From Sphingopyxis sp. MWB1 (GTDB lineage Bacteria; Pseudomonadota; Alphaproteobacteria; Sphingomonadales; Sphingomonadaceae), in contig NZ_JQFJ01000002.1 of the NCBI RefSeq assembly GCF_000763945.1, positions 868,001-932,000 of the forward strand: a stretch of DNA of 64,000 nucleotides. The letters are read 5' to 3'. A program made the position numbers and the translations under genes. Position 1 is the stretch's first letter; each line of letters opens with the position of its first letter. Shown piece after piece: positions 1 to 64,000 of this stretch. The notes below the pieces were generated by a model. That model saw only the letters and a list, made by a program, of their open reading frames with translations, had not been told where the DNA came from and made no database searches.

Positions 1-1709
1 CCCATCATCAGGTCTTCGGCCTTCTGGTTCATCGGGAAGACCACGACCTCGCGAATATTGGGCTCGTCGGCGAGCAACATGACGATGCGGTCGACACCCG
101 GCGCCGATCCGCCGTGCGGCGGCGCGCCATATTTGAAGGCGTTGATCATGCCGCTGAAATTCGCATCGACTTCGGCCTGGCTGTAGCCCGCGATTTCGAA
201 CGCCTTGTACATGATGTCCGGGCGATGATTCCGGATCGCGCCCGACGACAGCTCGACGCCGTTGCAGACGATGTCGTACTGCCACGCGAGAATGTCGAGC
301 GGGTCTTTGGTTTCCAGCGCCTCCAGCTCGCCCTGCGGCATCGAGAAGGGGTTGTGCGAAAAGTCGATCTTGCCCGTTTCCTCGTCGCGCTCGAACATCG
401 GAAAATCGACGATCCAGCAGAGCTCGAACTTGTTCTGGTCAATGAGCTCAAGCTGTTCGGCGACGCGCGTGCGCGCAAGGCCTGCAAGCTTTGCCGCGAC
501 AGCTTCCTTGCCCGCAGCAAAGAACAGCCCGTCGTCGGGGCCGAGGCCGAGTTCGGCGGCGAGCGCGTCCATCTTTTCCGGGCCATGGTTCTTGGCGATG
601 GGGCCGCCCCACTCGCCGCCCTTGCGCGTCGCATAGCCAAGGCCCGCAAAGCCTTCGCCCTGCGCCCAGCTGTTCATATCGTCGAAGAATTTGCGGCTCT
701 TCTCGGCCGTCCCCGGCGCGGGGATCGCGCGCACGACGTCGCCCGCCGCGACGATGTCGGCGAAGCGGCCAAAGCCCGACCCGGTGAAATGCGCCGAGAC
801 GTCGCTGATGATGATGGGGTTGCGAAGGTCGGGCTTGTCATTGCCATATTTCAGCATCGATTCGCGGTAGGGGATGCGCGGGAACGACCCGGCGGGCGTC
901 ACCGACTTGCCGTTCGCAAATTCCTCGAACACGCCCGCGAGTACGGGTTCGATGGCGTTGAACACATCATCCTGCGTGACGAAGCTCATCTCGAAATCGA
1001 GCTGGTAGAATTCGCCGGGCGAGCGGTCGGCGCGCGCATCCTCGTCGCGGAAACAGGGCGCAATCTGGAAATAGCGGTCGAAACCCGCGACCATCAGCAA
1101 TTGCTTGAACATCTGCGGCGCCTGCGGCAGCGCATAAAATTTGCCGGGGTGGACGCGGCTGGGCACCAGATAATCGCGCGCGCCCTCGGGCGAGGAAGCG
1201 GTGAGGATCGGCGTCTGATATTCCACAAATCCCTGTTCGGTCATGCGGCGGCGCAGGCTCGCGATGACGTTCGAACGCAGCAGGATGTTCTTGTGCAGCC
1301 GCTCGCGGCGCAGGTCGAGGAAGCGGTACTTCAGGCGAATATCCTCGGGATATTCCTGTTCACCCGCGACGGGCAGCGGCAGTTCGGCGGCGGCCGACTG
1401 CACCGACACTTCGCGCGCGCGCACTTCGATCTCACCCGTGGGCAAGTTCACATTCACTGTTTCCGCCGAACGGGCGACGACATCGCCGGTCACCGTCACC
1501 ACGCTTTCGGCGCGCAGCCCGTCGAGGATGGCAAAGGCCGGATCGCTCGAATCCGCGACAATCTGGGTCAGCCCATAATGGTCGCGCAGATCGACGAAGA
1601 GCAGGCCGCCATGGTCGCGCTTGCGATGGACCCAGCCCGAGATGCGGACATTCTGACCGACGTCCTGGCTGCGAAGCTGGCCGCAATGATGGGTGCGATA
1701 GGCGTGCAT
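1..1709 (-). CDS. aspS: aspartyl-tRNA synthetase (C-terminus off the window)
   Basis: Charges tRNA with aspartate in the cytoplasm. The visible 569 codons begin with an OB-fold anticodon-binding domain (about residues 1-110) and continue with the class II catalytic core. Motif 2 is [10 protein letters not shown] and motif 3 is around [15 protein letters not shown]; the bacterial GAD insertion lies between them. The ATG at 1709 opens [10 protein letters not shown], the normal start for the family. The OB-fold carries His33 in KRDHGG. A histidine here is associated in the family with non-discriminating enzymes that also make Asp-tRNA(Asn) for GatCAB, so dual specificity is plausible but inferred. 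Only the last few tens of residues are missing; there is no sign of disruption. Confidence 0.97.
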
Positions 1710-1810
1710 GATGGCGTCTTTCAAATGACTGGATGGGGGCGCGGACAAAATGCGCCGATATGGCCGCGCCTAAGCCAGCTTGCGGGCCGGTTTGTCAAGG
1801 GGCGCGGGGC

Positions 1811-3331
1811 CTAACCGTCGGTCAGGCCCAGCCCGTCGAGAACCGCGCTGCCGAATAGGGCGCGGTGTGCGGGATCGGGGAGCAGCCGGTCGCGCGCGGC
1901 GCGCCAGCGGCGGTAATCCTCCCCATAATCGGTGCACACGCGGGCAGCATCGAGCTGGCAGCTTTTTCCCCAATGGCGGGTGAAGGCGATCCCCTCCGCA
2001 TCGAGCAGATCGACGACCCGGGCATAGGCTTCTGCCGTGCGCGCGCTGCGCGGACCGTCGAAATCGATTACCGCATTGTCGGGAAAGCGCGCGGGCGCGA
2101 GGAGCCCCTGCGCTTGTTTCATAAAGCGCAGCGTCACCACCGTCGAACCGCCATGGCGGGCATAGGCCGCGCAGATGAGTTCGAAGGCATAGGCCAGATC
2201 GGCGCGGTCGATGGTCACCGAGGCGTTGAACAAATTGGCGAGCGGGCGGTGTGTATCCAGCCCCTCCCCCCAACTGCCATAGACCGGCGGGTCATCGACG
2301 TCGGGCCCGGCGGCATAGCCGAGCCGCATCGCATATTGGAGCAGCGCGCCGCGCGCCCACGGATAATCGTCGAGCAATCCCCCCAGCAGGCTGAGCGCGT
2401 CATAGCCCGCACCCAATTCGCCCGCCGTTGCGCGCGGATAATCGGCCCGCCAAGGTTCGGCATAGAGGAAGCGCAGCATCGCAGGGCGCGTGAAAGGCTT
2501 GTAGGGATTGACGATCATCTGCACGAAGGCGGGATCGCGGTCGAGCGCATAGGTCGCCGAAAAACGGCGGAAGTCGCCCGCCGCGAGCCAGTCGAGCGCG
2601 GCGCGCTCCACCCGGCGCAGATTCTGGATCGGGCGGACCAGGAATTTGGGCACGCTGTCCACCACCATCGCGGTTACAACGCCGAGTGCGCCGACGCCCA
2701 GCTGCGCGGCGGCGAAAATCTCGTCATCGCGCAGCGCCGTCGACCCTGTGGCGGCGATGAAGGCGTCGTTCATCACCCCCGCCGCCGGCTCGATCCAATA
2801 AATGCCGCCCGGTGTGACAAGCTGAACCGCGCGCAAATGGTCCTGAATACCGCCACGTTCCACCATCGAGCCATGGGTTCCGGTGGCGCAGGCGCCGGCG
2901 AAAGTCTGGCCATTGCCCGCGCCGCTGGTCCAGAGCGAACGGCCCTGTCCTTCGAGCTTGTCCGAAACTTCATCGACGAGCGCGCCGCACTCCACGAGCA
3001 TTAGCGCAGCGGGATCGGCGCCGCTGCCTGGGCGAAGATCGTCCGGCCTGATGCGAAAACAGCGGTTGAAACGCCGCGTGTGGAGCAGCCATGCATCGGA
3101 GGCGATATTGATGTTCGAGGGCGACCAGCCAGCGCCGAGCGGACGCACGCGGCGCCCCTCCCCCAGCGCAGCGTTCAGCCAGTCCTGCACATCGCGCGCC
3201 GCCGCCGCCAGTTCATCGCGGCCGCGTTCTGCATCGCCGCTGCGCAACGCGAAACGCGGCGCGCGTTCGGCAGTACCGGTGCCATGATAATTGGTCCAGC
3301 GCTCCGCCCCGCCCAGATCGACAATCGGCAT
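1811..3331 (-). CDS. FAD-linked oxidase, PCMH type (sugar-lactone oxidase-like)
   Basis: A 506-aa flavoprotein. The N-terminal half is a PCMH-type FAD-binding domain: VRPLGAGWSPSNINIA (about residue 60) followed by the glycine-rich SGAGNGQTFAGACATGTHGS (about 135-155). The C-terminal half resembles the substrate domain of aldonolactone oxidases, but no residue fixes the substrate. No signal peptide is seen. The start is the ATG at 3331, which overlaps by one base the TGA of the upstream small membrane-protein gene (TGATG), so translation is probably coupled and the two may work together. Function beyond 'FAD-dependent oxidoreductase of the vanillyl-alcohol-oxidase superfamily' is not supported. 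Confidence 0.8.
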   Translation of the reverse strand: MPIVDLGGAERWTNYHGTGTAERAPRFALRSGDAERGRDELAAAARDVQDWLNAALGEGRRVRPLGAGWSPSNINIASDAWLLHTRRFNRCFRIRPDDLRPGSGADPAALMLVECGALVDEVSDKLEGQGRSLWTSGAGNGQTFAGACATGTHGSMVERGGIQDHLRAVQLVTPGGIYWIEPAAGVMNDAFIAATGSTALRDDEIFAAAQLGVGALGVVTAMVVDSVPKFLVRPIQNLRRVERAALDWLAAGDFRRFSATYALDRDPAFVQMIVNPYKPFTRPAMLRFLYAEPWRADYPRATAGELGAGYDALSLLGGLLDDYPWARGALLQYAMRLGYAAGPDVDDPPVYGSWGEGLDTHRPLANLFNASVTIDRADLAYAFELICAAYARHGGSTVVTLRFMKQAQGLLAPARFPDNAVIDFDGPRSARTAEAYARVVDLLDAEGIAFTRHWGKSCQLDAARVCTDYGEDYRRWRAARDRLLPDPAHRALFGSAVLDGLGLTDG

Positions 3332-3657
3332 CAGGCATCCCCCAGCGGAAAAATGCCCGCATGGGCGCGCCACGCGACCGTCACCGGACGCAGAAAGCCG
3401 AAAGTGGCGATGCTGACGAGTATTTGCCGCCGAGTCGCAAAAACGCGCACGTCGCACAGCCCATGATCGGCCTCTGGCGTCAGAAAGGGTTGTTTCGCCT
3501 GCGACGCGAATCCCCACCCTTTTAGCGTGACCACCATATATTCTTCGTCGAGCGGCCTTGGGTTGGCGATCGATATGAAAATATCGGCCTGTCCCGCAGC
3601 ATATTGCCCGACCAGCAACGCGCCAAACAGCGCCGCCAGCACCCAAGCGATTGTCAT
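3331..3657 (-). CDS. small protein with one N-terminal membrane helix, unknown function
   Basis: A 108-aa product starting MTIAWVLAALFGALL, with one hydrophobic helix at residues 2-20 and a soluble remainder containing DEEYMVVTLKGWGF and a C-terminal hydrophobic stretch. I do not recognise a family. The ATG at 3657 is preferred over an in-frame ATG at 3720 because AAGGGGG sits about six bases upstream. Its stop overlaps the start of the FAD-linked oxidase by one base, so it is likely co-translated and may be a membrane anchor or partner for that enzyme (inference). Confidence 0.6.
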   Translation of the reverse strand: MTIAWVLAALFGALLVGQYAAGQADIFISIANPRPLDEEYMVVTLKGWGFASQAKQPFLTPEADHGLCDVRVFATRRQILVSIATFGFLRPVTVAWRAHAGIFPLGDA

Positions 3658-3761
3658 CTTTACCCCCTTCGTTTTCCCCGCCGGTATTCCGGCCCCCTGC
3701 GACCCGAAGAGTGCGGACAATTTTTCTGCCCGTCACGGTCAACTAGCTGTATAGGCGCGCT

Positions 3762-4970
3762 ATGCAAGTCCATCCGCTTATCGAAACCAGCGCGGCGCTC
3801 GCCGAATTTTGTGACCTGATCAAGGACAGCGATTTTATCGCCGTCGATACCGAGTTCATGCGGGAAAACACCTTCTGGCCCGAGCTCTGCTTGATCCAGG
3901 TCGCCGATGCCCATCACGCCGCCGCCATCGACCCGATGGTCGATGGCATCGACCTCTCCCCCCTGCTCGACCTGATCGTGGATAATGAAAATATACTGAA
4001 GGTCTTTCACGCCGGGGGGCAGGATGTCGAGATCATCTTCAACCTGACCGGCAAGACGCCGCAGCCAATTTTCGACACGCAGGTCGGGCAGATGGCGCTG
4101 GGTCAGGCCGAACAGGTGGGATATTCCAATCTGGTCGATAGCTGGCTGGGGGTGCAGCTCGACAAGGGCGCGCGCTTTACCGACTGGAGCCGCCGCCCGC
4201 TCGATAAACGGCAGATCGATTATGCCATTGGCGATGTGACGTATCTGGCAAAAATTTTTCCGATGATGCTGAAAAAGCTGGTCAAGACCGGACGCGGCCA
4301 TTGGCTGGACGAGGAAATGGAAAAGCTTGCCGACCCCGCCGGATATAATCTCGACCCCGAAAAAATGTGGCAGCGGATCAAGATCCCGTCGCGCAAACCT
4401 GACGTACTCGGGCGGCTGAAGGCGCTGGCGGCATGGCGCGAGCGCGAGGCGCGTAACAAGAATTTGCCGCGCGGGCGCATCGTCAAGGATGAAACGCTGG
4501 CCGATCTGGCCGCGCATCCGCCGAAGAATCAGGATGCTCTGGGCCGGGTGCGCGGCCTGTCGGCCACCTGGAAAAGCAATGACATCGGCGGGCGGCTGAT
4601 CGACGCCCTGTCGGATGCCAAACCGTTGGCGAAGGAAGATATGCCCGAACGATCATCGCGCGGGCCTGGGCTGGGCAAGGAAGGGACGCTGGTCGCCGAC
4701 CTGCTCAAACTGCTTCTGAAAATTCGCTCGCGCGAACTGAATGTCGCGGCACGGCTGATCGCGCGCAGCGATGATCTGGAGGCGCTGGCCGCCGGACGGC
4801 GCGAGGATATTCCGATGCTGCGCGGTTGGCGCCATGAAGTGTTTGGCGCGGCGGCGCTCGATCTGGTCGAGGGACGCGTTGGTTTTGCTGTGAAGCATGG
4901 CAAGCTGGTGATGAGCCGCATTGAGGTCGAGGCGGACGACGACAGCGAGGGCGCGGCGGCGGCGGACTAA
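3762..4970 (+). CDS. rnd: ribonuclease D
   Basis: 3'-to-5' exoribonuclease that trims tRNA and other small RNA precursors. The 402-aa protein has the DEDDy exonuclease core: Asp29/Glu31 in FIAVDTEF, the second aspartate in VFHAGGQDVEII, and the C-terminal Tyr/Asp pair in YAIGDVTYLAKI. An HRDC domain follows (about residues 205-300). Length matches the family. The gene stands alone on the plus strand, convergent with ppx, with a palindromic repeat in the gap between them. Confidence 0.95.
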   Translation: MQVHPLIETSAALAEFCDLIKDSDFIAVDTEFMRENTFWPELCLIQVADAHHAAAIDPMVDGIDLSPLLDLIVDNENILKVFHAGGQDVEIIFNLTGKTPQPIFDTQVGQMALGQAEQVGYSNLVDSWLGVQLDKGARFTDWSRRPLDKRQIDYAIGDVTYLAKIFPMMLKKLVKTGRGHWLDEEMEKLADPAGYNLDPEKMWQRIKIPSRKPDVLGRLKALAAWREREARNKNLPRGRIVKDETLADLAAHPPKNQDALGRVRGLSATWKSNDIGGRLIDALSDAKPLAKEDMPERSSRGPGLGKEGTLVADLLKLLLKIRSRELNVAARLIARSDDLEALAAGRREDIPMLRGWRHEVFGAAALDLVEGRVGFAVKHGKLVMSRIEVEADDDSEGAAAAD

Positions 4971-4987
4971 GCGTTTTTCTTCGCTTG

Positions 4988-5034
4988 CTGATCCCGAGGT
5001 GTGTCTTGACTTCGCTCGACACGAACGGGATCAG
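4988..5034. repeat. palindromic intergenic repeat between rnd and ppx
   Basis: CTGATCCCG (4988-4996) and CGGGATCAG (5026-5034) form a perfect 9-bp stem, with an inner GTGTC/GACAC pairing (5001-5005 and 5018-5022). The core TTGACTTCGCTCGACACGAA resembles a dispersed element that I recall as frequent in Sphingomonadales genomes. It lies in the convergent gap of rnd and ppx, where it could end transcripts from both sides. Confidence 0.7.
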
Positions 5035-5067
5035 GGCCGCCTCCCCGGCTGTCTCTTTGAAACCGGC

Positions 5068-6600
5068 CTAGAGCAAAACCATCTCCGGCTTGGCACCCAG
5101 CGACAGGGCAAGCGCGCGCAGGCGGCGTTCGACCGATTCGCCCGCCAGATGATGCCAGCCCGGATCGAGGCTGAGGCGCAGCCTTTCTCCCGCCAGCATC
5201 AGTGAGGTCGCGCGCAGGGGCGCCTCGATCCCGCCGCTCAGCCGCTGCGCGAGGCGGATGGCGAGGCCCCATTGCCGCGCTGGCACCAGCCGATCATCGC
5301 TGACAAGCGCCGACATATCGGGAAAATCGGCGTCGGGCCCGCCGAAACCCGCGTGGAGCGCGCGCGCAAGCAGCACCCGCCCCGCTATATCAACGCCGCG
5401 CCAATTGCCGTGGAGGCCGATCTCCATCCCGCGTTCGGCGCGAAAATCGGGATTGGCGGACCAGGCCACGTCGCTGAGCAGACTGGCCGCAAGGCGAATG
5501 CGACTGTCGCCCGGCACTTCATGCGCGAATATCGGCGCAATCCAGTCAGCGATAGCGCGGCCATGGGGAGCGAAACGCGCAAGGCGCCTTCCCTCGAATT
5601 CAGCGGCGACGATCAGCGGGTCCTGCGCCTTCACTTCGGGTTCGAGCGTCTGATAGAGCAGGCCTTCGCGAAGGCCCGAAGAGGACACCGTCATATCGGG
5701 CACGTCGATGATATTGACCAGCGCCGCGAGCAGCGCCGCCGCGTCGGGCAGGGTCGCGGCGCGGTTCGACGCCATGCCGGGAATCGCCTTTAGCTCGTCA
5801 TAGCTCAGCCTTTTGGTCGCGCGCACGAGGCGGCGCACCGCCGCGCGCGGAATGCGATGCTGATCGAGCACGGCCAGCGGCGAACGGGTGAGTTCGAGAT
5901 CAAGCCGCGCGAGCGCACGCCATGAGCCGCCGACGAGATACAGCGGACGCCCCAGGAGATTGCCGGGCCAGCCCGCCGTCTTGAGCATTTTGCGTATGGT
6001 GCGTTCGAACATCTGCTGACCGCCGCCGCGAAGTGCGGGAAGGCGCAGCACGCCCAGCGGGAAGGAAGCGCAGCGCCCAACCTCCCCATTCGCCACCTCG
6101 GCCAGTTCGAGGCTGCCGCCGCCAAGGTCGATGGCGATGCCATGGGCGTCGGGAATGCCCGACAAAATGCCGCAGCCAGCCGCCTCCGCCTCTTCGGCGC
6201 CCGAAAGCAGGCGGATTTTCAGCCCCGCCTCCGCTGCCCCGGCGATGAAGTCGGGGCCATTTTCGGCATCGCGCACCGCAGCGGTCGCGACGCATTGCAG
6301 GTCCTTCACCTCCATCTGCCGCGCGAGCAGCGCATAGCGGCGCAGCGCAACAAGGCCGCGTTCGGCATCGGCATCGGCAATGCGGCCATCGACCGCCAGG
6401 CCGCGACCGAGGCCCGCCGCAACCTTTTCGTTGAAAATCACCGCAGGCGCCCGCGCGGGGCCTTCATAAACAACAAGGCGAACCGAATTGGACCCGATGT
6501 CGATCACCGCCGAGCGGCGAACCGACGTCTTCAAATCTGTTTTTGACCCCAAAATCCCTGTCTCAATCTTCGTTATGGTGGAACGCCAATGTCGGCACAT
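5068..6600 (-). CDS. ppx: exopolyphosphatase (Ppx/GppA family)
   Basis: Hydrolyses terminal phosphate from polyphosphate (and possibly pppGpp). The two actin-like phosphate loops are visible as AVIDIGSNSVRLVVYEG near the N-terminus and AIDLGGGSLELAEV about 120 residues later, and ATAAVRDAENG carries the expected catalytic glutamate region. The C-terminal 200 residues are the HD-like extension of long Ppx proteins; the full 510 aa matches these. The start is uncertain: the ATG at 6600 overlaps the end of ppk1 by 38 bases and has a poor ribosome site, and a TTG inside the overlap is possible. Directly downstream of ppk1, so synthesis and breakdown of polyphosphate are co-encoded. Confidence 0.93.
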   Translation of the reverse strand: MCRHWRSTITKIETGILGSKTDLKTSVRRSAVIDIGSNSVRLVVYEGPARAPAVIFNEKVAAGLGRGLAVDGRIADADAERGLVALRRYALLARQMEVKDLQCVATAAVRDAENGPDFIAGAAEAGLKIRLLSGAEEAEAAGCGILSGIPDAHGIAIDLGGGSLELAEVANGEVGRCASFPLGVLRLPALRGGGQQMFERTIRKMLKTAGWPGNLLGRPLYLVGGSWRALARLDLELTRSPLAVLDQHRIPRAAVRRLVRATKRLSYDELKAIPGMASNRAATLPDAAALLAALVNIIDVPDMTVSSSGLREGLLYQTLEPEVKAQDPLIVAAEFEGRRLARFAPHGRAIADWIAPIFAHEVPGDSRIRLAASLLSDVAWSANPDFRAERGMEIGLHGNWRGVDIAGRVLLARALHAGFGGPDADFPDMSALVSDDRLVPARQWGLAIRLAQRLSGGIEAPLRATSLMLAGERLRLSLDPGWHHLAGESVERRLRALALSLGAKPEMVLL

Positions 6601-8779
6601 CCTGTCGCCGGTGCAGCGCGGTGCCGCGCCCTGACAGCGATGGGTTGGTCATGAAATAATGATGAAGGTTAAAAGGCTTGTCCCCCGGATGGACGCGCAA
6701 ATAGGTGCCATCAGGCTGCAACGTCCAGCTTTGTTCATTGTCGATAAGATTGGCAACCAGCACTTGATCGAGAATCTGGTCGTGAACGGTCGGATTTTCG
6801 ATGGGTATCATATATTCGACGCGCCGGTCGAAATTGCGCGGCATCCAGTCAGCGCTGGAAATATAAAGCTTTGCCCCCCGATGCGGAAGCGGCGCGCCAT
6901 TGGCAAAGGCCCACACCCGGCTATGCTCCAGGAAGCGGCCCACCGCCGATTTGACGTTGATCGTTTCAGAGAGGCCAGGAACACCGGGACGCAGGCAGCA
7001 GATACCGCGCACCATCAATTCGATGGGCACGCCCGCCCGGCTCGCTTCATATAATTTGTCGATGATGTCGGGATCGACGAGGCTGTTCATCTTCGCCCAG
7101 ACCCCCGACGCCCCGCCGGAGCGCGCGGCTGCGATTTCGGCGTCGATGAGCCTGGACAGATGCGCACGCATGTTGAGCGGCGACATGGTGATCATATCGA
7201 GCCGTTCAGGCTCCACATAGCCGGTGATATAGTTGAACAATTGCGCGGCATCGCGGCCCGCGCGCGGGTCGGCGGTAAAGAAGCTGAGGTCGGTATAGAT
7301 GCGCGCGGTGACGGGGTGATAATTGCCCGTGCCAAAGTGGCAATAGCTGCGATAGCCCTGCCCTTCACGCCGGATCACCATCGAGATTTTGGCGTGGGTT
7401 TTCCACTCGATAAAGCCATAGACGACCTGGACCCCCGCGCGTTCGAGCTGATTGGCCCAGAGGAGATTCTGTTCCTCGTCAAAGCGTGCCTTGAGTTCGA
7501 CCACAGCGGTCACCGACTTGCCTGCCTCCGCCGCCTCGATCAGCGCGCGGATCACCGGCGACTGATTGCCCGCGCGGTAGAGGGTCTGCTTGATCGCAAC
7601 CACATCGGGGTCCGCCGCCGCCTGACGCAGGAAAGAGAGGACGACGTCGAAGCTTTCATAAGGGTGGTGAACGAGAATATCCTTGCTGCGGATCGCAGCA
7701 AAGCAATCGCCGCCATGTTCACGGATGCGCTCCGGAAAGCGCGGCGAAAAGGCGGGGAATTTAAGGTCCGGCCGGTCGACATCGACCAGTGCCGAGAGAG
7801 CCGCGAGGCCGACAAAGCCGTCGATCTTGGCAACGATGGCTTCATGCCCCTGAATATCGGCGTTGAGAACCGCGGCAAGCTCGCCCGGCATGTCGGCGCC
7901 AAGCTCCAGCAGGATGACCCGCCCCCGGCGGCGACGGCGGATCGCGGTGCGGAACAGGCGGACGAGATCCTCCGCCTCTTCCTCCAGTTCGATATCGCTG
8001 TCGCGGATAATGCGAAACACCCCGCGCGCGCGGATGCGATAGCCGGGGAAAAGCGTGTCGCCGAAAATTTCGACGAGATATTCGATGGGGACAAAGCCAG
8101 CCGTTTCCCCCGGAACCGGGACGAAACGCGCGAGCGAAGACGGGATGACGACCAGTTCGCGGATCGTTTCCCCGCTGCCGATGCGTTCGAGGTCGAAAAT
8201 CACCCCCAACCCGCGATTGGGAATGAAGGGAAAGGGATGCGCAGGGTCGAGCACCTGCGGCGTCAGGATCGGAAAAATCTGCTCGATAAAATATCTATGC
8301 AGCGCGCGGCGGAGGCGTTCGGTGTCCGAGCCTTCACCATAGACCTTGATCCCCTGTTCGGCGAGCAGGCGGTTAAGCAACTGCCATTCGCTTTGCTGTT
8401 CGTCGACGAGGCGGTTCACCTCTGCCTCGATTTCCGCAAGCTGTTGCCCCGGCGAACGGCCATCGGCAGAGGGATCGTCGATGCCCTGAAGCTGCTGCCC
8501 CTTCAGCCCGGCGACGCGCACCATGAAAAATTCGTCGAGATTGCTGCCCGAAATCGACAGAAAGCGCAGCCGTTCAAGCAAGGGATGCGCGGGGTTGCAC
8601 GCTTCCTCCATCACCCGCCGGTTAAAGGCGAGCCAGCTGAGTTCGCGATTGAAGAAGCGATCGGGACCAAAAGCGGCGACGCCGCCATCCCTGTCGTTAT
8701 CCCCGCTACCGTCCCGCCCCCCGTTCCGATCAGGGTCTACATCATTGTCCGCGTGAAGGGGGCTGCCACCTGTCGCCAT
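6563..8779 (-). CDS. ppk1: polyphosphate kinase 1
   Basis: Reversibly polymerises the gamma-phosphate of ATP into polyphosphate at the inner membrane. The 738-aa protein has the PPK N domain (RFFNRELSWLAFNRRVMEEA), the head domain (SISGSNLDEFFMVRVAGLKG) and two PLD-like catalytic domains. The autophosphorylated histidine lies in EWKTHAKISMV, near ELKARFDEEQNLLWANQLE. The first 35 residues are a low-complexity Asp/Gly/Asn-rich leader that is not part of the core. The stop overlaps the ppx start region, and hdaA ends 6 bases upstream, so ppx, ppk1, hdaA and the DUF2066 gene form one tight minus-strand unit. Confidence 0.97.
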   Translation of the reverse strand: MATGGSPLHADNDVDPDRNGGRDGSGDNDRDGGVAAFGPDRFFNRELSWLAFNRRVMEEACNPAHPLLERLRFLSISGSNLDEFFMVRVAGLKGQQLQGIDDPSADGRSPGQQLAEIEAEVNRLVDEQQSEWQLLNRLLAEQGIKVYGEGSDTERLRRALHRYFIEQIFPILTPQVLDPAHPFPFIPNRGLGVIFDLERIGSGETIRELVVIPSSLARFVPVPGETAGFVPIEYLVEIFGDTLFPGYRIRARGVFRIIRDSDIELEEEAEDLVRLFRTAIRRRRRGRVILLELGADMPGELAAVLNADIQGHEAIVAKIDGFVGLAALSALVDVDRPDLKFPAFSPRFPERIREHGGDCFAAIRSKDILVHHPYESFDVVLSFLRQAAADPDVVAIKQTLYRAGNQSPVIRALIEAAEAGKSVTAVVELKARFDEEQNLLWANQLERAGVQVVYGFIEWKTHAKISMVIRREGQGYRSYCHFGTGNYHPVTARIYTDLSFFTADPRAGRDAAQLFNYITGYVEPERLDMITMSPLNMRAHLSRLIDAEIAAARSGGASGVWAKMNSLVDPDIIDKLYEASRAGVPIELMVRGICCLRPGVPGLSETINVKSAVGRFLEHSRVWAFANGAPLPHRGAKLYISSADWMPRNFDRRVEYMIPIENPTVHDQILDQVLVANLIDNEQSWTLQPDGTYLRVHPGDKPFNLHHYFMTNPSLSGRGTALHRRQDVPTLAFHHNED

Positions 8780-8785
8780 ATCGCC

Positions 8786-9448
8786 TCATCCTGTCGTTTG
8801 GGGGCGGTCATTCCGCTCCGCCACATCATTGTCGATCAGCCCTTGTGACAACAATGTTTCACGCGTGAGACGAATACCGAGGCGTTTGCCTTGAGCGAGC
8901 GCCGCCCGGTCGAGCGCGGCGACAATGCGGTGGATCATCGCATAGCTGCGTTCCATGCGCGGCACGATATAGGCGGCGACATCGGGTGAGAGCATCATGC
9001 CGCGCCGCGCGAACAAAGCCTCGATCAAATCGCGGGCGAGGGCGTCGTCAGGCTCGCCTATGGTGAATATCGGGACGGTCGAAAGCCGCGAGGCAAGGTC
9101 GGGAAGCGCGACATTCCATGCGCTGGGCGGCGCATCGGCGATGATCAGCAAGGGCCGGTCGCTTGCCTGCGCCGCGTTCCAGGCGTGGAACATATCCTCT
9201 TCCGAAACGCTCTGCGGTCCATCGATCACCCGCCCGCCGGTATCGCGCACGAACATCCGGCCCATCAGGCTGCGCCCCGATCCCGGCGGGCCGACGAGAA
9301 CGGCGGTGCGGACGGGCCAGCTTTCGACGCGATGAAGCTGGTGCACGGCATCGGCGTTGCTGGGGCCAAGGATCAGCGGGATATCGGCGCGCTCGCCATC
9401 CTCCCAATCGAGGGGCAGCGCGATCTGTCCAGTTGCGGCGCCGGACAT
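8786..9448 (-). CDS. hdaA: DnaA-related regulator HdaA
   Basis: A 220-aa DnaA-like AAA+ protein that with the sliding clamp promotes hydrolysis of DnaA-ATP after initiation. A clamp-binding-like segment is present near the N-terminus (QIALPLDW). Walker A is GPPGSGRSLMG, Walker B is PLLIIADAP, and sensor/lid segments follow. It lacks DnaA domain IV, which fits Hda-type rather than DnaA. The ATG at 9448 overlaps by one base the TGA of the upstream DUF2066 gene, so the two are translationally coupled. Confidence 0.88.
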   Translation of the reverse strand: MSGAATGQIALPLDWEDGERADIPLILGPSNADAVHQLHRVESWPVRTAVLVGPPGSGRSLMGRMFVRDTGGRVIDGPQSVSEEDMFHAWNAAQASDRPLLIIADAPPSAWNVALPDLASRLSTVPIFTIGEPDDALARDLIEALFARRGMMLSPDVAAYIVPRMERSYAMIHRIVAALDRAALAQGKRLGIRLTRETLLSQGLIDNDVAERNDRPQTTG

Positions 9449-10764
9449 CAGCGGCTGATCCTGAGCTGCCCGCCGCCTTCCTGCACCTTGAAGCCGCGCG
9501 CGGCGAGCGCTGCCCTCAGCGCAGCAATATCGCCATTATAGGTGACACTCAGCACCGAAGTGCCGCCGAGCGCGAGGCTGGTGGTCGAAGCGGAGCGCAC
9601 GCCCGCAATGCCCGCCACCGCGCGTTCGGTCGCCGAAACCGATTCGACATCGGGTGAGGCATATTGGACGGCGAAGCTTTGCACACTCGGCGCGGGCGCC
9701 GCGCTGTCGCCGCCATTGGCGTCATCGTCACTGCGCGAACCGCTGGCGCTATCGCTGCTTTCGCCGCCACTATTTTCGGACGTCGTTTCTTCGGGCAGCT
9801 CCTCCGCCTGCACCGGCTCCTCGAGCACCAGATAGCGGTCGGTCTTGAGCAGCCCGTCGGCGAGCGCGCGGGCGTAAATGGCGTCCATGCGCGCCACCGC
9901 CTTTTGCATCATGTCGGGCAGCGCCGCCGGGGTCGGCGCCGTCATGGTAAAGCTGTCGACATAGCCATTGTCGGGGCCGAAGCGCGCGGTGAAATAGCCC
10001 TTCACCGGCCCGCCGGGATAGCTATATTCGACGCGCGCCATCGGGATTAGCACATCGGCGGCGCCATATTGATCGAGGATCACGCGCCACCAGATGCGCC
10101 CGCGCCGCCCGATCTGCCCCGGATTGAGGAGCAAGGTGTCCGGCCCGGTGCCCGCGGTGCGAACATAGTCGATCGCGCTTTGCCCGGTGTTAAACTCGGC
10201 CCAGGCGCGCTGCCACGCGCTGCGCTGTTCGAACACCTGCTGAATGCCGCCGACGGAATAGACGGGGATGACGAGCAGGGGCGGCGAGCGCAGTGTCCGC
10301 CCGCTGACCCCCAAAATCTGTCCGGCGCGCACGCGGTCGAACTGCACCCCCAGCGTCGCGACATAGCGGCGGGGTCCGATCTGTTCCTTTTCAACAATGA
10401 TCGCCGTGACGATACCGTCGAGCACCGAATCGGAAAGGCGCGGTCCGTCGCGCCCGTTGATCTTGCGGTAAAGCTGTGCCCAGCCCTTGCGTTGGGCTTC
10501 GCGCCAGCCGGTTTCTCTCGCTTCCTCTGCGTTTTTGCCGGTGGCGTCGATGGTGATGCCCGTGGCCATGAAATCGCCGCTGCTGTTGATCGGGGTGATT
10601 CCCCGGTTGCCGCGCGCAATCTGTCCTTCGACCACGCCGATCGCGACAACCCCCAGAAAAAGGGCGAAAAGCCCGATCCAGCGCGGATCGCGCAGCATAT
10701 GGAGGGGGGCGAAAAATCGCGAAAGCGAGGGCGCCGGGGCGCGAAGGGAAGCGGTGACGTTCAT
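9448..10764 (-). CDS. DUF2066 family protein with N-terminal membrane anchor
   Basis: A 438-aa protein. One hydrophobic helix (about residues 30-48, [17 protein letters not shown]) suggests a membrane-anchored periplasmic protein. Residues about 65-330 match the DUF2066 pattern ([19 protein letters not shown], then [13 protein letters not shown]). A Ser/Gly/Asp-rich linker ([17 protein letters not shown]) leads to a C-terminal region ([24 protein letters not shown]) with an [14 protein letters not shown] end. Function is unknown; the family is often encoded beside hdaA and purM in alphaproteobacteria. It is divergent from purM across an 85-bp gap. Confidence 0.75.
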
Positions 10765-10849
10765 CTCTTCTCTATGCTCTGCCCAAAAGCGCGGCTCGGG
10801 ACAAGGAAATCATGGCAATTACGCGCCAGAAGCGTTAGTCGCGCGTGCC

Positions 10850-11956
10850 ATGGATTCCAAGCATAACCAACCCGCCCCCTACACTTATGCCCAGGCCGGG
10901 GTCTCGATTGATGCCGGCAATGCGCTGGTCCGTGCCATTGCCCCGCTCGCCCGTGCGACGCGCCGCCCCGGCGCCGATGCCGATCTGGGCGGCTTTGGCG
11001 GATTTTTCGACCTGAAAGCCGCCGGGTTCAACGATCCCCTGCTGGTCGCGGCCAATGACGGCGTCGGCACCAAGCTGAAACTCGCCATCGAATCGGGGCA
11101 GCATGACGGGGTCGGCATCGACCTCGTCGCGATGTGCGCCAACGATCTGATCGTGCAGGGCGCCGAGCCGCTCTTCTTCCTCGACTATTATGCCACGGCG
11201 AAGCTGGACAATGATGTCGCCACCGCCGTAGTCGCAAGCATTGCCGAAGGGTGCAAGCAGGCCGGATGCGCGCTGATCGGCGGCGAAACCGCTGAAATGC
11301 CCGGCATGTATGCCGAGGGCGATTATGACCTCGCCGGTTTCTGCGTCGGCGCGGTCGAGCGCGACGCAGTGCTGACCGCCGACAAGGTGGCGGCAGGCGA
11401 TGTGATATTGGGGCTGGCCTCGTCGGGCGTGCATTCGAACGGCTTTTCGCTCGTCCGCCGCCTTGCCGCCGACAAGGGCTGGAAACTCGACCGCCCCGCC
11501 CTGTTCGACCAGAATATATTGCTGATCGACGCGCTGATGGCGCCGACGCGCATCTATGTGAAAAGCCTGCTGCCGCTGGTCAAAGGCGGCAAGATTCACG
11601 CGCTGGCCCACATCACCGGCGGTGGCCTCCTTGAAAATATTCCGCGCATTTTGCCGAAAACGCTGCACGCCCATGTCGATGCCGATGCCTGGGAACAGCC
11701 GCGCCTGATGGCCTTCCTGCAGGCACAGGGGAATATCGAGCCCGAAGAAATGGCGCGCACCTTCAACTGCGGGATCGGCATGGCGGTGGTCGTCGCCGAA
11801 AGCGATGTTGCCGAAGTGACGGCGGCGCTGGAAGCTGCGGGTGAGACCGTCCACCGCATCGGCCATATCGCCGAGGGCGAAAAGGGCTGCACGGTGACCG
11901 GCAGCGCGGAAACATGGAGCGCACGGGGCGGGTGGAGCGCGGCGCATCAGGGATAG
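10850..11956 (+). CDS. purM: phosphoribosylformylglycinamidine cyclo-ligase (AIR synthetase)
   Basis: Fifth step of purine synthesis: ATP-dependent ring closure of FGAM to AIR. The 368-aa protein shows the family blocks [48 protein letters not shown] and [12 protein letters not shown], and the C-terminal [13 protein letters not shown]. The ATG at 10850 gives the usual length; in-frame codons further upstream extend into the divergent DUF2066 gene and are not used. purN follows after a gap that holds a long inverted repeat. Confidence 0.97.
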
Positions 11957-11962
11957 TCTCTT

Positions 11963-12065
11963 CGTCACCCTGAACTTGTTTCAGGGTCCATGGTCCGCCG
12001 TCGCCTGCGACGCTGCGCCGAACGAAAGAGCAGACCATGGATGCTGAAACAAGTTCAGCATGACG
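11963..12065. repeat. 33-bp inverted repeat (REP-like element) between purM and purN
   Basis: The left arm 11963-11995 and right arm 12033-12065 are reverse complements at 29 of 33 positions, separated by 37 bases. Each arm carries CTGAAACAAGTTCAG or its complement, itself partly palindromic. In a purM-purN transcript it would fold into a long hairpin whose right arm ends 14 bases before the purN ATG. The arm sequence is the type of dispersed element that I recall as common in alphaproteobacterial intergenic regions. Confidence 0.85.
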
Positions 12066-12079
12066 ACAGGGGAGCGGTG

Positions 12080-13030
12080 ATGAAAAAGGCCAAAGTCGCT
12101 GTTCTGATTTCGGGCGCGGGCACCAATATGGCGGCGCTGCTCTATGCGGCAAAGGCCGCCGACTGCCGCTATGAGCTGGTGCTGGTTGCGAGTAATGACC
12201 CCGAAGCGCCGGGGCTGGAGATTGCGCGCGCTGAAGGCGTGGCAACATGGGCGCGCTCGCACAAGGGAATGAACCGCGACGCCTTTGACGCGCTGGTCGA
12301 TGAGCAATTGCGCGCGGCCGGCGCCGAATATGTCGCGCTGGCGGGCTATATGCGGATTTTGTCCGATGACTTCGTCGCCCGCTGGGAAGGGCGGATGCTC
12401 AATATCCATCCGAGCCTGCTGCCGCTTTACAAGGGACTGAACACCCACGCACAGGCTATTGAAAATGGCGATGAATTTGGCGGATGCAGCGTGCATGTCG
12501 TCACCCCCGAACTGGATGATGGGCCGGTTCTCGCCCAGACGCCGGTGGCGATTGTTCCGGGCGATACGGCGGACAGCCTCGCCGCGCGGGTGCGTTTTGC
12601 CGAGCATCAGCTTTATCCCCGGGCGCTCGCTGCCTTTGTCGCGCGCGAACGCTCGCCCGATTATCTGCGCGCACGGGTGCGCGAAATCGCCATGGCGATG
12701 CCCGAAGCCGATGAAGTCACCTCGCACGGCATGCCCTGTTTCGGGATCATCAAGGGCAAGAAATTCGCCTATTTCACCGAGGATCATCACGGCGACGGCA
12801 AAATCGCCCTGCTCGTCAAGATCAGCGGCGCCGACGAACAGGCGGGGCTGATCGAAATGGACAGCGAGCGCTATTATCGCCCCGCCTATTTCGGCGACGG
12901 GTGGATTGGTATCCGACTGGACCTGGGCGATACCGACTGGGACGCAATTGGCGAATGGATTCGCAAAAGCTGGCTGGCAATCGCGCCCAAAAAGCTCGCC
13001 GGGCTGATGGCGGTCGCCGACGATTTTTGA
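12080..13030 (+). CDS. purN: phosphoribosylglycinamide formyltransferase fused to a YjbR/MmcQ domain
   Basis: Residues 1 to about 190 are PurN, which transfers a formyl group from 10-formyl-THF to GAR. Seen are SGAGTNMAALL (phosphate site), NIHPSLLPLYKGLNTHAQ with catalytic Asn108 and His110, and the aspartate in ELDDGPV (Asp146). Residues about 205-310 are an extra domain matching the MmcQ/YjbR (DUF419) pattern: TSHGMPCFGIIKGKKFAYF, ERYYRPAYFGDGWIGIRL and IRKSWLAIAPKKL. The total of 316 aa compares with about 190-220 for ordinary PurN. Frame and codon use run straight through, so this is a real fusion rather than two overlapping genes. The ATG at 12080 follows AGGGGAGCGGTG. The role of the extra domain here is unknown. 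Confidence 0.93.
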   Translation: MKKAKVAVLISGAGTNMAALLYAAKAADCRYELVLVASNDPEAPGLEIARAEGVATWARSHKGMNRDAFDALVDEQLRAAGAEYVALAGYMRILSDDFVARWEGRMLNIHPSLLPLYKGLNTHAQAIENGDEFGGCSVHVVTPELDDGPVLAQTPVAIVPGDTADSLAARVRFAEHQLYPRALAAFVARERSPDYLRARVREIAMAMPEADEVTSHGMPCFGIIKGKKFAYFTEDHHGDGKIALLVKISGADEQAGLIEMDSERYYRPAYFGDGWIGIRLDLGDTDWDAIGEWIRKSWLAIAPKKLAGLMAVADDF

Positions 13031-13084
13031 TCGTGAGGCACCGCCTGCCATTGGCGGCGGCGCCGAAATAGGCGACAAGAGGGG

Positions 13085-14530
13085 GTGACACTGAACCTCG
13101 CCCTGTTGCTGTCGATCCTGTCCTTTGCGATCTATATCGCTGTCATCGGGCGAGTGCTGCTGCGCCCGCAGCGCGAACCTGCGTCGCGCATCGCCTGGCT
13201 GATCGCCATAATCGCCGTGCCGCTGGTCGGGGTGATCGCCTATCTGCTGCTCGGCGAAGCGCGGGTCAGCCGTTCGCGGCGGGAACGCTACCGGGCGATC
13301 GAAGAACATCTGCCCCACCCCGGCGGCGCCGATGACGTGCGCGCCCGGCTGCGCGGCGCGCCCTATGCCGGGGCCTTTGCGCTCGCCGAAACCGTCAATC
13401 AATTGCCCCCGACCGATGGCAACCGCGCCATTCTGCCCCCCGACAGCAACAGCGCCATCGCGATGATGGTTGCTGATATCGACGCAGCGCGAGCGACGGT
13501 GCATCTGGGATTTTATATCTGGCTGGCCGACCATAATGGGCTGGCGGTCAAGGACGCGCTGATCCGCGCGGCACAGCGGGGGGTGAAGGTGCGGGTGCTG
13601 GCCGATGCGCTGGGCGCGCGGCGTTTCATCCGCTCGTCCCACTGGGGCGAGATGCGCGAGGCCGGGGTCGATGCGCGCGTCGCCCTGCCGATTGGCGGAC
13701 TGATCTGGACGCTGATCCGCGGGCGCTTTGACCTTCGCAATCACCGCAAGCAGCTCATCATCGACAATCGCATCGCCTGGTGCGGCAGCCAGAATCTGGC
13801 CGACCCCGAATTTCGCGTGAAGGCGCGCTATGCCCCCTGGGTCGATATCATGACCCGCTGGGCAGGCCCGGCGGCGCAGGCGTGCCAGTTCGTTTTTGCC
13901 GCCGATTGGGAAAGCGAGCATGGCGATTGCATCGATGCGCTGCTGCGCCCCGAAGCCGCGCCGCCGCGCGTCGCCGAGCCGGGGATCATGGCGCAGGTAA
14001 TCGCGACCGGTCCCAACCTGCCCTACCCCGCCATGCCCGCCTGTTTCAGCATGTTGATCCATTCGGCCCAGCGCGAGCTGATCATCACCACCCCCTATTT
14101 CGTGCCAGACGAGCAGATATTATTCGCGCTGCATAATGCCGCGCGCCGCGGGGTGGAAACGACGCTTATCCTGCCCGCGCGCAATGACAGCCGGATCGTC
14201 GCCGGGGTCAGCCGCAGCTATTATGCCGATATGCTGAGCGCGGGCGTGCGCCTTTATGAATATCGCCCCGGCCTGCTCCACGCCAAGACGATCAGCGTCG
14301 ATGGCGAGGTGGCGCTGATCGGATCGGCGAACCTCGACCGGCGCAGTTTCGAGCTGAATTTCGAGAATAATATCCTGCTGGCCGACCGCGATTTCACCGC
14401 TGAAATTCGCGTGCGCCAGCTCAGCTATCTAGCGGAATCCCAGGCGGTGAGCGAAGAAAATGTCACCCAGACGGGGATTGCCCGGCGGATATGGCGCAAC
14501 CTGCTCGCGATGCTGAGTCCGCTGCTTTAA
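13085..14530 (+). CDS. cls: cardiolipin synthase (PLD superfamily)
   Basis: Makes cardiolipin from phosphatidylglycerol at the inner membrane. The 481-aa protein begins with two membrane helices (about residues 3-22 and 37-56), then two HKD phosphodiesterase motifs: HRKQLIIDNRIAWCGSQN and HAKTISVDGEVALIGSAN. Length and layout match ClsA-type enzymes. The start is a GTG at 13085 preceded by AAGAGGGG; no better ATG lies upstream of the first helix. A strong terminator follows the stop. Confidence 0.92.
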   Translation: MTLNLALLLSILSFAIYIAVIGRVLLRPQREPASRIAWLIAIIAVPLVGVIAYLLLGEARVSRSRRERYRAIEEHLPHPGGADDVRARLRGAPYAGAFALAETVNQLPPTDGNRAILPPDSNSAIAMMVADIDAARATVHLGFYIWLADHNGLAVKDALIRAAQRGVKVRVLADALGARRFIRSSHWGEMREAGVDARVALPIGGLIWTLIRGRFDLRNHRKQLIIDNRIAWCGSQNLADPEFRVKARYAPWVDIMTRWAGPAAQACQFVFAADWESEHGDCIDALLRPEAAPPRVAEPGIMAQVIATGPNLPYPAMPACFSMLIHSAQRELIITTPYFVPDEQILFALHNAARRGVETTLILPARNDSRIVAGVSRSYYADMLSAGVRLYEYRPGLLHAKTISVDGEVALIGSANLDRRSFELNFENNILLADRDFTAEIRVRQLSYLAESQAVSEENVTQTGIARRIWRNLLAMLSPLL

Positions 14531-14541
14531 GTCAGAAAAAA

Positions 14542-14573
14542 GCCGCCGGAGTGATCCGGCGGCTTTTTTTTTT
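14542..14573 (+). terminator. intrinsic terminator after cls
   Basis: Perfect 8-bp GC stem GCCGCCGG/CCGGCGGC with a 6-base loop (AGTGAT), followed by ten T. It starts 12 bases after the cls stop. Confidence 0.95.
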
Positions 14574-14630
14574 CGGTCGCTCCCTGCTCCGCTTCGCTCT
14601 TGTGCCGTGAGGCAGAGTCAAACGGGCGCT

Positions 14631-14670
14631 GGAGATTGCTTCGCCCGGCTGCGCCGGGCTCGCAATGACG
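14631..14670. repeat. dispersed ATTGC...GCAAT hairpin repeat, copy 1
   Basis: Begins GGAGATTGCTTCG and ends CTCGCAATGACG, with an outer ATTGC/GCAAT stem and an inner CGCCCGGC-TGC-GCCGGGC hairpin. Related copies are at 15754-15787 and 48519-48555. It sits just beyond the 3' end of ndk. Confidence 0.7.
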
Positions 14671-14675
14671 TCCTG

Positions 14676-15098
14676 TTATCCGACGATTTCTTCGGGCTTG
14701 AAGAAGAAGGCGATTTCGATCGCGGCATTTTCGTCGCTGTCCGAACCATGGACCGAATTTGCTTCGATGCTCTCGGCAAAGCTCTTGCGGATCGTGCCTT
14801 CGGCGGCGTCGGCGGGGTTGGTGGCGCCCATGATGTCGCGGTTGCGCTTCACGGCGTCTTCGCCTTCCAGCACCTGGACGACGACGGGGCCGCTGATCAT
14901 GAAGTCAACCAGTTCGCCGAAAAAGGGGCGTTCCTTGTGGACCGCGTAAAAGCCTTCGGCCTGTTCGCGGGTCATGTGGATGCGCTTGGACGCAACGACG
15001 CGCAGGCCGGCTTCTTCGAGCATCTTGGTAACCGCACCGGTCAGGTTGCGGCGGGTGGCGTCGGGCTTGATAATCGAAAAGGTGCGGGTGACCGCCAT
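14676..15098 (-). CDS. ndk: nucleoside diphosphate kinase
   Basis: Transfers gamma-phosphate from ATP to NDPs, balancing NTP pools. The 140-aa length is typical. [13 protein letters not shown] at the N-terminus and [19 protein letters not shown] at the C-terminus are family signatures; the histidine before GSDS is the phosphorylated residue. AGGAG sits 8 bases before the ATG at 15098. Downstream of pepA and holC on the same strand, with larger gaps than an operon core would show. Confidence 0.98.
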
Positions 15099-15204
15099 GG
15101 GAAAGCTCCTGCTGGGAATATTGTTGTGCGCGCGCCTCTAGCGGCGCTTTTGCGCGGCGGCAAGAAAAGACGCGGCCCAAACGGAAGCGTGGGTTCCGCG
15201 CGGC

Positions 15205-15654
15205 CTAAGGCCCCTCGGCCCAGCGGCCCTGATCATCCTGTTTCCAGAAATGCCGCTCGACCGTGTCGAGATTGCCAAGCTGGCGCCATGTCGCGCGGGC
15301 GTCGTCGATGCGGGCATCGTCGAAGAGGAGGAAGGCGCGGGTAAAATCCAGCGCGCCCTCGCGCCATTCGCCATCGGCAAGCGCGACGAGCCGCGCGCCA
15401 TTGGCAGGCGGCATGTCGAGCGCGCCCGCGATCAGGATCGGCTCGATCGCTTCATCGGGCGTGCCCGCCGCGCCATGCGGTAGGAAGCTCGCGGGTTGGT
15501 GCGCCCAGAGCGCAGCGTCAATCGCTTGCCGCTGCATCGCCGAGGCAGCGACGATCAGCAGACGGTCGCCCTGCCCCAAAATGCGCGCGGCGAGCAGCGG
15601 CAGCACATGTTCGACCGGGTCGCGTGACAGGCGATAGAAATCGACGCGGGCCAT
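15205..15654 (-). CDS. holC: DNA polymerase III subunit chi
   Basis: Links the clamp loader to SSB during replication. The 149-aa protein has the family pattern VDFYRLSRDPVEHVLPLL at the start, then GDRLLIVAASAMQRQAIDAALW, HGAAGTPDEAIEPILI and a late DGEWREGALDFTRAFLLFDD. It lies between pepA and ndk; pepA-holC adjacency is a known conserved order. Confidence 0.88.
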   Translation of the reverse strand: MARVDFYRLSRDPVEHVLPLLAARILGQGDRLLIVAASAMQRQAIDAALWAHQPASFLPHGAAGTPDEAIEPILIAGALDMPPANGARLVALADGEWREGALDFTRAFLLFDDARIDDARATWRQLGNLDTVERHFWKQDDQGRWAEGP

Positions 15655-15693
15655 GGCCTTATCCGCCCCCTGTCATCGGGCCCCCCATTGCGA

Positions 15694-15712
15694 CCCCGGA
15701 TTTGATCCGGGG
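15694..15712. repeat. short perfect palindrome upstream of holC
   Basis: CCCCGGA (15694-15700), a 5-base loop TTTGA and TCCGGGG (15706-15712) form a hairpin in the pepA-holC gap, 40-58 bases upstream of the holC start. No T-run follows on either strand, so it is not an obvious terminator. Confidence 0.55.
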
Positions 15713-15753
15713 GCATCCATCACCCGCCCGCAACCTCTTTCAAGGTCGATGGC

Positions 15754-15787
15754 GGGGGATTGCCGCGTCGCTTCGCTCCTCGCAAGG
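15754..15787. repeat. dispersed ATTGC-type repeat, copy 2 (degenerate)
   Basis: GGGGATTGCCGCG...CTTCGCTCCTCGCAAGG matches the ends of copies at 14631-14670 and 48519-48555. The right GCAAT end is changed to GCAAG. It lies immediately after pepA. Confidence 0.6.
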
Positions 15788-15800
15788 GTGCCGGTTGCCG

Positions 15801-17258
15801 TCACCCTTCGAAATTGTCGGCGATGAAACGGTCGAGCAGGCGGACGCCATAGCCGGTCGCGCCCTTGGCATAGGTTGGCCCTTCCTTGTCGTGCCACGCC
15901 ATGCCCGCAATATCGAGATGCGCCCATTGGACGCCCTTGTCGACGAAGCGCTGAAGGAATTGCGCCGCGGTGATCGAGCCGCCCTCGCGCGGGCCGATAT
16001 TCTTCATATCGGCAATCGAGCTGTCGATCAGCTTGTCATAAGCGGGCGAGAGCGGGAAGCGCCACAGCCGGTCGTTGCTGGCGGTGCCCGCGTCGAGAAG
16101 CTTCGCCGCCAGACCATCGTCATTGGCGAACAGCCCCGCATATTCATGGCCGAGCGAAATGACCATCGCGCCGGTCAGCGTCGCGAGATCGACGATGACC
16201 TTGGGCGAATAGGTTTTTTGGGCCCAGGTGATGGCGTCGCACAGCACCAGACGCCCCTCGGCGTCGGTGTTCAGTACCTCGACCGTCTGCCCCGACATGG
16301 TGGTGACGATGTCGCCGGGGCGCTGGGCATTGCCGTCGGGCATATTTTCAACAAGGCCGAGGATGCCGACGACATTGGCCTTTGCCTTGCGGCCCGCAAT
16401 CGCCTTCATCGCGCCCGCGACGGCGCCCGCGCCGCCCATGTCCCATTTCATCATGTCCATGCCCGCGCCGGGCTTCAGGCTGATGCCGCCGGTGTCGAAG
16501 GTCACGCCCTTGCCGATGAAAACGACGGGGGCGTCATCCGCCTTGCCGCCGTTCCAGCGCATGGCGAGCAGGCGCGGCGGGCGCACCGACCCTTGTGCAA
16601 CGCCCAGCAGCGCGCCCATGCCGAGCGCCTGCATCTGCTTTTCGTCGAGCACTTCGATTTCGACGCCGAGGTCAGCCAGATGGCGGCAGCGTTCGACGAA
16701 GCTTTCGGGATAGAGGATATTGGGCGGTTCGGCGACGAGGGTCTGGGTCAGGGCCACCCCTTCAGCGACGGCTTCCTGCGCCGCCCAGCGATCCGACAAA
16801 TCGCCCGACCCGGAGGCGATCACCAGCGTCTTGAGGCTGGGGCGCGCCGTTTCGGGAAGGCGGGTGCGATAGGTGTCGAGCCGCCAGTTGCGCAGCCGCG
16901 CGCCCATGGCAAAGGCGAGCACATCATCTTCATCGCTGTCGCCTGCGCTGGCGAAATCGACCGCCGCGCTGACGGCGCCGCTGGTCTGGAGCCGCGCAGT
17001 GACCGCAGCGCCGCCGCGTTCAAGGTCATGGACGCTGCCTTCGCCGATACCAACGAGAATGAGGCGCTTTGCTGCATCGCCATCGAGCGCGGTGGTTTCG
17101 GCGATGGTGCCCGCCGCACCGTCGAAACGGGCCTGATCGGCCGCCGCCTTGAGCAATGGCGCATGCGCTCCGCCAATCCCGGCCAGGCCGCTCTTGCGCA
17201 CCGGAAAGACGACAACATCGGCAGATGCTTCGATTTGCGCGACAAACTGAATGTCCAT
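15801..17258 (-). CDS. pepA: leucyl aminopeptidase (M17)
   Basis: Cytosolic di-zinc aminopeptidase removing N-terminal residues from peptides. The 485-aa protein has the N-terminal macro-like domain (about residues 1-160) and the C-terminal catalytic domain. Metal ligands and catalytic residues are visible in VFIGKGVTFDTGGISLKPG, MKWDMGGAGAV and the hallmark NTDAEGRLVLCDA. The ATG at 17258 is the natural start. Divergent from lptD, upstream of holC. Confidence 0.96.
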   Translation of the reverse strand: MDIQFVAQIEASADVVVFPVRKSGLAGIGGAHAPLLKAAADQARFDGAAGTIAETTALDGDAAKRLILVGIGEGSVHDLERGGAAVTARLQTSGAVSAAVDFASAGDSDEDDVLAFAMGARLRNWRLDTYRTRLPETARPSLKTLVIASGSGDLSDRWAAQEAVAEGVALTQTLVAEPPNILYPESFVERCRHLADLGVEIEVLDEKQMQALGMGALLGVAQGSVRPPRLLAMRWNGGKADDAPVVFIGKGVTFDTGGISLKPGAGMDMMKWDMGGAGAVAGAMKAIAGRKAKANVVGILGLVENMPDGNAQRPGDIVTTMSGQTVEVLNTDAEGRLVLCDAITWAQKTYSPKVIVDLATLTGAMVISLGHEYAGLFANDDGLAAKLLDAGTASNDRLWRFPLSPAYDKLIDSSIADMKNIGPREGGSITAAQFLQRFVDKGVQWAHLDIAGMAWHDKEGPTYAKGATGYGVRLLDRFIADNFEG

Positions 17259-17392
17259 TGACTGACTTTCTTAAGCGATGATTGATTGAAACATGCGGGA
17301 CCGATAGGGGTTTCGGCCGCGAGTTGCAAAAAAACAATAGCAGCGTAACGGTCTGTGTGAACGGCCATGATGAATGGGACAAAGTTAGGGAT

Positions 17393-19696
17393 ATGAACGG
17401 AGCTTTGTTCCGAAAAAGCGGTGGAATCCGGATTTTCTGGCTGGCAACGGCCAGCGGAGCCGCGCTCGCCGCCTGCCCCGCGCTGGCTCAGGAGCAGGGC
17501 GATTCGCCTTTTCCCGAAGCAGAAACGGAAGCGCCTGACCTGCAGACGCCATCCCTGCCCCCCGCACGCGGCGATGCGCCCGAACCGCAGAGCGACGAAG
17601 AGGTCGCCTTTGCCGCCGACGATCTGAATTATGACAGCGGACAAGGCGTTGTCATGGCCCAGGGCAATGTCGAGATGAACCGCGACGCCATCATGCTGCG
17701 CGCGGACAAGGTGACATGGAACAGGGAGACGGGCGAAGTCGTCGCCGAGGGCGATGTGGCGATCCGCAACCCCGAAGGCGATACCGCCTATGGCGAGCGG
17801 ATCGAACTGACCGACAGTTTGCGCGACGGGGTGATTTCCAATCTGCTCGTCGTATTGGAAAATGGCGCACGGATGGCGGCCGTCAAGGGTGAGCGGTTCG
17901 AAAATGGCGATATTGCGCTGGAAAATGCGGCCTATACGCCCTGCCCCGTTACCGACCCCGAAGGGTGCCCGAAAAATCCCAGTTGGCAAATTCGCGCCGT
18001 GCGGGTCCTGTATGACCGCGACAAGAACAAGATCAGATACAAGGGCGCGCGGGTCGAGGTGTTCGGCCTGCCGCTGATCCCGCTGCCCGGCCTTAGCCAC
18101 CCGGCCAATCGCGATGCCGGAAGCGGCCTGCTGGTACCCGAGGTGCGGATCGACCGCACCAATGGCTTTGAAATCGCGGTGCCCTATTATCTGCGCCTCG
18201 CGCCCGATCGCGACATGACGATTACGCCGCATATCTATACCAATGCCGCGCCGATGCTGGAGGGCGAGTTTCGCGCGCTGACCGATATCGGATCGTTCCG
18301 CATCAACGGCTATGCGACCTATAGCTCGGTCGTGCCCCTCTCGGGGCCGGAAATCGACCGGCGCAATGATTTTCGCGGCTATCTGGAAAGCGCGGGCAAA
18401 TTCCAGTTCGATCCGCGCTGGAGCCTGACCTATTCGGGGCGTATCGCCACCGACCGCACCTTTATGCGCCGTTACGACATCAGCCGCGACGACCGGATGC
18501 GCTCGACCTTTGAGCTGGAGCGGATTGGCGGGCAAAGCTATTTGTCGATTGCCGGCTGGGCGACACAGACGCTGCGCCGCAATGATGAACAGGGGCAACA
18601 ACCCATCGCGCTGCCCATCATCGATTATCGTCAGCGGCTCAACGACCCGTGGTTGGGCGGGCAGTTCGAGCTGCAGCTCAACACCCTGATGATCGGGCGC
18701 ACCGCGGGGCAGGATACGCAGCGCGGTTTCGCAGGCGCACGCTGGGATTTGCGCGGGATGACCGGCATGGGTCAGGAGGTCACTTTCACGGCGCTGGTGC
18801 GCGGCGATGTATATCACAGCGACGAGAATCTGTTGACGGAAGTCCCCGGCTATCGCGGAAAATCGGGATGGCAAGCGCGCGGCATTGCCGCGGTTGCCGC
18901 CGATATGCGCTGGCCCTTTATCGGCGAATTTGCCGGGGGCACGCAAACGCTGACACCGCGCATCCAGTTTGTCGCAACGCCGCCGCTCAAGAATATCGAC
19001 ATCCCCAATGAGGATTCACGCGCCTTTGACCTGGAGGACAGCAATCTTTTCGCGATCAACCGCTTCAACGGTTATGACCGGTTCGAAGATGGCGCACGGG
19101 TCACCTATGGCGTCGAGTGGAATTACAACCGCCCCGGCTTTTCCATCGCGAGCAGCCTGGGGCAAAGCTATCGCCTGTCCGAAAAGCCGACGCTTTTCCC
19201 CGATGGCACCGGGCTGACCGATCGTGTGTCGGATATCGTAGGCCGCACCACGGTGGCCTATAAGGATTTTCTGCGCCTTTCGCACCGCTTCCGGCTCGAC
19301 AAGGATAATCTGGCGGTGCGCCGTAATGAGCTGGACGCCACTGTCGGCAATCGCTCCACCTATGCGATGATCGGCTATTCGCGGCTCAATCGCGATATTG
19401 TGCTGCTCGGTGAGGATTTGCAGGACCGCGAGGAGATACGTGCAGGCGGCCGCGTCGCCTTTGCCCGCAACTGGTCGCTATTTGGGTCGGCGGTGGCGGA
19501 TTTGACCGGCCAGGCCGATGACCCGGGAAGCGAGGCCGATGGTTTCGAACCGATTCGCCACCGCCTGGGGGTAGCCTATGACGATGATTGCCTGTCGCTG
19601 GCGGTTACCTGGCGGCGCGATTATATCGACACGGGCGATGCGCGGCGGGGCAACAGCTTTTCCTTCCGCGTCGCTTTCCGAAACCTGGGTTTCTGA
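17393..19696 (+). CDS. lptD: LPS-assembly protein LptD
   Basis: Outer-membrane translocon that inserts lipopolysaccharide into the outer leaflet. The 767-aa protein has a signal peptide ending ALAQEQ, an OstA/LptA-like N-terminal domain (VMAQGNVEMNRDAIMLRADK, about residues 75-180) and a long beta-barrel ending VAFRNLGF with a C-terminal phenylalanine. Cysteines in YTPCPVTDPEGCP and a late DDDCLS could serve the disulfides known in the family. TTAGGG precedes the ATG at 17393. First gene of a conserved lptD-surA-pdxA-rsmA unit. Confidence 0.95.
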   Translation: MNGALFRKSGGIRIFWLATASGAALAACPALAQEQGDSPFPEAETEAPDLQTPSLPPARGDAPEPQSDEEVAFAADDLNYDSGQGVVMAQGNVEMNRDAIMLRADKVTWNRETGEVVAEGDVAIRNPEGDTAYGERIELTDSLRDGVISNLLVVLENGARMAAVKGERFENGDIALENAAYTPCPVTDPEGCPKNPSWQIRAVRVLYDRDKNKIRYKGARVEVFGLPLIPLPGLSHPANRDAGSGLLVPEVRIDRTNGFEIAVPYYLRLAPDRDMTITPHIYTNAAPMLEGEFRALTDIGSFRINGYATYSSVVPLSGPEIDRRNDFRGYLESAGKFQFDPRWSLTYSGRIATDRTFMRRYDISRDDRMRSTFELERIGGQSYLSIAGWATQTLRRNDEQGQQPIALPIIDYRQRLNDPWLGGQFELQLNTLMIGRTAGQDTQRGFAGARWDLRGMTGMGQEVTFTALVRGDVYHSDENLLTEVPGYRGKSGWQARGIAAVAADMRWPFIGEFAGGTQTLTPRIQFVATPPLKNIDIPNEDSRAFDLEDSNLFAINRFNGYDRFEDGARVTYGVEWNYNRPGFSIASSLGQSYRLSEKPTLFPDGTGLTDRVSDIVGRTTVAYKDFLRLSHRFRLDKDNLAVRRNELDATVGNRSTYAMIGYSRLNRDIVLLGEDLQDREEIRAGGRVAFARNWSLFGSAVADLTGQADDPGSEADGFEPIRHRLGVAYDDDCLSLAVTWRRDYIDTGDARRGNSFSFRVAFRNLGF

Positions 19697-19830
19697 TCCG
19701 GACCGCTCAGCCTTTGTTCAGCCTTGCCCCGCTAGGGGACAGGAAGGCAAGGAGCGACGCACGGTTTCGCTGGACCATCAGGCGTTTCCACTGATACGGA
19801 GCGTCCCCTATCTCGCAAAACAGGATGATG

Positions 19831-21171
19831 ATGACCAAATTCTCGACCCTGATCGGATTGGCCGCCCTCGCAGGGGCGGGCGCCGCACCCGTCGTGGCCC
19901 AGACCGTTTCCGACGACGAGGTGCCGACCACCAGCCTCAACATTCCCGGCAATGTCCAGCTGTTCGGCCAGCAAAAGGCGAATGTCTATCGCCCCTCGGC
20001 AAAGGTGAATGGCGAGATCATCACCGCAACCGATATTGAACAGCGCATGGCGCTGATCCGTATCGCCAACGGCGACGTCGAGCTGCCCCCCGAAGAGGCA
20101 CAGCGGCTGCGCCAGCAGGTTTTCAGCAATCTGATTGACGAAAAATTGCAGATTCAGGAAGCCAAGGCGGCGGACATCGCGATAGACGAGCGATTGATCG
20201 ACGAACAATTCGCCCGGCTGGCCACACGTTTTCGTCAGACGCCAGACCAGTTCAGCGAATATCTGAAAAGCAAGGGGTCGTCCGCCGCCGCTGTGAAGCA
20301 GCAGATTCGCGGGGAATTTGCCTGGGACCGCCTGCTGTCGCGTAATATTCAATCGACCACCAATGTGTCGAGCGAGGAAGTCGAATCGGTCGTTCAGCGG
20401 ATGAACGAAGCCAAAGGGCAGAATGAATTTCACTTGGGCGAGATCTATCTGTCGGCAACCCCCGAAAATGCCGCAGCGGTTATGGAAAATGCCCGGAAGA
20501 TCATTCAGGCGCTGCAGGCGGGCGGCAGCTTTGCCGCCTATGCCCGGCAATTTTCCGAAGCCTCCACCGCCGTGGTCGGCGGCGACCTTGGCTGGGTCAA
20601 GGCGGGGCAATTGCCGCCCTCCATGGCCGAAGCCGCCCAGCAGATGCAGGCCGGACAGCTGGTCGGCCCCCTTGAGGTGCCGGGCGGCATTTCGATCCTG
20701 TTGATGATCGACCGGCGTCAGGTGCTGACCGCCGACCCGCGCGATGCGGTATTGAGCCTCAAGCAATTGTCGCTCGACTTCCCGGCGGGGACGAGCCGCG
20801 CGCGCGCTTCTGAACTCGCCAGCAAATTTGCCGAGGAAACGCGGCAGATCGCCGGATGCGGCGCAGCAGACGATGTGGCGCGCAAACTGGGTGCAAATGT
20901 CGTGTCGCGCGACAATATCGCCATGCGCCAGCTTCCCGCCCCGCTACAGGCCACGCTCGTCGATCTGCAGATCGGCCAGACGACCCAGCCCTTTGGCGCC
21001 GCCGAGGAAGGGATTAGCGTGCTGGTCCTGTGCGGCCGCGACATGCCGCAAACCGCCACCGCCCCCAATATTCAGGAGATTGAAAATCGCCTGCTGGAGG
21101 AAAAGGTCAACAAGCGCGCCCAGCGCTATCTGCGCGATTTGCGCCGGGACGCCGTGATCGAATATAGCTGA
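19831..21171 (+). CDS. surA: periplasmic chaperone / peptidyl-prolyl isomerase SurA
   Basis: Chaperone for outer-membrane proteins such as LptD, encoded just before it. The signal peptide is MTKFSTLIGLAALAGAG...VVAQ. The SurA N domain spans about residues 50-175 (SAKVNGEIITATDIEQRMAL), then one parvulin domain (EFHLGEIYLSA...GGDLGWVKAGQLPPSM) and a more degenerate C-terminal parvulin-like segment. Three ATGs stand in a row at 19825-19833; AGGA overlaps the first, so the third (19831) has usable spacing and is chosen. The TGA overlaps the pdxA ATG (TGATG), indicating coupling. Confidence 0.92.
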   Translation: MTKFSTLIGLAALAGAGAAPVVAQTVSDDEVPTTSLNIPGNVQLFGQQKANVYRPSAKVNGEIITATDIEQRMALIRIANGDVELPPEEAQRLRQQVFSNLIDEKLQIQEAKAADIAIDERLIDEQFARLATRFRQTPDQFSEYLKSKGSSAAAVKQQIRGEFAWDRLLSRNIQSTTNVSSEEVESVVQRMNEAKGQNEFHLGEIYLSATPENAAAVMENARKIIQALQAGGSFAAYARQFSEASTAVVGGDLGWVKAGQLPPSMAEAAQQMQAGQLVGPLEVPGGISILLMIDRRQVLTADPRDAVLSLKQLSLDFPAGTSRARASELASKFAEETRQIAGCGAADDVARKLGANVVSRDNIAMRQLPAPLQATLVDLQIGQTTQPFGAAEEGISVLVLCGRDMPQTATAPNIQEIENRLLEEKVNKRAQRYLRDLRRDAVIEYS

Positions 21172-22181
21172 TGCCGCATCGCAACCCCATTGCGGTTACC
21201 ATGGGCGACCCGGCCGGTGTGGGGCCGGAAATGACCGCCCGCGCCTGGGAAGCGCGCAGCGAGCATGGGCTTGCCCCCTTTGTCGCCATTGGCGACGCCG
21301 CCGCCATTGCCGCCGTATGGAAGGGTCCTGTCGCCCGCGTCAGCGACATGGACGAGGTTCCGTCGGCCTTTGCCGAAGCGCTGCCGGTGTGGCATCTGGA
21401 GGATAGCGGCCCGCTGACCCCCGGCGAGCCAACCCCGGCGGGCGCAACCTGTGCGCTTCATGCGCTGGAAACGGGGATTGGACTGACCCGGACGCAGGCG
21501 AGTTCCGCGCTGGTCACGGGGCCGGTGTCGAAACATGCGCTGCAAAGCATAGGCTATACCCACCCCGGCCAGACCGAATTTATCGCCGAACGCTGCGGTG
21601 TGATGGCGAGCAACGCGGTGATGATGCTGGCAGGGCCAAGCCTGCGCGTTGTGCCGCTGACCGTGCATATCCCCCTTGCCGAGGTGCCGACGCGGCTGAC
21701 CAGCGAATTGATCGTGTCGCGCGCGCGCGTCGTATCGCGGGGCTTGCGCCGCGATTTCGGGGTCGCAAAGCCGCGGCTGGCGATTGCGGGGGTTAACCCC
21801 CATGCCGGCGAAAGCGGGCGGCTGGGCGATGAAGAAGCGCGGATCATCCTGCCCGCGCTGGAACAGCTTGCTGCCGACGGCATAAGCGTCGACGGGCCGA
21901 TCGCGGCGGATGCGATGTTCGCGCCCGCTATTCGCGAACAATATGACGCCTTGCTGTGCTCCTATCATGATCAGGCGCTGGCGCCCTTCAAGGCGCTGCA
22001 TTTCCACGATGGCGTCAATCTGACGCTGGGCCTGCCGATCATCCGCACATCGCCCGACCATGGCACCGCGTTCAATATCGCCGGGCGCGGGCAGGCCGAT
22101 CCGGGACCGACCATCGCCGCCATCCGCATGGCCGCCAGCCTTGCCGCCAGCCGCGAACATAACTGCGCGCCCGCGCAATAG
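21171..22181 (+). CDS. pdxA: 4-hydroxythreonine-4-phosphate dehydrogenase
   Basis: Pyridoxal-phosphate synthesis: NAD-dependent oxidation of 4-phosphohydroxy-L-threonine. The 336-aa protein starts MPHRNPIAVTMGDPAGVGPE, the family opening. Metal-binding histidines are in THPGQTEFIAERCG, PLTVHIPLAEV and CSYHDQALAPFK, and GPVSKHAL is the substrate-phosphate region. Coupled to surA by a 1-base overlap and followed by rsmA after 3 bases. Confidence 0.97.
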   Translation: MPHRNPIAVTMGDPAGVGPEMTARAWEARSEHGLAPFVAIGDAAAIAAVWKGPVARVSDMDEVPSAFAEALPVWHLEDSGPLTPGEPTPAGATCALHALETGIGLTRTQASSALVTGPVSKHALQSIGYTHPGQTEFIAERCGVMASNAVMMLAGPSLRVVPLTVHIPLAEVPTRLTSELIVSRARVVSRGLRRDFGVAKPRLAIAGVNPHAGESGRLGDEEARIILPALEQLAADGISVDGPIAADAMFAPAIREQYDALLCSYHDQALAPFKALHFHDGVNLTLGLPIIRTSPDHGTAFNIAGRGQADPGPTIAAIRMAASLAASREHNCAPAQ

Positions 22182-22184
22182 GCG

Positions 22185-23042
22185 GTGACGGCCATGGGGA
22201 CGCCTTCGCTGCCACCGCTGCGCGAAACGGTGCGCGCACATGGCTTGGTCGCCAGCAAGGCGCTGGGACAGAATTTCCTGTTCGACGAACAATTGCTGGA
22301 CCGTATCGCGGCGCTCCCGGGCGATTTGCAGGACGCTACGGTCTTCGAGGTGGGGCCCGGCCCCGGCGGGCTGACGCGCGCCTTGCTGCGGGCGGGTGCA
22401 CGGGTGATCGCGGTCGAGCGCGACGAACGCTGCCTGCCGCTGCTCGGCGAATTGTCAGAGGCCTTTGGCGGGCGGCTGACGGTGGTGTCGGACGATGCGA
22501 TGCGCGTCGATGTCGATGCGCTGACCGGCGGCGCACCTTATCATATCGTCGCCAACCTGCCCTATAATGTCGGCACCGCGCTGTTCACCCGCTGGCTGGA
22601 ACCGCCAGCCTGGCCGCCGCGCTGGCAATCGCTGACCCTGATGTTCCAGCAGGAAGTCGCCGAACGCATCGCCGCGCGCGTCGGCACATCGGCTTATGGC
22701 CGATTGAGCGTGCTCGCCCAGTGGCGCGCCGAGGCGAAGGTTGCGATGAAAGTCCATCGCTCCGCCTTCACTCCGCCGCCCAAGGTCATGTCAGCCATCG
22801 TCCGCCTGACCCCCGGCGAACAACCCGAGGGCGTCGATCCCGCGACCCTGTCACGCCTCACCGAAAAGGGATTTGGCCAGCGCCGCAAGATGCTGCGCCA
22901 AAGCCTCAAAAGCATTTCCGGCGCCAGCGAGGCCATGGCCGCGCTCAATATCGACCCCACCCGCCGCGCCGAAACGGTCAGCGTGGAGGAATGGGTGGCA
23001 CTGGCGCGGTGTCTATCACGCGGACGCCCGGACAAGGGATAA
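22185..23042 (+). CDS. rsmA: 16S rRNA dimethyladenosine transferase
   Basis: Methylates A1518/A1519 of 16S rRNA during small-subunit maturation. The 285-aa protein shows LGQNFLFDEQLLDRI, SAM motif I VFEVGPGPGGLTRALL, the acidic end of motif II VIAVERDERC, and catalytic motif IV IVANLPYNVGT. The start is either the GTG at 22185 or the ATG at 22194 (MGTPSLPPL); both give normal length. Last gene of the lptD operon; it ends 21 bases from the convergent DUF885 gene. Confidence 0.96.
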   Translation: MTAMGTPSLPPLRETVRAHGLVASKALGQNFLFDEQLLDRIAALPGDLQDATVFEVGPGPGGLTRALLRAGARVIAVERDERCLPLLGELSEAFGGRLTVVSDDAMRVDVDALTGGAPYHIVANLPYNVGTALFTRWLEPPAWPPRWQSLTLMFQQEVAERIAARVGTSAYGRLSVLAQWRAEAKVAMKVHRSAFTPPPKVMSAIVRLTPGEQPEGVDPATLSRLTEKGFGQRRKMLRQSLKSISGASEAMAALNIDPTRRAETVSVEEWVALARCLSRGRPDKG

Positions 23043-23063
23043 ACTCCTTGGCTGGCGCGTGCT

Positions 23064-24872
23064 CTAGCTTGCCGCCCATTGATCGACCGTTTGATCGAGA
23101 ACCGACATGGGCATCGGCCCAGCCGTCAGCACCAGATCATGAAAGGCGCGCACGTCAAAGCCCGCGCCTTTGGTGCGGCGCGCTCTTTCGCGTGCCGCAT
23201 ATATGGCATTGGCGCCGACCTTGAAGCTGCAAGCCTGACCCGGATAGACGGCGTAGCGCGTGACCTCCCGGTCGGTGGCGTCGGGCTGCTCGCCGGCATT
23301 TTCCACCATCCATGCGACCGCTTTGGCCTTTGACCAGCGATGATGATGCAGCCCCGTGTCCACCACGATGCGCGCGGCGCGGAACAGTTCGGACTGGAGA
23401 TAGCCGATGCGGGCAAAGGGATCGCCTTCATTGGCGCCCAGTTCGTCCGCCACCTGCTGCGCATAAAGCGCCCATCCTTCGGTATAGGAGGAAAAACGCA
23501 CGATACGCCGGAAGAGCGGTAGCGCGGGCGCTTCGGACAGAACGCTATATTGGAAATGGTGCCCCGGAACGCCCTCATGATGCGTCAGGGTGGGCAGTCG
23601 CCAGGTTACATGCTCGCCCGGATTTTTGAGGTTGAGCGAATAGACCCCCGGCTCACCCGGCGCCCCTTCGGAATAAAAGGCGCCGGGCGCTCCCGCCTCG
23701 ATCGCCGCCGGGATGCGGCGGACGACGAGCGGCTTGACCTTGGTGATGCCGAACGCGCCGGGCAGAAGCGCGGTGATTGCCTCAATCTGCTCGCGCGCCA
23801 ACGACAACAGCTTTTCGCGGCCCACGTCATCGTCCGACACACGGAAACGCGGATCGCGGTTGAGCGCGCCCACCCGCTGCATCACGCTTCCCTGGCTGAG
23901 CCCTTGGGCCTTCAACAATTGGTCGATTTCTGCGGTCAGGGCGCGGCATTGCTCCTGCCCGATACGATGCAATTCAGCGGGAGGCGTATCAATGGTCGTA
24001 TTTGCGCGCACCGCCGCCGCATAATAGGCCTCCCCATCGGGAAGTTTCCATACCCCTGCGCGGTCGTCCGCCAGCGGCAAAAGCGCCTCCAGCGCCGCCA
24101 CCTGCCGGCTGAGGGCGGGGCGGATTTCGGCGGCAAAAATAGCTTTGGCCTGCGCGGTCGGATCGCCCAGGTTTTTCGCGGCGATGCGGCGCAGGGCTGG
24201 CGCGATCAACGCCGAGCCCACTGGATCGCTGTCACGCAATCCTTTAATCTGGGCAAGGGTCCGGTGAATCACGAAATCGGGGGGAATGACCCCCAGCCCC
24301 GCATCATGGCGGATGCGCTCGCTTTCCTGATCCAGCGCGACGGCCAGCGCCGACAGGCGCCGCAGCCACGCTTCCACATCGGCGCGTGTCTCTATGGGGT
24401 GGCGGCTGCCGATAAAATCAGGAAGCCAATAATAGGCCCCGTTCATCTGGCTGACGACATAGGGGCTGGGCCGCAAGTTGCCGTCGACATAGCCATAGCG
24501 CCCCAGCAGATCGTCGAGCGTCTGATAGACATAACGGGCAACGGCATGATCCTGCGCCGCGCGCGGCGAAAGCATCGCGGCGTCAATCTGCTGCAACTCG
24601 TGCAACGCCATCCGGATCGCCTTGCGATCTTCGGCGCGGGCGGCAAGCGAGCGATCGTCAAGCCGGGCACGAAGCGCGGCGTGGGCGCCGGTATCGAAAT
24701 CGAGGCTGGTGGCTTCTTCGGGCGAGCGCCGCAAATAGGCTTCGCTGTGCCGTTGCAGCATCGCCGCCAGCCGTGCGTCGCTGCCCCCCTCCGCTGCGCG
24801 CAAGGAAGCCGGCACAAAGCCCGACAACCCGGTCGCCGCCGCCGCCCCCACAAAGCCTCGCCGGTCGATCAT
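23064..24872 (-). CDS. DUF885 family periplasmic metallopeptidase-like protein, first copy
   Basis: A 602-aa protein with a twin-arginine-type signal peptide (MIDRRGFVGAAAATGLSG, cleavage probably after the following Ala-rich segment), so probably exported folded with a cofactor. The gluzincin-like motif THHEGVPGHHFQ is present (about residue 435), with the glutamate-bearing SYTEGWALYAQQ downstream as third ligand. DUF885 proteins are presumed metal-dependent peptidases of uncharacterised specificity. The ATG at 24872 is chosen because GAGAGGG lies 8 bases upstream; an in-frame ATG at 24893 has no such site. Follows the TonB receptor on the same strand. Confidence 0.87.
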   Translation of the reverse strand: MIDRRGFVGAAAATGLSGFVPASLRAAEGGSDARLAAMLQRHSEAYLRRSPEEATSLDFDTGAHAALRARLDDRSLAARAEDRKAIRMALHELQQIDAAMLSPRAAQDHAVARYVYQTLDDLLGRYGYVDGNLRPSPYVVSQMNGAYYWLPDFIGSRHPIETRADVEAWLRRLSALAVALDQESERIRHDAGLGVIPPDFVIHRTLAQIKGLRDSDPVGSALIAPALRRIAAKNLGDPTAQAKAIFAAEIRPALSRQVAALEALLPLADDRAGVWKLPDGEAYYAAAVRANTTIDTPPAELHRIGQEQCRALTAEIDQLLKAQGLSQGSVMQRVGALNRDPRFRVSDDDVGREKLLSLAREQIEAITALLPGAFGITKVKPLVVRRIPAAIEAGAPGAFYSEGAPGEPGVYSLNLKNPGEHVTWRLPTLTHHEGVPGHHFQYSVLSEAPALPLFRRIVRFSSYTEGWALYAQQVADELGANEGDPFARIGYLQSELFRAARIVVDTGLHHHRWSKAKAVAWMVENAGEQPDATDREVTRYAVYPGQACSFKVGANAIYAARERARRTKGAGFDVRAFHDLVLTAGPMPMSVLDQTVDQWAAS

Positions 24873-24932
24873 CGGGTCACCCTCTCGCTTCATTCCGGCC
24901 ATCTTCTGCCGAGCCTTCACGCATAACGCCAA

Positions 24933-24957
24933 GGGGGCGGCCCATTGGACCGCCCCC
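24933..24957 (-). terminator. possible attenuator hairpin after the TonB receptor gene
   Basis: GGGGGCGG/CCGCCCCC, 8-bp perfect stem with a 9-base loop, between the receptor stop and the DUF885 start. No long T-run follows, so partial termination or mRNA stabilisation is more likely than a full stop. Confidence 0.45.
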
Positions 24958-24969
24958 GGCTCTCCGCCA

Positions 24970-27246
24970 TCAGAATTTATAACCGATGCTGGCCCCGAAG
25001 ACGCGGTAGGATGGTTCCACCTGCACCCCGCTGTAAAAGGCCTTTTCATAGGCATTGGCGTAATATTTCTCATCAAAGAGATTTTCGACGAAGACGACCG
25101 CGCGCAGCCGCTCATCCTCGACCCCCAGCCGCAAATTCACATTATGATAGGATGGGCTGCGGAAAGGTTCGCCCGCCACATTCTTGTAGAGATAATAATA
25201 GGGGTTCGAAATCATCGCATCGCGATAATTCCATTCCGCGCGCACAAAGGCTTCGAACTCGTCGCCAAGCGGCAGCGTATATTGGGTTTGTGCACCCAGC
25301 GTCCATTCGGGCGCATTGGTGAGCTGTTCGCCGGAAATGTCGATGACATTGCCGTCGATCAGCGCGTTGGGATATTCCTTATATTTGGATTTGTTGAAGC
25401 CGACATTGCCGCCGAGCGTCCAATGATCCGTCAGGCGCGCATCAAAGCTGGCTTCCATCCCATAGCTTTCCGCCGAGGCAGCGTTGGCGATGCCGCTGAC
25501 GCCGCGCAGCAGCCCGGTCACCGGGTCAATATATTGGAACCGGATGGTCTGCTGCACATCCTTCCAATCCATATAAAAGCCGGTGACATCGACGCGCAGG
25601 CGGCGATCGAACAGGTCGAACTTCGTCCCCAGCTCGTAATTCCACAGCGTTTCGGGCTTGAACTCATTGGTCAGCGCCGCGCTGTTGCTCGTCTGCGTGC
25701 CCCCTGATTTAAACCCGCGCGAGGCGGTCGCGAAAATCATCCAGTCGCGATTGGGCTTGTACGTCAGCGTGAACTTGGGGGAGATATCCTCAAAATCCGC
25801 GACCCGGTCATTCTCGCCCGTGATCACCGTGTTCGAGCTGGTCTGCGACACATTCGTCACTTTTTCCCACGAATAACGCAGCCCCGCTGTCGCCGACAAT
25901 TGCTCGGTGAAATTGAGCGTGCCTTGGGCAAAAATGGCGAAATAGCGGCTGGTGCTGACCCCTTCGGCGCCCGTTACCTCATATCCATCGCAATTGCCGC
26001 CCGTGCCGGCGGGGCAGAGCGGGCTGTCCGCGCCGTGGAAGGTGGTCTGGTCGCTAACGCCCTTGTCCTTGCCAAGCGAGGCGCCGAGGCTCCAATCCAG
26101 AAACTGGGTGCCGGTCGATTGAAGCCGCAACTCGCCGCTCGTGGATTCACGCCGCAGTTTCAGATCTTCATAGAAGAAGTCGCGGCTGCCGCCATCGACA
26201 TCGCCATAGTTAAAGACATCGGACGACAAATGGCCGCCCACCGCCGTCAGGGCAACAGGGCCGAAATCCCAGACAGCGCGCGTGCTGAAATATTCAAACT
26301 TGCTGCCGACGCGCTGCTTACGATTGAAGTTTACCCGCGTGTCATTCTCGGGATAAAAGCCGACGCCATCGGGATCGGCGATCAATCCTGCCGTGCCACC
26401 ATAATAAACCGACGCCCAGGTGCGCGTGACGAAGCCGGTGGGCACACCGTTGCGCATCCCCACTTCTTCATCCGAATAATTATAGGCGAAATCCCAGGTC
26501 AGATTATCGAGCGGGGTAAAGCGCGCCTGGATACGACCGGTATAATATTCGCTGTCATTCCCGCCGCCGATGGGATTGATATTCTTGATATGACCGTCGG
26601 ATTTTTCAATCTGGCCCGACGCGCGCACCGCAAGCAGGCCGCTCACCACGGGGATATTGATCACCCCTTGCGCGCGCTTCGTATCATAGCTGCTGTAGCC
26701 AAGCTCGATTTCGCCCTCAAAGGCATCGACCGGCTTTTTGGTGATGACGTTGATCGCGCCGCCGACCGCGTTGCGCCCGAAATAAGTGCCCTGGGGCCCA
26801 CGCAGCACCTCGATCCGTTCCAGATCGACAATCTGCGGATTGCTGGTGCCCGCCGCGACGTTGAATTCGTCGACATAAAAGGCGTAGCTCGACTGGCGGA
26901 CATCGGCATAGGGATTGAGCTGGTTCGAAATACCCCGGATGGCGAGATCCTTGCGGTCGCGCGAACCGTTCGACTGAAAGCTGACATTGGGAGTCAGCGC
27001 GAAATAATCGTCGACGCTCTGCACATTCTGATCTTTGATCGTCTCGGCCGTGAGCGCGGTGATGGCGATCGGTACGTCCTGCAGGCTCTGTTCCCGGCGC
27101 TGCGCAGTGACGACGATTTCGCTTCCGCCGCGGGAAGCGCCCGCCTGCTGCGCGTGGGCAGGCGCTACGATCAGCCCGGCCGCCATGGCCGCCGTCGCTA
27201 CGCCCGCGGTAAAATTGGCGCCCCTGTTCTTTTTGCATAATTTCAT
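24970..27246 (-). CDS. TonB-dependent outer-membrane receptor
   Basis: Active outer-membrane importer, 758 aa. Signal peptide to about residue 33 (AHAQ), then a TonB-box-like SEIVVTAQRREQ, a plug domain (LQDVPIAITALTAETIKDQ...RIEVLRGPQGTYFGRNAVGGAINVITKK, about residues 50-165) and a 22-strand barrel ending ASIGYKF. The start is the ATG at 27246 with GAGGGGG 8 bases upstream; a farther ATG at 27276 lacks this. The plug style is that of sphingomonad receptors for plant, aromatic or peptide substrates; no Fur box was noticed. Its neighbours (SnoaL-like gene before, DUF885 peptidase after) suggest peptide-like cargo rather than iron (inference). Confidence 0.93.
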   Translation of the reverse strand: MKLCKKNRGANFTAGVATAAMAAGLIVAPAHAQQAGASRGGSEIVVTAQRREQSLQDVPIAITALTAETIKDQNVQSVDDYFALTPNVSFQSNGSRDRKDLAIRGISNQLNPYADVRQSSYAFYVDEFNVAAGTSNPQIVDLERIEVLRGPQGTYFGRNAVGGAINVITKKPVDAFEGEIELGYSSYDTKRAQGVINIPVVSGLLAVRASGQIEKSDGHIKNINPIGGGNDSEYYTGRIQARFTPLDNLTWDFAYNYSDEEVGMRNGVPTGFVTRTWASVYYGGTAGLIADPDGVGFYPENDTRVNFNRKQRVGSKFEYFSTRAVWDFGPVALTAVGGHLSSDVFNYGDVDGGSRDFFYEDLKLRRESTSGELRLQSTGTQFLDWSLGASLGKDKGVSDQTTFHGADSPLCPAGTGGNCDGYEVTGAEGVSTSRYFAIFAQGTLNFTEQLSATAGLRYSWEKVTNVSQTSSNTVITGENDRVADFEDISPKFTLTYKPNRDWMIFATASRGFKSGGTQTSNSAALTNEFKPETLWNYELGTKFDLFDRRLRVDVTGFYMDWKDVQQTIRFQYIDPVTGLLRGVSGIANAASAESYGMEASFDARLTDHWTLGGNVGFNKSKYKEYPNALIDGNVIDISGEQLTNAPEWTLGAQTQYTLPLGDEFEAFVRAEWNYRDAMISNPYYYLYKNVAGEPFRSPSYHNVNLRLGVEDERLRAVVFVENLFDEKYYANAYEKAFYSGVQVEPSYRVFGASIGYKF

Positions 27247-27323
27247 GTCAAAACCCCCTCTGTGGCCCGGAACCATGCCCCGACCATGGTTTGTCCTCTT
27301 CCCTCGCCGTCCTAATCAGACGG

Positions 27324-27809
27324 TCATTTTGTCCAGCATTGCGGATCGAGCGGCCCCTTTGCGGGGTCGAGTTCGCTGCGAACAAGAATGATGGATGAAA
27401 TTTTGCCATGATCGAGTTCGGCATGGCCGGCGGCAAGCGAGCAGCCGAGCTGTCCGTCGCGGCGCGAACGGATCACATGATAGGTGTAGATGCGCTCGCT
27501 CTGTTCAAAAACCTGCTTGAACGGCACGACAATCTCGACATCGCCGCCGCCCGCCTGGATGCGCTGAAAGTGGGTCGCCCACTGATCGACCCCGTTGATC
27601 ACCGTCTTGCCTTCGAGAACCAGCGTGGCATCCGGGGTGAAAAAGCGCGAGAAATTATCCGCGGTGTAGGCACCCGGCGTCTTGAACGCCTCGTTCCACC
27701 AGAGGAACATTTGCGAGAGTATATCGTCGGAGGGCTGCTCCTGCGCGGCGACGGGAGCCGAAAGGCCAAGGGCTGCGACAGCACAGGCAAGCGTCAGTAA
27801 TTTTTTCAC
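27324..27809 (-). CDS. exported SnoaL-like (NTF2-fold) protein
   Basis: A 161-aa product. The start is a GTG at 27809 with GGGAG 7 bases upstream; it opens a signal peptide KKLLTLACAVAALGLSAPVAA. The rest reads as an NTF2-fold: DILSQMFLWWNEAF, FFTPDATLVLEGKTVINGVD, then a beta-rich half with YTYHVIRSRRDGQLGCSLAAGHAEL. Such proteins are small-molecule binders or isomerases; no catalytic residue can be assigned. First gene of the SnoaL-TonB-DUF885 unit. Confidence 0.7.
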   Translation of the reverse strand: MKKLLTLACAVAALGLSAPVAAQEQPSDDILSQMFLWWNEAFKTPGAYTADNFSRFFTPDATLVLEGKTVINGVDQWATHFQRIQAGGGDVEIVVPFKQVFEQSERIYTYHVIRSRRDGQLGCSLAAGHAELDHGKISSIILVRSELDPAKGPLDPQCWTK

Positions 27810-27861
27810 CAAGAGACTCCCTTTTGATATTTTGTTTCGCGGGCGGCTCTGTGACCGCTTT

Positions 27862-27903
27862 GTTGCAACCAATGTCCGTCACTTCCTTTGTTGTTGCAAC
27901 AAC
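27862..27903. promoter_or_regulatory. paired GTTGCAAC palindromes upstream of the SnoaL-TonB-DUF885 operon
   Basis: GTTGCAAC occurs at 27862-27869 and again at 27893-27900. The second is extended to a perfect 14-bp palindrome GTTGTTGCAACAAC (27890-27903). Centres are 31 bp apart, about three helical turns, and a TTGCA-N5-CGCAA dyad follows about 32 bp further. They lie 53-95 bp upstream of the SnoaL-like GTG start, a good position for an operator. Confidence 0.65.
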
Positions 27904-27921
27904 ATTACAAACGAACCTTTG

Positions 27922-27936
27922 TTGCATTGAACGCAA
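27922..27936. promoter_or_regulatory. LysR-type dyad, site A (one mismatch)
   Basis: TTGCA-TTGAA-CGCAA matches the TTGCG-N5-CGCAA dyad found at three other places in this island, with one change in the left half. It contains the T-N11-A core expected for LysR-family binding. Confidence 0.55.
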
Positions 27937-28264
27937 ACTAGAGAAAGCGTCGCGCGAGGGAGAATGAGCCTGCAAATCGGACCGCTACGGCCTTCATCTG
28001 CCCCTCTCCAAAACTTTCCCTTATTTTTCCGCTCTCTAGTTTCGTTCCGCTTGAAAGGCCGATGCACGGTCCGCCCCCGGCAGCATGAGGGGGGCCAGTC
28101 CAGACCCCGCCCGCCAAGCCCCCAGCCCTTGCGTCTTGCCTGCTTCGCTCAACGGTAAGGGGCGCCGAGAATCAGTCAATATTCATATGATTCGGGACGC
28201 TTGATAGAGGTGGAGCCATTCAGGGGAGAAGCTTGCTTCCACCATTTCGCGCTGAGCATATGAA

Positions 28265-28292
28265 AAAGGGGCGCCCCTCGGGACGCCCCTTT
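28265..28292 (-). terminator. intrinsic terminator after the amidohydrolase gene
   Basis: On the minus strand, AAAGGGGCG pairs with CGCCCCTTT in a perfect 9-bp stem, and the transcript continues in TTTTTCAT. It lies about 80 bases beyond the amidohydrolase stop. Confidence 0.75.
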
Positions 28293-28373
28293 CAAGAGAG
28301 CCGCATCGTTAACGGCCGAAGGAAATGATCGCGGCTCCCTTTCGTGCGAGAGTCCGCGTCGATGCGTTTCTTC

Positions 28374-29681
28374 CTAGCGCGTTATGGTTTCAGGATGACT
28401 GTCGTTGCGATAGATCGCCCCGCCCTTCATCACGAAATCGAGCGTGCGCAGCGCCGAAATGTCGGCAAGAGGATTGGCCGATACCGCAACGATGTCGGCA
28501 TAATATCCCGGCACCACACGACCCACCTGCTTGTCGAGCGCCATCATCCTTGCGGGCTGGATCGTCGCCGCCTGCAACGCCTGAAGCGGAGTCATGCCGG
28601 CTTTTTGATAGAGCTCGGCTTCATGCACCGTGGCGGTGGTGCCGCTGTTTGGCTCGAAAGGGAATTGGTCGGTGCCAAGCGCGACGTTAACGCCCATTTT
28701 GATCGCCTTTTGCAGCACGGCCCAATGATCCTGGCCTGTCGAGGCGACCCGTTCCAGATACCATTCGGGTGAACCGATCTTGCGATAAAATTCATGGGCG
28801 CCCTGCTGGCTGACGACGATGGTGGGGACGAGCCACGTGCCCTGCGCCTTCATCTTGGCCAGCACTTCGTCATTCAGATGATAGCCATGCTCGAAACAGT
28901 CGATCCCGAATTTCAGCGCCTGCATCGCGGCTTCGGACGAGCCATTATGCGCGGTCACTTTCACCCCGTTGCGATGCGCGACCTCCAGCACGGTCGACAA
29001 TTCCGCATCGGTCATCGGCGCGGCAGAGATGGCGCCATGCGTATCCGAAATCCCGCCCGATATGGCGATCTTGATCCAGCTTGCTCCGCGCTTTATCTGT
29101 TCGCGCACCACCTTGCTGAATTCTGCGGGGCCATCCGCCTCCAGGGAGCCATGCCCGCCGGTGGGGACGATCAATTCGCCTGCCGATTCGATCCGGGGTC
29201 CGACCGCCTGCCCCTTTGCAATGGCGCGCTTCAGCATGAAATCCAGCCCGCGATCCTCCGCCGTCAGGCGAACGGTGGTCACCCCGGCGAGCAGCGAGCG
29301 GCGCGCATTTTCGGCCATCCGCAATATCTGCTCGCCATCTTTCTCGTTGATCAGTTCGGCCCCGGCAGCACCGGGAAGCTTGAGCCCGAAATGAACGTGC
29401 ATGTTCATCAGGCCGGGGATCAGCCATTTGCCCTCCATGGGCACACGGGTCGCATCGGCGGGAACCGCCACCGAAGCGGCAGGCCCAGCCGCGACAATAT
29501 GTTCGCCGCGCACCAGCACCACGGCATTGGGCACGGTGGCGCCCGTGTCGATATTGACCAAGGTGCCGCCGACCAGCGCGGTCGTGGCGGCGCCATCGAC
29601 CGTCTGCGCGGCCGCCGTGGTCGTGAATAAAAATGCCATTGCGGCGGCGAATACGCGCCTTGTCAGCGATGCTGTCATCAT
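28374..29681 (-). CDS. exported metal-dependent amidohydrolase (imidazolonepropionase/prolidase-like)
   Basis: A 435-aa amidohydrolase-superfamily enzyme with a signal peptide (MMTASLTRRVFAAAMAFLF...AAAQ). The first metal-binding motif is HVHFG after GLMNM (about residue 85), with KIAISGGISD, VTAHNGSSEAA and LGTDQFPFEPNSGT carrying later ligands and the catalytic aspartate. The VGRVVPGYYADIV C-terminus is typical. Relatives cleave Xaa-Pro, Xaa-Arg/Lys or N-acyl amino acids, so a dipeptidase role is plausible; substrate not proven. The start at 29681 is supported by GGGAAAGG. Divergent from the second DUF885 gene, sharing a control region with a LysR dyad. Confidence 0.87.
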   Translation of the reverse strand: MMTASLTRRVFAAAMAFLFTTTAAAQTVDGAATTALVGGTLVNIDTGATVPNAVVLVRGEHIVAAGPAASVAVPADATRVPMEGKWLIPGLMNMHVHFGLKLPGAAGAELINEKDGEQILRMAENARRSLLAGVTTVRLTAEDRGLDFMLKRAIAKGQAVGPRIESAGELIVPTGGHGSLEADGPAEFSKVVREQIKRGASWIKIAISGGISDTHGAISAAPMTDAELSTVLEVAHRNGVKVTAHNGSSEAAMQALKFGIDCFEHGYHLNDEVLAKMKAQGTWLVPTIVVSQQGAHEFYRKIGSPEWYLERVASTGQDHWAVLQKAIKMGVNVALGTDQFPFEPNSGTTATVHEAELYQKAGMTPLQALQAATIQPARMMALDKQVGRVVPGYYADIVAVSANPLADISALRTLDFVMKGGAIYRNDSHPETITR

Positions 29682-29756
29682 GTGCCTTTCCCTGATTGCT
29701 GGCCCCAGACTGCGGCAATGGACGGATAAAACAATGCAGTAGTGCCGTGAAGTTTG

Positions 29757-29771
29757 TTGCGTTCGTCGCAA
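29757..29771. promoter_or_regulatory. LysR-type dyad, site B
   Basis: TTGCG-TTCGT-CGCAA, extended to GTTGCG...CGCAAC (29756-29772), in the divergent gap between the amidohydrolase (starts 29681) and the second DUF885 gene (starts 29937). Identical half-sites occur at 34441-34455 and 38300-38314. A second small inverted pair GCAAAATTGC lies next to it (29780-29789). Confidence 0.72.
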
Positions 29772-29936
29772 CACAAACCGCAAAATTGCTACAATATAAG
29801 CAATGAAAATGACGGATTCGTGCGAATTTGGTGCGACGGCGTTGTATTATCGTGCCCGCGCCCGCTTTGCCTGCCCTGTTGCATTCTGTCGATATCGCGA
29901 CACGATAAAGTCATAAACCAGTCCAGCGGGGGCGGA

Positions 29937-31763
29937 ATGACGGACGGACACCATCAGGGGGCAATCTCACGGCGCAGCGCTATGGGTATGTTGGGGGCCG
30001 GCAGCCTTATTGCCTGGCCCGCCACGACCCGCGCCGCTCTTTCGTCGGCGGACGCCCGACAGGCGCTCTATGCCTTGCTCAAACAAAGCGCCGCTCAGGA
30101 CGCCGCGCTTGATCCCCTGCGCGCCGCCCGGCGAGGCGGCGGCGCGGCAAGCGCCCCGCTTTTCGTCGATCCGCTGGGCGAGGAATATGCTCGCGCGCTG
30201 CAGTCGGGCAAGGAAGGGGAGCTCGGCGCGCTCGCGCGGATCGACCGCGACGCGCTCACCGCCATCGACCGCATTGCTTATGATGTGCTCCATTATAAGG
30301 CGCGCCAGACGCTCGACCTTTTCGACAGCGGCCTCTTCGCCGTTCAGCGCCGGGCCGCGCTCAATCCCTCTTTCGGATTGCATGTCGAATTTCCCGACTT
30401 TCTGTCGAGCGGCGCGGCGCCCTTTGAAACGGTGGGGGATTATCGCGATGCGCTGACGCGCATGACCGGTTTTGCCGATCATATGGTCATGACCATCACG
30501 CGGCTGCGCGAAGGTTTGGCGAGCGGGCACGTTCAGCCGCGCATCGTCGTGGACAATATACTGGCACAAGTCGATGCGATGCTGGCGCTGCGGACGGAGG
30601 ACAGCCCCTTTTGGGCCGGGGTCAATCGCATTCCGGACAGCTTTTCGCCCGCCGATGTGCAGTGGATCAAAACATCCTTTCGCACCATGGTCGAGGAACG
30701 CCTTTATCCGGCCTATCGCAGCTGGGCCGATTTTCTGCGGCAGGAATATTATCCTCACGCCACCGACGCGCCGGGGCTGTGGGCGATGAAGGATGGCGAC
30801 GCCCTTTATGGCTGGGCTCTGGCGCGGCACACCACCACCCGCCGCAGCGCCGAGGACATCCATGCGCTGGGCCTGCAGGAAGTGGCCCGGATTCGGAGCG
30901 AGATGGAGCGCGTCAAGGGCGAGACCGGCTTTTCAGGCGATCTCAAGGCGTTCTTCGACTTTATTCGCACCGATCCCAGATTTTACTATCGCACGCCGGA
31001 GGAATTGCTGGCGCGCTTCAAGGCGATTGAAGCGAAAATCTGGCCCGCGATTCCGCGCCTGTTTCATGACCGCCCGCGCGCGCCGTTCGAAGTGCGGCCG
31101 CTGCCCGCACTGGGGGATCAGCGCGGCACCGGCTATTATCGCCCCGGCCCGCCCGATGGCGTGTCCCCCGGCATCCTCTTCTTCAACATGTCGATGCTGG
31201 ACACCCGCCCGATCCCGACGCTGGAAACGCTCACCCTGCACGAAGGGATTCCGGGGCATCATTTCCAGCTCACCCTGGCCATCGAAAATGAGGATCTGCC
31301 CGACCTGCTGCGCCATGGGCAGGCCACCGCCTATTCCGAAGGCTGGGGGCTTTATGCCGAATCCCTCGGCCCCGAACTGGGGCTGTTCACCGACCCCTTC
31401 CAGATGTTCGGCCATCTCGACATGGAAATGCTGCGCGCCATCAGGCTGGTCGTCGATACCGGCCTACACGCCAAGCAGTGGAGCCGCGAACGCGCGATTG
31501 ACTATATGCTGGACAACAGTTCGATGGCGCGGCGCGACGTGGTGGTCGAAATTGACCGCTATATTGCTTATCCGGGGCAGGCCTGCGCCTACAAGCTGGG
31601 CGAACTCAAGATAAAGGAATTGCGCGAGCGTGCCCGCGCCAGCCTGGGCGCGGCGTTCGATATCCGCGACTATCATCGCCAGGTGCTGAACAGCGGCGCG
31701 CTGCCGCTCGACGTGCTGGAGGCGAAAATCGACGCCTGGATTGCCGCTGGCGGCGGTGCCTGA
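29937..31763 (+). CDS. DUF885 family periplasmic metallopeptidase-like protein, second copy
   Basis: A 608-aa protein with a Tat-type signal peptide (SRRSAMGMLGAGSLIAWPA). It carries the zinc-peptidase-like TLHEGIPGHHFQLTL (about residue 435) and AYSEGWGLYAESLG, the same residues as the copy at 23064-24872, but the two are clearly diverged over the rest. The ATG at 29937 has GCGGGGGCGG just upstream; an upstream in-frame ATG at 29754 lies in the control region and adds no recognisable sequence. First gene of a unit with the DUF3311/symporter pair, which suggests that it releases the imported compound. Confidence 0.87.
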   Translation: MTDGHHQGAISRRSAMGMLGAGSLIAWPATTRAALSSADARQALYALLKQSAAQDAALDPLRAARRGGGAASAPLFVDPLGEEYARALQSGKEGELGALARIDRDALTAIDRIAYDVLHYKARQTLDLFDSGLFAVQRRAALNPSFGLHVEFPDFLSSGAAPFETVGDYRDALTRMTGFADHMVMTITRLREGLASGHVQPRIVVDNILAQVDAMLALRTEDSPFWAGVNRIPDSFSPADVQWIKTSFRTMVEERLYPAYRSWADFLRQEYYPHATDAPGLWAMKDGDALYGWALARHTTTRRSAEDIHALGLQEVARIRSEMERVKGETGFSGDLKAFFDFIRTDPRFYYRTPEELLARFKAIEAKIWPAIPRLFHDRPRAPFEVRPLPALGDQRGTGYYRPGPPDGVSPGILFFNMSMLDTRPIPTLETLTLHEGIPGHHFQLTLAIENEDLPDLLRHGQATAYSEGWGLYAESLGPELGLFTDPFQMFGHLDMEMLRAIRLVVDTGLHAKQWSRERAIDYMLDNSSMARRDVVVEIDRYIAYPGQACAYKLGELKIKELRERARASLGAAFDIRDYHRQVLNSGALPLDVLEAKIDAWIAAGGGA

Positions 31764-31793
31764 CATGCCCCTTCCCTCCTGCAAGGACATTGG

Positions 31794-32045
31794 ATGACTT
31801 CGCAAAGTTCGCCCGTATCGCGGCGCCACCGGTGGTTGCTGCTCATTCCCTTTCTATGGCAGATCGGCGGTGTTCCGCTCGTCAATGATGTCGCGTGGCG
31901 TCCCTTCTCGCTGCCCTTTCCGATGGCCTGGCAAATGGCGGGGATCATCGTGACATCGGTCGTTATCGCCTATATTTTCTCCATTGATCGCAAGCATCCG
32001 GAATTTCCCGACACCAAAGCACCCGCCGAGGGAGTCGAGCAATGA
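31794..32045 (+). CDS. DUF3311 small membrane protein, symporter partner
   Basis: An 83-aa protein with two hydrophobic helices (RWLLLIPFLWQIGGVPLV and WQMAGIIVTSVVIAYIF). DUF3311 proteins are usually encoded directly before a sodium:solute symporter, as here: the ATGA at 32042-32045 is shared stop and start. Likely an accessory subunit of that transporter. Confidence 0.85.
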   Translation: MTSQSSPVSRRHRWLLLIPFLWQIGGVPLVNDVAWRPFSLPFPMAWQMAGIIVTSVVIAYIFSIDRKHPEFPDTKAPAEGVEQ

Positions 32046-33496
32046 TTCTGGCGCTTACTCTCGCTGTCGTGCTCGGCACCATGGTCGGCGCGCTTTTATC
32101 GGCGCGCCGACAAGCGCGCGCTACCAGCATGACCGAATGGGCGGTCGGCGGACGCCGCTTTGGCATTTTAATCTTCTGGTTCCTCAATGCCGGGGAAATT
32201 TACACGACCTTCGCGGTATTGGGCATTTCGGGCTTTGCATGGGCGCATGGCGCCCCGGCCTACCTGGCCTTCACCTCCGTCTCGCTGTCCGCCGCCATCG
32301 GCTATTGGCTGATGCCCTGCATCTGGAATGCCGGGCGGCAATATGGGCTGGTGACGCAAGCCGATTTTTTCGCCGCCCATTATCGCGCGACATGGCTGGG
32401 CGTCGTCGTTGGGGTCGCAGGAATTGCGGCGTTGATCGTCTATGTCCAGATCCAGATCGTCGCGCTCAGCCTGATCCTGCGCATGACCGTGGGGCCGGAG
32501 ATATCCGTATCGGCGGCGGCCATATTGGCGGCAGCGATCATGCTGGCCTTTGTCTATATCTCGGGCCTGCGTTCGGCCGCCTTTGCCGCCGGGGTCAAGG
32601 ATGTGCTGATGGTGCTGATCGTCGTCGGTTTGTGCCTCACCGTTGCCTCCAAGGTTGGCGCGGCCTCGATGCTCGACGTTTATCGCATGGCGCAGGACCA
32701 GTTTCCCGGCATCGGCCGCTTGCCCGGATTACAGCCGGGCGCCGGGCTTTCGACCATCTGGCTGATGACCGCCGCACTGAACGTCGCGCTGGGGAACTGG
32801 ATCTTGCCGCATTTGTTCCAGCTCTGTTTTTCGGCGGGAAGCGAAGCGACAATCCGCCGCAACGCCATTTGGCAGCCGATCTATTCGCTGTCCTATTTTT
32901 TCATCATCCTCCTGGGCTTTGCCGCCCTGCTTGCGGGGACGCAGCCCGAAGGGGGCGACACCAATGCCGTCCTGTTGCAATTTGTTTCCGACCGCTATCC
33001 CGCCTGGGCCGTCGGAATTTTTGCGGGAACCGCCTGTTTGCTGGCGCTGGTGCCGGGATCGGTGCTCCTGCTGACCGCAGGATCGATCTTCAGCCGCAAC
33101 ATCCTGCTTCCGCTGCGCCCCACCTTGTCGGACCGGCAGAGCCTGCTCGCCTCGCGCCTGTCGATGATCGCCTTTGCGGCCATTGCCGTATGGCTGACGC
33201 TGGGCGGATCGCGTTCGCTGGTGGAGATCGGCCTGTCGGCCTATGCCGCCATCGGCATGTTGGCGCCGGGCGTCTATTTCGCCTTCATCTGGAAGCGCGC
33301 CCATGCCGCGGGCATTTTCGCCGGCATTGTCGCGGGCTATCTGGCGCTGCTTCTGCCGCAGGCGCAGCAGCTTTGGGACCATATGCTGCCCCACTGGGAC
33401 CATGGGCTCGTGGCGATGATGGTCAATGCCGCCGTCGCAGCGCTCGTCTGCCTCGCGACCACCCGTCCCGCCCGTCCAGCCGTCCAGGCCGCCTGA
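32042..33496 (+). CDS. sodium:solute symporter (SSS family)
   Basis: A 484-aa inner-membrane transporter with about 13 hydrophobic helices. The opening (TEWAVGGRRFGILIFWFLNAGEIYTTFA) is the SSS signature region before helix 2, and LVPGSVLLLTAGSIFSRNI matches the conserved helix 8-9 segment. Family members import amino acids, sugars, carboxylates or pantothenate with sodium; specificity cannot be read here. Translationally coupled to the DUF3311 gene, downstream of the DUF885 peptidase, and convergent with the LysR gene. Confidence 0.92.
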   Translation: MILALTLAVVLGTMVGALLSARRQARATSMTEWAVGGRRFGILIFWFLNAGEIYTTFAVLGISGFAWAHGAPAYLAFTSVSLSAAIGYWLMPCIWNAGRQYGLVTQADFFAAHYRATWLGVVVGVAGIAALIVYVQIQIVALSLILRMTVGPEISVSAAAILAAAIMLAFVYISGLRSAAFAAGVKDVLMVLIVVGLCLTVASKVGAASMLDVYRMAQDQFPGIGRLPGLQPGAGLSTIWLMTAALNVALGNWILPHLFQLCFSAGSEATIRRNAIWQPIYSLSYFFIILLGFAALLAGTQPEGGDTNAVLLQFVSDRYPAWAVGIFAGTACLLALVPGSVLLLTAGSIFSRNILLPLRPTLSDRQSLLASRLSMIAFAAIAVWLTLGGSRSLVEIGLSAYAAIGMLAPGVYFAFIWKRAHAAGIFAGIVAGYLALLLPQAQQLWDHMLPHWDHGLVAMMVNAAVAALVCLATTRPARPAVQAA

Positions 33497-33502
33497 CGCC
33501 GA

Positions 33503-34399
33503 TCAGGCCCAGCTTTTGAGCTTCGCTTCCAGCAGGCTCATCAGACGGGCCGGGGCACCCTCCAGCTGTCGGCCCAGCCGGTGGATCAGGCTGACCGTGC
33601 TATGTTCAATGGCATCGTCGAGCAGGGGCCGCGCGACCAGGCTCCCCTCCTCCAGTTCGGCCAGCGCCGAAATGCGCGGCAATACGGTGAGCGCGCGGCC
33701 CGCTTTCGCGATTTCGCGCATCATCTGGATGGAGGTCGTCACGAGCCGGGGTTCCAGCCAGACCTGCGCGCGCCGCTCGGCATGGTTGAGCGTGCCGCGA
33801 ATGCGAAAGCCCGGGGGCGGCAGACAGAGGTCGAAACGCGCCAGATCGGCAATGGTCAGCGCCTCCATCTCCGCTGCGGGGTGCGAAGGCGCGCACAGGA
33901 TCAGCAAGGGCTGCGCCACCGCGCTGCGCGTGCGTATCTTGGGCTCGCTGGTGGTGTGGAGGATCATGCCGATATGCGCTTCATCGTCGAGCACCATGCG
34001 GATGATATCGGCGGTAGGACTGCTCGTCACCGTAATGGCGATGCCGGGATTGCGCCGCTGAAACCCCTCGATCAGGGCGGTGAAAGGCGGGCCGAAAAAG
34101 CCCTCGCCAATCGCCAGATCGACGCGCCCGCTCTTTACCTCGCGCAATTCCTGAATGCGCGTCATCAAGGCTTCGCGGTCGGCAAGCTGGTTCTTGTGAT
34201 ATTCAAAGGCGAGTTGCCCCGCCTCGGTCAGCCGGATCGAGCGGCGCCCCCTTTCAATGAGCGCAATGCCCATTTCGGCCTCCAACTGCGCGATCTGCCG
34301 GCTGATCGAGGAAACGGCGACCCCGATTTTGTCGCTGGCAAGCCGCATCGAACCCAGATTGGCGGCTTCGTAAAAATATTGCAGTGCATTGTCCCACAT
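33503..34399 (-). CDS. LysR-family transcriptional regulator of the catabolic island
   Basis: A 298-aa regulator. The N-terminal winged helix-turn-helix (ALQYFYEAANLGSMRLASDKIGVAVSSISRQI, residues about 4-36) is followed by the linker helix and a periplasmic-binding-like effector domain (RVDLAIGEGFFGPPFTALIEG onward). The ATG at 34399 is chosen: GAGGGGAGAG lies just upstream and the HTH then begins at the normal distance, whereas a farther ATG adds a spurious leader. Divergent from the dapA-like operon, with a TTGCG-N5-CGCAA dyad in the gap, the classic autoregulated LysR layout. The same dyad at other promoters suggests that it controls the whole 23-39 kb island (inference). Confidence 0.92.
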   Translation of the reverse strand: MWDNALQYFYEAANLGSMRLASDKIGVAVSSISRQIAQLEAEMGIALIERGRRSIRLTEAGQLAFEYHKNQLADREALMTRIQELREVKSGRVDLAIGEGFFGPPFTALIEGFQRRNPGIAITVTSSPTADIIRMVLDDEAHIGMILHTTSEPKIRTRSAVAQPLLILCAPSHPAAEMEALTIADLARFDLCLPPPGFRIRGTLNHAERRAQVWLEPRLVTTSIQMMREIAKAGRALTVLPRISALAELEEGSLVARPLLDDAIEHSTVSLIHRLGRQLEGAPARLMSLLEAKLKSWA

Positions 34400-34439
34400 G
34401 GGCGTCGCTCTCCCCTCACTGCCGAGCAGAATGGCGAGT

Positions 34440-34456
34440 GTTGCGAAAATCGCAAC
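34440..34456. promoter_or_regulatory. LysR-type dyad, site C (LysR/dapA divergent promoter)
   Basis: GTTGCG-AAAAT-CGCAAC, a perfect 6+6 dyad with AT-rich spacer and a T-N11-A core. It is centred 49 bp upstream of the LysR start and about 103 bp upstream of the dapA-like start. Most probable primary binding site of the divergently encoded LysR protein. Confidence 0.78.
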
Positions 34457-34550
34457 TAATTTCGTCTTTTGATGCCCTTGCCGCGAATGCACCTTGGCTT
34501 ATCGGGACAGGCCGCACTGCCAAAATCCTGTCCAAGGGGGAGCCAAGTTG

Positions 34551-35471
34551 ATGAACAAGCGAACGCGCGCCGAATGGAAAGGCTATATTCCGGCCATTAC
34601 GACGCCCTTCGACGCCGATCGCGCGCTGGACCTGTCTGCCCTTGGGCGTCTCCTCGAATGGCTGCACAGCGAAGGCATGCACGGGCTGTTGCTGGCCGGG
34701 ACGACGGGTGAATGGCCCGGCATGTCGAACGATGAGCGCAAGGCGCTGTTTTCAGCCGCAGGCAACCAGCTCAAGGGAAAGATCCCGCTGCTTGCCGGGT
34801 GCAACGCCTATACGGCGCATCAGGTGCTCGCCCTCGCCGATCATGCCGCCGACAGCGGATTCGACGGCATTGTCGTCACCCCGCCGCCCTATTACCGGCC
34901 CTCGCCCGACGAGATACATGGATTTTACGCTGAAATATCGGCGGGGTCGCGCCTTCCCATCTGCGTTTACAACTGGCCGCCAGGCACGGGCATCGACATG
35001 CCGCTCGCCCTGCTGGAGCGCCTCGCCGCGCTCGACAATGTCGTTGCGATCAAACAATCGACCAGCGATTTGCGCCGCTTTGTCGACACTTTCTTTGCGC
35101 TGAAAGAGAAGGTGCTGATTTTCGGCCATTCGATGGACGAACATGGGCTGGCGCTGCTCGAAGCGCGCGGCGGCGACGGGACGATGGGCGCAGGTGCTGT
35201 GCTGGGCCGCACCCACCCCGATTTTTACAATCATCTGTGGAAGGGCGATATCGCCGCCGCGCGCGAATGCGGGCGCCGCGACCGGGTGATCCTCGATCAA
35301 TGGTATACGCCCGAACTGGTCGGCCGTTTCGGCTCGGGGCCCGCCATATTGAAGGCCGCGCTGAACGTGCAGGGCCTGCCCGGCGGCCACGTCCGCCCAC
35401 CCTTGCGCGACGTATCGCGTGAAGATGTCGAGAAAATCAGGGAGACATTGGTGTCGCTGGGGCGCATCTAG
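34551..35471 (+). CDS. DapA-family lyase/deaminase
   Basis: A 306-aa class I (Schiff-base) TIM-barrel enzyme. Signature GTTGE at residues 50-54, tyrosine in VYNWPPGTG (Tyr140) and Schiff-base lysine in VVAIKQSTSD (Lys168). Unlikely to be the lysine-biosynthesis DapA: it sits in a LysR-controlled catabolic operon with an amino-acid dehydrogenase. Known alternatives in such settings are pyrroline-4-hydroxy-2-carboxylate deaminase (hydroxyproline pathway), N-acetylneuraminate lyase-like or KDG aldolase-type enzymes. The deaminase fits the neighbouring genes best, but this is inference. The ATG at 34551 follows AAGGGGGAG. Confidence 0.87.
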   Translation: MNKRTRAEWKGYIPAITTPFDADRALDLSALGRLLEWLHSEGMHGLLLAGTTGEWPGMSNDERKALFSAAGNQLKGKIPLLAGCNAYTAHQVLALADHAADSGFDGIVVTPPPYYRPSPDEIHGFYAEISAGSRLPICVYNWPPGTGIDMPLALLERLAALDNVVAIKQSTSDLRRFVDTFFALKEKVLIFGHSMDEHGLALLEARGGDGTMGAGAVLGRTHPDFYNHLWKGDIAAARECGRRDRVILDQWYTPELVGRFGSGPAILKAALNVQGLPGGHVRPPLRDVSREDVEKIRETLVSLGRI

Positions 35472-35476
35472 CGAAT

Positions 35477-36652
35477 ATGGACAAGCGGGATGTCGCGATT
35501 ATCGGCGGGGGGCTGATCGGCTGCGCAAGCGCCTGGCACCTCGCGCGGCAGGGGGCGTCGGTCACCTTGCTCGAAGCCGGAGACGTCAACAGCGGCGCCT
35601 CCGGGCAAAATGCCGGGTCGCTGCATTTTCAGATTGAACGCCGTTTTCTGGAAAATGGCGATGCGCTTGCACGGCAGGCCGCCGCGATCGTTGCGCTCAA
35701 CCGGGCAGCGGTAACCGACTGGCGCGGCATCGAAAAAGCGCTGCCAGACGATCTGCACCTTTCCATGAAGGGCGGGCTGATGGTCGCCGAAACCCCGCAA
35801 GAGGTGGCCCTGCTCGAACGCAAGGCGGCGTGGGAACAGGCGCAGGGACTTTCCGTCCAAACGCTCGACGGGGCCGAGGCGCGGGACATCGCGCCCTATT
35901 TGTCCCCCTCCATCCTCGCCGCCAATTTCGCCCTCGACGAAGGCCATGCCGACCCGCGCGCGCTCACCCCGGCGCTGGCCGCCGCCGCGCGCGCCGAAGG
36001 GGCGGAGATCCGCACCCATGCGCGGGTTGAGCACATCGCGCGGAGCGGCGGCCGCTTTATCGTGCAGGGGCCCGACCTGCGGGTCACGGCGGATCAGTTG
36101 CTGGTCGCCGGCGGGGCATGGAGCGCCAACATATGCGCGCGCGCCAATATCCACATGCCGCTTTACCCGGTCGCCTTGCTGATGAATGCGACCGAGCGCA
36201 CGTCTCCGTTGCTTCCCCATCTGATCCAGCATGTCGGGCGGCGCCTGTCGTTGAAACAGACCTATGCCGGCAATATATTGATTGGCGGCGGCTGGCCCTC
36301 GCGGCTGGCGCAGGCGCCCGATGGCGGCTTTGATCTTGATGCCAGACCCGAAATCATCGCCGCCTCGCTCCGCGCCAATGTCAAAACCGCCATCGACGTC
36401 ATCCCCGTCCTGTCGCGCCTGAATCTGCTGCGCAGTTGGACCGGGGTCACCGCCATTTCCGCCGACCAATTGCCTATCGTGGGCGAAGTGCCGCGCCTCC
36501 CGGGCCTATGGGTTGCGGCAGGCGGCTCGGCCTTTACGCTGGGCCTGACCTTTGCGCGCCTGCTGGCCGGGGCCATGACCGGAAAGCCGTCGCCGGAACT
36601 CGATATCCTGTCCCCGGCTCGGTTCGAACATCTGAACGGATTTATGGGATGA
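35477..36652 (+). CDS. D-amino-acid oxidase-like FAD subunit (HcnC/LhpB type)
   Basis: A 391-aa FAD-dependent oxidoreductase of the DAO fold. N-terminal dinucleotide motif VAIIGGGLIGCASAWHLARQG, then SGASGQNAGSLH and a C-terminal GLWVAAGGSAFTLGLTFAR flavin-contact block. With the next two genes it forms the beta subunit of a three-part dehydrogenase like the hydrogen-cyanide synthase, opine oxidase and D-hydroxyproline dehydrogenase complexes: it would oxidise a secondary or D-amino acid to an imine and pass electrons to the other subunits. It starts 5 bases after the dapA-like stop, and its TGA overlaps the next ATG (ATGA). Confidence 0.9.
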   Translation: MDKRDVAIIGGGLIGCASAWHLARQGASVTLLEAGDVNSGASGQNAGSLHFQIERRFLENGDALARQAAAIVALNRAAVTDWRGIEKALPDDLHLSMKGGLMVAETPQEVALLERKAAWEQAQGLSVQTLDGAEARDIAPYLSPSILAANFALDEGHADPRALTPALAAAARAEGAEIRTHARVEHIARSGGRFIVQGPDLRVTADQLLVAGGAWSANICARANIHMPLYPVALLMNATERTSPLLPHLIQHVGRRLSLKQTYAGNILIGGGWPSRLAQAPDGGFDLDARPEIIAASLRANVKTAIDVIPVLSRLNLLRSWTGVTAISADQLPIVGEVPRLPGLWVAAGGSAFTLGLTFARLLAGAMTGKPSPELDILSPARFEHLNGFMG

Positions 36653-36933
36653 AAGCGCGCCGCATCACCTCTGGCACCCGCCGGGGCCCGAAAATCTCCA
36701 TTCGCGTCGATGGCGAAGCCATCGCCTGTCATGCCGGCGAAACCGTCGCGGCAGCCATGCTCGCTGCCGGGATGAGCCGCTTTCGGCGGGACCGGGCCGG
36801 GACGGCGCGGGGGCTGCTTTGCAACATGGGGGTGTGCAGCGAATGCCATGTCACCTTGGGCGCGACCGGACGCCGGGTCCGCGCCTGCCTGATCGAGGTA
36901 ACCGACGGACTGGATATTCGCCGCGATGACTGA
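36649..36933 (+). CDS. [2Fe-2S] ferredoxin-like subunit (HcnA/LhpE type)
   Basis: A 94-aa electron-transfer subunit. Four cysteines at 58, 63, 66 and 80 (LLCNMGVCSECHV ... RACLIEV) give the C-x4-C-x2-C-x13-C pattern of Fer2_4 proteins. It overlaps the DAO-like gene by 4 bases and the following reductase gene by 8 bases. Stoichiometric production of the three subunits is therefore likely. Too short to have its own enzymatic function. Confidence 0.9.
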   Translation: MKARRITSGTRRGPKISIRVDGEAIACHAGETVAAAMLAAGMSRFRRDRAGTARGLLCNMGVCSECHVTLGATGRRVRACLIEVTDGLDIRRDD

Positions 36934-38308
36934 AGAGCAGCGCTTCGATCTGCTGATCATCGGCGGCGGGCCGGCGGGACAAGCGGCCGCGCTGACGCTC
37001 AGCGGACGCGGATTGCGGATCGGCGTCCTCGACGAACAACCGCGCCCCGGCGGCCAGATTTTGCGCCAGCCGCCGCCGGAATTCCGTGTCGAAAACTGGC
37101 TCCCCGACCCCGGTTATGATCCGCTCAAGCGGCAGCTTGCCGATTTTGAAGGCTGTGACGACATAGAATGGCTGGGCGGCCATTCGGTCGTGGGTCTTCA
37201 GCCCAACTCGCTGCTGGCAGACGGTCCGGATGGGCTGCGGCAACTGGCCGCCCCGGCCATATTGATCGCGACCGGGGCGCAGGATCTGGCGGTGCCCCTC
37301 CCCGGCTGGACCCGGCCGGGGGTCTATTCCGCCGGCGCGATCCAGGCCTTTATCAAAAGCCAGCAATTGCTCACGGGCGAGCGCATAATGCTGGCCGGGA
37401 CACATCCTTTGCAACTGGTGATCGCGCGGCAGGTTGTCGCGGCGGGCGGCACGGTCGCGGGGGTCTTTTTCGCCCAGCCGCGCGAACAGATGCGCCGGAT
37501 GCTCCTGCGCCGCCCGCTGACGGCCTTGTCCCGCCTCTCCGATCTCTTGACCGCCCGCAAAGCCGAGCGGGAGCTACAGAAAGCGGGCGTACCGCTTCAT
37601 TATGGGGTGGGACTCCATGCCTTTGAAGGAAGCGGGGATGGCGACCATCTGGGCGCGGCTCTGACCGGCAAGGGGCGCGTCGAATGCGACGCCGCCGGGC
37701 TGTGCTTTGGCTTTGTGCCCCAATCGGCGCTGCCGCGCATGGCGGGGGCCGCGATGCGCCCTGCCGGTCCGGCGGGCGGCTGGGCGGTCATTCATGATGA
37801 CTGGATGCGCACCAGTCTTCGCGGCCTTTATGCCGCGGGCGAAGCGGTCGGTGTGGCGGGTGCGGAGGCGGCGGCGGCAGGCGGCGCGCTCGCGGGCCTT
37901 GGCATAGCGCGCGACCTTGGCCTGATCACGCCGGTCGAGGCGGAACAAGCCGCGCAGAAAGCGCGCAAGGCCTTGGCCCGGCACCGCGCCTTTGCCGCCT
38001 TGCTGGACGCCATATCGGACCCGCGCCGCTATTTCCCGGCCATGGAGGACGATACGCTGGTCTGTCGCTGCGAGGATATCGACCGTCAGACCATCGACGC
38101 CGCGCTGACCGGATGCGGATCAGCCAACAGCGTAAAGCTTTTTACCCGCTGCGGAATGGGGGCCTGTCAGGGGCGTAATTGCGAACCGACGCTGCTGCGC
38201 TTGCTGGAGGCTGCGGGAAAAAGGGGCGATGGCGGGTTTACCGCGCGCTTTCCGGCCCGCCCCCTTCCCCTGGCGACGCTTGCGGCAGACGATTCATCCT
38301 TGCGATAA
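36926..38308 (+). CDS. NAD(P)/FAD-dependent oxidoreductase subunit with C-terminal 2Fe-2S site (HcnB/LhpF type)
   Basis: A 460-aa alpha subunit of the same dehydrogenase. N-terminal FAD motif LLIIGGGPAGQAAALTLSGRG with PGGQILRQ, second dinucleotide region around RIMLAGTHPLQLVIARQVV, and late flavin block GLYAAGEAVGVAGAEAA. A BFD-like iron-sulfur tail carries VCRCEDID and CGMGACQGRNCEP (four cysteines). The stop at 38308 lies inside a LysR-type dyad (38300-38314) that precedes the VOC gene. Confidence 0.9.
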   Translation: MTEEQRFDLLIIGGGPAGQAAALTLSGRGLRIGVLDEQPRPGGQILRQPPPEFRVENWLPDPGYDPLKRQLADFEGCDDIEWLGGHSVVGLQPNSLLADGPDGLRQLAAPAILIATGAQDLAVPLPGWTRPGVYSAGAIQAFIKSQQLLTGERIMLAGTHPLQLVIARQVVAAGGTVAGVFFAQPREQMRRMLLRRPLTALSRLSDLLTARKAERELQKAGVPLHYGVGLHAFEGSGDGDHLGAALTGKGRVECDAAGLCFGFVPQSALPRMAGAAMRPAGPAGGWAVIHDDWMRTSLRGLYAAGEAVGVAGAEAAAAGGALAGLGIARDLGLITPVEAEQAAQKARKALARHRAFAALLDAISDPRRYFPAMEDDTLVCRCEDIDRQTIDAALTGCGSANSVKLFTRCGMGACQGRNCEPTLLRLLEAAGKRGDGGFTARFPARPLPLATLAADDSSLR

Positions 38309-38314
38309 ACGCAA
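38300..38314. promoter_or_regulatory. LysR-type dyad, site D
   Basis: TTGCG-ATAAA-CGCAA, same half-sites as sites B and C, overlapping the last codons of the alpha-subunit gene and 76-90 bp upstream of the VOC start. A further TTGCG half-site stands at 38332-38336. Confidence 0.7.
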
Positions 38315-38366
38315 CGACCTTCCCATGACCCTTGCGTTGCGACGGCGCGGGGGGCGGGTCACTATG

Positions 38367-38381
38367 CCTTGCATCGCAAGG
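38367..38381 (+). promoter_or_regulatory. palindrome covering the VOC ribosome-binding site
   Basis: CCTTGC-ATC-GCAAGG is a perfect 6-bp stem. Its right arm contains the AAGG of the AAGGAG ribosome site (38378-38383) before the ATG at 38390. It could act as a further regulator half-site pair (TTGC-N3-GCAA) in DNA or as a small RNA hairpin limiting initiation. Confidence 0.45.
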
Positions 38382-38389
38382 AGAAGATA

Positions 38390-38878
38390 ATGAACGCAGC
38401 GCCTGAAAAGCCCCGTTTCCTGTCGGTCGATCATATTTCATGGACCGTGCCTGATCTCGACGAGGCGGTTGCTTTTTACCGCGATGTGCTGGGGGCCGAG
38501 GAATTGTTCCGCATGGGCCCGCTCGACGCCGCCGACATGCCGCGCGATGATCAGGGGCGTGACTGGATGGAAACCCATGTCGGGGTCGCCGGGGCGCGGC
38601 TGACTTTGGTGATGATGAAGCTCAGCGACAATATGAATTTCCAGCTTGTCCAATATGACAAGCCCGATGATCGCGCCCAGACCCTGCCCCGCAATTGTGA
38701 TCGCGGCGGGCATCATCTGGGGCTGAAGGTCGATGATGTCGACAAGGCCATCGCCTATCTGGAAGCCCATGGCTGCCGCGCGCTGGAGGTGATCCATATC
38801 GACGCGGGGCCGCTCGCCGGAAAGAAGAATGTCTATGTGCTGGACCCTTTCGGGCACCAGCTCGAAATCGTCGACTGA
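38390..38878 (+). CDS. VOC-family (glyoxalase/dioxygenase fold) protein
   Basis: A 162-aa protein with the vicinal-oxygen-chelate fold: two beta-alpha-beta-beta-beta modules, opening FLSVDHISWTVPDLDEAVAFYRDVLG and repeating with GGHHLGLKVDDVDKAIAYLEAHG. Metal ligands are probably the His in VDHISW, the His in GGHHLGLK and the late glutamate in GHQLEIVD. The reaction is unknown: lyase, isomerase or dioxygenase of a small acid. Start fixed by AAGGAG 6 bases upstream. Paired with the RidA gene 30 bp downstream. Confidence 0.85.
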   Translation: MNAAPEKPRFLSVDHISWTVPDLDEAVAFYRDVLGAEELFRMGPLDAADMPRDDQGRDWMETHVGVAGARLTLVMMKLSDNMNFQLVQYDKPDDRAQTLPRNCDRGGHHLGLKVDDVDKAIAYLEAHGCRALEVIHIDAGPLAGKKNVYVLDPFGHQLEIVD

Positions 38879-38908
38879 ACAGATTGAAGAACAAAGGGAG
38901 CAAGCCGC

Positions 38909-39313
38909 ATGACCAATCGCCGGATCAACCCCGCCGCGCTTTATGACGCGCTGGGCTATGGATTTTCGCACGCTGCGATCCACCAGAGCGGACATATTCT
39001 GCAGCTCGCGGGCCAGGTGGCCTGGGACAAGGATTGCAATGTCGTGGGGGCGGGCGATGTCGCTGCGCAAACCCGGCAGGCACTTGCCAATCTTTCCGCC
39101 GTTCTCGCCGAAGCGGGGGCCACGCCCGCCGATGTCGTGCGGCTACGCACCTATGTCGTCGATCATCACCCCGACAAGCTGGGACCGATATTGGGAGAGA
39201 TTGCGGCCTTCTATTGCGATGCGGTGCCCGCTCCGAACAGCTTCATCGGCGTTCAGGCGCTCGCGCTTCCCGATTTCCTGGTGGAAATAGAGGCAACAGC
39301 AGCGCTTCCCTGA
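38909..39313 (+). CDS. RidA-family (YjgF/YER057c) imine/enamine deaminase
   Basis: A 134-aa protein that would speed hydrolysis of reactive imines or enamines to keto acids. Family blocks are LQLAGQVAWDKDCNVVG, QALANLSAVLAEAGATPADVVRLRTYV (with the conserved arginine) and the end FLVEIEATAALP. A RidA next to an amino-acid dehydrogenase that produces imines makes direct biochemical sense. AAGGGAG lies upstream of the ATG at 38909. Confidence 0.9.
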   Translation: MTNRRINPAALYDALGYGFSHAAIHQSGHILQLAGQVAWDKDCNVVGAGDVAAQTRQALANLSAVLAEAGATPADVVRLRTYVVDHHPDKLGPILGEIAAFYCDAVPAPNSFIGVQALALPDFLVEIEATAALP

Positions 39314-39347
39314 CGCTACCCAGCCCGCTTCAGACACTCTCTCAGCA

Positions 39348-39375
39348 GCCCCGTCGCTTTCCCGAGCGGCGGGGC
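39348..39375 (+). terminator. probable terminator after the RidA gene
   Basis: GCCCCGTCGCT pairs with AGCGGCGGGGC (11 bp with one G-T pair) around a 6-base loop, followed by the short GTTTC. It lies 35 bp after the RidA stop and before the opposing tRNA gene. Confidence 0.55.
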
Positions 39376-39404
39376 GTTTCTATGCGTCTATCAAAGAAAG
39401 GAAA

Positions 39405-39480
39405 TGGTGCCTGGGGACGGGATCGAACCGCCGACACTGCGATTTTCAGTCGCATGCTCTACCAACTGAGCTACCCAGGC
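39405..39480 (-). tRNA. tRNA-Phe (GAA)
   Basis: A 76-nt cloverleaf on the minus strand. Acceptor GCCTGGG/CCCAGGC plus A and encoded CCA, D-arm GCTCAGTTGGTAGAGC, anticodon stem TGCGA/TCGCA with loop CTGAAAA (anticodon GAA), and T-arm GGCGGTTCGATCCCGTC. All arms pair. Stands alone between the RidA gene and yacG. Confidence 0.97.
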
Positions 39481-39601
39481 GAGGCTCCGCCGGGTCGGGT
39501 GACCGGGCGGGCGAGCGGCGGCTATAGGCAGGCTATTCCGTCCTGTCCAGAGGCTATTGGGGGGTTTTTCGCGCTCTGTTTAATCTTTCTTTGTGCGGTG
39601 C

Positions 39602-39796
39602 TTAATCTTCCTCGCCCTGCTCGCCTGCCAGGCTGCCTTCGGGCGGTTCGACGGCGGGAACGCGATAGGTTTCGCCGAACCAGGAGAGGAGGTCGCGGTC
39701 GCGGCAGCCGCGGCTACAAAAGGGTTTGAACGCCTCTTCGCGGGGATCGCCGCACAGGGGGCAGGTGCGCCGGTCGGCCCTATTGTTATTGGGCAT
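39602..39796 (-). CDS. yacG: DNA gyrase inhibitor YacG
   Basis: A 64-aa zinc-binding protein that restrains DNA gyrase. The four zinc cysteines are in RTCPLCGDP and PFCSRGCRDRDL, followed by the usual DLLSWFGETYRVP. It overlaps the end of the upstream RNase gene by 11 bases, a common arrangement in alphaproteobacteria. Confidence 0.93.
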   Translation of the reverse strand: MPNNNRADRRTCPLCGDPREEAFKPFCSRGCRDRDLLSWFGETYRVPAVEPPEGSLAGEQGEED

Positions 39797-40772
39797 AGCC
39801 CGCTCCCTTCATCATTTCATCGCGTTCGATCATTACGGGGCGTCCCGTTCGCCGCTGAAGCAGGTCGATCCAGTCGGGCCTCTCGTCCAGCCGTGCAGCC
39901 ACGGCGGGCCGTGCCCCGAGCCGGAGCGGCCCCGTCCCCTGCGCGCGTTCGGCCTGACGCAGCAAAAGCGCCGTATCGGTTGCGACGGGATCGAACAAGA
40001 GCTGCTCGATCAGCGAAGGGCGGCTGCGCCGCTGCACAATCTGCATGAAGCCGAACCCGTTGATCGCAGTGCGCTCATAGGGCTGCGGCAAATGAGCATC
40101 GAAGACTTCCGCAACGGCGACCCGGTCAGCGCGCCCCGCAAGCGAGGGAAAGTCGACGCCGCTGACGCCCCCGACGCCGCAGCAACGCAAAAGACGCGCA
40201 GCAGCGACGGCGCCCGCCCTGGCAAGCGAGAGCGCCTCCCCCTCCCCGTCGATGTCGATCACCAACATGGCAGGCGTCATGTCGAACCAGAGCTCGCCGC
40301 CCGCAAAGGGCCAGCGCCCGGCGCGCACCCGGTCGATCAGTTCGGACCAGCCCGCTTCCTCCAGCCGGTCGGGGCCGCGGGAATGAAGTTCGGTGACGGG
40401 ATGGCCGGTGGATGTGATCTGGGCCCGCAAGTCCGGTCCGTCGGTGAGCGGCCTGTCGGTAAAAGCTGCCCGGGCGAGCTTGTCGCGGCCGCGTTCGCGC
40501 AGCGCCATGCGGGTGATTTCAACATGAAGCGAGGCGCCGATGGAGAGGCTGGGCGGAAGGGTCGCAAGCGTCGCCTCGGGCGCGCCGGACCAATCGAGCA
40601 CGACGCGGGGACGCGCCCCGGCAGCGATCAGCTTGCCCGCCAGCACCGCCCCGAGGCGCGGGCCGTCGCTGTCGCGTTCGATCCGGGCTTCGACGATTTC
40701 GCCCCCCTCGACGAGCGCGGCGCGGTTTTCGCCGATCCCGGCTTCGAACAGCCACTCAGCCAAGCGGGACAC
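39786..40772 (-). CDS. short RNase E/G-family protein
   Basis: A 328-aa protein, much shorter than E. coli RNase G (about 490). Recognisable are the beginning [19 protein letters not shown] and the DNase I-like acidic region FDMTPAMLVIDIDGE with a later GVSGVDFPSL, positions where RNase E/G carry metal-binding aspartates. The S1 RNA-binding domain and the zinc-link cysteines of full-length enzymes are not seen. It may therefore be a reduced variant with its own role, or of low activity. Sits between maf and yacG, overlapping both. Confidence 0.8.
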   Translation of the reverse strand: MSRLAEWLFEAGIGENRAALVEGGEIVEARIERDSDGPRLGAVLAGKLIAAGARPRVVLDWSGAPEATLATLPPSLSIGASLHVEITRMALRERGRDKLARAAFTDRPLTDGPDLRAQITSTGHPVTELHSRGPDRLEEAGWSELIDRVRAGRWPFAGGELWFDMTPAMLVIDIDGEGEALSLARAGAVAAARLLRCCGVGGVSGVDFPSLAGRADRVAVAEVFDAHLPQPYERTAINGFGFMQIVQRRSRPSLIEQLLFDPVATDTALLLRQAERAQGTGPLRLGARPAVAARLDERPDWIDLLQRRTGRPVMIERDEMMKGAGYAQ

Positions 40773-41358
40773 CCACGCTGGTCAAAAGGGCGCGCGTTTC
40801 GAAAAGCGGCAGGCCGACGACATTCGAGTGGCTGCCCGACAGAAAGCGCACAAAGGTTTCGGCGCGCCCCTGAATGGCATAGCCGCCCGCCTTGCCCATG
40901 CCTTCGCCGCAGGCGACATAGGCGTCGATTTCCTCTGCGCTGAGCACCTTGAAAGCGACGATGGTGTCGACGATCCGCACGCGCACGCGGTCATCGCGTC
41001 CAATCACACAAATCCCCGACCAGACACGATGCCGTCGTCCCGACAGAAGCGCGAGCATATCCCGCAGATCGGCCTCATCAACCGGCTTTTCCAATATGCG
41101 CCGTCCGGCGGCGACCGTGGTGTCACCCGCCAGCACGACTTCATCGGACGCCCGGGAGACGGCCCGCGCCTTCCCTTCTGCCAGCCGCGCGACATAATCG
41201 CGCGGGCGTTCGCCTTTCAGCGGAGTTTCGTCGATGTCGGGGGCCGCAAGGCGCGCCGGAACAAGGCCGATACGGGCCAGAAGTTCACGCCGTCGCGGCG
41301 AGGTCGAGGCGAGGACCAATGCCGGCGCGGACGCAGGAGAGGTCGCCGCGCCGCTCAC
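40756..41358 (-). CDS. maf: Maf-family nucleotide pyrophosphatase
   Basis: House-cleaning NTP pyrophosphatase acting on non-canonical or pyrimidine nucleotides. The 200-aa protein has [12 protein letters not shown] at the N-terminus, [23 protein letters not shown] and the late [11 protein letters not shown]; the start region is alanine-rich. Its ATG overlaps the infA stop by 4 bases (ATGA at 41355-41358), and its own end overlaps the RNase gene by 17 bases. Confidence 0.93.
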
Positions 41359-41573
41359 TTGAAGCGATAGGTGATCCGACCCTTGGTCAGGTCATAGGGG
41401 GTGAGTTCGACGAGCACTTCGTCGCCCACCAGAACGCGAATGCGGTTCTTGCGCATCTTGCCTGCGGTATGACCCAATATTTCATGGTCATTTTCCAGCC
41501 GGACACGGAACATCGCATTGGGGAGCAGTTCAACCACCTGCCCGCGCATTTCCAGAAGCTCTTCTTTTGCCAT
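41355..41573 (-). CDS. infA: translation initiation factor IF-1
   Basis: A 72-aa single OB-fold protein binding the A site of the 30S subunit. [19 protein letters not shown] and the end [15 protein letters not shown] are diagnostic. The ATG at 41573 is used; an upstream in-frame TTG is not needed and AGAGGA sits at the right distance. First gene of infA-maf-RNase-yacG. Confidence 0.98.
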
Positions 41574-41709
41574 CAATCCTCTAAGCGATGAAATTAATCA
41601 ATGCGCGCCCATAGCGGCAAATCTTGCCAAAAGAAAGCAATCTGTCGCTCCCCTGCCTTTCGCCGAAAATATCAGCAGGGATAAGGGATTGGCAAAGACG
41701 GCGCTGGTG

Positions 41710-42576
41710 TCAGGAAACGAGGCCGAGACGGCGCAAAATACGCCAGCCGATGGTGGTGGCGCGCGCATGGCGCGGCCAGCGCGGAGGCATGGAGGGATTG
41801 AAACCCAAGCGGCGCAGATGGGCATGGGCGGCATGCGCCTCGGACTCGCGATAGCTCCATTCGCTGCGCCAGGTGATCGACAGCGAAATGGAAGGCGCAT
41901 CGCCATTGGTGACATAATGCGGCGCCATGACCGGAACGAGCACGGCGTCGCCGGGCGCCAGCGCAACCTTTTTCTGCGCGCCATCAAATGCGTCATCCCA
42001 GGGAAGATTACGGTGGCCGCCGGTGTGATAGCGTTCATGTTCGCGCCGATGGGCGAAGCGTTCGTCCCCGGCGGGCCAGACATTCATCACCTTGGTCCCG
42101 CGCAACTGGAGCAGAATATTATGCTCCGGATCGAAATGATAAGGGGTGATTGAGCCGGGCGAGGAAATGAAGATGAAGCCCTGCGGCGTCAGCATCGCGC
42201 CCGTGCGCGGTTCGACCACCTGTTTCAATTCGCCAAGCAAGTCCATCAGCAACTTTTCATAAGCCGGGACGGTTTCGATATTTTTGAGCACGGCCCAGCT
42301 GCCATTGCTGTCGATGGTGCGGATCGTTTCGCCGATCGAAAGGCCGTTGGTCGGCACATCTTCGGGCGCGATCCCCACGGGGAGATCGCCCGGATTATAT
42401 TCGACCTGCGACGTCGGCAGCCCTTCAGCCAGGGTCGCCAGCGCTTCCAGCGAGAGCAGCGGATGATCGGGCAGATGATGGCGCAGCGGCCCTGCCTCGG
42501 CCGGATAGAGGGTCTTCATGGCGTCCAGCGTGTCAGCCGGAAAAACCGGCGCGCGGATGGGGTCGTGCAGGGTCAT
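41710..42576 (-). CDS. cupin-like JmjC-type dioxygenase at the end of the XrtA operon
   Basis: A 288-aa protein. The iron site of the family is visible as YHFDPEHNILLQLRGTK (His-x-Asp) and the later APHYVTNGD histidine, with a double-stranded beta-helix between. Likely an Fe(II)/2-oxoglutarate hydroxylase of a protein or metabolite; target unknown. The ATGA overlap (42573-42576) couples it to the GNAT gene before it. Confidence 0.8.
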   Translation of the reverse strand: MTLHDPIRAPVFPADTLDAMKTLYPAEAGPLRHHLPDHPLLSLEALATLAEGLPTSQVEYNPGDLPVGIAPEDVPTNGLSIGETIRTIDSNGSWAVLKNIETVPAYEKLLMDLLGELKQVVEPRTGAMLTPQGFIFISSPGSITPYHFDPEHNILLQLRGTKVMNVWPAGDERFAHRREHERYHTGGHRNLPWDDAFDGAQKKVALAPGDAVLVPVMAPHYVTNGDAPSISLSITWRSEWSYRESEAHAAHAHLRRLGFNPSMPPRWPRHARATTIGWRILRRLGLVS

Positions 42577-43778
42577 GATTGTTCCTGTTTATGAGAAGCG
42601 GTGAGGCGCTTCCAGCGCCGCCACCATCGTTCAATCTGCATAAGCCCCCCAAATCGGAGACGGTTCGACCGCCCAGCGAGCGGCGTGGCCACCCAGACAA
42701 GCTGGCGCCGTTCCCTCCAGACACTGTCGATCATCGGATGATCGGGCGCAGCGCAACTGTCCGTCCATTGAATCCGGGGATCGTCCAGCAGCGCGAGATT
42801 TTCCTGCTGAAGCAGCACTCCGGGTGAGTAGCGGGCAAAATCCTCATCAAAGGCAGTCTTGAACGAAAACGCGCCCGGCGGGGTAAGGAAATTGATCAAT
42901 ATCGCAAGCGGACGCCCGCCCAAGTCGAGCGCGCGCATATCGAGCCGTCCGGCCTCTGCCGCCGCGACAATGATCGCCCGAAACCAGGCGGCAGTGTCAT
43001 TCTGGCTCGCGAGCGCGGATCCGGCGCGCCCTTTCCACCCGGCCGCTTCGAGCGCAAGGAAAGCCTCGGCCCATGGCTCCACCGGCTCCCCGGCCCGCCA
43101 ATGGCGAAATTCGACCGTGCCCTGTTCGGCGAGGCGATTCGCCTGACGGCGCAATTCCTTGCGCTTTTTGGAACGCACCGAAGCCTCCCAATAGGCTTGA
43201 GGCGTGAAGTCGCTTTCCAGCAGCGCGCGTTCCTCGCGGTGGACAATCTCCAGACGGTCGCCGCGCATCCGCGCGACATCGACAAAAGCGCGGTGCAACG
43301 GGCCATTTTCGGTCAGGCGCCGCACAAGCAGCATGGTTTGCGCCCAAGCCGCCGCATCGCACCAGGCCAGCAGGATCGACCAGAAAAGATGTTCAAAGCC
43401 CGCGCGGACGAGCGGCGCGCCATGAAATTGATGATAATGGCTCCATCCGGCCACATGCCGCATCGGCAACCGCCCATAACGCAAGGCAAGCGCCAAAGGC
43501 ATCACGCCGATCACCGGCCCGTCGGCTCCGTCGCGCACCAGCACGAGCCGGGTCTGCCGATCGGGGTCGAGCAGATGAAGCGCCGATTGCAGACACCAGC
43601 GTTCAGCGAAAGGATTGGGCTCACTGGCCTCATCGGCCAGCCGATCCCACGCCTCGGCAAGTGCAGGTGACAAAGCGAGCGGATCGACGATCCGTACCGT
43701 CAGCGGCGCAGGGCCCGATAGCGCGCGCGCGTCCGAAACATCGGCAGGAAAGGCAGGATGGAGCGTCATCGCCATCAT
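42573..43778 (-). CDS. GNAT/CelD-type acyltransferase associated with the XrtA locus
   Basis: A 401-aa protein of the BcsL/CelD acetyltransferase class with two GNAT-like halves. VRSKKRKELRRQANRLAEQG and ALEAAGWKGRAGSAL lie in the catalytic half, and GRPLAILINFLTPPGAFSFKTAFDEDFARYSPG in the acceptor half. Such enzymes acylate polysaccharides or cell-surface amines. The ATG at 43778 is preferred over an upstream TTG. It follows asnB after 70 bases and overlaps the cupin gene by 4, so it probably belongs to the same transcript. Confidence 0.78.
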   Translation of the reverse strand: MMAMTLHPAFPADVSDARALSGPAPLTVRIVDPLALSPALAEAWDRLADEASEPNPFAERWCLQSALHLLDPDRQTRLVLVRDGADGPVIGVMPLALALRYGRLPMRHVAGWSHYHQFHGAPLVRAGFEHLFWSILLAWCDAAAWAQTMLLVRRLTENGPLHRAFVDVARMRGDRLEIVHREERALLESDFTPQAYWEASVRSKKRKELRRQANRLAEQGTVEFRHWRAGEPVEPWAEAFLALEAAGWKGRAGSALASQNDTAAWFRAIIVAAAEAGRLDMRALDLGGRPLAILINFLTPPGAFSFKTAFDEDFARYSPGVLLQQENLALLDDPRIQWTDSCAAPDHPMIDSVWRERRQLVWVATPLAGRSNRLRFGGLMQIERWWRRWKRLTASHKQEQS

Positions 43779-43848
43779 TTTAGCCGCCAAGCGTTAAAAA
43801 CGCGTGGCGTTCAAACGGCAAAGGAAGCGCGGAGGAATAGCTCACCCT

Positions 43849-45744
43849 TTACAGCCCGAAGAGCTTGGCCAGCGATTTTTCGAGCATGAAAAATTGCCAG
43901 ATCAGCCGCCCATGGTCGCGCCGTCCCGACTGGTGCGCGGCGACGATGCGGTCGATTTCGGCCATGTCGAACCAGCCCGACCGCGCGAGCGTCGAAGAGG
44001 TGGCAAGGCCCCGCGCCTGTTCGGCGAGCGCGCCGCGAAACCATTGCGACACAGGCGTCACAAAGCCCATTTTGGGGCGGTAAAGAATGTCATGCGGCAG
44101 ATAGCGTTCCATGGCGCGTTTCATCACCGCCTTGCCCGTGCTGCCCTTGACCCGCATCGACGCGGGCAGGCTCGCGGCAAATTCGACGAGGCGATAATCG
44201 AGCAAGGGCTCGCGCGCCTCCAGGCTGACCGCCATGCTCATCCGGTCGGTCTTGGTGAGAATGTCGCCGGGCAGCCAGATTTTGAGATCGGCATATTGCG
44301 CGCGGTCGAGCGGTTCGCGCGCCGGAGCCTCCGCCATGGCCTTCCAATAACGCGCCTCCGCAACATGATCGCCAAGGCCGCGCCGCGCCGCATCGTTGAA
44401 CAGGCGCGCGCGCTGGCCGGGACCGGTGACGCCTACCGCCTCGGCATAGCCCTCCGCCCCGCTTTTCGACAGGCTGGCAAGCGTTGCGCGCGCGCGCAGC
44501 GGACGCGGCGCCCAGTCCATCTGCGGCCAGATTTTCGCGAGCGGCCCCAGAAGGTTGCGGCGCAGCGCCGCAGGGATCATGCCGCGCAGCCTTTCTTCCT
44601 GATGCTGGAACACCAGACGGCGATATCCGGCAAAGGCTTCATCCGCGCCGTCACCCGACAATGCCACCGTCACCTCTTCACGCGCCAGTTCGCACACGCG
44701 GTAGGTGGGGAGCGCGCTGGCATCGGCAAAGGGTTCGTCGAACATGTCGGCAATGCGATCGACCAACGCGAAATCTGACGCCGCGACGGTGCGGGTGCGA
44801 TGATCGGTGGCGAAGCGTTCGGCAATCTGGCGCGCATAAGCGCTTTCGTCGAGCGCCGCCTGATCGAAACCGATGGTGCAGGTCTTGACCGCCTTTGCGC
44901 TCGCCTCCGCCATCAGCGCGACGACCGCGCTGGAATCGACCCCGCCCGACAGAAAGGCGCCGAGCGGCACATCGGCGACCATACGGTCGGTGACCGCGGT
45001 GCGCATCAAATGGGTGAGATGCTCCGCCGCCTCGCTTTCACTCGCGCGGATGCGGCGGGAGAAGTCGGGCGACCACCACTGGCTGGGCGCGGGCATCGGC
45101 TTGCCGCGTTCGCACAGCAGATAATGGCCCGCGGGAAGCTTCTGAACGCCCGCGACGATGCAATTATCGTCGGGGACATAGCCGAGCGCGAGAAAATCCT
45201 CGAGCGCGGTCAGATCAGCCTCGCGGCGCAGCAGCGGATGGCGCAGCAGCCCCTTGAGTTCGGAGGCAAAGGCGAGCGAGCCGTCGGAGAGGCGCGCATA
45301 ATGCAGGGGCTTCACCCCCAGCCGGTCGCGCGCGAGGAAGAGGCAGCCGCGCCGATGATCATGGAGCGCAAAGGCGAACATGCCGTTGAGGCGCGAAAGA
45401 CATTCCACGCCCCACTGGCGCCAGGCGGCGATGATCACCTCTGTATCGCCTTCGGTCCGGAAACGGTGACCACGTTCGGCGAGTTCGGCGCGCAAGGCGC
45501 GGAAATTATAGATTTCGCCATTATAGCTGAGCGTGATGGCTTCATCATCGCTCGCCATCGGCTGGGGGCTGCCGTCCAAGTCGATGATTGACAGGCGCAA
45601 ATGGCCGAGCCCCACGCCGGGCGCGGTCCACACACCGCTTCCATCGGGGCCGCGATGCTGCATCGGATGAAGCATCGCGCGCACCCGCGCCGGATCGACG
45701 GGCTTTGCCGTTTCGAGATGGTAAAGACCTGCTATGCCGCACAT
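43849..45744 (-). CDS. asparagine synthase-like amidotransferase, XrtA system
   Basis: A 631-aa class II glutamine amidotransferase fused to an ATP-pyrophosphatase synthetase. Cys2 of MCGIAGLYHLE is the glutaminase nucleophile, HRGPDGSGVW and SYNGEIYNF complete the N-terminal domain, and FLSGGVDSSAVVALM is the ATP loop. This is the exosortase-associated subtype (similar to TIGR03108), thought to amidate a uronic acid in the exopolysaccharide rather than aspartate. It begins 12 bases after the xrtA stop. Confidence 0.93.
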   Translation of the reverse strand: MCGIAGLYHLETAKPVDPARVRAMLHPMQHRGPDGSGVWTAPGVGLGHLRLSIIDLDGSPQPMASDDEAITLSYNGEIYNFRALRAELAERGHRFRTEGDTEVIIAAWRQWGVECLSRLNGMFAFALHDHRRGCLFLARDRLGVKPLHYARLSDGSLAFASELKGLLRHPLLRREADLTALEDFLALGYVPDDNCIVAGVQKLPAGHYLLCERGKPMPAPSQWWSPDFSRRIRASESEAAEHLTHLMRTAVTDRMVADVPLGAFLSGGVDSSAVVALMAEASAKAVKTCTIGFDQAALDESAYARQIAERFATDHRTRTVAASDFALVDRIADMFDEPFADASALPTYRVCELAREEVTVALSGDGADEAFAGYRRLVFQHQEERLRGMIPAALRRNLLGPLAKIWPQMDWAPRPLRARATLASLSKSGAEGYAEAVGVTGPGQRARLFNDAARRGLGDHVAEARYWKAMAEAPAREPLDRAQYADLKIWLPGDILTKTDRMSMAVSLEAREPLLDYRLVEFAASLPASMRVKGSTGKAVMKRAMERYLPHDILYRPKMGFVTPVSQWFRGALAEQARGLATSSTLARSGWFDMAEIDRIVAAHQSGRRDHGRLIWQFFMLEKSLAKLFGL

Positions 45745-45756
45745 ATATCTGCGCGC

Positions 45757-47274
45757 TTAGCGGGTTTTGAGGGCGCGGTCAGCAATCGCCTGCGCTCCGC
45801 CCGCCGCAGACAGGAAAGCAGCGACCGCATCGCGGCCGCCCGCATCGGCTTCCGCCGAAACAATCAGGGAGAGCGCGCGCGGATCGCCGCCCAGCAGGCG
45901 CGCCCTGAGCTGCCCGAGCTTGGCGTGTCGGGCGCTGCCCGTCGCCTTGCCATTGACGACATAGAAGGTGGCGGCGTCGCGTAGCAGCGGGCCGGGGTGG
46001 AGCAGGCGCTCGGTCTTTGCACCATCAACCGGATCGAGCGTCGCGCTCCACGCCCAGCGGCTGTCGGGGTCGATGGCGCCCTGGCCGAATGCGGCGACCT
46101 CGCGCCCCTCGGCCTGCCGTTCATAGCCCGCGAGCGCGACGGTGACGCGCGCGCCGTCCGGTCCGGCGAAATGGCCGATGAAGCGCGCATCGGCACCGTC
46201 GAAGCGCGGGGTCCAGCCGGTCTGCGGCGGGGCGGTCACGCTCCACCCCGGCGGCGGTGCGACGCTGAAGGGATCGGCCAAGGGAGCGGCGCGCGCGCCG
46301 ACGAGGGCGGACCAGCCCGTGAAGAAAAGCGGCACGGCAAAGGCGAGCGGGAGGATAATGCGCGCCGGGGCGGTGAAGCGCGGAGCGCTTTCCAGCCCGC
46401 TTGCATCCAAAGCGACATCATCGGCGGGGCGATCGAACCAGCGCCGCGCGACAAGCATCACGAGTAGGATGACAAGCCCGAAGAAGAACCAGCCATAGAT
46501 GATATGATCCATGCCCCCGGCGCGCTCAATCCCCCAGATTTCGGCAGCGAGCATCGTGCCATAGGCGCGCAGCGCATTGGCAATAATGGTCGCCGCGAGC
46601 GCGCACAGGACAAAGATGACCCGGCGCCGCATCCCGCGAAAACAAAGATGCGCGGCAAACACCGCATAGGCGAGCATGGCGATAAGGAAATTCACCCCGG
46701 AGCATTCCTCCGCCACTTCGAAGAAACCCGCGCGGGTGGTGATGAACACCCCCTGCATGTCCGCCTCCAGCCCCGTCAGGTGGAGCAGCGCGACGCTGAT
46801 ATGCGCGGTAAAATTCTGGAGCAGCGGCACCAGCTCCTCGCCGAAAGGAACGAGGAGCAGCGCATAGGCCAGCGGAAAGAAGAGCCCGCGCACCAGCTTT
46901 TCGCCAAGGGTCGCCGCCACGGCGCCTTGCAGCATGAGGATAAGGCCAAGTTGGCGGAACAGTCCCACGCCCGCCGCCGCGCCGACCAGCCAGACCAGCC
47001 CCGCCCCCGCCATCCAGACAAGCGCGGGCCAGCACCAGCCCGGCGTCAGGCGGCGAAGCTGGGGCATGCGCTGATGCACCAGCCAACCGATCATCGGCAG
47101 CATGATCAGGCAATGAGTGAAGGTTGAACTGTCCCACCAGATGCCTGCCATATCGGTCGCATCACGCCAGAAGAGCAGCAGGATGAAGGCGGTGAGAAAT
47201 ACCAGCGCCGTCAGGTGACGCTGCCACAGGCTCCATGTCGCCGGAGCGCCGTGAGGGAGGGCGAAAGCCTTCAC
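45757..47274 (-). CDS. xrtA: exosortase A fused to an EpsI domain
   Basis: Inner-membrane transpeptidase that sorts PEP-CTERM proteins. Residues about 20-290 form an eight-helix bundle with the cysteine-arginine-histidine triad: Cys191 in AEECSGVNF, Arg236 in IANALRAYG and His257 in GGMDHIIYGW. Residues about 305-505 are the EpsI domain (one helix, then a periplasmic globular part). The 505-aa fusion is the usual XrtA+EpsI form. The ATGA at 47271-47274 couples it to the upstream glycosyltransferase. No PEP-CTERM substrate gene is visible in the window. Confidence 0.95.
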   Translation of the reverse strand: MKAFALPHGAPATWSLWQRHLTALVFLTAFILLLFWRDATDMAGIWWDSSTFTHCLIMLPMIGWLVHQRMPQLRRLTPGWCWPALVWMAGAGLVWLVGAAAGVGLFRQLGLILMLQGAVAATLGEKLVRGLFFPLAYALLLVPFGEELVPLLQNFTAHISVALLHLTGLEADMQGVFITTRAGFFEVAEECSGVNFLIAMLAYAVFAAHLCFRGMRRRVIFVLCALAATIIANALRAYGTMLAAEIWGIERAGGMDHIIYGWFFFGLVILLVMLVARRWFDRPADDVALDASGLESAPRFTAPARIILPLAFAVPLFFTGWSALVGARAAPLADPFSVAPPPGWSVTAPPQTGWTPRFDGADARFIGHFAGPDGARVTVALAGYERQAEGREVAAFGQGAIDPDSRWAWSATLDPVDGAKTERLLHPGPLLRDAATFYVVNGKATGSARHAKLGQLRARLLGGDPRALSLIVSAEADAGGRDAVAAFLSAAGGAQAIADRALKTR

Positions 47275-48476
47275 CCTGTCAGTCCAAGCAGGGCACCGAG
47301 CGGCGCAAGACGCGCATCCCAGCCATAACGCGCAATCATCCGTTCGCGCGCAGCCCGGCCCATTTGCGCGGCAGCAGCCGGATCGTCGAATATCGCCGCG
47401 ACCGCAGCGGCCATGGCGGCGGCATCTTCGGCGACGCGCAAATGTGTGCCCTCCACCGCGTCAATGCCGGTGGCGGCGGCGCGGCTTGCGACCACGGGGC
47501 GGGCCATCGCCATCGCCTCGAGCAGCTTATTCTGTATCCCCCGCGCGAGCAGCAGCGGCGCGACCACCGCATCGGCGGCGGCAAGCCACGGACGCACATC
47601 GGGCACCTCGCCCGTGACATGGACGCCGGGAAGCGCGCCCAGCGCGCGCACCTCGTCGGTCGGGGCGCGGCCAACGATGGCAAAACGCGCCTGCGGATGA
47701 CGTGCGCGGATGAGGGGCAGAATATCCCCGGCGAACCAGCGCACCGCGTCGATATTGGGGCGATAATCCATCTGCCCGGTGAAGATGGCGAGCGGTCCCT
47801 CCCCCTGCCCCACCGTCTCCAGCGGCTGGGCGGGATCGAAGCGCGCGGTGTCGATGCCATTTTCGACCGCATGGACTTTTGCCGCATCCAGCCCGCTGCG
47901 CGCGCGAAACAGCGCGGCTTCGGCCTCGCTGACAAACAACGATGCATCGACGGCGCGCGCGACTTTGGCCTCATAAGCGCCAAGCAATCGCGCCTCGCGG
48001 GCATGGACCCAGTTCAGCGGCTGGCGCTTGTCCTGCTCGGCATAAGTCGCAAATTTCGCCGAATCGACATCGACAAAATCCATGATCACCCGGCCATCGA
48101 AAGCCCCGGGCAGATATTGCGCCATCTGCCCCGAGAAGGCGATAATATGGCGGATTTCTCCGCCTGAGAGCAGCGCCTCGACATGGGCGCCAAGCGCCTT
48201 GCTGCGAAACAGAAGGTTAGAAACAGGCTCCCCACGCAAAAGCGCCCGTGCCAGCGCGGCTGGACGCGATGCCTTGCGAACTTCGACAACCAGGCTTTTG
48301 CAAAGCGGCTGCATTTTCTCGCGCGCCAACGCCGCGTCGGCGTCATTATCGGCGAGCGCGGCGACATGGACGGGAGCGAGCTTTGCCAGCGCCTCGAACA
48401 TATGCCAGCTGCGGATACGGTCGCCGCGATCGGGCGGCCAGGGCGCGCGGTGGACGAGAAAAAGAATGTCGCTCAT
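47271..48476 (-). CDS. group 1 glycosyltransferase, XrtA system (TIGR03087-like)
   Basis: A 401-aa GT-B enzyme. N-terminal MSDILFLVHRAPWPPDRGDRIRSWHM and the C-terminal nucleotide-sugar site ARGIQNKLLEAMAMARPVVAS are characteristic of the exosortase-associated GT subfamily. It would add a sugar to the lipid-linked repeat unit at the cytoplasmic face. The ATG at 48476 is chosen; farther upstream codons run into an intergenic repeat. Coupled to xrtA by ATGA. Confidence 0.92.
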   Translation of the reverse strand: MSDILFLVHRAPWPPDRGDRIRSWHMFEALAKLAPVHVAALADNDADAALAREKMQPLCKSLVVEVRKASRPAALARALLRGEPVSNLLFRSKALGAHVEALLSGGEIRHIIAFSGQMAQYLPGAFDGRVIMDFVDVDSAKFATYAEQDKRQPLNWVHAREARLLGAYEAKVARAVDASLFVSEAEAALFRARSGLDAAKVHAVENGIDTARFDPAQPLETVGQGEGPLAIFTGQMDYRPNIDAVRWFAGDILPLIRARHPQARFAIVGRAPTDEVRALGALPGVHVTGEVPDVRPWLAAADAVVAPLLLARGIQNKLLEAMAMARPVVASRAAATGIDAVEGTHLRVAEDAAAMAAAVAAIFDDPAAAAQMGRAARERMIARYGWDARLAPLGALLGLTG

Positions 48477-48518
48477 CGGGCGGCTTTCGCGGTGGCGCGC
48501 GGTGCCGGAGCGATGGCT

Positions 48519-48555
48519 GGAGATTGCTTCGTCTCCTTTGGCTCCTCGCAATGAC
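48519..48555. repeat. dispersed ATTGC...GCAAT repeat, copy 3
   Basis: GGAGATTGCTTCG...CTCCTCGCAATGAC, outer ATTGC/GCAAT stem, between the FemAB and glycosyltransferase genes. It matches copy 1 (14631-14670) at both ends. Confidence 0.65.
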
Positions 48556-48579
48556 CGGGGTGTTTGTGAACGGGGATCA

Positions 48580-49668
48580 TCAGCCCAGCCCGCGCGCGAT
48601 GAGGGGGCCGATGCGGTTGGCGGCCCAGAGCGGTAGCTTTTTCCACAAATCGACTTGCAGCCGATATTTGGCGCTGTCGGGATTGGTATCGCGCGGCTTC
48701 TCTCCCGGCGCGAGCCAGCGCGCATAGACGAGCGGACGCGGTTCGAATCCCCAATTTTTCTTGTAGGCGAAAGGCCCCGTGCCGCATTTGGAGCGCCCGA
48801 AGTCGAAACGGGTGCAGCCGCGCGCGCGGGCATGGTTCATCAGCGCATAATACATCAGCTCATTGGCGCGCAGCCGCCGCGCCTCGGCAAGGCCGCCGCC
48901 CCAATAGGGCATGACGGTGCCGCGCCAATAAAGGCTGAGCACGCTGGCCACTGCGCGTCCGCCTTCATCGCGCACGGTCAATATATCGGCATCATCGCCA
49001 AAGGCGTCGAGTACTGCGTCAAACAAGGCGCGCGGGAACACCGGCGTCCCCAGATTACGTACGCTGGTCGCATAGACGCGGTAATGGTCGCGGCGTTCAT
49101 CCGCATCGCGGCCGGTTGTTACACGCAAACTGCTGGCGAGCGCCTTGCGCACCTCGGCGCGCTGCTTGCGCGGGATGGCGAGCAGTTCCGCCTCGTCATA
49201 GGCGGCAAGATCGCGCGCGAAACCGGCATAGACATCGCCCTCGGCGCGCCAGCCTTCATGCTGCGGGACAGTTCCGCCGCGGAGTTCCACCGAAGGTAGC
49301 TTGAGGTGGCGGGCAATATCCACCGCGTCCTTGGCGAGCGTCGCCGCAACCGCCGGATCATCGGCAAGCAGCCCGCCACCGACGGCGAAGCCGCTGCCTA
49401 CCAGCGCCTCACCGAAAAGCGGCGAGCGGATATGGTGAAGCGGCAAAAGACCGGTAAGTTGCCCTGACCCATCGCGCGCCGACACGAGATGACATTGATG
49501 CCCCGTTGCCCGCGTGATCGCTTCGCACCAGGCGCGGCTGTGAAAAGGCGTCGCGTCGGGGTGCGCCGCGACATAGGCGTCCCAAGCCGCGCCATCGGAA
49601 AGCGGCGTCGCGCCCGCAGGGCCGGGCCGCGCCGAGACGGGCGCGTCGTCCGTCGGGGCGAGGATCAT
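48580..49668 (-). CDS. FemAB-like protein, XrtA system (TIGR03019-like)
   Basis: A 362-aa protein with two GNAT-like folds. VELRGGTVPQHEGW and AIPRKQRAEVRKAL lie in the first half, and ELMYYALMNHARARGCTRFDFGRSKCGTGPFAYKKNWGFEP in the second, which is typical of FemAB proteins of exosortase loci. Probably transfers an amino-acid or acyl group to the polysaccharide or its lipid anchor; donor unknown. Its ATG overlaps the deacetylase stop by 4 bases. Confidence 0.9.
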   Translation of the reverse strand: MILAPTDDAPVSARPGPAGATPLSDGAAWDAYVAAHPDATPFHSRAWCEAITRATGHQCHLVSARDGSGQLTGLLPLHHIRSPLFGEALVGSGFAVGGGLLADDPAVAATLAKDAVDIARHLKLPSVELRGGTVPQHEGWRAEGDVYAGFARDLAAYDEAELLAIPRKQRAEVRKALASSLRVTTGRDADERRDHYRVYATSVRNLGTPVFPRALFDAVLDAFGDDADILTVRDEGGRAVASVLSLYWRGTVMPYWGGGLAEARRLRANELMYYALMNHARARGCTRFDFGRSKCGTGPFAYKKNWGFEPRPLVYARWLAPGEKPRDTNPDSAKYRLQVDLWKKLPLWAANRIGPLIARGLG

Positions 49669-50528
49669 GCCGCTGCCTGCCAGGGCTGGGCGCGCTTTTT
49701 CTGGTCGGGCAGCAGGGCATCAGCGCGCGTCCACTCAAAATCGGCGAGCAATTGCCTGAGTTTCCCCGCCATGGCCGACAAGCCGCTGTAATGGCGGATT
49801 TTTGATTTGAGTGGCGCCTGATCGACCCGCGGCTGGCCGGGGTCGATTTCCCATGGATGGAAATAGAGGATAGCCGGATGGCCTTCGGCATTCATCCGCG
49901 CAATTGCCCAGCGGGTGAAGCCATAAGGCAGCATTCGCATGAAGCCCCCGCCCCCGGCCGCCAGCGTGCGCCCGGCGAGCCGCGCGGTGGTCACCGGCCA
50001 CTCGATCAGGTCGCTGTCGGGTAAAGGCTTCCACACATGGCGCGGGCTTTGCGGCCAGCCATAATGATCGTGAACCACCGGCGCGACGCTGGAGGAATAG
50101 GCATAGCCCTGTTCGGCGAGCACCGCATGGGCCCAGGGGGTGCGGGTGTCGACCGAAAAGCTGGGCGCCCGATAGCCGCGCAGGCGCGCGCCACCGATAT
50201 CCTCCAATATGGCTTGCGTTTTTTTAAGATCAGCGGCGAAGTCAGCGGCGCTCATCGTAAAGACGCGCTTGTGATCATAGCCATGGCTGGCAAGTTCATG
50301 CCCCGCCGCAACGATGCGGCGGATCAGCGCCGGATAGCGTTCGGCAATCCAGCCCAGAGTGAAGAAGGTGCCATGCACCCCGGCCTCGGCGAACAGTTGG
50401 AGGATGGCGTCGCAATTGGCCTCGACCCGGCATTCGAGCGCGGGCCAGTCGGCGCGGTCGATCGTGCGTTCAAAGGCGCCGACCTGAAACCAATCCTCGA
50501 CATCGACCGACAGGCCGTTCTGCATCAT
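49665..50528 (-). CDS. polysaccharide deacetylase, XrtA system (TIGR03006-like)
   Basis: A 287-aa NodB-fold deacetylase. NGLSVDVEDWFQVGAFERT is the start of the exosortase subfamily (Asp-Asp/Glu metal contact), FFTLGWIAERYP and HELASHGYDHKRVF carry the metal histidines, and RGYRAPSFSV is motif 3. Removes N-acetyl groups from the exopolysaccharide. The start at 50528 (two ATGs in a row) is preceded by AAGGTGAGGG. Confidence 0.93.
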   Translation of the reverse strand: MMQNGLSVDVEDWFQVGAFERTIDRADWPALECRVEANCDAILQLFAEAGVHGTFFTLGWIAERYPALIRRIVAAGHELASHGYDHKRVFTMSAADFAADLKKTQAILEDIGGARLRGYRAPSFSVDTRTPWAHAVLAEQGYAYSSSVAPVVHDHYGWPQSPRHVWKPLPDSDLIEWPVTTARLAGRTLAAGGGGFMRMLPYGFTRWAIARMNAEGHPAILYFHPWEIDPGQPRVDQAPLKSKIRHYSGLSAMAGKLRQLLADFEWTRADALLPDQKKRAQPWQAAA

Positions 50529-50571
50529 CCCTCACCTTCCCCACCGCTATAGCATGGGATGCGCCGCTGCG

Positions 50572-51777
50572 TCAGGCCGCCCAGACTTCCGACGACGTCG
50601 GGTTGGGCGCATTGTCCGGATCACGCTCGACCCATTCGATGAGCAGATCGAGAATGCGGCGCAGCGCCGCATCCTGTTCGCTGATCCGCGCTTCCAGTCC
50701 TGCAATCTGGTCGCGCAGCGCCTGAAGGTCGGCTTCATTCGCAGCCGGCGCAGCGATAGCGCTGGCAGAAGTCGGCGCAGCGGTGGCAACAGCCGTGTCC
50801 GCGGTCAGTTCGAGCGTGTCGCCCAATTCTTCGGAGAAGGACGGCGCAGGGGTCGTTGCCTCGGCATAATCATTGTCGGCGCGCGGGCTGAGGGCGGGCT
50901 GCGGCGCCGGAGCGGACGCGGCCTGCTCAACCGGTGCGGGCGTCAGCGCCGCTTCGTCAATGCCGCGATCCGCCTCGATCTCGGCGATCACATTGCGGAC
51001 ATGCTGGCCGGTGATGCGGTTCAGTTCTTCAACCGCGCCGAACAGCAGCAGGCGGCTGACCAGCACGTTGAGCTTGCGCGGCACGCCTTCGCTATGTTCG
51101 AAAATCAGTTCGAAAGCATCGGGGCTGAAGCTGGGATTGCCGTCCCAGCCCACCTTGCCGAGACGATGGAGAATATAAGGCTCCACCTCTTCGGGCTCCA
51201 TCGGGTCGAGATGATGGGTGGCAATCACGCGCTGGCGCAATTGCTCCAGCGTCGGCGAATGGAAAAGCGTCTGGCGAAATTCGGGCTGGCCCAGCAGGAA
51301 AATCTGCAGGAGCGAATGACCGCCAAGCTGGAAGTTGGAGAGCATCCGCAATTCTTCGAGCGCGGAAATCGCCAGATTCTGCCCTTCATCGACGATCAAC
51401 AGGGTGCGCTTGCCCGCGCGCGCCTGTTCGCGCAGATACTGCTCCATCGCGCGCAGCAGCTCGGCCTTGCTTTCACCTTCCCATTCGATGCCAAATTGTT
51501 CGGCGACGAGGCGCAGGAGATCGTCGCCCTCGACCTGCGTCGACACCAGCTTCACCGCTGTCAGCCGATTGGGGTCGATGGTGTTCATCAAATGACCGAC
51601 CAGCGTTGTCTTGCCCGCGCCGACGTCGCCGGTGATGACAATGAAGCCTTCGCCCTGTGCCAGCCCATAGCCGAGATAGGACATCGCCTTGCGATGCGTG
51701 CCGCTTTCAAAATAGAAATGCGGGTCCGGCGTTAGTTGGAAAGGGCGCCCGGTGAAGCCGTAAAATTGATCATACAT
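50572..51777 (-). CDS. XrtA-associated AAA ATPase (TIGR03015-like)
   Basis: A 401-aa ExeA/GspA-like ATPase. Walker A is TGDVGAGKTT (residues 49-58), Walker B LLIVDEGQNLA, and SEGVPRKLNVLVSRLLLFG is the sensor 2 region. The C-terminal 120 residues are low-complexity (Ala/Pro/Glu) ending in a predicted coiled coil (LQALRDQIAGLEARISEQD). Role in the locus is not settled; likely energises export or assembly of the polysaccharide. Confidence 0.93.
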   Translation of the reverse strand: MYDQFYGFTGRPFQLTPDPHFYFESGTHRKAMSYLGYGLAQGEGFIVITGDVGAGKTTLVGHLMNTIDPNRLTAVKLVSTQVEGDDLLRLVAEQFGIEWEGESKAELLRAMEQYLREQARAGKRTLLIVDEGQNLAISALEELRMLSNFQLGGHSLLQIFLLGQPEFRQTLFHSPTLEQLRQRVIATHHLDPMEPEEVEPYILHRLGKVGWDGNPSFSPDAFELIFEHSEGVPRKLNVLVSRLLLFGAVEELNRITGQHVRNVIAEIEADRGIDEAALTPAPVEQAASAPAPQPALSPRADNDYAEATTPAPSFSEELGDTLELTADTAVATAAPTSASAIAAPAANEADLQALRDQIAGLEARISEQDAALRRILDLLIEWVERDPDNAPNPTSSEVWAA

Positions 51778-51804
51778 CGCAATATTCCTGTTTCGGTTCC
51801 GGGA

Positions 51805-53517
51805 TCAGAAGCTGTATCGCATGCCGACCATCGCCGATCCGATCAGCTGGCTGTTCAGCCCGTCCTGATCAAAGGCGTTGATGCTGGCCGCCGCGCTGCC
51901 GCTGAGCCCGCGCCAGAAGCGGCGCGAATAGGAAGCCGTCAGCCCCGCCGACTGGACATCGCCGACACCCGGCGCGCCATTGTCGAAATAATTGACATAG
52001 CCCGACAGAGTAACGTCCGAATCCGCGTCGAGGCGGCGACCGGCGGTTAGGAAGAGATAATAGCTTTCGTCGACAATGCCGTCGAGCGCAGCAATCGGCG
52101 AATTGGCCGGGATGAGCAGGCGGCGACGGTCATAGCCCACGCCCACACCATAACTCCAGCCGCCGAAGCGCGAGCTGAGCGTCGCCTGCACCCCGCGGTT
52201 GCGATATTGCGCCGCCGACAAATTGCCGAGACGGCTGGTGAGGCAGCTTCCGCCCTCCACGCCAAAGACACAGGGATCGATATCGCCGCCGAGCGGGTTG
52301 CGCGTCGGGTTAAACTGGGTCGGCAACGCCGCAAGGCCACCCGACAGGCCGCGCCCAAGGCTGGAGAGTCCATCATAGACGCCCACCTGAAGCTGGGTAG
52401 CGTGATGCGGACGATAGGTGAAGCTGCCCGTATAGATCATGTCGCCATAGCGGCGACCGACCTTGGCGGTGAGCGAAGTACGCTGGCTGGGCTGCCACAT
52501 GACGCCCGCGTCCCAGATGAGGCCATCGACGTCAAAGGCAAGCTGGCGCGCGCTCGTGTGATCGGTGACATAGCGGCCATTGCCGTCGCGCACCGGAATC
52601 CCCTGATCATCGATCACGGGATCACGCTGGCTGATCTCGATATCCTCATAACCCACGCCGCCGAGCAGCGCGAGCGTCGGACCGACCGGCATGGTCACAT
52701 CGGCGCGGGCATATTTGCCCTCATAGCGCTGATCGAGTTGGGTCGCATCTTCCCGCTCATAGCCGCCCGACACCTGCCAACCGAAGGGCAGATCGCCCGG
52801 ACGCTGGCCGATGCTGCCCCAGGCGACATGATTGGTGGAGCTGTCGAAAATATCCTGCTGCACCGCGCCGGGCGCCAATATGGGCGGCGCATCGACATCG
52901 GCCTTGGTATAGCCGAAGCGATAGCCCGCGCCGACATCCAGCCCCGCAACCCGCTGCACGAGCGTCGGCCCGGCATAGACCGAGTAGAGATTGCCAACAT
53001 TGGACGAACGGTCGTTGATGATGCCATTGTCAGCGCCTTGCCCATCGACGCGCGAGCGGGTGGCGAGCGCTCCGGCTTCGAGGTTGAGGCCGCGAGCAGC
53101 TTCCAGTCGTCCGCGCAGCAGGCCGCTGACGATATCCTGATCGCCAAGCCCGCCGTTCCAGCCGAACTGCCGCTCATAACGCACCGAGCCCGCCAACTCG
53201 ACGCGGCGGGTGACGATGGCCGCATCTACGCCCGCGGCAACGGTCGTATAGGTCAGGACATCACCGCCATTTTTGAGGTCGGCGCTGAGCACCTGACCAA
53301 CCTCAAGATAGGGTGTAATGTCGGCGCGGCGCTGCGAGCGTTCACCGTTACGCGCGGCGCTCGCGGTGGCTTCGGCGCCGGGCGTGCGGGCGCTACCCTC
53401 CCCCGGTCCGCTATCGGATGATCCTGACCATTGGGCCTGTGCGATGCCCGCGGTCCCGGCGAGCAGCAGCGCGGCGAGCGAAGCTGCCGCGCGCATTGAT
53501 GTCGTGATGCGCTTCAT
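51805..53517 (-). CDS. outer-membrane beta-barrel, XrtA system (TIGR03016-like)
   Basis: A 570-aa protein with a signal peptide (MKRITTSMRAAASLAALLL...AQAQ), a Gly/Ser-rich stretch and many amphipathic strands alternating tyrosine and glycine, ending GMRYSF with a C-terminal aromatic as in BamA clients. It would form the outer-membrane pore of the exporter, filling the place of Wza/BcsC barrels. The ATG at 53517 overlaps the kinase stop by 4 bases. Confidence 0.9.
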   Translation of the reverse strand: MKRITTSMRAAASLAALLLAGTAGIAQAQWSGSSDSGPGEGSARTPGAEATASAARNGERSQRRADITPYLEVGQVLSADLKNGGDVLTYTTVAAGVDAAIVTRRVELAGSVRYERQFGWNGGLGDQDIVSGLLRGRLEAARGLNLEAGALATRSRVDGQGADNGIINDRSSNVGNLYSVYAGPTLVQRVAGLDVGAGYRFGYTKADVDAPPILAPGAVQQDIFDSSTNHVAWGSIGQRPGDLPFGWQVSGGYEREDATQLDQRYEGKYARADVTMPVGPTLALLGGVGYEDIEISQRDPVIDDQGIPVRDGNGRYVTDHTSARQLAFDVDGLIWDAGVMWQPSQRTSLTAKVGRRYGDMIYTGSFTYRPHHATQLQVGVYDGLSSLGRGLSGGLAALPTQFNPTRNPLGGDIDPCVFGVEGGSCLTSRLGNLSAAQYRNRGVQATLSSRFGGWSYGVGVGYDRRRLLIPANSPIAALDGIVDESYYLFLTAGRRLDADSDVTLSGYVNYFDNGAPGVGDVQSAGLTASYSRRFWRGLSGSAAASINAFDQDGLNSQLIGSAMVGMRYSF

Positions 53518-54539
53518 GTCGCGCCCCCCTGTCCATAATAGGTGCCAAAACGGCGTCCGCCCGGCGAGAATTTCACTCCGTTGAGCAACAATTGAATATG
53601 CGGGCAGCCGCCCATCAGCCCGATGGCGTCGCGCAGCGACGATTCGAGTGTTTCGTCGGCGCGGACCACCATGATGAGCTGTCCCACATGGCCAGCCAGC
53701 ACGCTTGCGGGCGAAGCGGCAAGCACAGGCGGCGAATCGAGGATCAAGATGCGCCCCGGCACGCCCTGTTCCAGCCGGGCGAGCAGGTTTTCGGTGCGCG
53801 CCGACGCCAGCAATTCGGTGTCGTGCATATGCTGGGTGCCAGCGGGCATGACCTTCAGCCCCGGAATATCGGTCTGGATCATGCATTCACCGAGCGGCAG
53901 ATGCGGATCGGCAAGTGCATCCATCAAACCCGGCCCATCTTCCAGCCCCAGCGTGGCAACGACGCCCGGCTTGGCAATATCGGCGTCGATCAACAGCACG
54001 TCGTGATCCGCCTCGGTCGAAAGGCTGAGCGCCAGATTGACCGCCGAGAAAGTCTTGCCCTCGCCCGGATTGGCCGACGCGATCAGCACACGGTGCCCCC
54101 GCGGCACGACCGGACGGCTGGCGGCACCAGCCCCGGCGAAATTGCGGATCAGTTCGCGCTTTACGATGCGATATTCTTCCGAGATCCCCGTCACCGGCGC
54201 GCCCGGAACGATCATTCCGGCGGCGGCGAGACGGTCGCGGTCAATGCTGCCCTGGCGCTGCGGCACAATCGCCGGTTCGGCGCGGGCGATATCCTTGCGC
54301 GCCGAGATTTTCAGCGCAGGTTCCACCGCAGCGGCGGTTTCGACGGGGACGTCTTCGAGACTTTCCACATCCGCTGGCGCGGCTTTTGCGGCCTTTGCTT
54401 TCCTCCTTTTGCGTTCCGGCTCGGGGGGCAGCTGGGAAATGTCGATTGTCGGCGTCTTGCCCGCAGGGTCAAGGCCGAACATATCGGCGGCGCGCTCAAG
54501 CAGCGAGGGCTGGCGTTTCACGGGGCGCTTGTCTTTCAT
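53514..54539 (-). CDS. tyrosine autokinase, CpsD/BY-kinase type, XrtA system (TIGR03018-like)
   Basis: A 341-aa cytoplasmic kinase that controls polysaccharide chain length with the chain-length protein. Walker A is ANPGEGKTFSAVNLA, Walker A' is VLLIDADIAKPG, and Walker B is RILILDSPPVL. The usual C-terminal tyrosine cluster is reduced to two adjacent tyrosines (GTYYGQGGAT). The ATG at 54539 with GGGGGAGAAGAAG just upstream is preferred to a GTG at 54557 that overlaps the previous stop. Confidence 0.9.
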   Translation of the reverse strand: MKDKRPVKRQPSLLERAADMFGLDPAGKTPTIDISQLPPEPERKRRKAKAAKAAPADVESLEDVPVETAAAVEPALKISARKDIARAEPAIVPQRQGSIDRDRLAAAGMIVPGAPVTGISEEYRIVKRELIRNFAGAGAASRPVVPRGHRVLIASANPGEGKTFSAVNLALSLSTEADHDVLLIDADIAKPGVVATLGLEDGPGLMDALADPHLPLGECMIQTDIPGLKVMPAGTQHMHDTELLASARTENLLARLEQGVPGRILILDSPPVLAASPASVLAGHVGQLIMVVRADETLESSLRDAIGLMGGCPHIQLLLNGVKFSPGGRRFGTYYGQGGAT

Positions 54540-54553
54540 CTTCTTCTCCCCCG

Positions 54554-56098
54554 TCACGCGACCATGCCGCGCTGAACAAATTCAGCAATCAGCAGCAAGG
54601 CATAGAGTCCCACCAGCGCGGCCGCGCCGCTTCCCAGCCAGACCAGCTTCTTTCGGCGGTCGACCTGGCGTTCGGGCGTCACAATTTCGGTGATCGAGCC
54701 GATAACAGGCAGGCCGCTGGCGCGTTCGAGCTTGGCGGCGGTGGCATAGCTGGGGCGCACCTGTGACAAGGCAAAAGCGGTGCCCACCCCGGCACCAAGG
54801 CCGACGAACAGCACCAGCGTCAGGAACAACGGGCGGTTGGGCGCGGCGGGAGTGGTGGGTTTGGTTGGCGGATTGAGTAGCTCAACCCGGATAGCGTCGG
54901 CTTCGGTCTGCACCTCGCCGCGCAGCCGCACCTGTTCACGCTGTGTCAGCAGCTTGTCATATTGCGCCTTCAGCGCATTATATTCGCCGTTGATGCGGTC
55001 ATACTCAGCAGCGATGCCTGGATTTTCAATCTGTTGCGCAGTGATCTTTGAAATTTCCTGCATCAGCTGCGCTTTGCGGGCCGTGAGCGCACTGACGGTC
55101 GCCTGACGCTCCGCGCGCATTGCGGCGAGTGAAGCATAAGCGGGGTTTTGAGCCGTGCCGCCACCGCCGCCGCCCGAGCCCTCACGCGAGGCCTGAGCCT
55201 GCAAGGAAGCGATCTGGCTTTTGATCGCGATCATGTCGGGATGGGCATCGGTCAGCCCGCGCGCGCGCATCGCCGACAATTCAGCCTGCGCCCCGGCAAG
55301 TTGTTGCCGAGCCACACCGCCTCCCGTCGCACTGATGCCGGGAATGGCGATTGTCGCCGGAGTGGAACCCAGCTGGCTGTTCGCCGCCGACAAGGCGGCT
55401 TGCGCAGCGACAAGCTGCGAATCAATCTGATTGACTTCCGCTCGAGCGGCTTCGACCCGCTGCGCCGGGGAACCGGAACCTGCGGGAACAAGGCCGACAT
55501 TTTTTGCTTCAAAAGCAGCGCGCCGCGCCTCCACTTCGCGCAGCGCCTTTTCCCGGTCAGCAATTTGAGCATCGAGAAATTTGATCCCCTGCCGCGCATC
55601 AAGCCGCCCGCTGCGAAGCTGGTCATCGCGGAATACGGTGATCAGACTGTCGAGCACGCCTGAGGCAAGCTTTGCATTATCGGCGTCCGACAGGCTGGAA
55701 ATGCCGATGCTCGACGTGATCTCGAAAATATTATCCTGCTGCGGCTCTACCTTTATGCTGGTACGCAAGGTCGCCACCGCTCCCGCCTTTTCCCGGTCGC
55801 TTGCCCCGGCGGGGATCAGCCCGGTGGTCACAGCAACCTTTTCCAGATTGCTGGCGCTGGTCAGCGTTTCGCGAATCTGGTCAATCTGGCGCCGCCCGCC
55901 AAAGCCGGACTGGGTTTCATCAGACAAAAGCTGATTGACGTCGACGAGCAGGCGCGCCTGGGAGTCATAGCGATTGGGAATGGACGCAATCGCCAGCCAG
56001 CCAAGGATGCACACGCCCCATGCCACCGCCAGAACCAGCCAGCGGCGGGTCCACACGCTGTGCAGCATCACACGGATTTCGTCGTAAAGACCGTTCAT
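54554..56098 (-). CDS. polysaccharide chain-length determinant (Wzz/GumC type), XrtA system
   Basis: A 514-aa co-polymerase. One helix near the N-terminus (WLVLAVAWGVCILGWLAIASI), a long periplasmic coiled-coil region (about residues 160-410, for example DAQIADREKALREVEARRAAFEAK) and a second helix at 430-450 (LFLTLVLFVGLGAGVGTAF), then a third hydrophobic stretch before the end. This is the PEP-CTERM chain-length subtype (TIGR03007-like). It sets chain length together with the kinase encoded next. Confidence 0.93.
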   Translation of the reverse strand: MNGLYDEIRVMLHSVWTRRWLVLAVAWGVCILGWLAIASIPNRYDSQARLLVDVNQLLSDETQSGFGGRRQIDQIRETLTSASNLEKVAVTTGLIPAGASDREKAGAVATLRTSIKVEPQQDNIFEITSSIGISSLSDADNAKLASGVLDSLITVFRDDQLRSGRLDARQGIKFLDAQIADREKALREVEARRAAFEAKNVGLVPAGSGSPAQRVEAARAEVNQIDSQLVAAQAALSAANSQLGSTPATIAIPGISATGGGVARQQLAGAQAELSAMRARGLTDAHPDMIAIKSQIASLQAQASREGSGGGGGGTAQNPAYASLAAMRAERQATVSALTARKAQLMQEISKITAQQIENPGIAAEYDRINGEYNALKAQYDKLLTQREQVRLRGEVQTEADAIRVELLNPPTKPTTPAAPNRPLFLTLVLFVGLGAGVGTAFALSQVRPSYATAAKLERASGLPVIGSITEIVTPERQVDRRKKLVWLGSGAAALVGLYALLLIAEFVQRGMVA

Positions 56099-56156
56099 CG
56101 TCTGCTTTAGTCCCTGGCTGTCATGCGAGCGTTTGAAGAAATGGCATCAGGCGGTG

Positions 56157-56822
56157 TTAGAACATGCTTTCGGGAATGATGATCACGTCGCCCGGTTGCA
56201 GGCGGACATTGGCCTTTACATCCCCTCTTTTGATCAAATCGTTGAGGCGAAGCCCATATTCGCGCTGTTTGCCCGTCCCCTTGTCGAACCGGACGAGCCG
56301 AGCCTTGTTCCCTGCGGCAAATTCCCCCAGGCCGCCCACCGCGATCATCGCATCAAGCACCGTCATATTGGCGCGATAAGGAATGGACGCAGGCTTTTCG
56401 GTTGCCCCCACGATCCGCACCTGTTGAGAGAAGGTGCTGTTGAAGCTGGTCACGATCACGCTGACGATCGGATCATTGATATATTGGCCGAGCTGAAGCT
56501 TGATATCCTGTTGGAGCATGGTCGGCGTCTTGCCGACCGCTGGCATATCAGTGATCAGCGGCGTAGTGATGCGGCCATCGGGGCGCACCTGAACCTTGCC
56601 GCCTAGCTCGGGGTTGCGCCAGACGAAAATCTGCAACTCATCGAGCGGGCCGATGATATATTCCTCACCCGGGCCTTCACGATTTTCCACGAAATTGGCG
56701 CTGGGGAGTTCCGGGGCATTACCGCCCACACCTGCACAGCCGGCAAGCGCGGTCGCGGCAATGCCAGCAACCAATGCGGCGCGGGCGACACCAAGGGCGC
56801 GGGGCGAAGCAGAGGAAATCAT
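56157..56822 (-). CDS. outer-membrane polysaccharide export lipoprotein (Wza-like), XrtA system
   Basis: A 221-aa lipoprotein with lipobox TALAGC (Cys29). A poly-export domain follows (YIIGPLDELQIFVWRNPELGGKVQVRPDGRITTPL), then an SLBB domain (SQQVRIVGATEKPASIPYRANMTVLDAMIAVGGL). Shorter than E. coli Wza, as usual for this family (TIGR03027-like). First gene of the long minus-strand XrtA operon. Confidence 0.95.
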   Translation of the reverse strand: MISSASPRALGVARAALVAGIAATALAGCAGVGGNAPELPSANFVENREGPGEEYIIGPLDELQIFVWRNPELGGKVQVRPDGRITTPLITDMPAVGKTPTMLQQDIKLQLGQYINDPIVSVIVTSFNSTFSQQVRIVGATEKPASIPYRANMTVLDAMIAVGGLGEFAAGNKARLVRFDKGTGKQREYGLRLNDLIKRGDVKANVRLQPGDVIIIPESMF

Positions 56823-56990
56823 AATCCATCAAACCTTTCGAGCGGCCGGCGGGGCGCGTCCGACCATCGGCACGCCCTTTAATTTGCGTCAGGATCGCCA
56901 TTGCTCGAAAAGGGTGAACATAATGTTAGTCGTGGGGCTCGACTCGGCCCATCGAACGCCATTTGTCCCATCACGGGACAGGGCGCAGCC

Positions 56991-58220
56991 TTAAACGAGC
57001 ATTTCCTTGGCCGGGCCCTGCCCCAGGAATGTGGCCGGACTGGCGGAGGCTCCATAGGCGCCCGCCTGAAAAATCGCAACCAGATCGCCGACATCGGCGC
57101 GGGGCAGCGCGACCTGATCGCCCAGACGGTCGAGCGGCGTGCAAAGGCAGCCCACGACGCTGACGCTTTCGGCGGGCTCGCGTCCGAAGGCATGAGCGAC
57201 GGCGATGGGATAGTTGCGGCGGATCACCGTGCCGAAGTTGCCGCTCGCGGCCAGCTGATGATGAAGCCCGCCGTCGGTGACCAGAAAAGTCTCGCCATGG
57301 CTGACCTTCCGGTCGACGATCCGCGTCAGATAGACCCCCGCTTCGGCGACGAGCCAGCGGCCCAGTTCCATGGCGAAATGGCTGTTCTTCAGAACCGGCG
57401 CGCGCGCTTCGAGCGTTGCCCCCAGCGCCTGCCCCACAGCGGGAGCGTCAACCGCCTGATCGCCGGGGAAATAGGGCACGCCCATGCCCCCGCCCAGATT
57501 GACGAGCGGCGGCGTTGCCCCCGCTTCCTCTGCAAGCTCTCCCGCCAGTGCCACCGTCTGCGCCTGTGTCTCGGCAATGGCATCGGCGGAGAGCGCCTGC
57601 GATCCGGCGAAAATATGAAAGCCCTGCCAATCGGCGCCCGCATCGATCAGGCGGCGGACGAGCGCCGGAACCGCGCGCGCATCGACGCCAAAAGGCTTGG
57701 CGCCGCCGCCCATTTTCATCCCTGACCCTTTCAGGTCGAAATCGGGATTGACCCGCACGGCAAGGCGCGGGCGAACGCCCAGCCTGTCGGCGATCGCCAG
57801 TGCCCGCTCGGCCTCGCCCGTTGATTCAAGGTTGAGCGTGACGCCCGCCGCGATGGCGGCTTCCAGTTCGCGGTCACGCTTGCCCGGCCCGGCAAAGCTG
57901 ATGTGAGCAGCATCCATGCCGCTTGCCAGCGCCATCTCCAATTCGCCGCCCGAAGCAACGTCGAGGCCATCGACCAGCCCCGCCATATGCGCGAGCAAGG
58001 GGCCAAAGGGATTGGCCTTCATCGCATAATGAAGCTGTACCATGTCGGGCATCGCCACGCGCCATTCGGCGACGCGCGCGCCAAGCATGGCGGCGTTATA
58101 GAGAAAGAGCGGCGTGTCGCCTGCCTGCTCGACCAGCGCATCGACGCGCTGGCCGCCCACGAGCAACATGCCCTCGCTGTCGCTGGAATAAGCGGGCGGG
58201 ATCGGGCCATGGGGTTTCAT
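56991..58220 (-). CDS. PLP-dependent decarboxylase, exosortase A system-associated (TIGR03099-like)
   Basis: A 409-aa group IV (alanine-racemase fold) decarboxylase related to diaminopimelate/ornithine decarboxylases. The PLP lysine is in LHYAMKANPFG, the phosphate-binding region in VNLGGGMGVPYF, and the second-subunit cysteine in VVGCLCTPLD. Probably makes a small amine or amino group for the polysaccharide. Start at 58220 with AAAGGAG upstream; coupled by ATGA to the acyl-CoA ligase gene. Confidence 0.92.
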   Translation of the reverse strand: MKPHGPIPPAYSSDSEGMLLVGGQRVDALVEQAGDTPLFLYNAAMLGARVAEWRVAMPDMVQLHYAMKANPFGPLLAHMAGLVDGLDVASGGELEMALASGMDAAHISFAGPGKRDRELEAAIAAGVTLNLESTGEAERALAIADRLGVRPRLAVRVNPDFDLKGSGMKMGGGAKPFGVDARAVPALVRRLIDAGADWQGFHIFAGSQALSADAIAETQAQTVALAGELAEEAGATPPLVNLGGGMGVPYFPGDQAVDAPAVGQALGATLEARAPVLKNSHFAMELGRWLVAEAGVYLTRIVDRKVSHGETFLVTDGGLHHQLAASGNFGTVIRRNYPIAVAHAFGREPAESVSVVGCLCTPLDRLGDQVALPRADVGDLVAIFQAGAYGASASPATFLGQGPAKEMLV

Positions 58221-59764
58221 GCGGCGATCTCCTTTGCTTTCCATTCACGTTCGATGGCGACACGATCGAGCTTGCCATTGGGGTTGCGCGGCAGCGCGTC
58301 CTGCCAGACAATTTCCTTGGGCTGCATGAAGTTCGGCAAATTCTGGCGCAGATATTTGGCCAGACCCTCGGCATCGCCCGCCCCTTGCTCGCCGCCACGC
58401 ACGATCAGGATGATCGCCGCGCCCAGCCGATCGTCGGGAACGCCAAAAGCCACGGCTTCCTGCACCAGATCCGACTGAGTGGCGGCATCCTCTATCTCGG
58501 TGGGGCTGACACGGTTGCCCGCCGTCTTGATCATCGCATCGTCGCGGCCCACAAAATAGAGAAGGCCGTCGGCGTCGCGGCGCACCGTATCGCCCGACCA
58601 GACCGCCATGCCGCCATAGCGCGACGCGGGCGGTGCAGGCTTGAAACGCTGCGCCGTGCGTTGGGCATCCTGCCAATAGCCCTGCGCGACGAGCGGGCCG
58701 CAATGAACGAGCTCCCCCGCTTCGCCATCATCGGCGAGGCTGCCATCGGGGCGGGAGACCAATATTTCGGCATGGGGAATAGCGCGCCCCATCGAAGTGG
58801 GATGATCGGCAACCAGCGCGGGATCGAGAAAAGTCGAACGAAATGCCTCGGTCAGCCCATACATGGGATAAATATCCGCCCCCGCAAAGGTCGCGCGCAT
58901 CGCCTCGATCAGCGCAGGCGTCAGCGCGCCGCCGCTGTTGGTCAGCCGCCGCAGCGAAGTCGACGCGTCGGCGGGCCAGTCGATTTCGGTCAATTGCACC
59001 CAGAGCGGAGGAACGCCCGCCAGGGTGGTGGCCCGGTGACGCGCCACCGCCTTTACCACATCGCGCGGGGTGAGATAGTCGAGCGGCGCCACCGCCGCGC
59101 CCGCATACCAGGTTGATAACAGCTGATTCTGTCCATAGTCGAAGCTGAGCGGCAGCACCCCCAGCACGCGATCATCGGCCGCGATTTTCAAATAGGTGGC
59201 AACGCTTTCCGCCCCCAGCCAGAGATTGGCGTGGCTCAGCATCACGCCCTTGGGGCGTCCCGTCGAGCCGCTGGTATAAAGAATGGCCACCAGATCGTCG
59301 GGCGCGGCATCGGATGGCGGGAGCGCGGCATCATCAGCGCCCATGTCGTCAATCGCCGCTTCCGCCGTCTGTAAATCAGCAAAGGCGCAATCGGGAGGGC
59401 GCTCTCCCGCCAGCATATCGGCGCGCGCCTTGTTGGTGATCAAGAGCCGCGCGCCGCTGTCGGCTAATATATGCGCGGCCTGCGGCGCTTTCAGCAGCGG
59501 GTTGATGGGCACATGCACCAGCCCGGCGCGCGCCGCCGCCAAGGGCATCAGGCAGGCAAGCCGCGTCTTCCCGCTCCAGCTTGCGACCCTTTCGCCCTTT
59601 CCGCCCACTTGCGCGCGGAGCCAGGCGGCAAGGCGGGATACGCCCGCGTCGAGATCGGCAAAGCTGATGACAGCATCGCCGATCAGCAGGGCGGGTGCGT
59701 CGGCCGCGCCGCGCAGGGTCAGATGGTCGATCGGATGCGACATAGGTTTTTCGGCTTTGGTCAT
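58217..59764 (-). CDS. acyl-CoA ligase (AMP-forming), exosortase A system-associated (TIGR03098-like)
   Basis: A 515-aa ANL-superfamily enzyme. The P-loop is LYTSGSTGRPKGVMLSH, with MYGLTEAFRSTF, SGDTVRRDADGLLYFVGRDDAMIKTAGNRVSP and the C-terminal lysine in PRNPNGKLDRVAI. Activates a carboxylic acid, probably for loading onto the ACP encoded on the facing strand. The start is the ATG at 59764 or at 59743; neither has a strong ribosome site. Confidence 0.92.
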   Translation of the reverse strand: MTKAEKPMSHPIDHLTLRGAADAPALLIGDAVISFADLDAGVSRLAAWLRAQVGGKGERVASWSGKTRLACLMPLAAARAGLVHVPINPLLKAPQAAHILADSGARLLITNKARADMLAGERPPDCAFADLQTAEAAIDDMGADDAALPPSDAAPDDLVAILYTSGSTGRPKGVMLSHANLWLGAESVATYLKIAADDRVLGVLPLSFDYGQNQLLSTWYAGAAVAPLDYLTPRDVVKAVARHRATTLAGVPPLWVQLTEIDWPADASTSLRRLTNSGGALTPALIEAMRATFAGADIYPMYGLTEAFRSTFLDPALVADHPTSMGRAIPHAEILVSRPDGSLADDGEAGELVHCGPLVAQGYWQDAQRTAQRFKPAPPASRYGGMAVWSGDTVRRDADGLLYFVGRDDAMIKTAGNRVSPTEIEDAATQSDLVQEAVAFGVPDDRLGAAIILIVRGGEQGAGDAEGLAKYLRQNLPNFMQPKEIVWQDALPRNPNGKLDRVAIEREWKAKEIAA

Positions 59765-59799
59765 TGGCTGTTAGGAGAGTGGTGATAGAGGGCCGCACC

Positions 59800-60789
59800 A
59801 TGCAAGGGAACGGTGAACATCACGCTAATGATCGCGTCTGGCGCGCAGAGGGCTTTGCCTCGCCCTTTGACCAGCCCGCATGGTTCGATTTGCTCACCGC
59901 CCATGGCTTTGCGGGTGAAGGCCGCGCCGATGCCTATGGGGAGGCCGAGGACACAAGCGCCTGGTTGCCGCTCAAGGCGGAAAAGGCCGGGCAGGTTACG
60001 GGGCTGACCAACTGGTATAGTTTTTCCATCCGCCCCCTGTTCAGCGGGGGCGACCGGCAGGATGCCGCGCTTGATGATCTTTTTCACCGTTTGCGGACAC
60101 AGGCTGCACGGCTCAGCCTTTATCCCGTGCCCGATGCCGAACGCGAAATATTGGCCGCCGCCCTGCGCGCCGCGGGATGGTGGGTCGATGCCCTTCCCAA
60201 AGGGGACCGGCACTGGCTCGACCTGGGCGGCATGAGCCATGATGAGTGGTGGCAAAGCCGCCCCGGTGCGCTTCGCAGCACGGTGAAGCGCAAGGCGAAG
60301 AAAGGCGTTGTCGATCTGGAGATTATCACCCGCTTCGACCCGGCGCATTGGGCGGCTTATGAAACCATTTATGCCGCGAGCTGGAAACCCGAAGAGGGAG
60401 ACCCCGCCCTCCTCCGGGCTTTTGCCGAGCAGGAAAGCACCCGCGGAAGCTTTCGCATGGGACTGGCGCGCATTGCCGGTGAGGCGGTCGCGGCGCAATA
60501 TTGGACGGTGGAAGATGGCACCGCCTTCATTCACAAGCTCGCCCATGTCGAGGACAAGGTGAAAGCATCGCCGGGCACGCTATTGTCGGCGGCGCTGTTT
60601 CGTCATGTCATCGAGGTGGACGGGGTGCGCCGGGTCGATTTCGGGACAGGAAATGACGCCTATAAACGCGATTGGATGAACCGGCATGAGCCGCTTTGGC
60701 ATATCGAGGCTTTTAATCCGGCGCGCATCGCGGCATGGAGCCCCGCATTGAAAGCCTTTGTGCGCCCCGCTTTGAGGAAAATTTCGTGA
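59800..60789 (+). CDS. FemAB/GNAT acyltransferase, exosortase A-associated
   Basis: A 329-aa GNAT-fold protein. RSTVKRKAKKGVVDLEI, YAASWKPEEGDPALLRAFAEQ and RRVDFGTGNDAYKRDWMN place it in the CelD/FemAB-like acyltransferases. The ATG at 59800 is chosen because GAGGG lies 7 bases upstream; a GTG at 59782 after AGGAG is the alternative. Its TGA overlaps the GTG of the ACP gene. It faces the ligase gene across about 35 bp. Confidence 0.85.
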   Translation: MQGNGEHHANDRVWRAEGFASPFDQPAWFDLLTAHGFAGEGRADAYGEAEDTSAWLPLKAEKAGQVTGLTNWYSFSIRPLFSGGDRQDAALDDLFHRLRTQAARLSLYPVPDAEREILAAALRAAGWWVDALPKGDRHWLDLGGMSHDEWWQSRPGALRSTVKRKAKKGVVDLEIITRFDPAHWAAYETIYAASWKPEEGDPALLRAFAEQESTRGSFRMGLARIAGEAVAAQYWTVEDGTAFIHKLAHVEDKVKASPGTLLSAALFRHVIEVDGVRRVDFGTGNDAYKRDWMNRHEPLWHIEAFNPARIAAWSPALKAFVRPALRKIS

Positions 60790-61058
60790 CCGAAACGCCT
60801 GCAACCGCCGCCGATACGACCCTGCGCGCCCTGCTCGCCGATATTCTCGGCCTTGGCGAAGAGCGCGCTGCCGAGCTGACCCCCGACAGCGGATTGTTCG
60901 GCGAACTTCCCGAATTTGACTCGATGGCGGTCGCCACGGTACTCACCGAAATGGAAGACCGGCTCGGGATCATTATCGACGATGATGAAGTCGAGGGCGA
61001 GATTTTCGAAACCTATGGCAAGCTTCTCGCCTTCGCGCAGAGCAAGCTCAACGGCTGA
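60786..61058 (+). CDS. acyl carrier protein, exosortase A-associated
   Basis: A 90-aa carrier. ELPEFDSMAVATVLTEMEDR holds the phosphopantetheine-accepting serine (Ser46 in FDSM). The GTG at 60786 overlaps the previous stop and has GAGGAAAA upstream. It very likely carries the acyl group activated by the facing ligase; the GNAT enzyme next to it is a plausible transferase of that group (inference). Confidence 0.92.
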   Translation: MTETPATAADTTLRALLADILGLGEERAAELTPDSGLFGELPEFDSMAVATVLTEMEDRLGIIIDDDEVEGEIFETYGKLLAFAQSKLNG

Positions 61059-61075
61059 GCCTGCAGCGCGGACGC

Positions 61076-61750
61076 ATGGACGAACATCGCCTCTCGATCC
61101 TGCCGCCTGACGGAAACGCGCCGCGCGCCACCATATTATTCGTTCCGCCCCTGTTCGAGGAAGCGAACCGGATGCGGCGGACGCTGGTGCTGGCGATGCG
61201 CGCGCTGGCGCGCGAAGGTTTCGCCGCCCAGCTCCCCGATCTGCCCGGACAGAATGAGAGCCTGACGCCGCTGTCCGGCGTCGATCTGGTCATCTGGCAG
61301 GAAGCGCTCGCGGAAACGGCGCGCAGCATCGACGGCCCGCTGATCATCGCCTCCTTACGGGGCGGCTGCCTGATCGACCATGCAGCGCGGGCCGATGGCT
61401 GGTGGCGGCTCGCCCCTGTCAAGGGCGCTTCGCTGCTTCGCACCCTGCTGCGCGCGCGCGTGGCCGCTGACCGCGAAGCGGGGGGGGAGAGCAGCCCGGA
61501 GATGTTACAGGCGCGCGGAGAAAAGGAAGCCCTGCTCCTCGCTGGCAATCTTCTGTCGCCCGCCATGCTGGCGCAGCTCGGCCAGGCGAGTGAACAGCAA
61601 GTGGCGCCGCTCCGCAGCCTCTCGCTGGGGGCCAATGGGCTGAAGGGCAGCGCCTTGTGGCTGCGCGCCGAGCCGGGAGAAGATCGGGCGATGGCCGATG
61701 CCATCGCCGCCGATATTGCCGCATGGGGGGCCGAATGCGGCGTCATCTGA
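61076..61750 (+). CDS. hydrolase 2, exosortase A system-associated (TIGR03101-like)
   Basis: A 224-aa alpha/beta-hydrolase. ATILFVPPLFEEANRMRRTLVLAMRAL and LPDLPGQNESL match the family. In the nucleophile-elbow region the sequence is LIIASLRGGCL, which lacks the canonical Gly-x-Ser-x-Gly. Possibly a thioesterase or acyl-releasing enzyme acting with the ACP. It overlaps hydrolase 1 by 16 bases. Confidence 0.85.
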   Translation: MDEHRLSILPPDGNAPRATILFVPPLFEEANRMRRTLVLAMRALAREGFAAQLPDLPGQNESLTPLSGVDLVIWQEALAETARSIDGPLIIASLRGGCLIDHAARADGWWRLAPVKGASLLRTLLRARVAADREAGGESSPEMLQARGEKEALLLAGNLLSPAMLAQLGQASEQQVAPLRSLSLGANGLKGSALWLRAEPGEDRAMADAIAADIAAWGAECGVI

Positions 61751-62550
61751 CCTTTGCCTGCGAGGGCGCCGAACTCGCCGGGACGCTTGACGCGGCAGCG
61801 GGCGCCACCGGCCTGTTGATCCTGTCGGGCGGCAATGAAATACGCAGCGGCGCGCATCGCGGCATGGCGATGCTGGCGGCGCGCGTAGCGGCGGCGGGCT
61901 ACCCCGTCTTCCGCTTTGACCGGCGGGGTATCGGCGACAGCGAAGGCGAAAACAGCGGCTTTGAAAGCAGCGCCCCTGATATTGCCGCGGCTATCGCGAC
62001 CTTTCGCGCGGCCGCCCCGCAAGTCGCGCGCATGGCCGCTTTTGGCAATTGCGACGCGGCCAGCGCGCTGTTGCTGCACCAGCCGCTGGCGCTGGACGCG
62101 CTGATCCTTGCCAATCCCTGGACCTATGAGACGGCGGAGAGCGAAGCCGAAGGGGAAGAGGAAGCCCCTGACCTGCCCCCCGCTTCAGCCATTCGGGCGC
62201 GCTATATGGCGCGGCTGAAAGATCCCAAAAGCCTGTTGCGGCTGCTGAAGGGCGAGGTTGATCTGGGCAAGCTGCTGCGCGGGCTTTCCGCGCTTGGCAA
62301 AGGCAGCGCGGCAGCATCGCCCGACAGTCTGGCCGCACGGCTCGACGCCGCCATGGCCGCGCTCGCTTGCCCCGCCCATATCCTGCTGGCCACCGGCGAC
62401 CGCACCGCGCAGGCCTTTGTGGATCGCTGCAACCCCGGCGCGCTGCCCGTCACGCGCGTCGACAGCAGCTCACACAGCTTTGCGGGCGAAGATGCCATAT
62501 GGCTTGAACGCCAGATATTGGACCTGTTGGCCCGCCTCCCTTCCCGTTGA
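61735..62550 (+). CDS. hydrolase 1, exosortase A system-associated (TIGR03100-like)
   Basis: A 271-aa alpha/beta-hydrolase. GGNEIRSGAHRGMAMLAARVA and FRFDRRGIGDSEGEN are clear. The nucleophile elbow reads AFGNCDAASAL, so cysteine takes the place of serine. The acid and histidine are probably LLATGDRTAQ and SSSHSFAG. Role in the locus is unknown; the pair of hydrolases always travels with XrtA loci of this type. End of the plus-strand unit, convergent with trxB. Confidence 0.88.
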   Translation: MRRHLTFACEGAELAGTLDAAAGATGLLILSGGNEIRSGAHRGMAMLAARVAAAGYPVFRFDRRGIGDSEGENSGFESSAPDIAAAIATFRAAAPQVARMAAFGNCDAASALLLHQPLALDALILANPWTYETAESEAEGEEEAPDLPPASAIRARYMARLKDPKSLLRLLKGEVDLGKLLRGLSALGKGSAAASPDSLAARLDAAMAALACPAHILLATGDRTAQAFVDRCNPGALPVTRVDSSSHSFAGEDAIWLERQILDLLARLPSR

Positions 62551-62574
62551 GGAAGGAAGGCAAGTGCATTTGTC

Positions 62575-63540
62575 TCAGGCGTCGGCCATCGCGTGAAATT
62601 CGGCTTCGGCAAGGAAGCGTTCAGCATCGAGCGCCGCCATGCAGCCCATGCCCGCCGCGGTCACCGCCTGGCGATAGACTTTGTCAGTCACATCGCCTGC
62701 CGCAAAAACGCCGGGAATCGCCGTCAGCGAGGTTCCGGGCGTGACCTCAAGATAGCCGCCGTCATCGAGCGGCAGCTTGCCCTTGAACAATTCGGTCGAG
62801 GGGCTGTGGCCGATGGCGACGAAACCGCCGTCGGTCGCGATATGGCTCGCCTCACCCGTCACCGTATCGACCAGATCGACGCCGACGAGGCCCGCCGCGC
62901 CTTCACCGCCGACGAAGCGTTCCACCTTCTTGTTCCACAAGATGCTGATCTTCGGATTGGCAAAAAGGCGGTCCTGCAGGATTTTTTCCGCGCGCAGGCT
63001 GTCGCGGCGGTGGATCAGCGTCACGTCATTGCTGTGATTGGTAAGGTAGAGCGCTTCCTCGACCGCCGTATTGCCGCCGCCGATTACGACGACTTTCTTG
63101 CCGCGATAGAAAAAACCGTCGCAGGTCGCGCAGGCCGAAACGCCCTTGCCGCCCAATTCCTGTTCACCGGGAACGCCAAGCCATTTCGCTTGCGCCCCGG
63201 TCGCGATCACCAGCGTTTCGGCGATATAGACATCGCCGCCGTCGCCCGTCAGCTTGAAGGGACGCTCTGACAGATCGACATCGACGATCGTGTCCCAGAT
63301 CATGCTGGTGCCGACATGCGTCGCCTGCGCCGTCATCTGCTCCATCAGCCAGGGGCCCTGAATGACTTCGGCAAAGCCGGGGTAGTTTTCGACATCGGTG
63401 GTGATGGTCAGCTGTCCGCCCGGCTGAAGCCCCTGCACGACGATCGGCTGCATCCCCGCCCGCGCGGCGTAAATGGCGGCGGACAGGCCCGCCGGACCCG
63501 AGCCGAGAATGAGCATTTTGGTGTGATGGGTAGTGGGCAT
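62575..63540 (-). CDS. trxB: thioredoxin reductase
   Basis: NADPH-dependent reduction of thioredoxin. The 321-aa protein has FAD motif LILGSGPAGLSAAIYAARAG, redox pair Cys137/Cys140 in SACATCDGFFY, NADPH motif VVVIGGGNTAVEEALYL and the late FAD block GVFAAGDVTDKVYRQAV. The ATG at 63540 is chosen, with GAAGGATCGTC just upstream. Not functionally tied to the XrtA genes. Confidence 0.98.
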   Translation of the reverse strand: MPTTHHTKMLILGSGPAGLSAAIYAARAGMQPIVVQGLQPGGQLTITTDVENYPGFAEVIQGPWLMEQMTAQATHVGTSMIWDTIVDVDLSERPFKLTGDGGDVYIAETLVIATGAQAKWLGVPGEQELGGKGVSACATCDGFFYRGKKVVVIGGGNTAVEEALYLTNHSNDVTLIHRRDSLRAEKILQDRLFANPKISILWNKKVERFVGGEGAAGLVGVDLVDTVTGEASHIATDGGFVAIGHSPSTELFKGKLPLDDGGYLEVTPGTSLTAIPGVFAAGDVTDKVYRQAVTAAGMGCMAALDAERFLAEAEFHAMADA

Positions 63541-63869
63541 GACGATCCTTCGCTGGGGCCGCGGCGGCCGGGGAGACAGAAGATGGGTGTTACCCAGTCC
63601 GCTAGCAAGGGACAGGCGATGCGCCAAGGGAGTTGGCACGAATGTGCATCTGGTGGAACCGGCATAGCGCGCCGCGCTGGACCCGATGTGCTGATTTGCG
63701 GGTTGGTTGGGAAGGGTTGGCGACCCGCATCAGGGCACGGGGGGCATGAGCGCAAATCGGGCGCGGTTAGCGAATGGCAGCCGGTTCGCTTCTCCACCCC
63801 CTACGAAGAAGCCCCGCCGGATCGCTCCGACGGGGCTTCTTTGTTGCCTTTATGGCCGTGGACGGCGTC
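63541..63869. other. 329-bp gap between trxB and the last gene
   Basis: Contains the trxB leader and the terminator described below. A short plus-strand frame across it lacks a ribosome site and runs through the terminator, so I see no gene here. Confidence 0.6.
63806..63841 (-). terminator. terminator after the gene at the window end
   Basis: AAGAAGCCCCG pairs with CGGGGCTTCTT (11 bp perfect), with further CCGG/CCGA pairing in the loop. The last stem bases are T-rich on both strands, so it may work in both directions. It lies 29 bases after the stop at 63870. Confidence 0.75.
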
Positions 63870-64000
63870 TCAGGCTTCGCCCTCGGGACGTTCTTCCACG
63901 ATCACATCGTCGCTGGCGACAGCCTCCGCAACAGGAGCGGGTTCAGCCGCCGCTGCCTGCTTGACGCTTTCGGACGCGGCGAGTTGCGCATCGCTTGCGG
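63870..64000 (-). CDS. 3' end of an unidentified gene with acidic Ala/Glu-rich tail
   Basis: Only the last 43 codons are visible: an Ala/Glu/Val-rich segment with KQAAAAEPAPVAEAVASDD and the end VIVEERPEGEA. The composition suggests a flexible C-terminal tail of a longer soluble protein. The body is outside the window and the family cannot be named. Confidence 0.6.
   Translation of the reverse strand, partial: ASDAQLAASESVKQAAAAEPAPVAEAVASDDVIVEERPEGEA

Follow-up and report, generated by a model that had tools for sequence, protein, structure and literature searches.

The operators of the LysR-type regulator IlvY are 15-bp inverted repeats with a TTGC-N7-GCAA core, several of which lie in the divergent ilvY-ilvC gap between the regulator and its target (PMC5002191, available text). 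We find the same core and a similar arrangement, likewise with several sites and a regulator divergent from its target, in a catabolic island of Sphingopyxis sp. MWB1 contained in the window (the whole 64-kb stretch of DNA analysed). The two systems differ in the fifth base of the repeat, which is G/C in the island dyads and A/T in the IlvY operators, and in extent, as the island sites belong to four promoters across 16 kb and those of IlvY to one gap (PMC5002191, in the text available). Nor do the island genes that were examined include one of ilvC type. According to the accessible portions of the respective reports, MmsR of P. denitrificans (PMC6441110) and HpdR of P. putida (PMC5431877) are LysR activators that use one symmetric site and another, weaker one on the promoter side, much as is proposed for the island, and their dehydrogenase targets resemble those adjoining two Pseudomonas relatives of the island LysR (L174 and L175). 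The sites given there, AATGTGCAA-N15-TTGCACATC for MmsR and GCCCCTGTGC-n6-GCACAGCGGC for HpdR, set both apart from the island TTGC-N7-GCAA. A second, weaker promoter-side site at fixed phase is a LysR-type trait also seen in the island family, as a TTG at +30, and the putative two-part operator represents a new example of a familiar type of bacterial control. L-hydroxyproline clusters and opine dehydrogenases share with the island an alpha/beta/gamma type of flavoenzyme and a DapA-like protein (PMC5144071 and PMC4575208, as far as their available text goes), but the island is without an epimerase and a separate hydroxyproline cluster lies elsewhere in the genome. Judged by titles and abstracts, none of the papers listed in literature searches dealt with this regulon, with subscription journals mostly outside coverage, and a literature text search for the motif strings as written returned no paper.

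The comparisons below make one LysR-type operator common to four promoters a well-supported reading, in which the four dyads are highly likely to form the larger part of a bipartite operator recognized by the island-encoded LysR (Table 1).

Table 1. Candidate operator elements and genes of the island (window coordinates)
Feature	Position	Strand	Remark
Dyad TTGCGTTCAATGCAA, minus-strand reading	27922..27936	-	putative operator of SnoaL-like/TonB/DUF885a unit
Second element, TTG at +30	27897..27899	-	within GTTGTTGCAACAAC (27890-27903)
Dyad TTGCGACGAACGCAA, read toward amidohydrolase	29757..29771	-	amidohydrolase/DUF885b divergent gap
Second element, TTG at +30	29732..29734	-	amidohydrolase side of 29757 dyad
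Dyad TTGCGAAAATCGCAA	34441..34455	+	LysR/DapA-like divergent gap
Second element, TTG at +30	34478..34480	+	DapA-like side of 34441 dyad
Dyad TTGCGATAAACGCAA	38300..38314	+	upstream of VOC-RidA
Second element, TTG at +30	38337..38339	+	upstream of VOC
LysR-type regulator (HTH_1, LysR_substrate)	33503..34399	-	likely (putative) binder
Predicted target unit: SnoaL-like, TonB receptor, DUF885a	23064..27809	-
SnoaL-like gene	27324-27809	-	label of the sequence-only reading; no Pfam match
Predicted target: amidohydrolase	28374..29681	-	Xaa-Pro-dipeptidase-like
DUF885b, DUF3311 (31794-32045), MctP-like symporter (32042-33496)	29937..33496	+	uncertain regulon member
Predicted target unit: DapA-like (34551-35471), DAO (35477-36652), Fer2_4 (36649-36933), Pyr_redox/BFD (36926-38308)	34551..38308	+
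Predicted target unit: VOC protein (38390-38878), RidA-family protein (38909-39313)	38390..39313	+
Terminator-like hairpin	39348-39375		listed with VOC/RidA unit

The dyad in the window and the genome

A pattern count bears out the three perfect TTGCG-N5-CGCAA dyads that the sequence-only reading had placed in the amidohydrolase/DUF885b and LysR/DapA-like gaps and before VOC-RidA; they are the only ones in the window, and none of 100 dinucleotide shuffles of the window reached three (mean 0.30). The fourth copy, upstream of the SnoaL-TonB-DUF885 unit, is present as described, with one mismatch. Since the window holds six one-mismatch matches, fewer than the shuffle mean of 7.4, this copy alone is not significant within the window. 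The TTGC-N7-GCAA core occurs five times (shuffle mean 2.3), a count reached in 8 of 100 shuffles, and significance therefore rests on the strict form and on other genomes. When both strands of the window were scored with a profile built from relatives alone, the four island sites took ranks 1 to 4, with 39.2 bits (27922), 38.8 bits (34441), 36.0 bits (29757) and 34.0 bits (38300), followed by 20.8 bits for the 29757 dyad read in the opposite direction and then 13.8 bits. The "one-mismatch" site is thus the best scorer of the four. T-N11-A is present in all four sites, and the span of about 16 kb (23064-39313) is correct, both as first reported. The 38300 dyad reaches into the end of the oxidoreductase gene lying upstream and overlaps its stop codon (TAA, 38306-38308). 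A search for sigma-70-like promoters gave four matches in the region, none beside any of the four sites.

In the whole genome (3.118 Mb) there are 12 perfect dyads versus four for a reversed-pattern control, and three of the 12 fall inside 8.6 kb of the island (binomial 4e-6, post hoc). The core has 78 genomic copies (control 28).

Conservation of a two-part signature

TTGC-N7-GCAA is found in 60 of the 66 homologous promoter windows from 20 related clusters, after three of the 23 neighbourhoods (G286, first G057, second G289) had been dropped because they lack the island, and ranks first among 3,840 half-site and spacer combinations. The next combinations (30 and 19 windows) are the same palindrome shifted by one base, the first unrelated one reaches 17 windows, and single-base shuffles leave the core in a mean of 0.25 windows. 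A second set, from which twelve loci on contigs of already used genomes, matches covering <70% of the query and windows of <200 bases were dropped, gave 59 of 67. Perfect five-base arms occur in only 28 of the 66 relatives' windows, and the operator as originally defined is accordingly too narrow, although its core is conserved. The bases next to the core arms are usually G and C; of 123 sites, 86 have G as the fifth arm base and 25 have A. All 20 related clusters have the dyad before the DapA-like gene. Among the six first-set windows lacking it (eight in the second set), four precede genes internal to a merged unit, namely those for the SnoaL-like and VOC proteins in G001 and G246; the SnoaL-like gene of G217 may be so too, and the remaining one, the VOC window of G021, has no merged-unit explanation.

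The dyad also tracks the regulator. DUF885b orthologues carry it in 14 of 14 genomes that have an island LysR but in 0 of 7 that lack one, in a test of 23 loci at ≥57% identity that left out partial matches above that identity in two genomes (G159 and G056) that had no locus. Absence upstream of orthologous genes had been set beforehand as grounds for refutation, and the proposed operator survived this test. As the species compared are related and the probabilities post hoc, we claim no overall p-value. The LysR, DapA-like and VOC genes occur in 22, 22 and 23 genomes, respectively, 21 of which are common to all three. Upstream of LysR genes the dyad was found in 20 of 21 cases at ≥60% identity, in 9 of the 18 with 45-60% and in 26 of the 40 with <45%, against random windows that may include other island promoters; some close copies, such as G286/L142 (54%), show no upstream dyad. 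On the basis of this co-conservation, the dyad is very probably the place where the island LysR binds. The protein itself has both expected domains, HTH_1 (61.5 bits, cut-off 26.6) and LysR substrate-binding (117.6 bits, cut-off 28), and its gene diverges from its putative DapA-like target across a gap that contains a T-N11-A dyad.

A second putative operator part, missing from the sequence-only reading, is a TTG that begins exactly 30 bp away from the centre of the dyad, on one flank of it. It is present in 106 of 119 promoters, the four island promoters included. These 119 are the ones, among 123 bearing a dyad, with enough sequence beyond it to be used, a filter that kept 15 of 18 SnoaL-like promoters and 23 of 24 in the amidohydrolase direction. 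At other offsets TTG occurs in 4.7% on average, and on the opposite side three times at most at any offset in any class. Being one-sided, the element gives each site a direction. At 29757 it points to the amidohydrolase, making the DUF885b-DUF3311-symporter genes uncertain regulon targets; of the proposal that all four promoters share one LysR-type operator, conservation and co-occurrence with the LysR gene stand, with these three genes as doubtful members. Composites of dyad and TTG are found at six places in the genome (control 0), four of them the island promoters and two outside. Twenty LysR-bearing relatives, G286 left out, hold 104 composites versus 23 in the control; 61 lie within the fetched neighbourhoods, where 57 face an island gene, and 43 lie outside islands. 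Genomes without a LysR match are also above control (32 versus 12), three of the 32 being in G005, where a DapA-like gene adjoins two of them. Comparison shows that the dyad and the one-sided TTG at 30 bp, as candidate operator parts, mark the DapA-like, amidohydrolase, SnoaL-like and VOC promoters, and that both putative parts go with this LysR subfamily.

Alternative explanations

It is unlikely that the island is a hydroxyproline degradation cluster with a regulator responding to hydroxyproline. Its DAO, Fer2 and Pyr_redox/BFD subunits resemble alpha-beta-gamma D-hydroxyproline and opine dehydrogenases (PMC5144071 and PMC4575208, available text) and are accompanied by a DapA-like protein and an amidohydrolase that is Xaa-Pro-dipeptidase-like, under the family cut-off, but these subunits are not specific for hydroxyproline. 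The sole gene of the proline racemase family (PF05544) in the genome, called as 4-hydroxyproline epimerase (560 bits, cut-off 376), is ~0.3 Mb away and adjoins a DapA-like gene of its own (product 32% identical to the island protein), a semialdehyde-type dehydrogenase and a pyrroline-carboxylate reductase, with no dyad in the surrounding 20 kb. Hydroxyproline as the island substrate is therefore unsupported, the hydroxyproline genes of this genome being located elsewhere.

Less probable still is that the dyads are real operators of another regulator encoded elsewhere, such as an IlvY-like protein, with the island LysR a bystander. The dyad core does match the IlvY inverted repeat TTGCA-n5-TGCAA (PMC5002191, available text). 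However, the island LysR scores 59.8 bits against the IlvY family, far under the cut-off of 246, indicating that the island itself encodes no IlvY, and the seven LysR-lacking genomes have no dyad before DUF885b. In Pseudomonas and Cobetia, moreover, the dyad accompanies LysR relatives of ~38% identity, 35-60 bp upstream, despite other neighbouring genes; the island genes were not found around them. Chance clustering of functionless GC-rich TTGCG-type palindromes has a negligible probability, for although the core is not rare, as its genome and shuffle counts attest, this origin is contradicted by retention of the dyad at equivalent promoters in clusters that have been rearranged, by the fixed +30 element and by the share of genomic composites that falls in the island.

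Proposed regulation and pathway

With the island LysR as the favoured binder, one dimer would occupy the dyad as regulatory binding site and a second the +30 half-site as activator binding site, the two lying some three helical turns apart on one face of the DNA, which would be bent. A pathway compound may then move the second dimer, leading to activation, and LysR bound in the LysR/DapA-like gap would also keep its own expression low. The domains of the putatively regulated genes point to a pathway order in which the TonB receptor would take up peptide-like material, the amidohydrolase and DUF885 proteins cleave it, the three-part flavoenzyme oxidize the released amino compound, the RidA protein clear imines, and the DapA-like and VOC proteins split the product. 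Solved structures searched for substrate clues gave only DapA-family and amidohydrolase relatives in general. A tentative reading, to which we give slightly less than even weight, is that this LysR subfamily recognizes a rigid two-part address (TTGC-N7-GCAA with TTG at +29/+30) retained from sphingomonads as far as Pseudomonas and Cobetia, in which it precedes unrelated genes. In sphingomonads it would control an undescribed pathway for the import and cleavage of peptide-bound, non-standard amino compounds, oxidation of the product and its splitting by a DapA-like lyase, with an inducer new for LysR.

In the literature searched, this LysR subfamily is without a described operator, and a precise, testable putative one is now at hand. 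It would define membership of one catabolic programme in many sphingomonads, its 40-base signature should aid in finding and reading such clusters, and inducer screening would be feasible with a single reporter. With an offset of exactly 30 bp, the four dissimilar promoters also provide a clean set of natural data on the probable spacing of LysR tetramers on DNA. Two plasmid neighbourhoods examined gave nothing informative, and no clean empty site was found in same-genus genomes. Similarity to the window begins at tRNA-Phe in seven same-genus loci, but in the six genomes inspected ksgA does not lie within 20 kb.

Conservation of the dyad

Three perfect TTGCG-N5-CGCAA dyads and a one-mismatch copy, proposed in the sequence-only reading as LysR-type operators shared by the catabolic gene cluster (the island), were found where claimed (Table). 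Scanning the 3,118,428-base genome of Sphingopyxis sp. MWB1 gave 12 perfect copies, three within 8.6 kb in the island, versus four of the reversed pattern. The core TTGC-N7-GCAA is found 78 times, its reversed control 28 times. At inspected loci, 19 of 23 non-island sites fall within an open frame of at least 100 codons, a crude test as two of the three perfect island sites also lie inside such a frame.

Table. Window positions of the island, its sites and neighbouring features (last row: other coordinates)
Feature	Position	Strand	Second element (TTG)
ksgA-like gene	22185-23042		
Island	23064-39313		
Dyad, one mismatch	27922		27897 (minus)
Dyad, perfect	29757		29732 (minus)
Looser repeat TTGC-N10-GCAA	29786-29803		
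DUF885b-DUF3311-symporter unit	29937-33496	plus	
LysR gene	33503-34399	minus	
Dyad, perfect	34441		34478
Dyad, perfect	38300		38337
tRNA-Phe	39405-39480		
Cupin-like, acetyltransferase, asparagine-synthase and exosortase genes	41710-47274		
Hydroxyproline cluster: DapA-like protein, 4-hydroxyproline epimerase, semialdehyde-type dehydrogenase, pyrroline-carboxylate reductase	Locus L200, 8268-12831; contig C2, about 1.210-1.215 Mb		

The expectation that the dyad be conserved upstream of orthologous genes was borne out in relatives. For 23 LysR copies from 21 other genomes we fetched neighbourhoods no longer than 40 kb, 20 of which carried the island. In these 20, all 4-base half-sites with spacers of 0 to 14 were counted in the 350 bp preceding the DapA-like, DUF885b (the first gene of its unit), SnoaL-like and VOC genes, 66 windows in all. 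TTGC-N7-GCAA ranked highest of all combinations, occurring in 60 windows (DapA-like 20/20, DUF885b 13/13, SnoaL-like 10/13, VOC 17/20); the runners-up, with 30 and 19, are one-base shifts of this palindrome, and the best unrelated combination reached 17. Single-base shuffles of these windows gave a mean of 0.25 with the pattern. A second set, from named genomes, gave 26/27, 10/12, 7/7 and 16/21 (59/67 in total), and random 250-bp windows of named loci carried it in 209 of 12,981 cases. Scored with a profile built solely from relatives, the four sites take the top four ranks in the window. Where gene order is rearranged the dyads still accompany their genes; in two genomes (G001 and G246) the SnoaL-like and VOC genes are embedded in a single long series of same-strand genes and have no sites of their own, and the VOC gene of G021 lacks a dyad though it is not inside such a series.

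A one-sided second element

A TTG starts 30 bp from the dyad centre in 106 of 119 promoters (DapA-like 40/47, amidohydrolase 22/23, SnoaL-like 15/15, VOC 29/34). Other offsets average 4.7%, the best being +24 (27 promoters, DapA-like class only), and the opposite side of the dyad has at most three TTG at any offset in any class. The resulting 40-base composite occurs six times in the MWB1 genome, four of them in the island, with none for the reversed control; the remaining two comprise one inside a 206-codon open frame and one overlapping an open-frame start. Twenty LysR-bearing relatives hold 104 composites versus 23 for the control, and 57 of the 61 within fetched neighbourhoods are oriented towards an island gene no more than 500 bp away. 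Twenty genomes without a LysR match hold 32 versus 12, including three in G005 near its 52% DapA-like gene. Three non-island composites (G095 C1:1214563, G001 C5:111325 and G011 C12:702299) have TTGC-N7-GCAATTGACG in common and are perhaps another conserved promoter.

The second element being one-sided, the 29757 site, placed by the sequence-only reading in the amidohydrolase/DUF885 divergent gap, is read here as the amidohydrolase operator: composites at DUF885b orthologues point towards the amidohydrolase in 14 of 14 cases, and only one also points the opposite way. DUF885b, DUF3311 and the symporter are uncertain targets of this site. The looser repeat on the DUF885b side of the dyad might serve their unit.

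Regulator and known systems

Among DUF885b orthologues of at least 57% identity, the dyad precedes the gene in 14/14 genomes with the island LysR and 0/7 without a LysR match. Two genomes have a LysR match but no linked island and DUF885b copies without the dyad, the copy lying about 13 kb from LysR in G286, where LysR too has no dyad, and about 1.5 Mb away in G140. Across 79 named loci, a dyad occurs in the 250 bp preceding LysR in 20/21 at 60% identity or above, 9/18 at 45-60% and 26/40 below 45%; 21 of these last 26, many of them near-identical Pseudomonas sequences, have TTG at +29 or +30. In three loci of the 45-60% group (L145, L147 and L149) LysR has relocated next to the symporter, with the site lying upstream of the DapA-like gene. 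Pseudomonas and Cobetia fall in the below-45% group, and no other island gene appears at their loci. In Methylobacterium 8/9 loci carry only a one-off form. Several LysR paralogues lack an upstream dyad, among them L141-L144 and L152 (53-54% identity), L141 and L142 adjoining diverged DAO/Fer2/Pyr_redox genes. This LysR-linked distribution indicates that the dyad tracks the regulator more than any single target gene, and we infer from sequence comparison that the island LysR probably binds the dyads.

The layout matches the standard LysR scheme, in which a symmetric regulatory site is paired with a weaker site on the promoter side; PMC5002191 describes this for IlvY and PMC4617489 in general terms. 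The IlvY operator core in the former is identical to that of the island dyad, but the island LysR is not IlvY by family score. Sites reported for MmsR and HpdR in PMC6441110 and PMC5431877 differ from the dyad. A conserved LysR regulon is an already known kind of system; our literature searches found no paper with the operator motif strings as written and none combining DUF885, LysR and regulon, and as far as these go the novel elements are the operator, the exact spacing and which genes the regulon includes.

LysR relatives of about 38% identity in Pseudomonas and Cobetia (L172-L192) retain the two-part site before other genes. In the two loci examined (L174 and L175) these encode a 3-hydroxyisobutyrate-dehydrogenase-like protein, an aldehyde dehydrogenase and a peptidase. 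The inducer of these relatives could hint at that of the island LysR.

Island content and spread

Pfam and NCBIfam identify a TonB receptor, two DUF885 proteins, a DUF3311 protein, LysR, and DapA-like, DAO, Fer2_4, Pyr_redox/BFD, VOC and RidA-family proteins in the island. The amidohydrolase falls near Xaa-Pro dipeptidases, below that family's cut-off; the symporter is MctP-like, also below cut-off and without a Pfam match, and nothing in Pfam matches the gene earlier labelled SnoaL at 1e-3. The three-part flavoenzyme is similar to the D-hydroxyproline and opine dehydrogenases described in PMC5144071 and PMC4575208, but the genome holds a separate hydroxyproline cluster outside the island, and TTGC-N7-GCAA is absent from the 20 kb around it. 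The domains together suggest uptake, cleavage, oxidation and a lyase step acting on a peptide-bound amino compound.

LysR was detected at E <= 1e-60 in 22 of 298 genomes of the family, MWB1 included. LysR, DapA-like and VOC genes co-occur in 21 genomes of the sample and none of the three is found in any of its six same-genus genomes, indicative of a patchily spread island. A clean empty site was sought in same-genus loci and none was found; in seven such loci similarity to the window begins at the tRNA-Phe flanking the island opposite the ksgA-like gene. The window's cupin-like to exosortase genes look like a polysaccharide/exosortase region.
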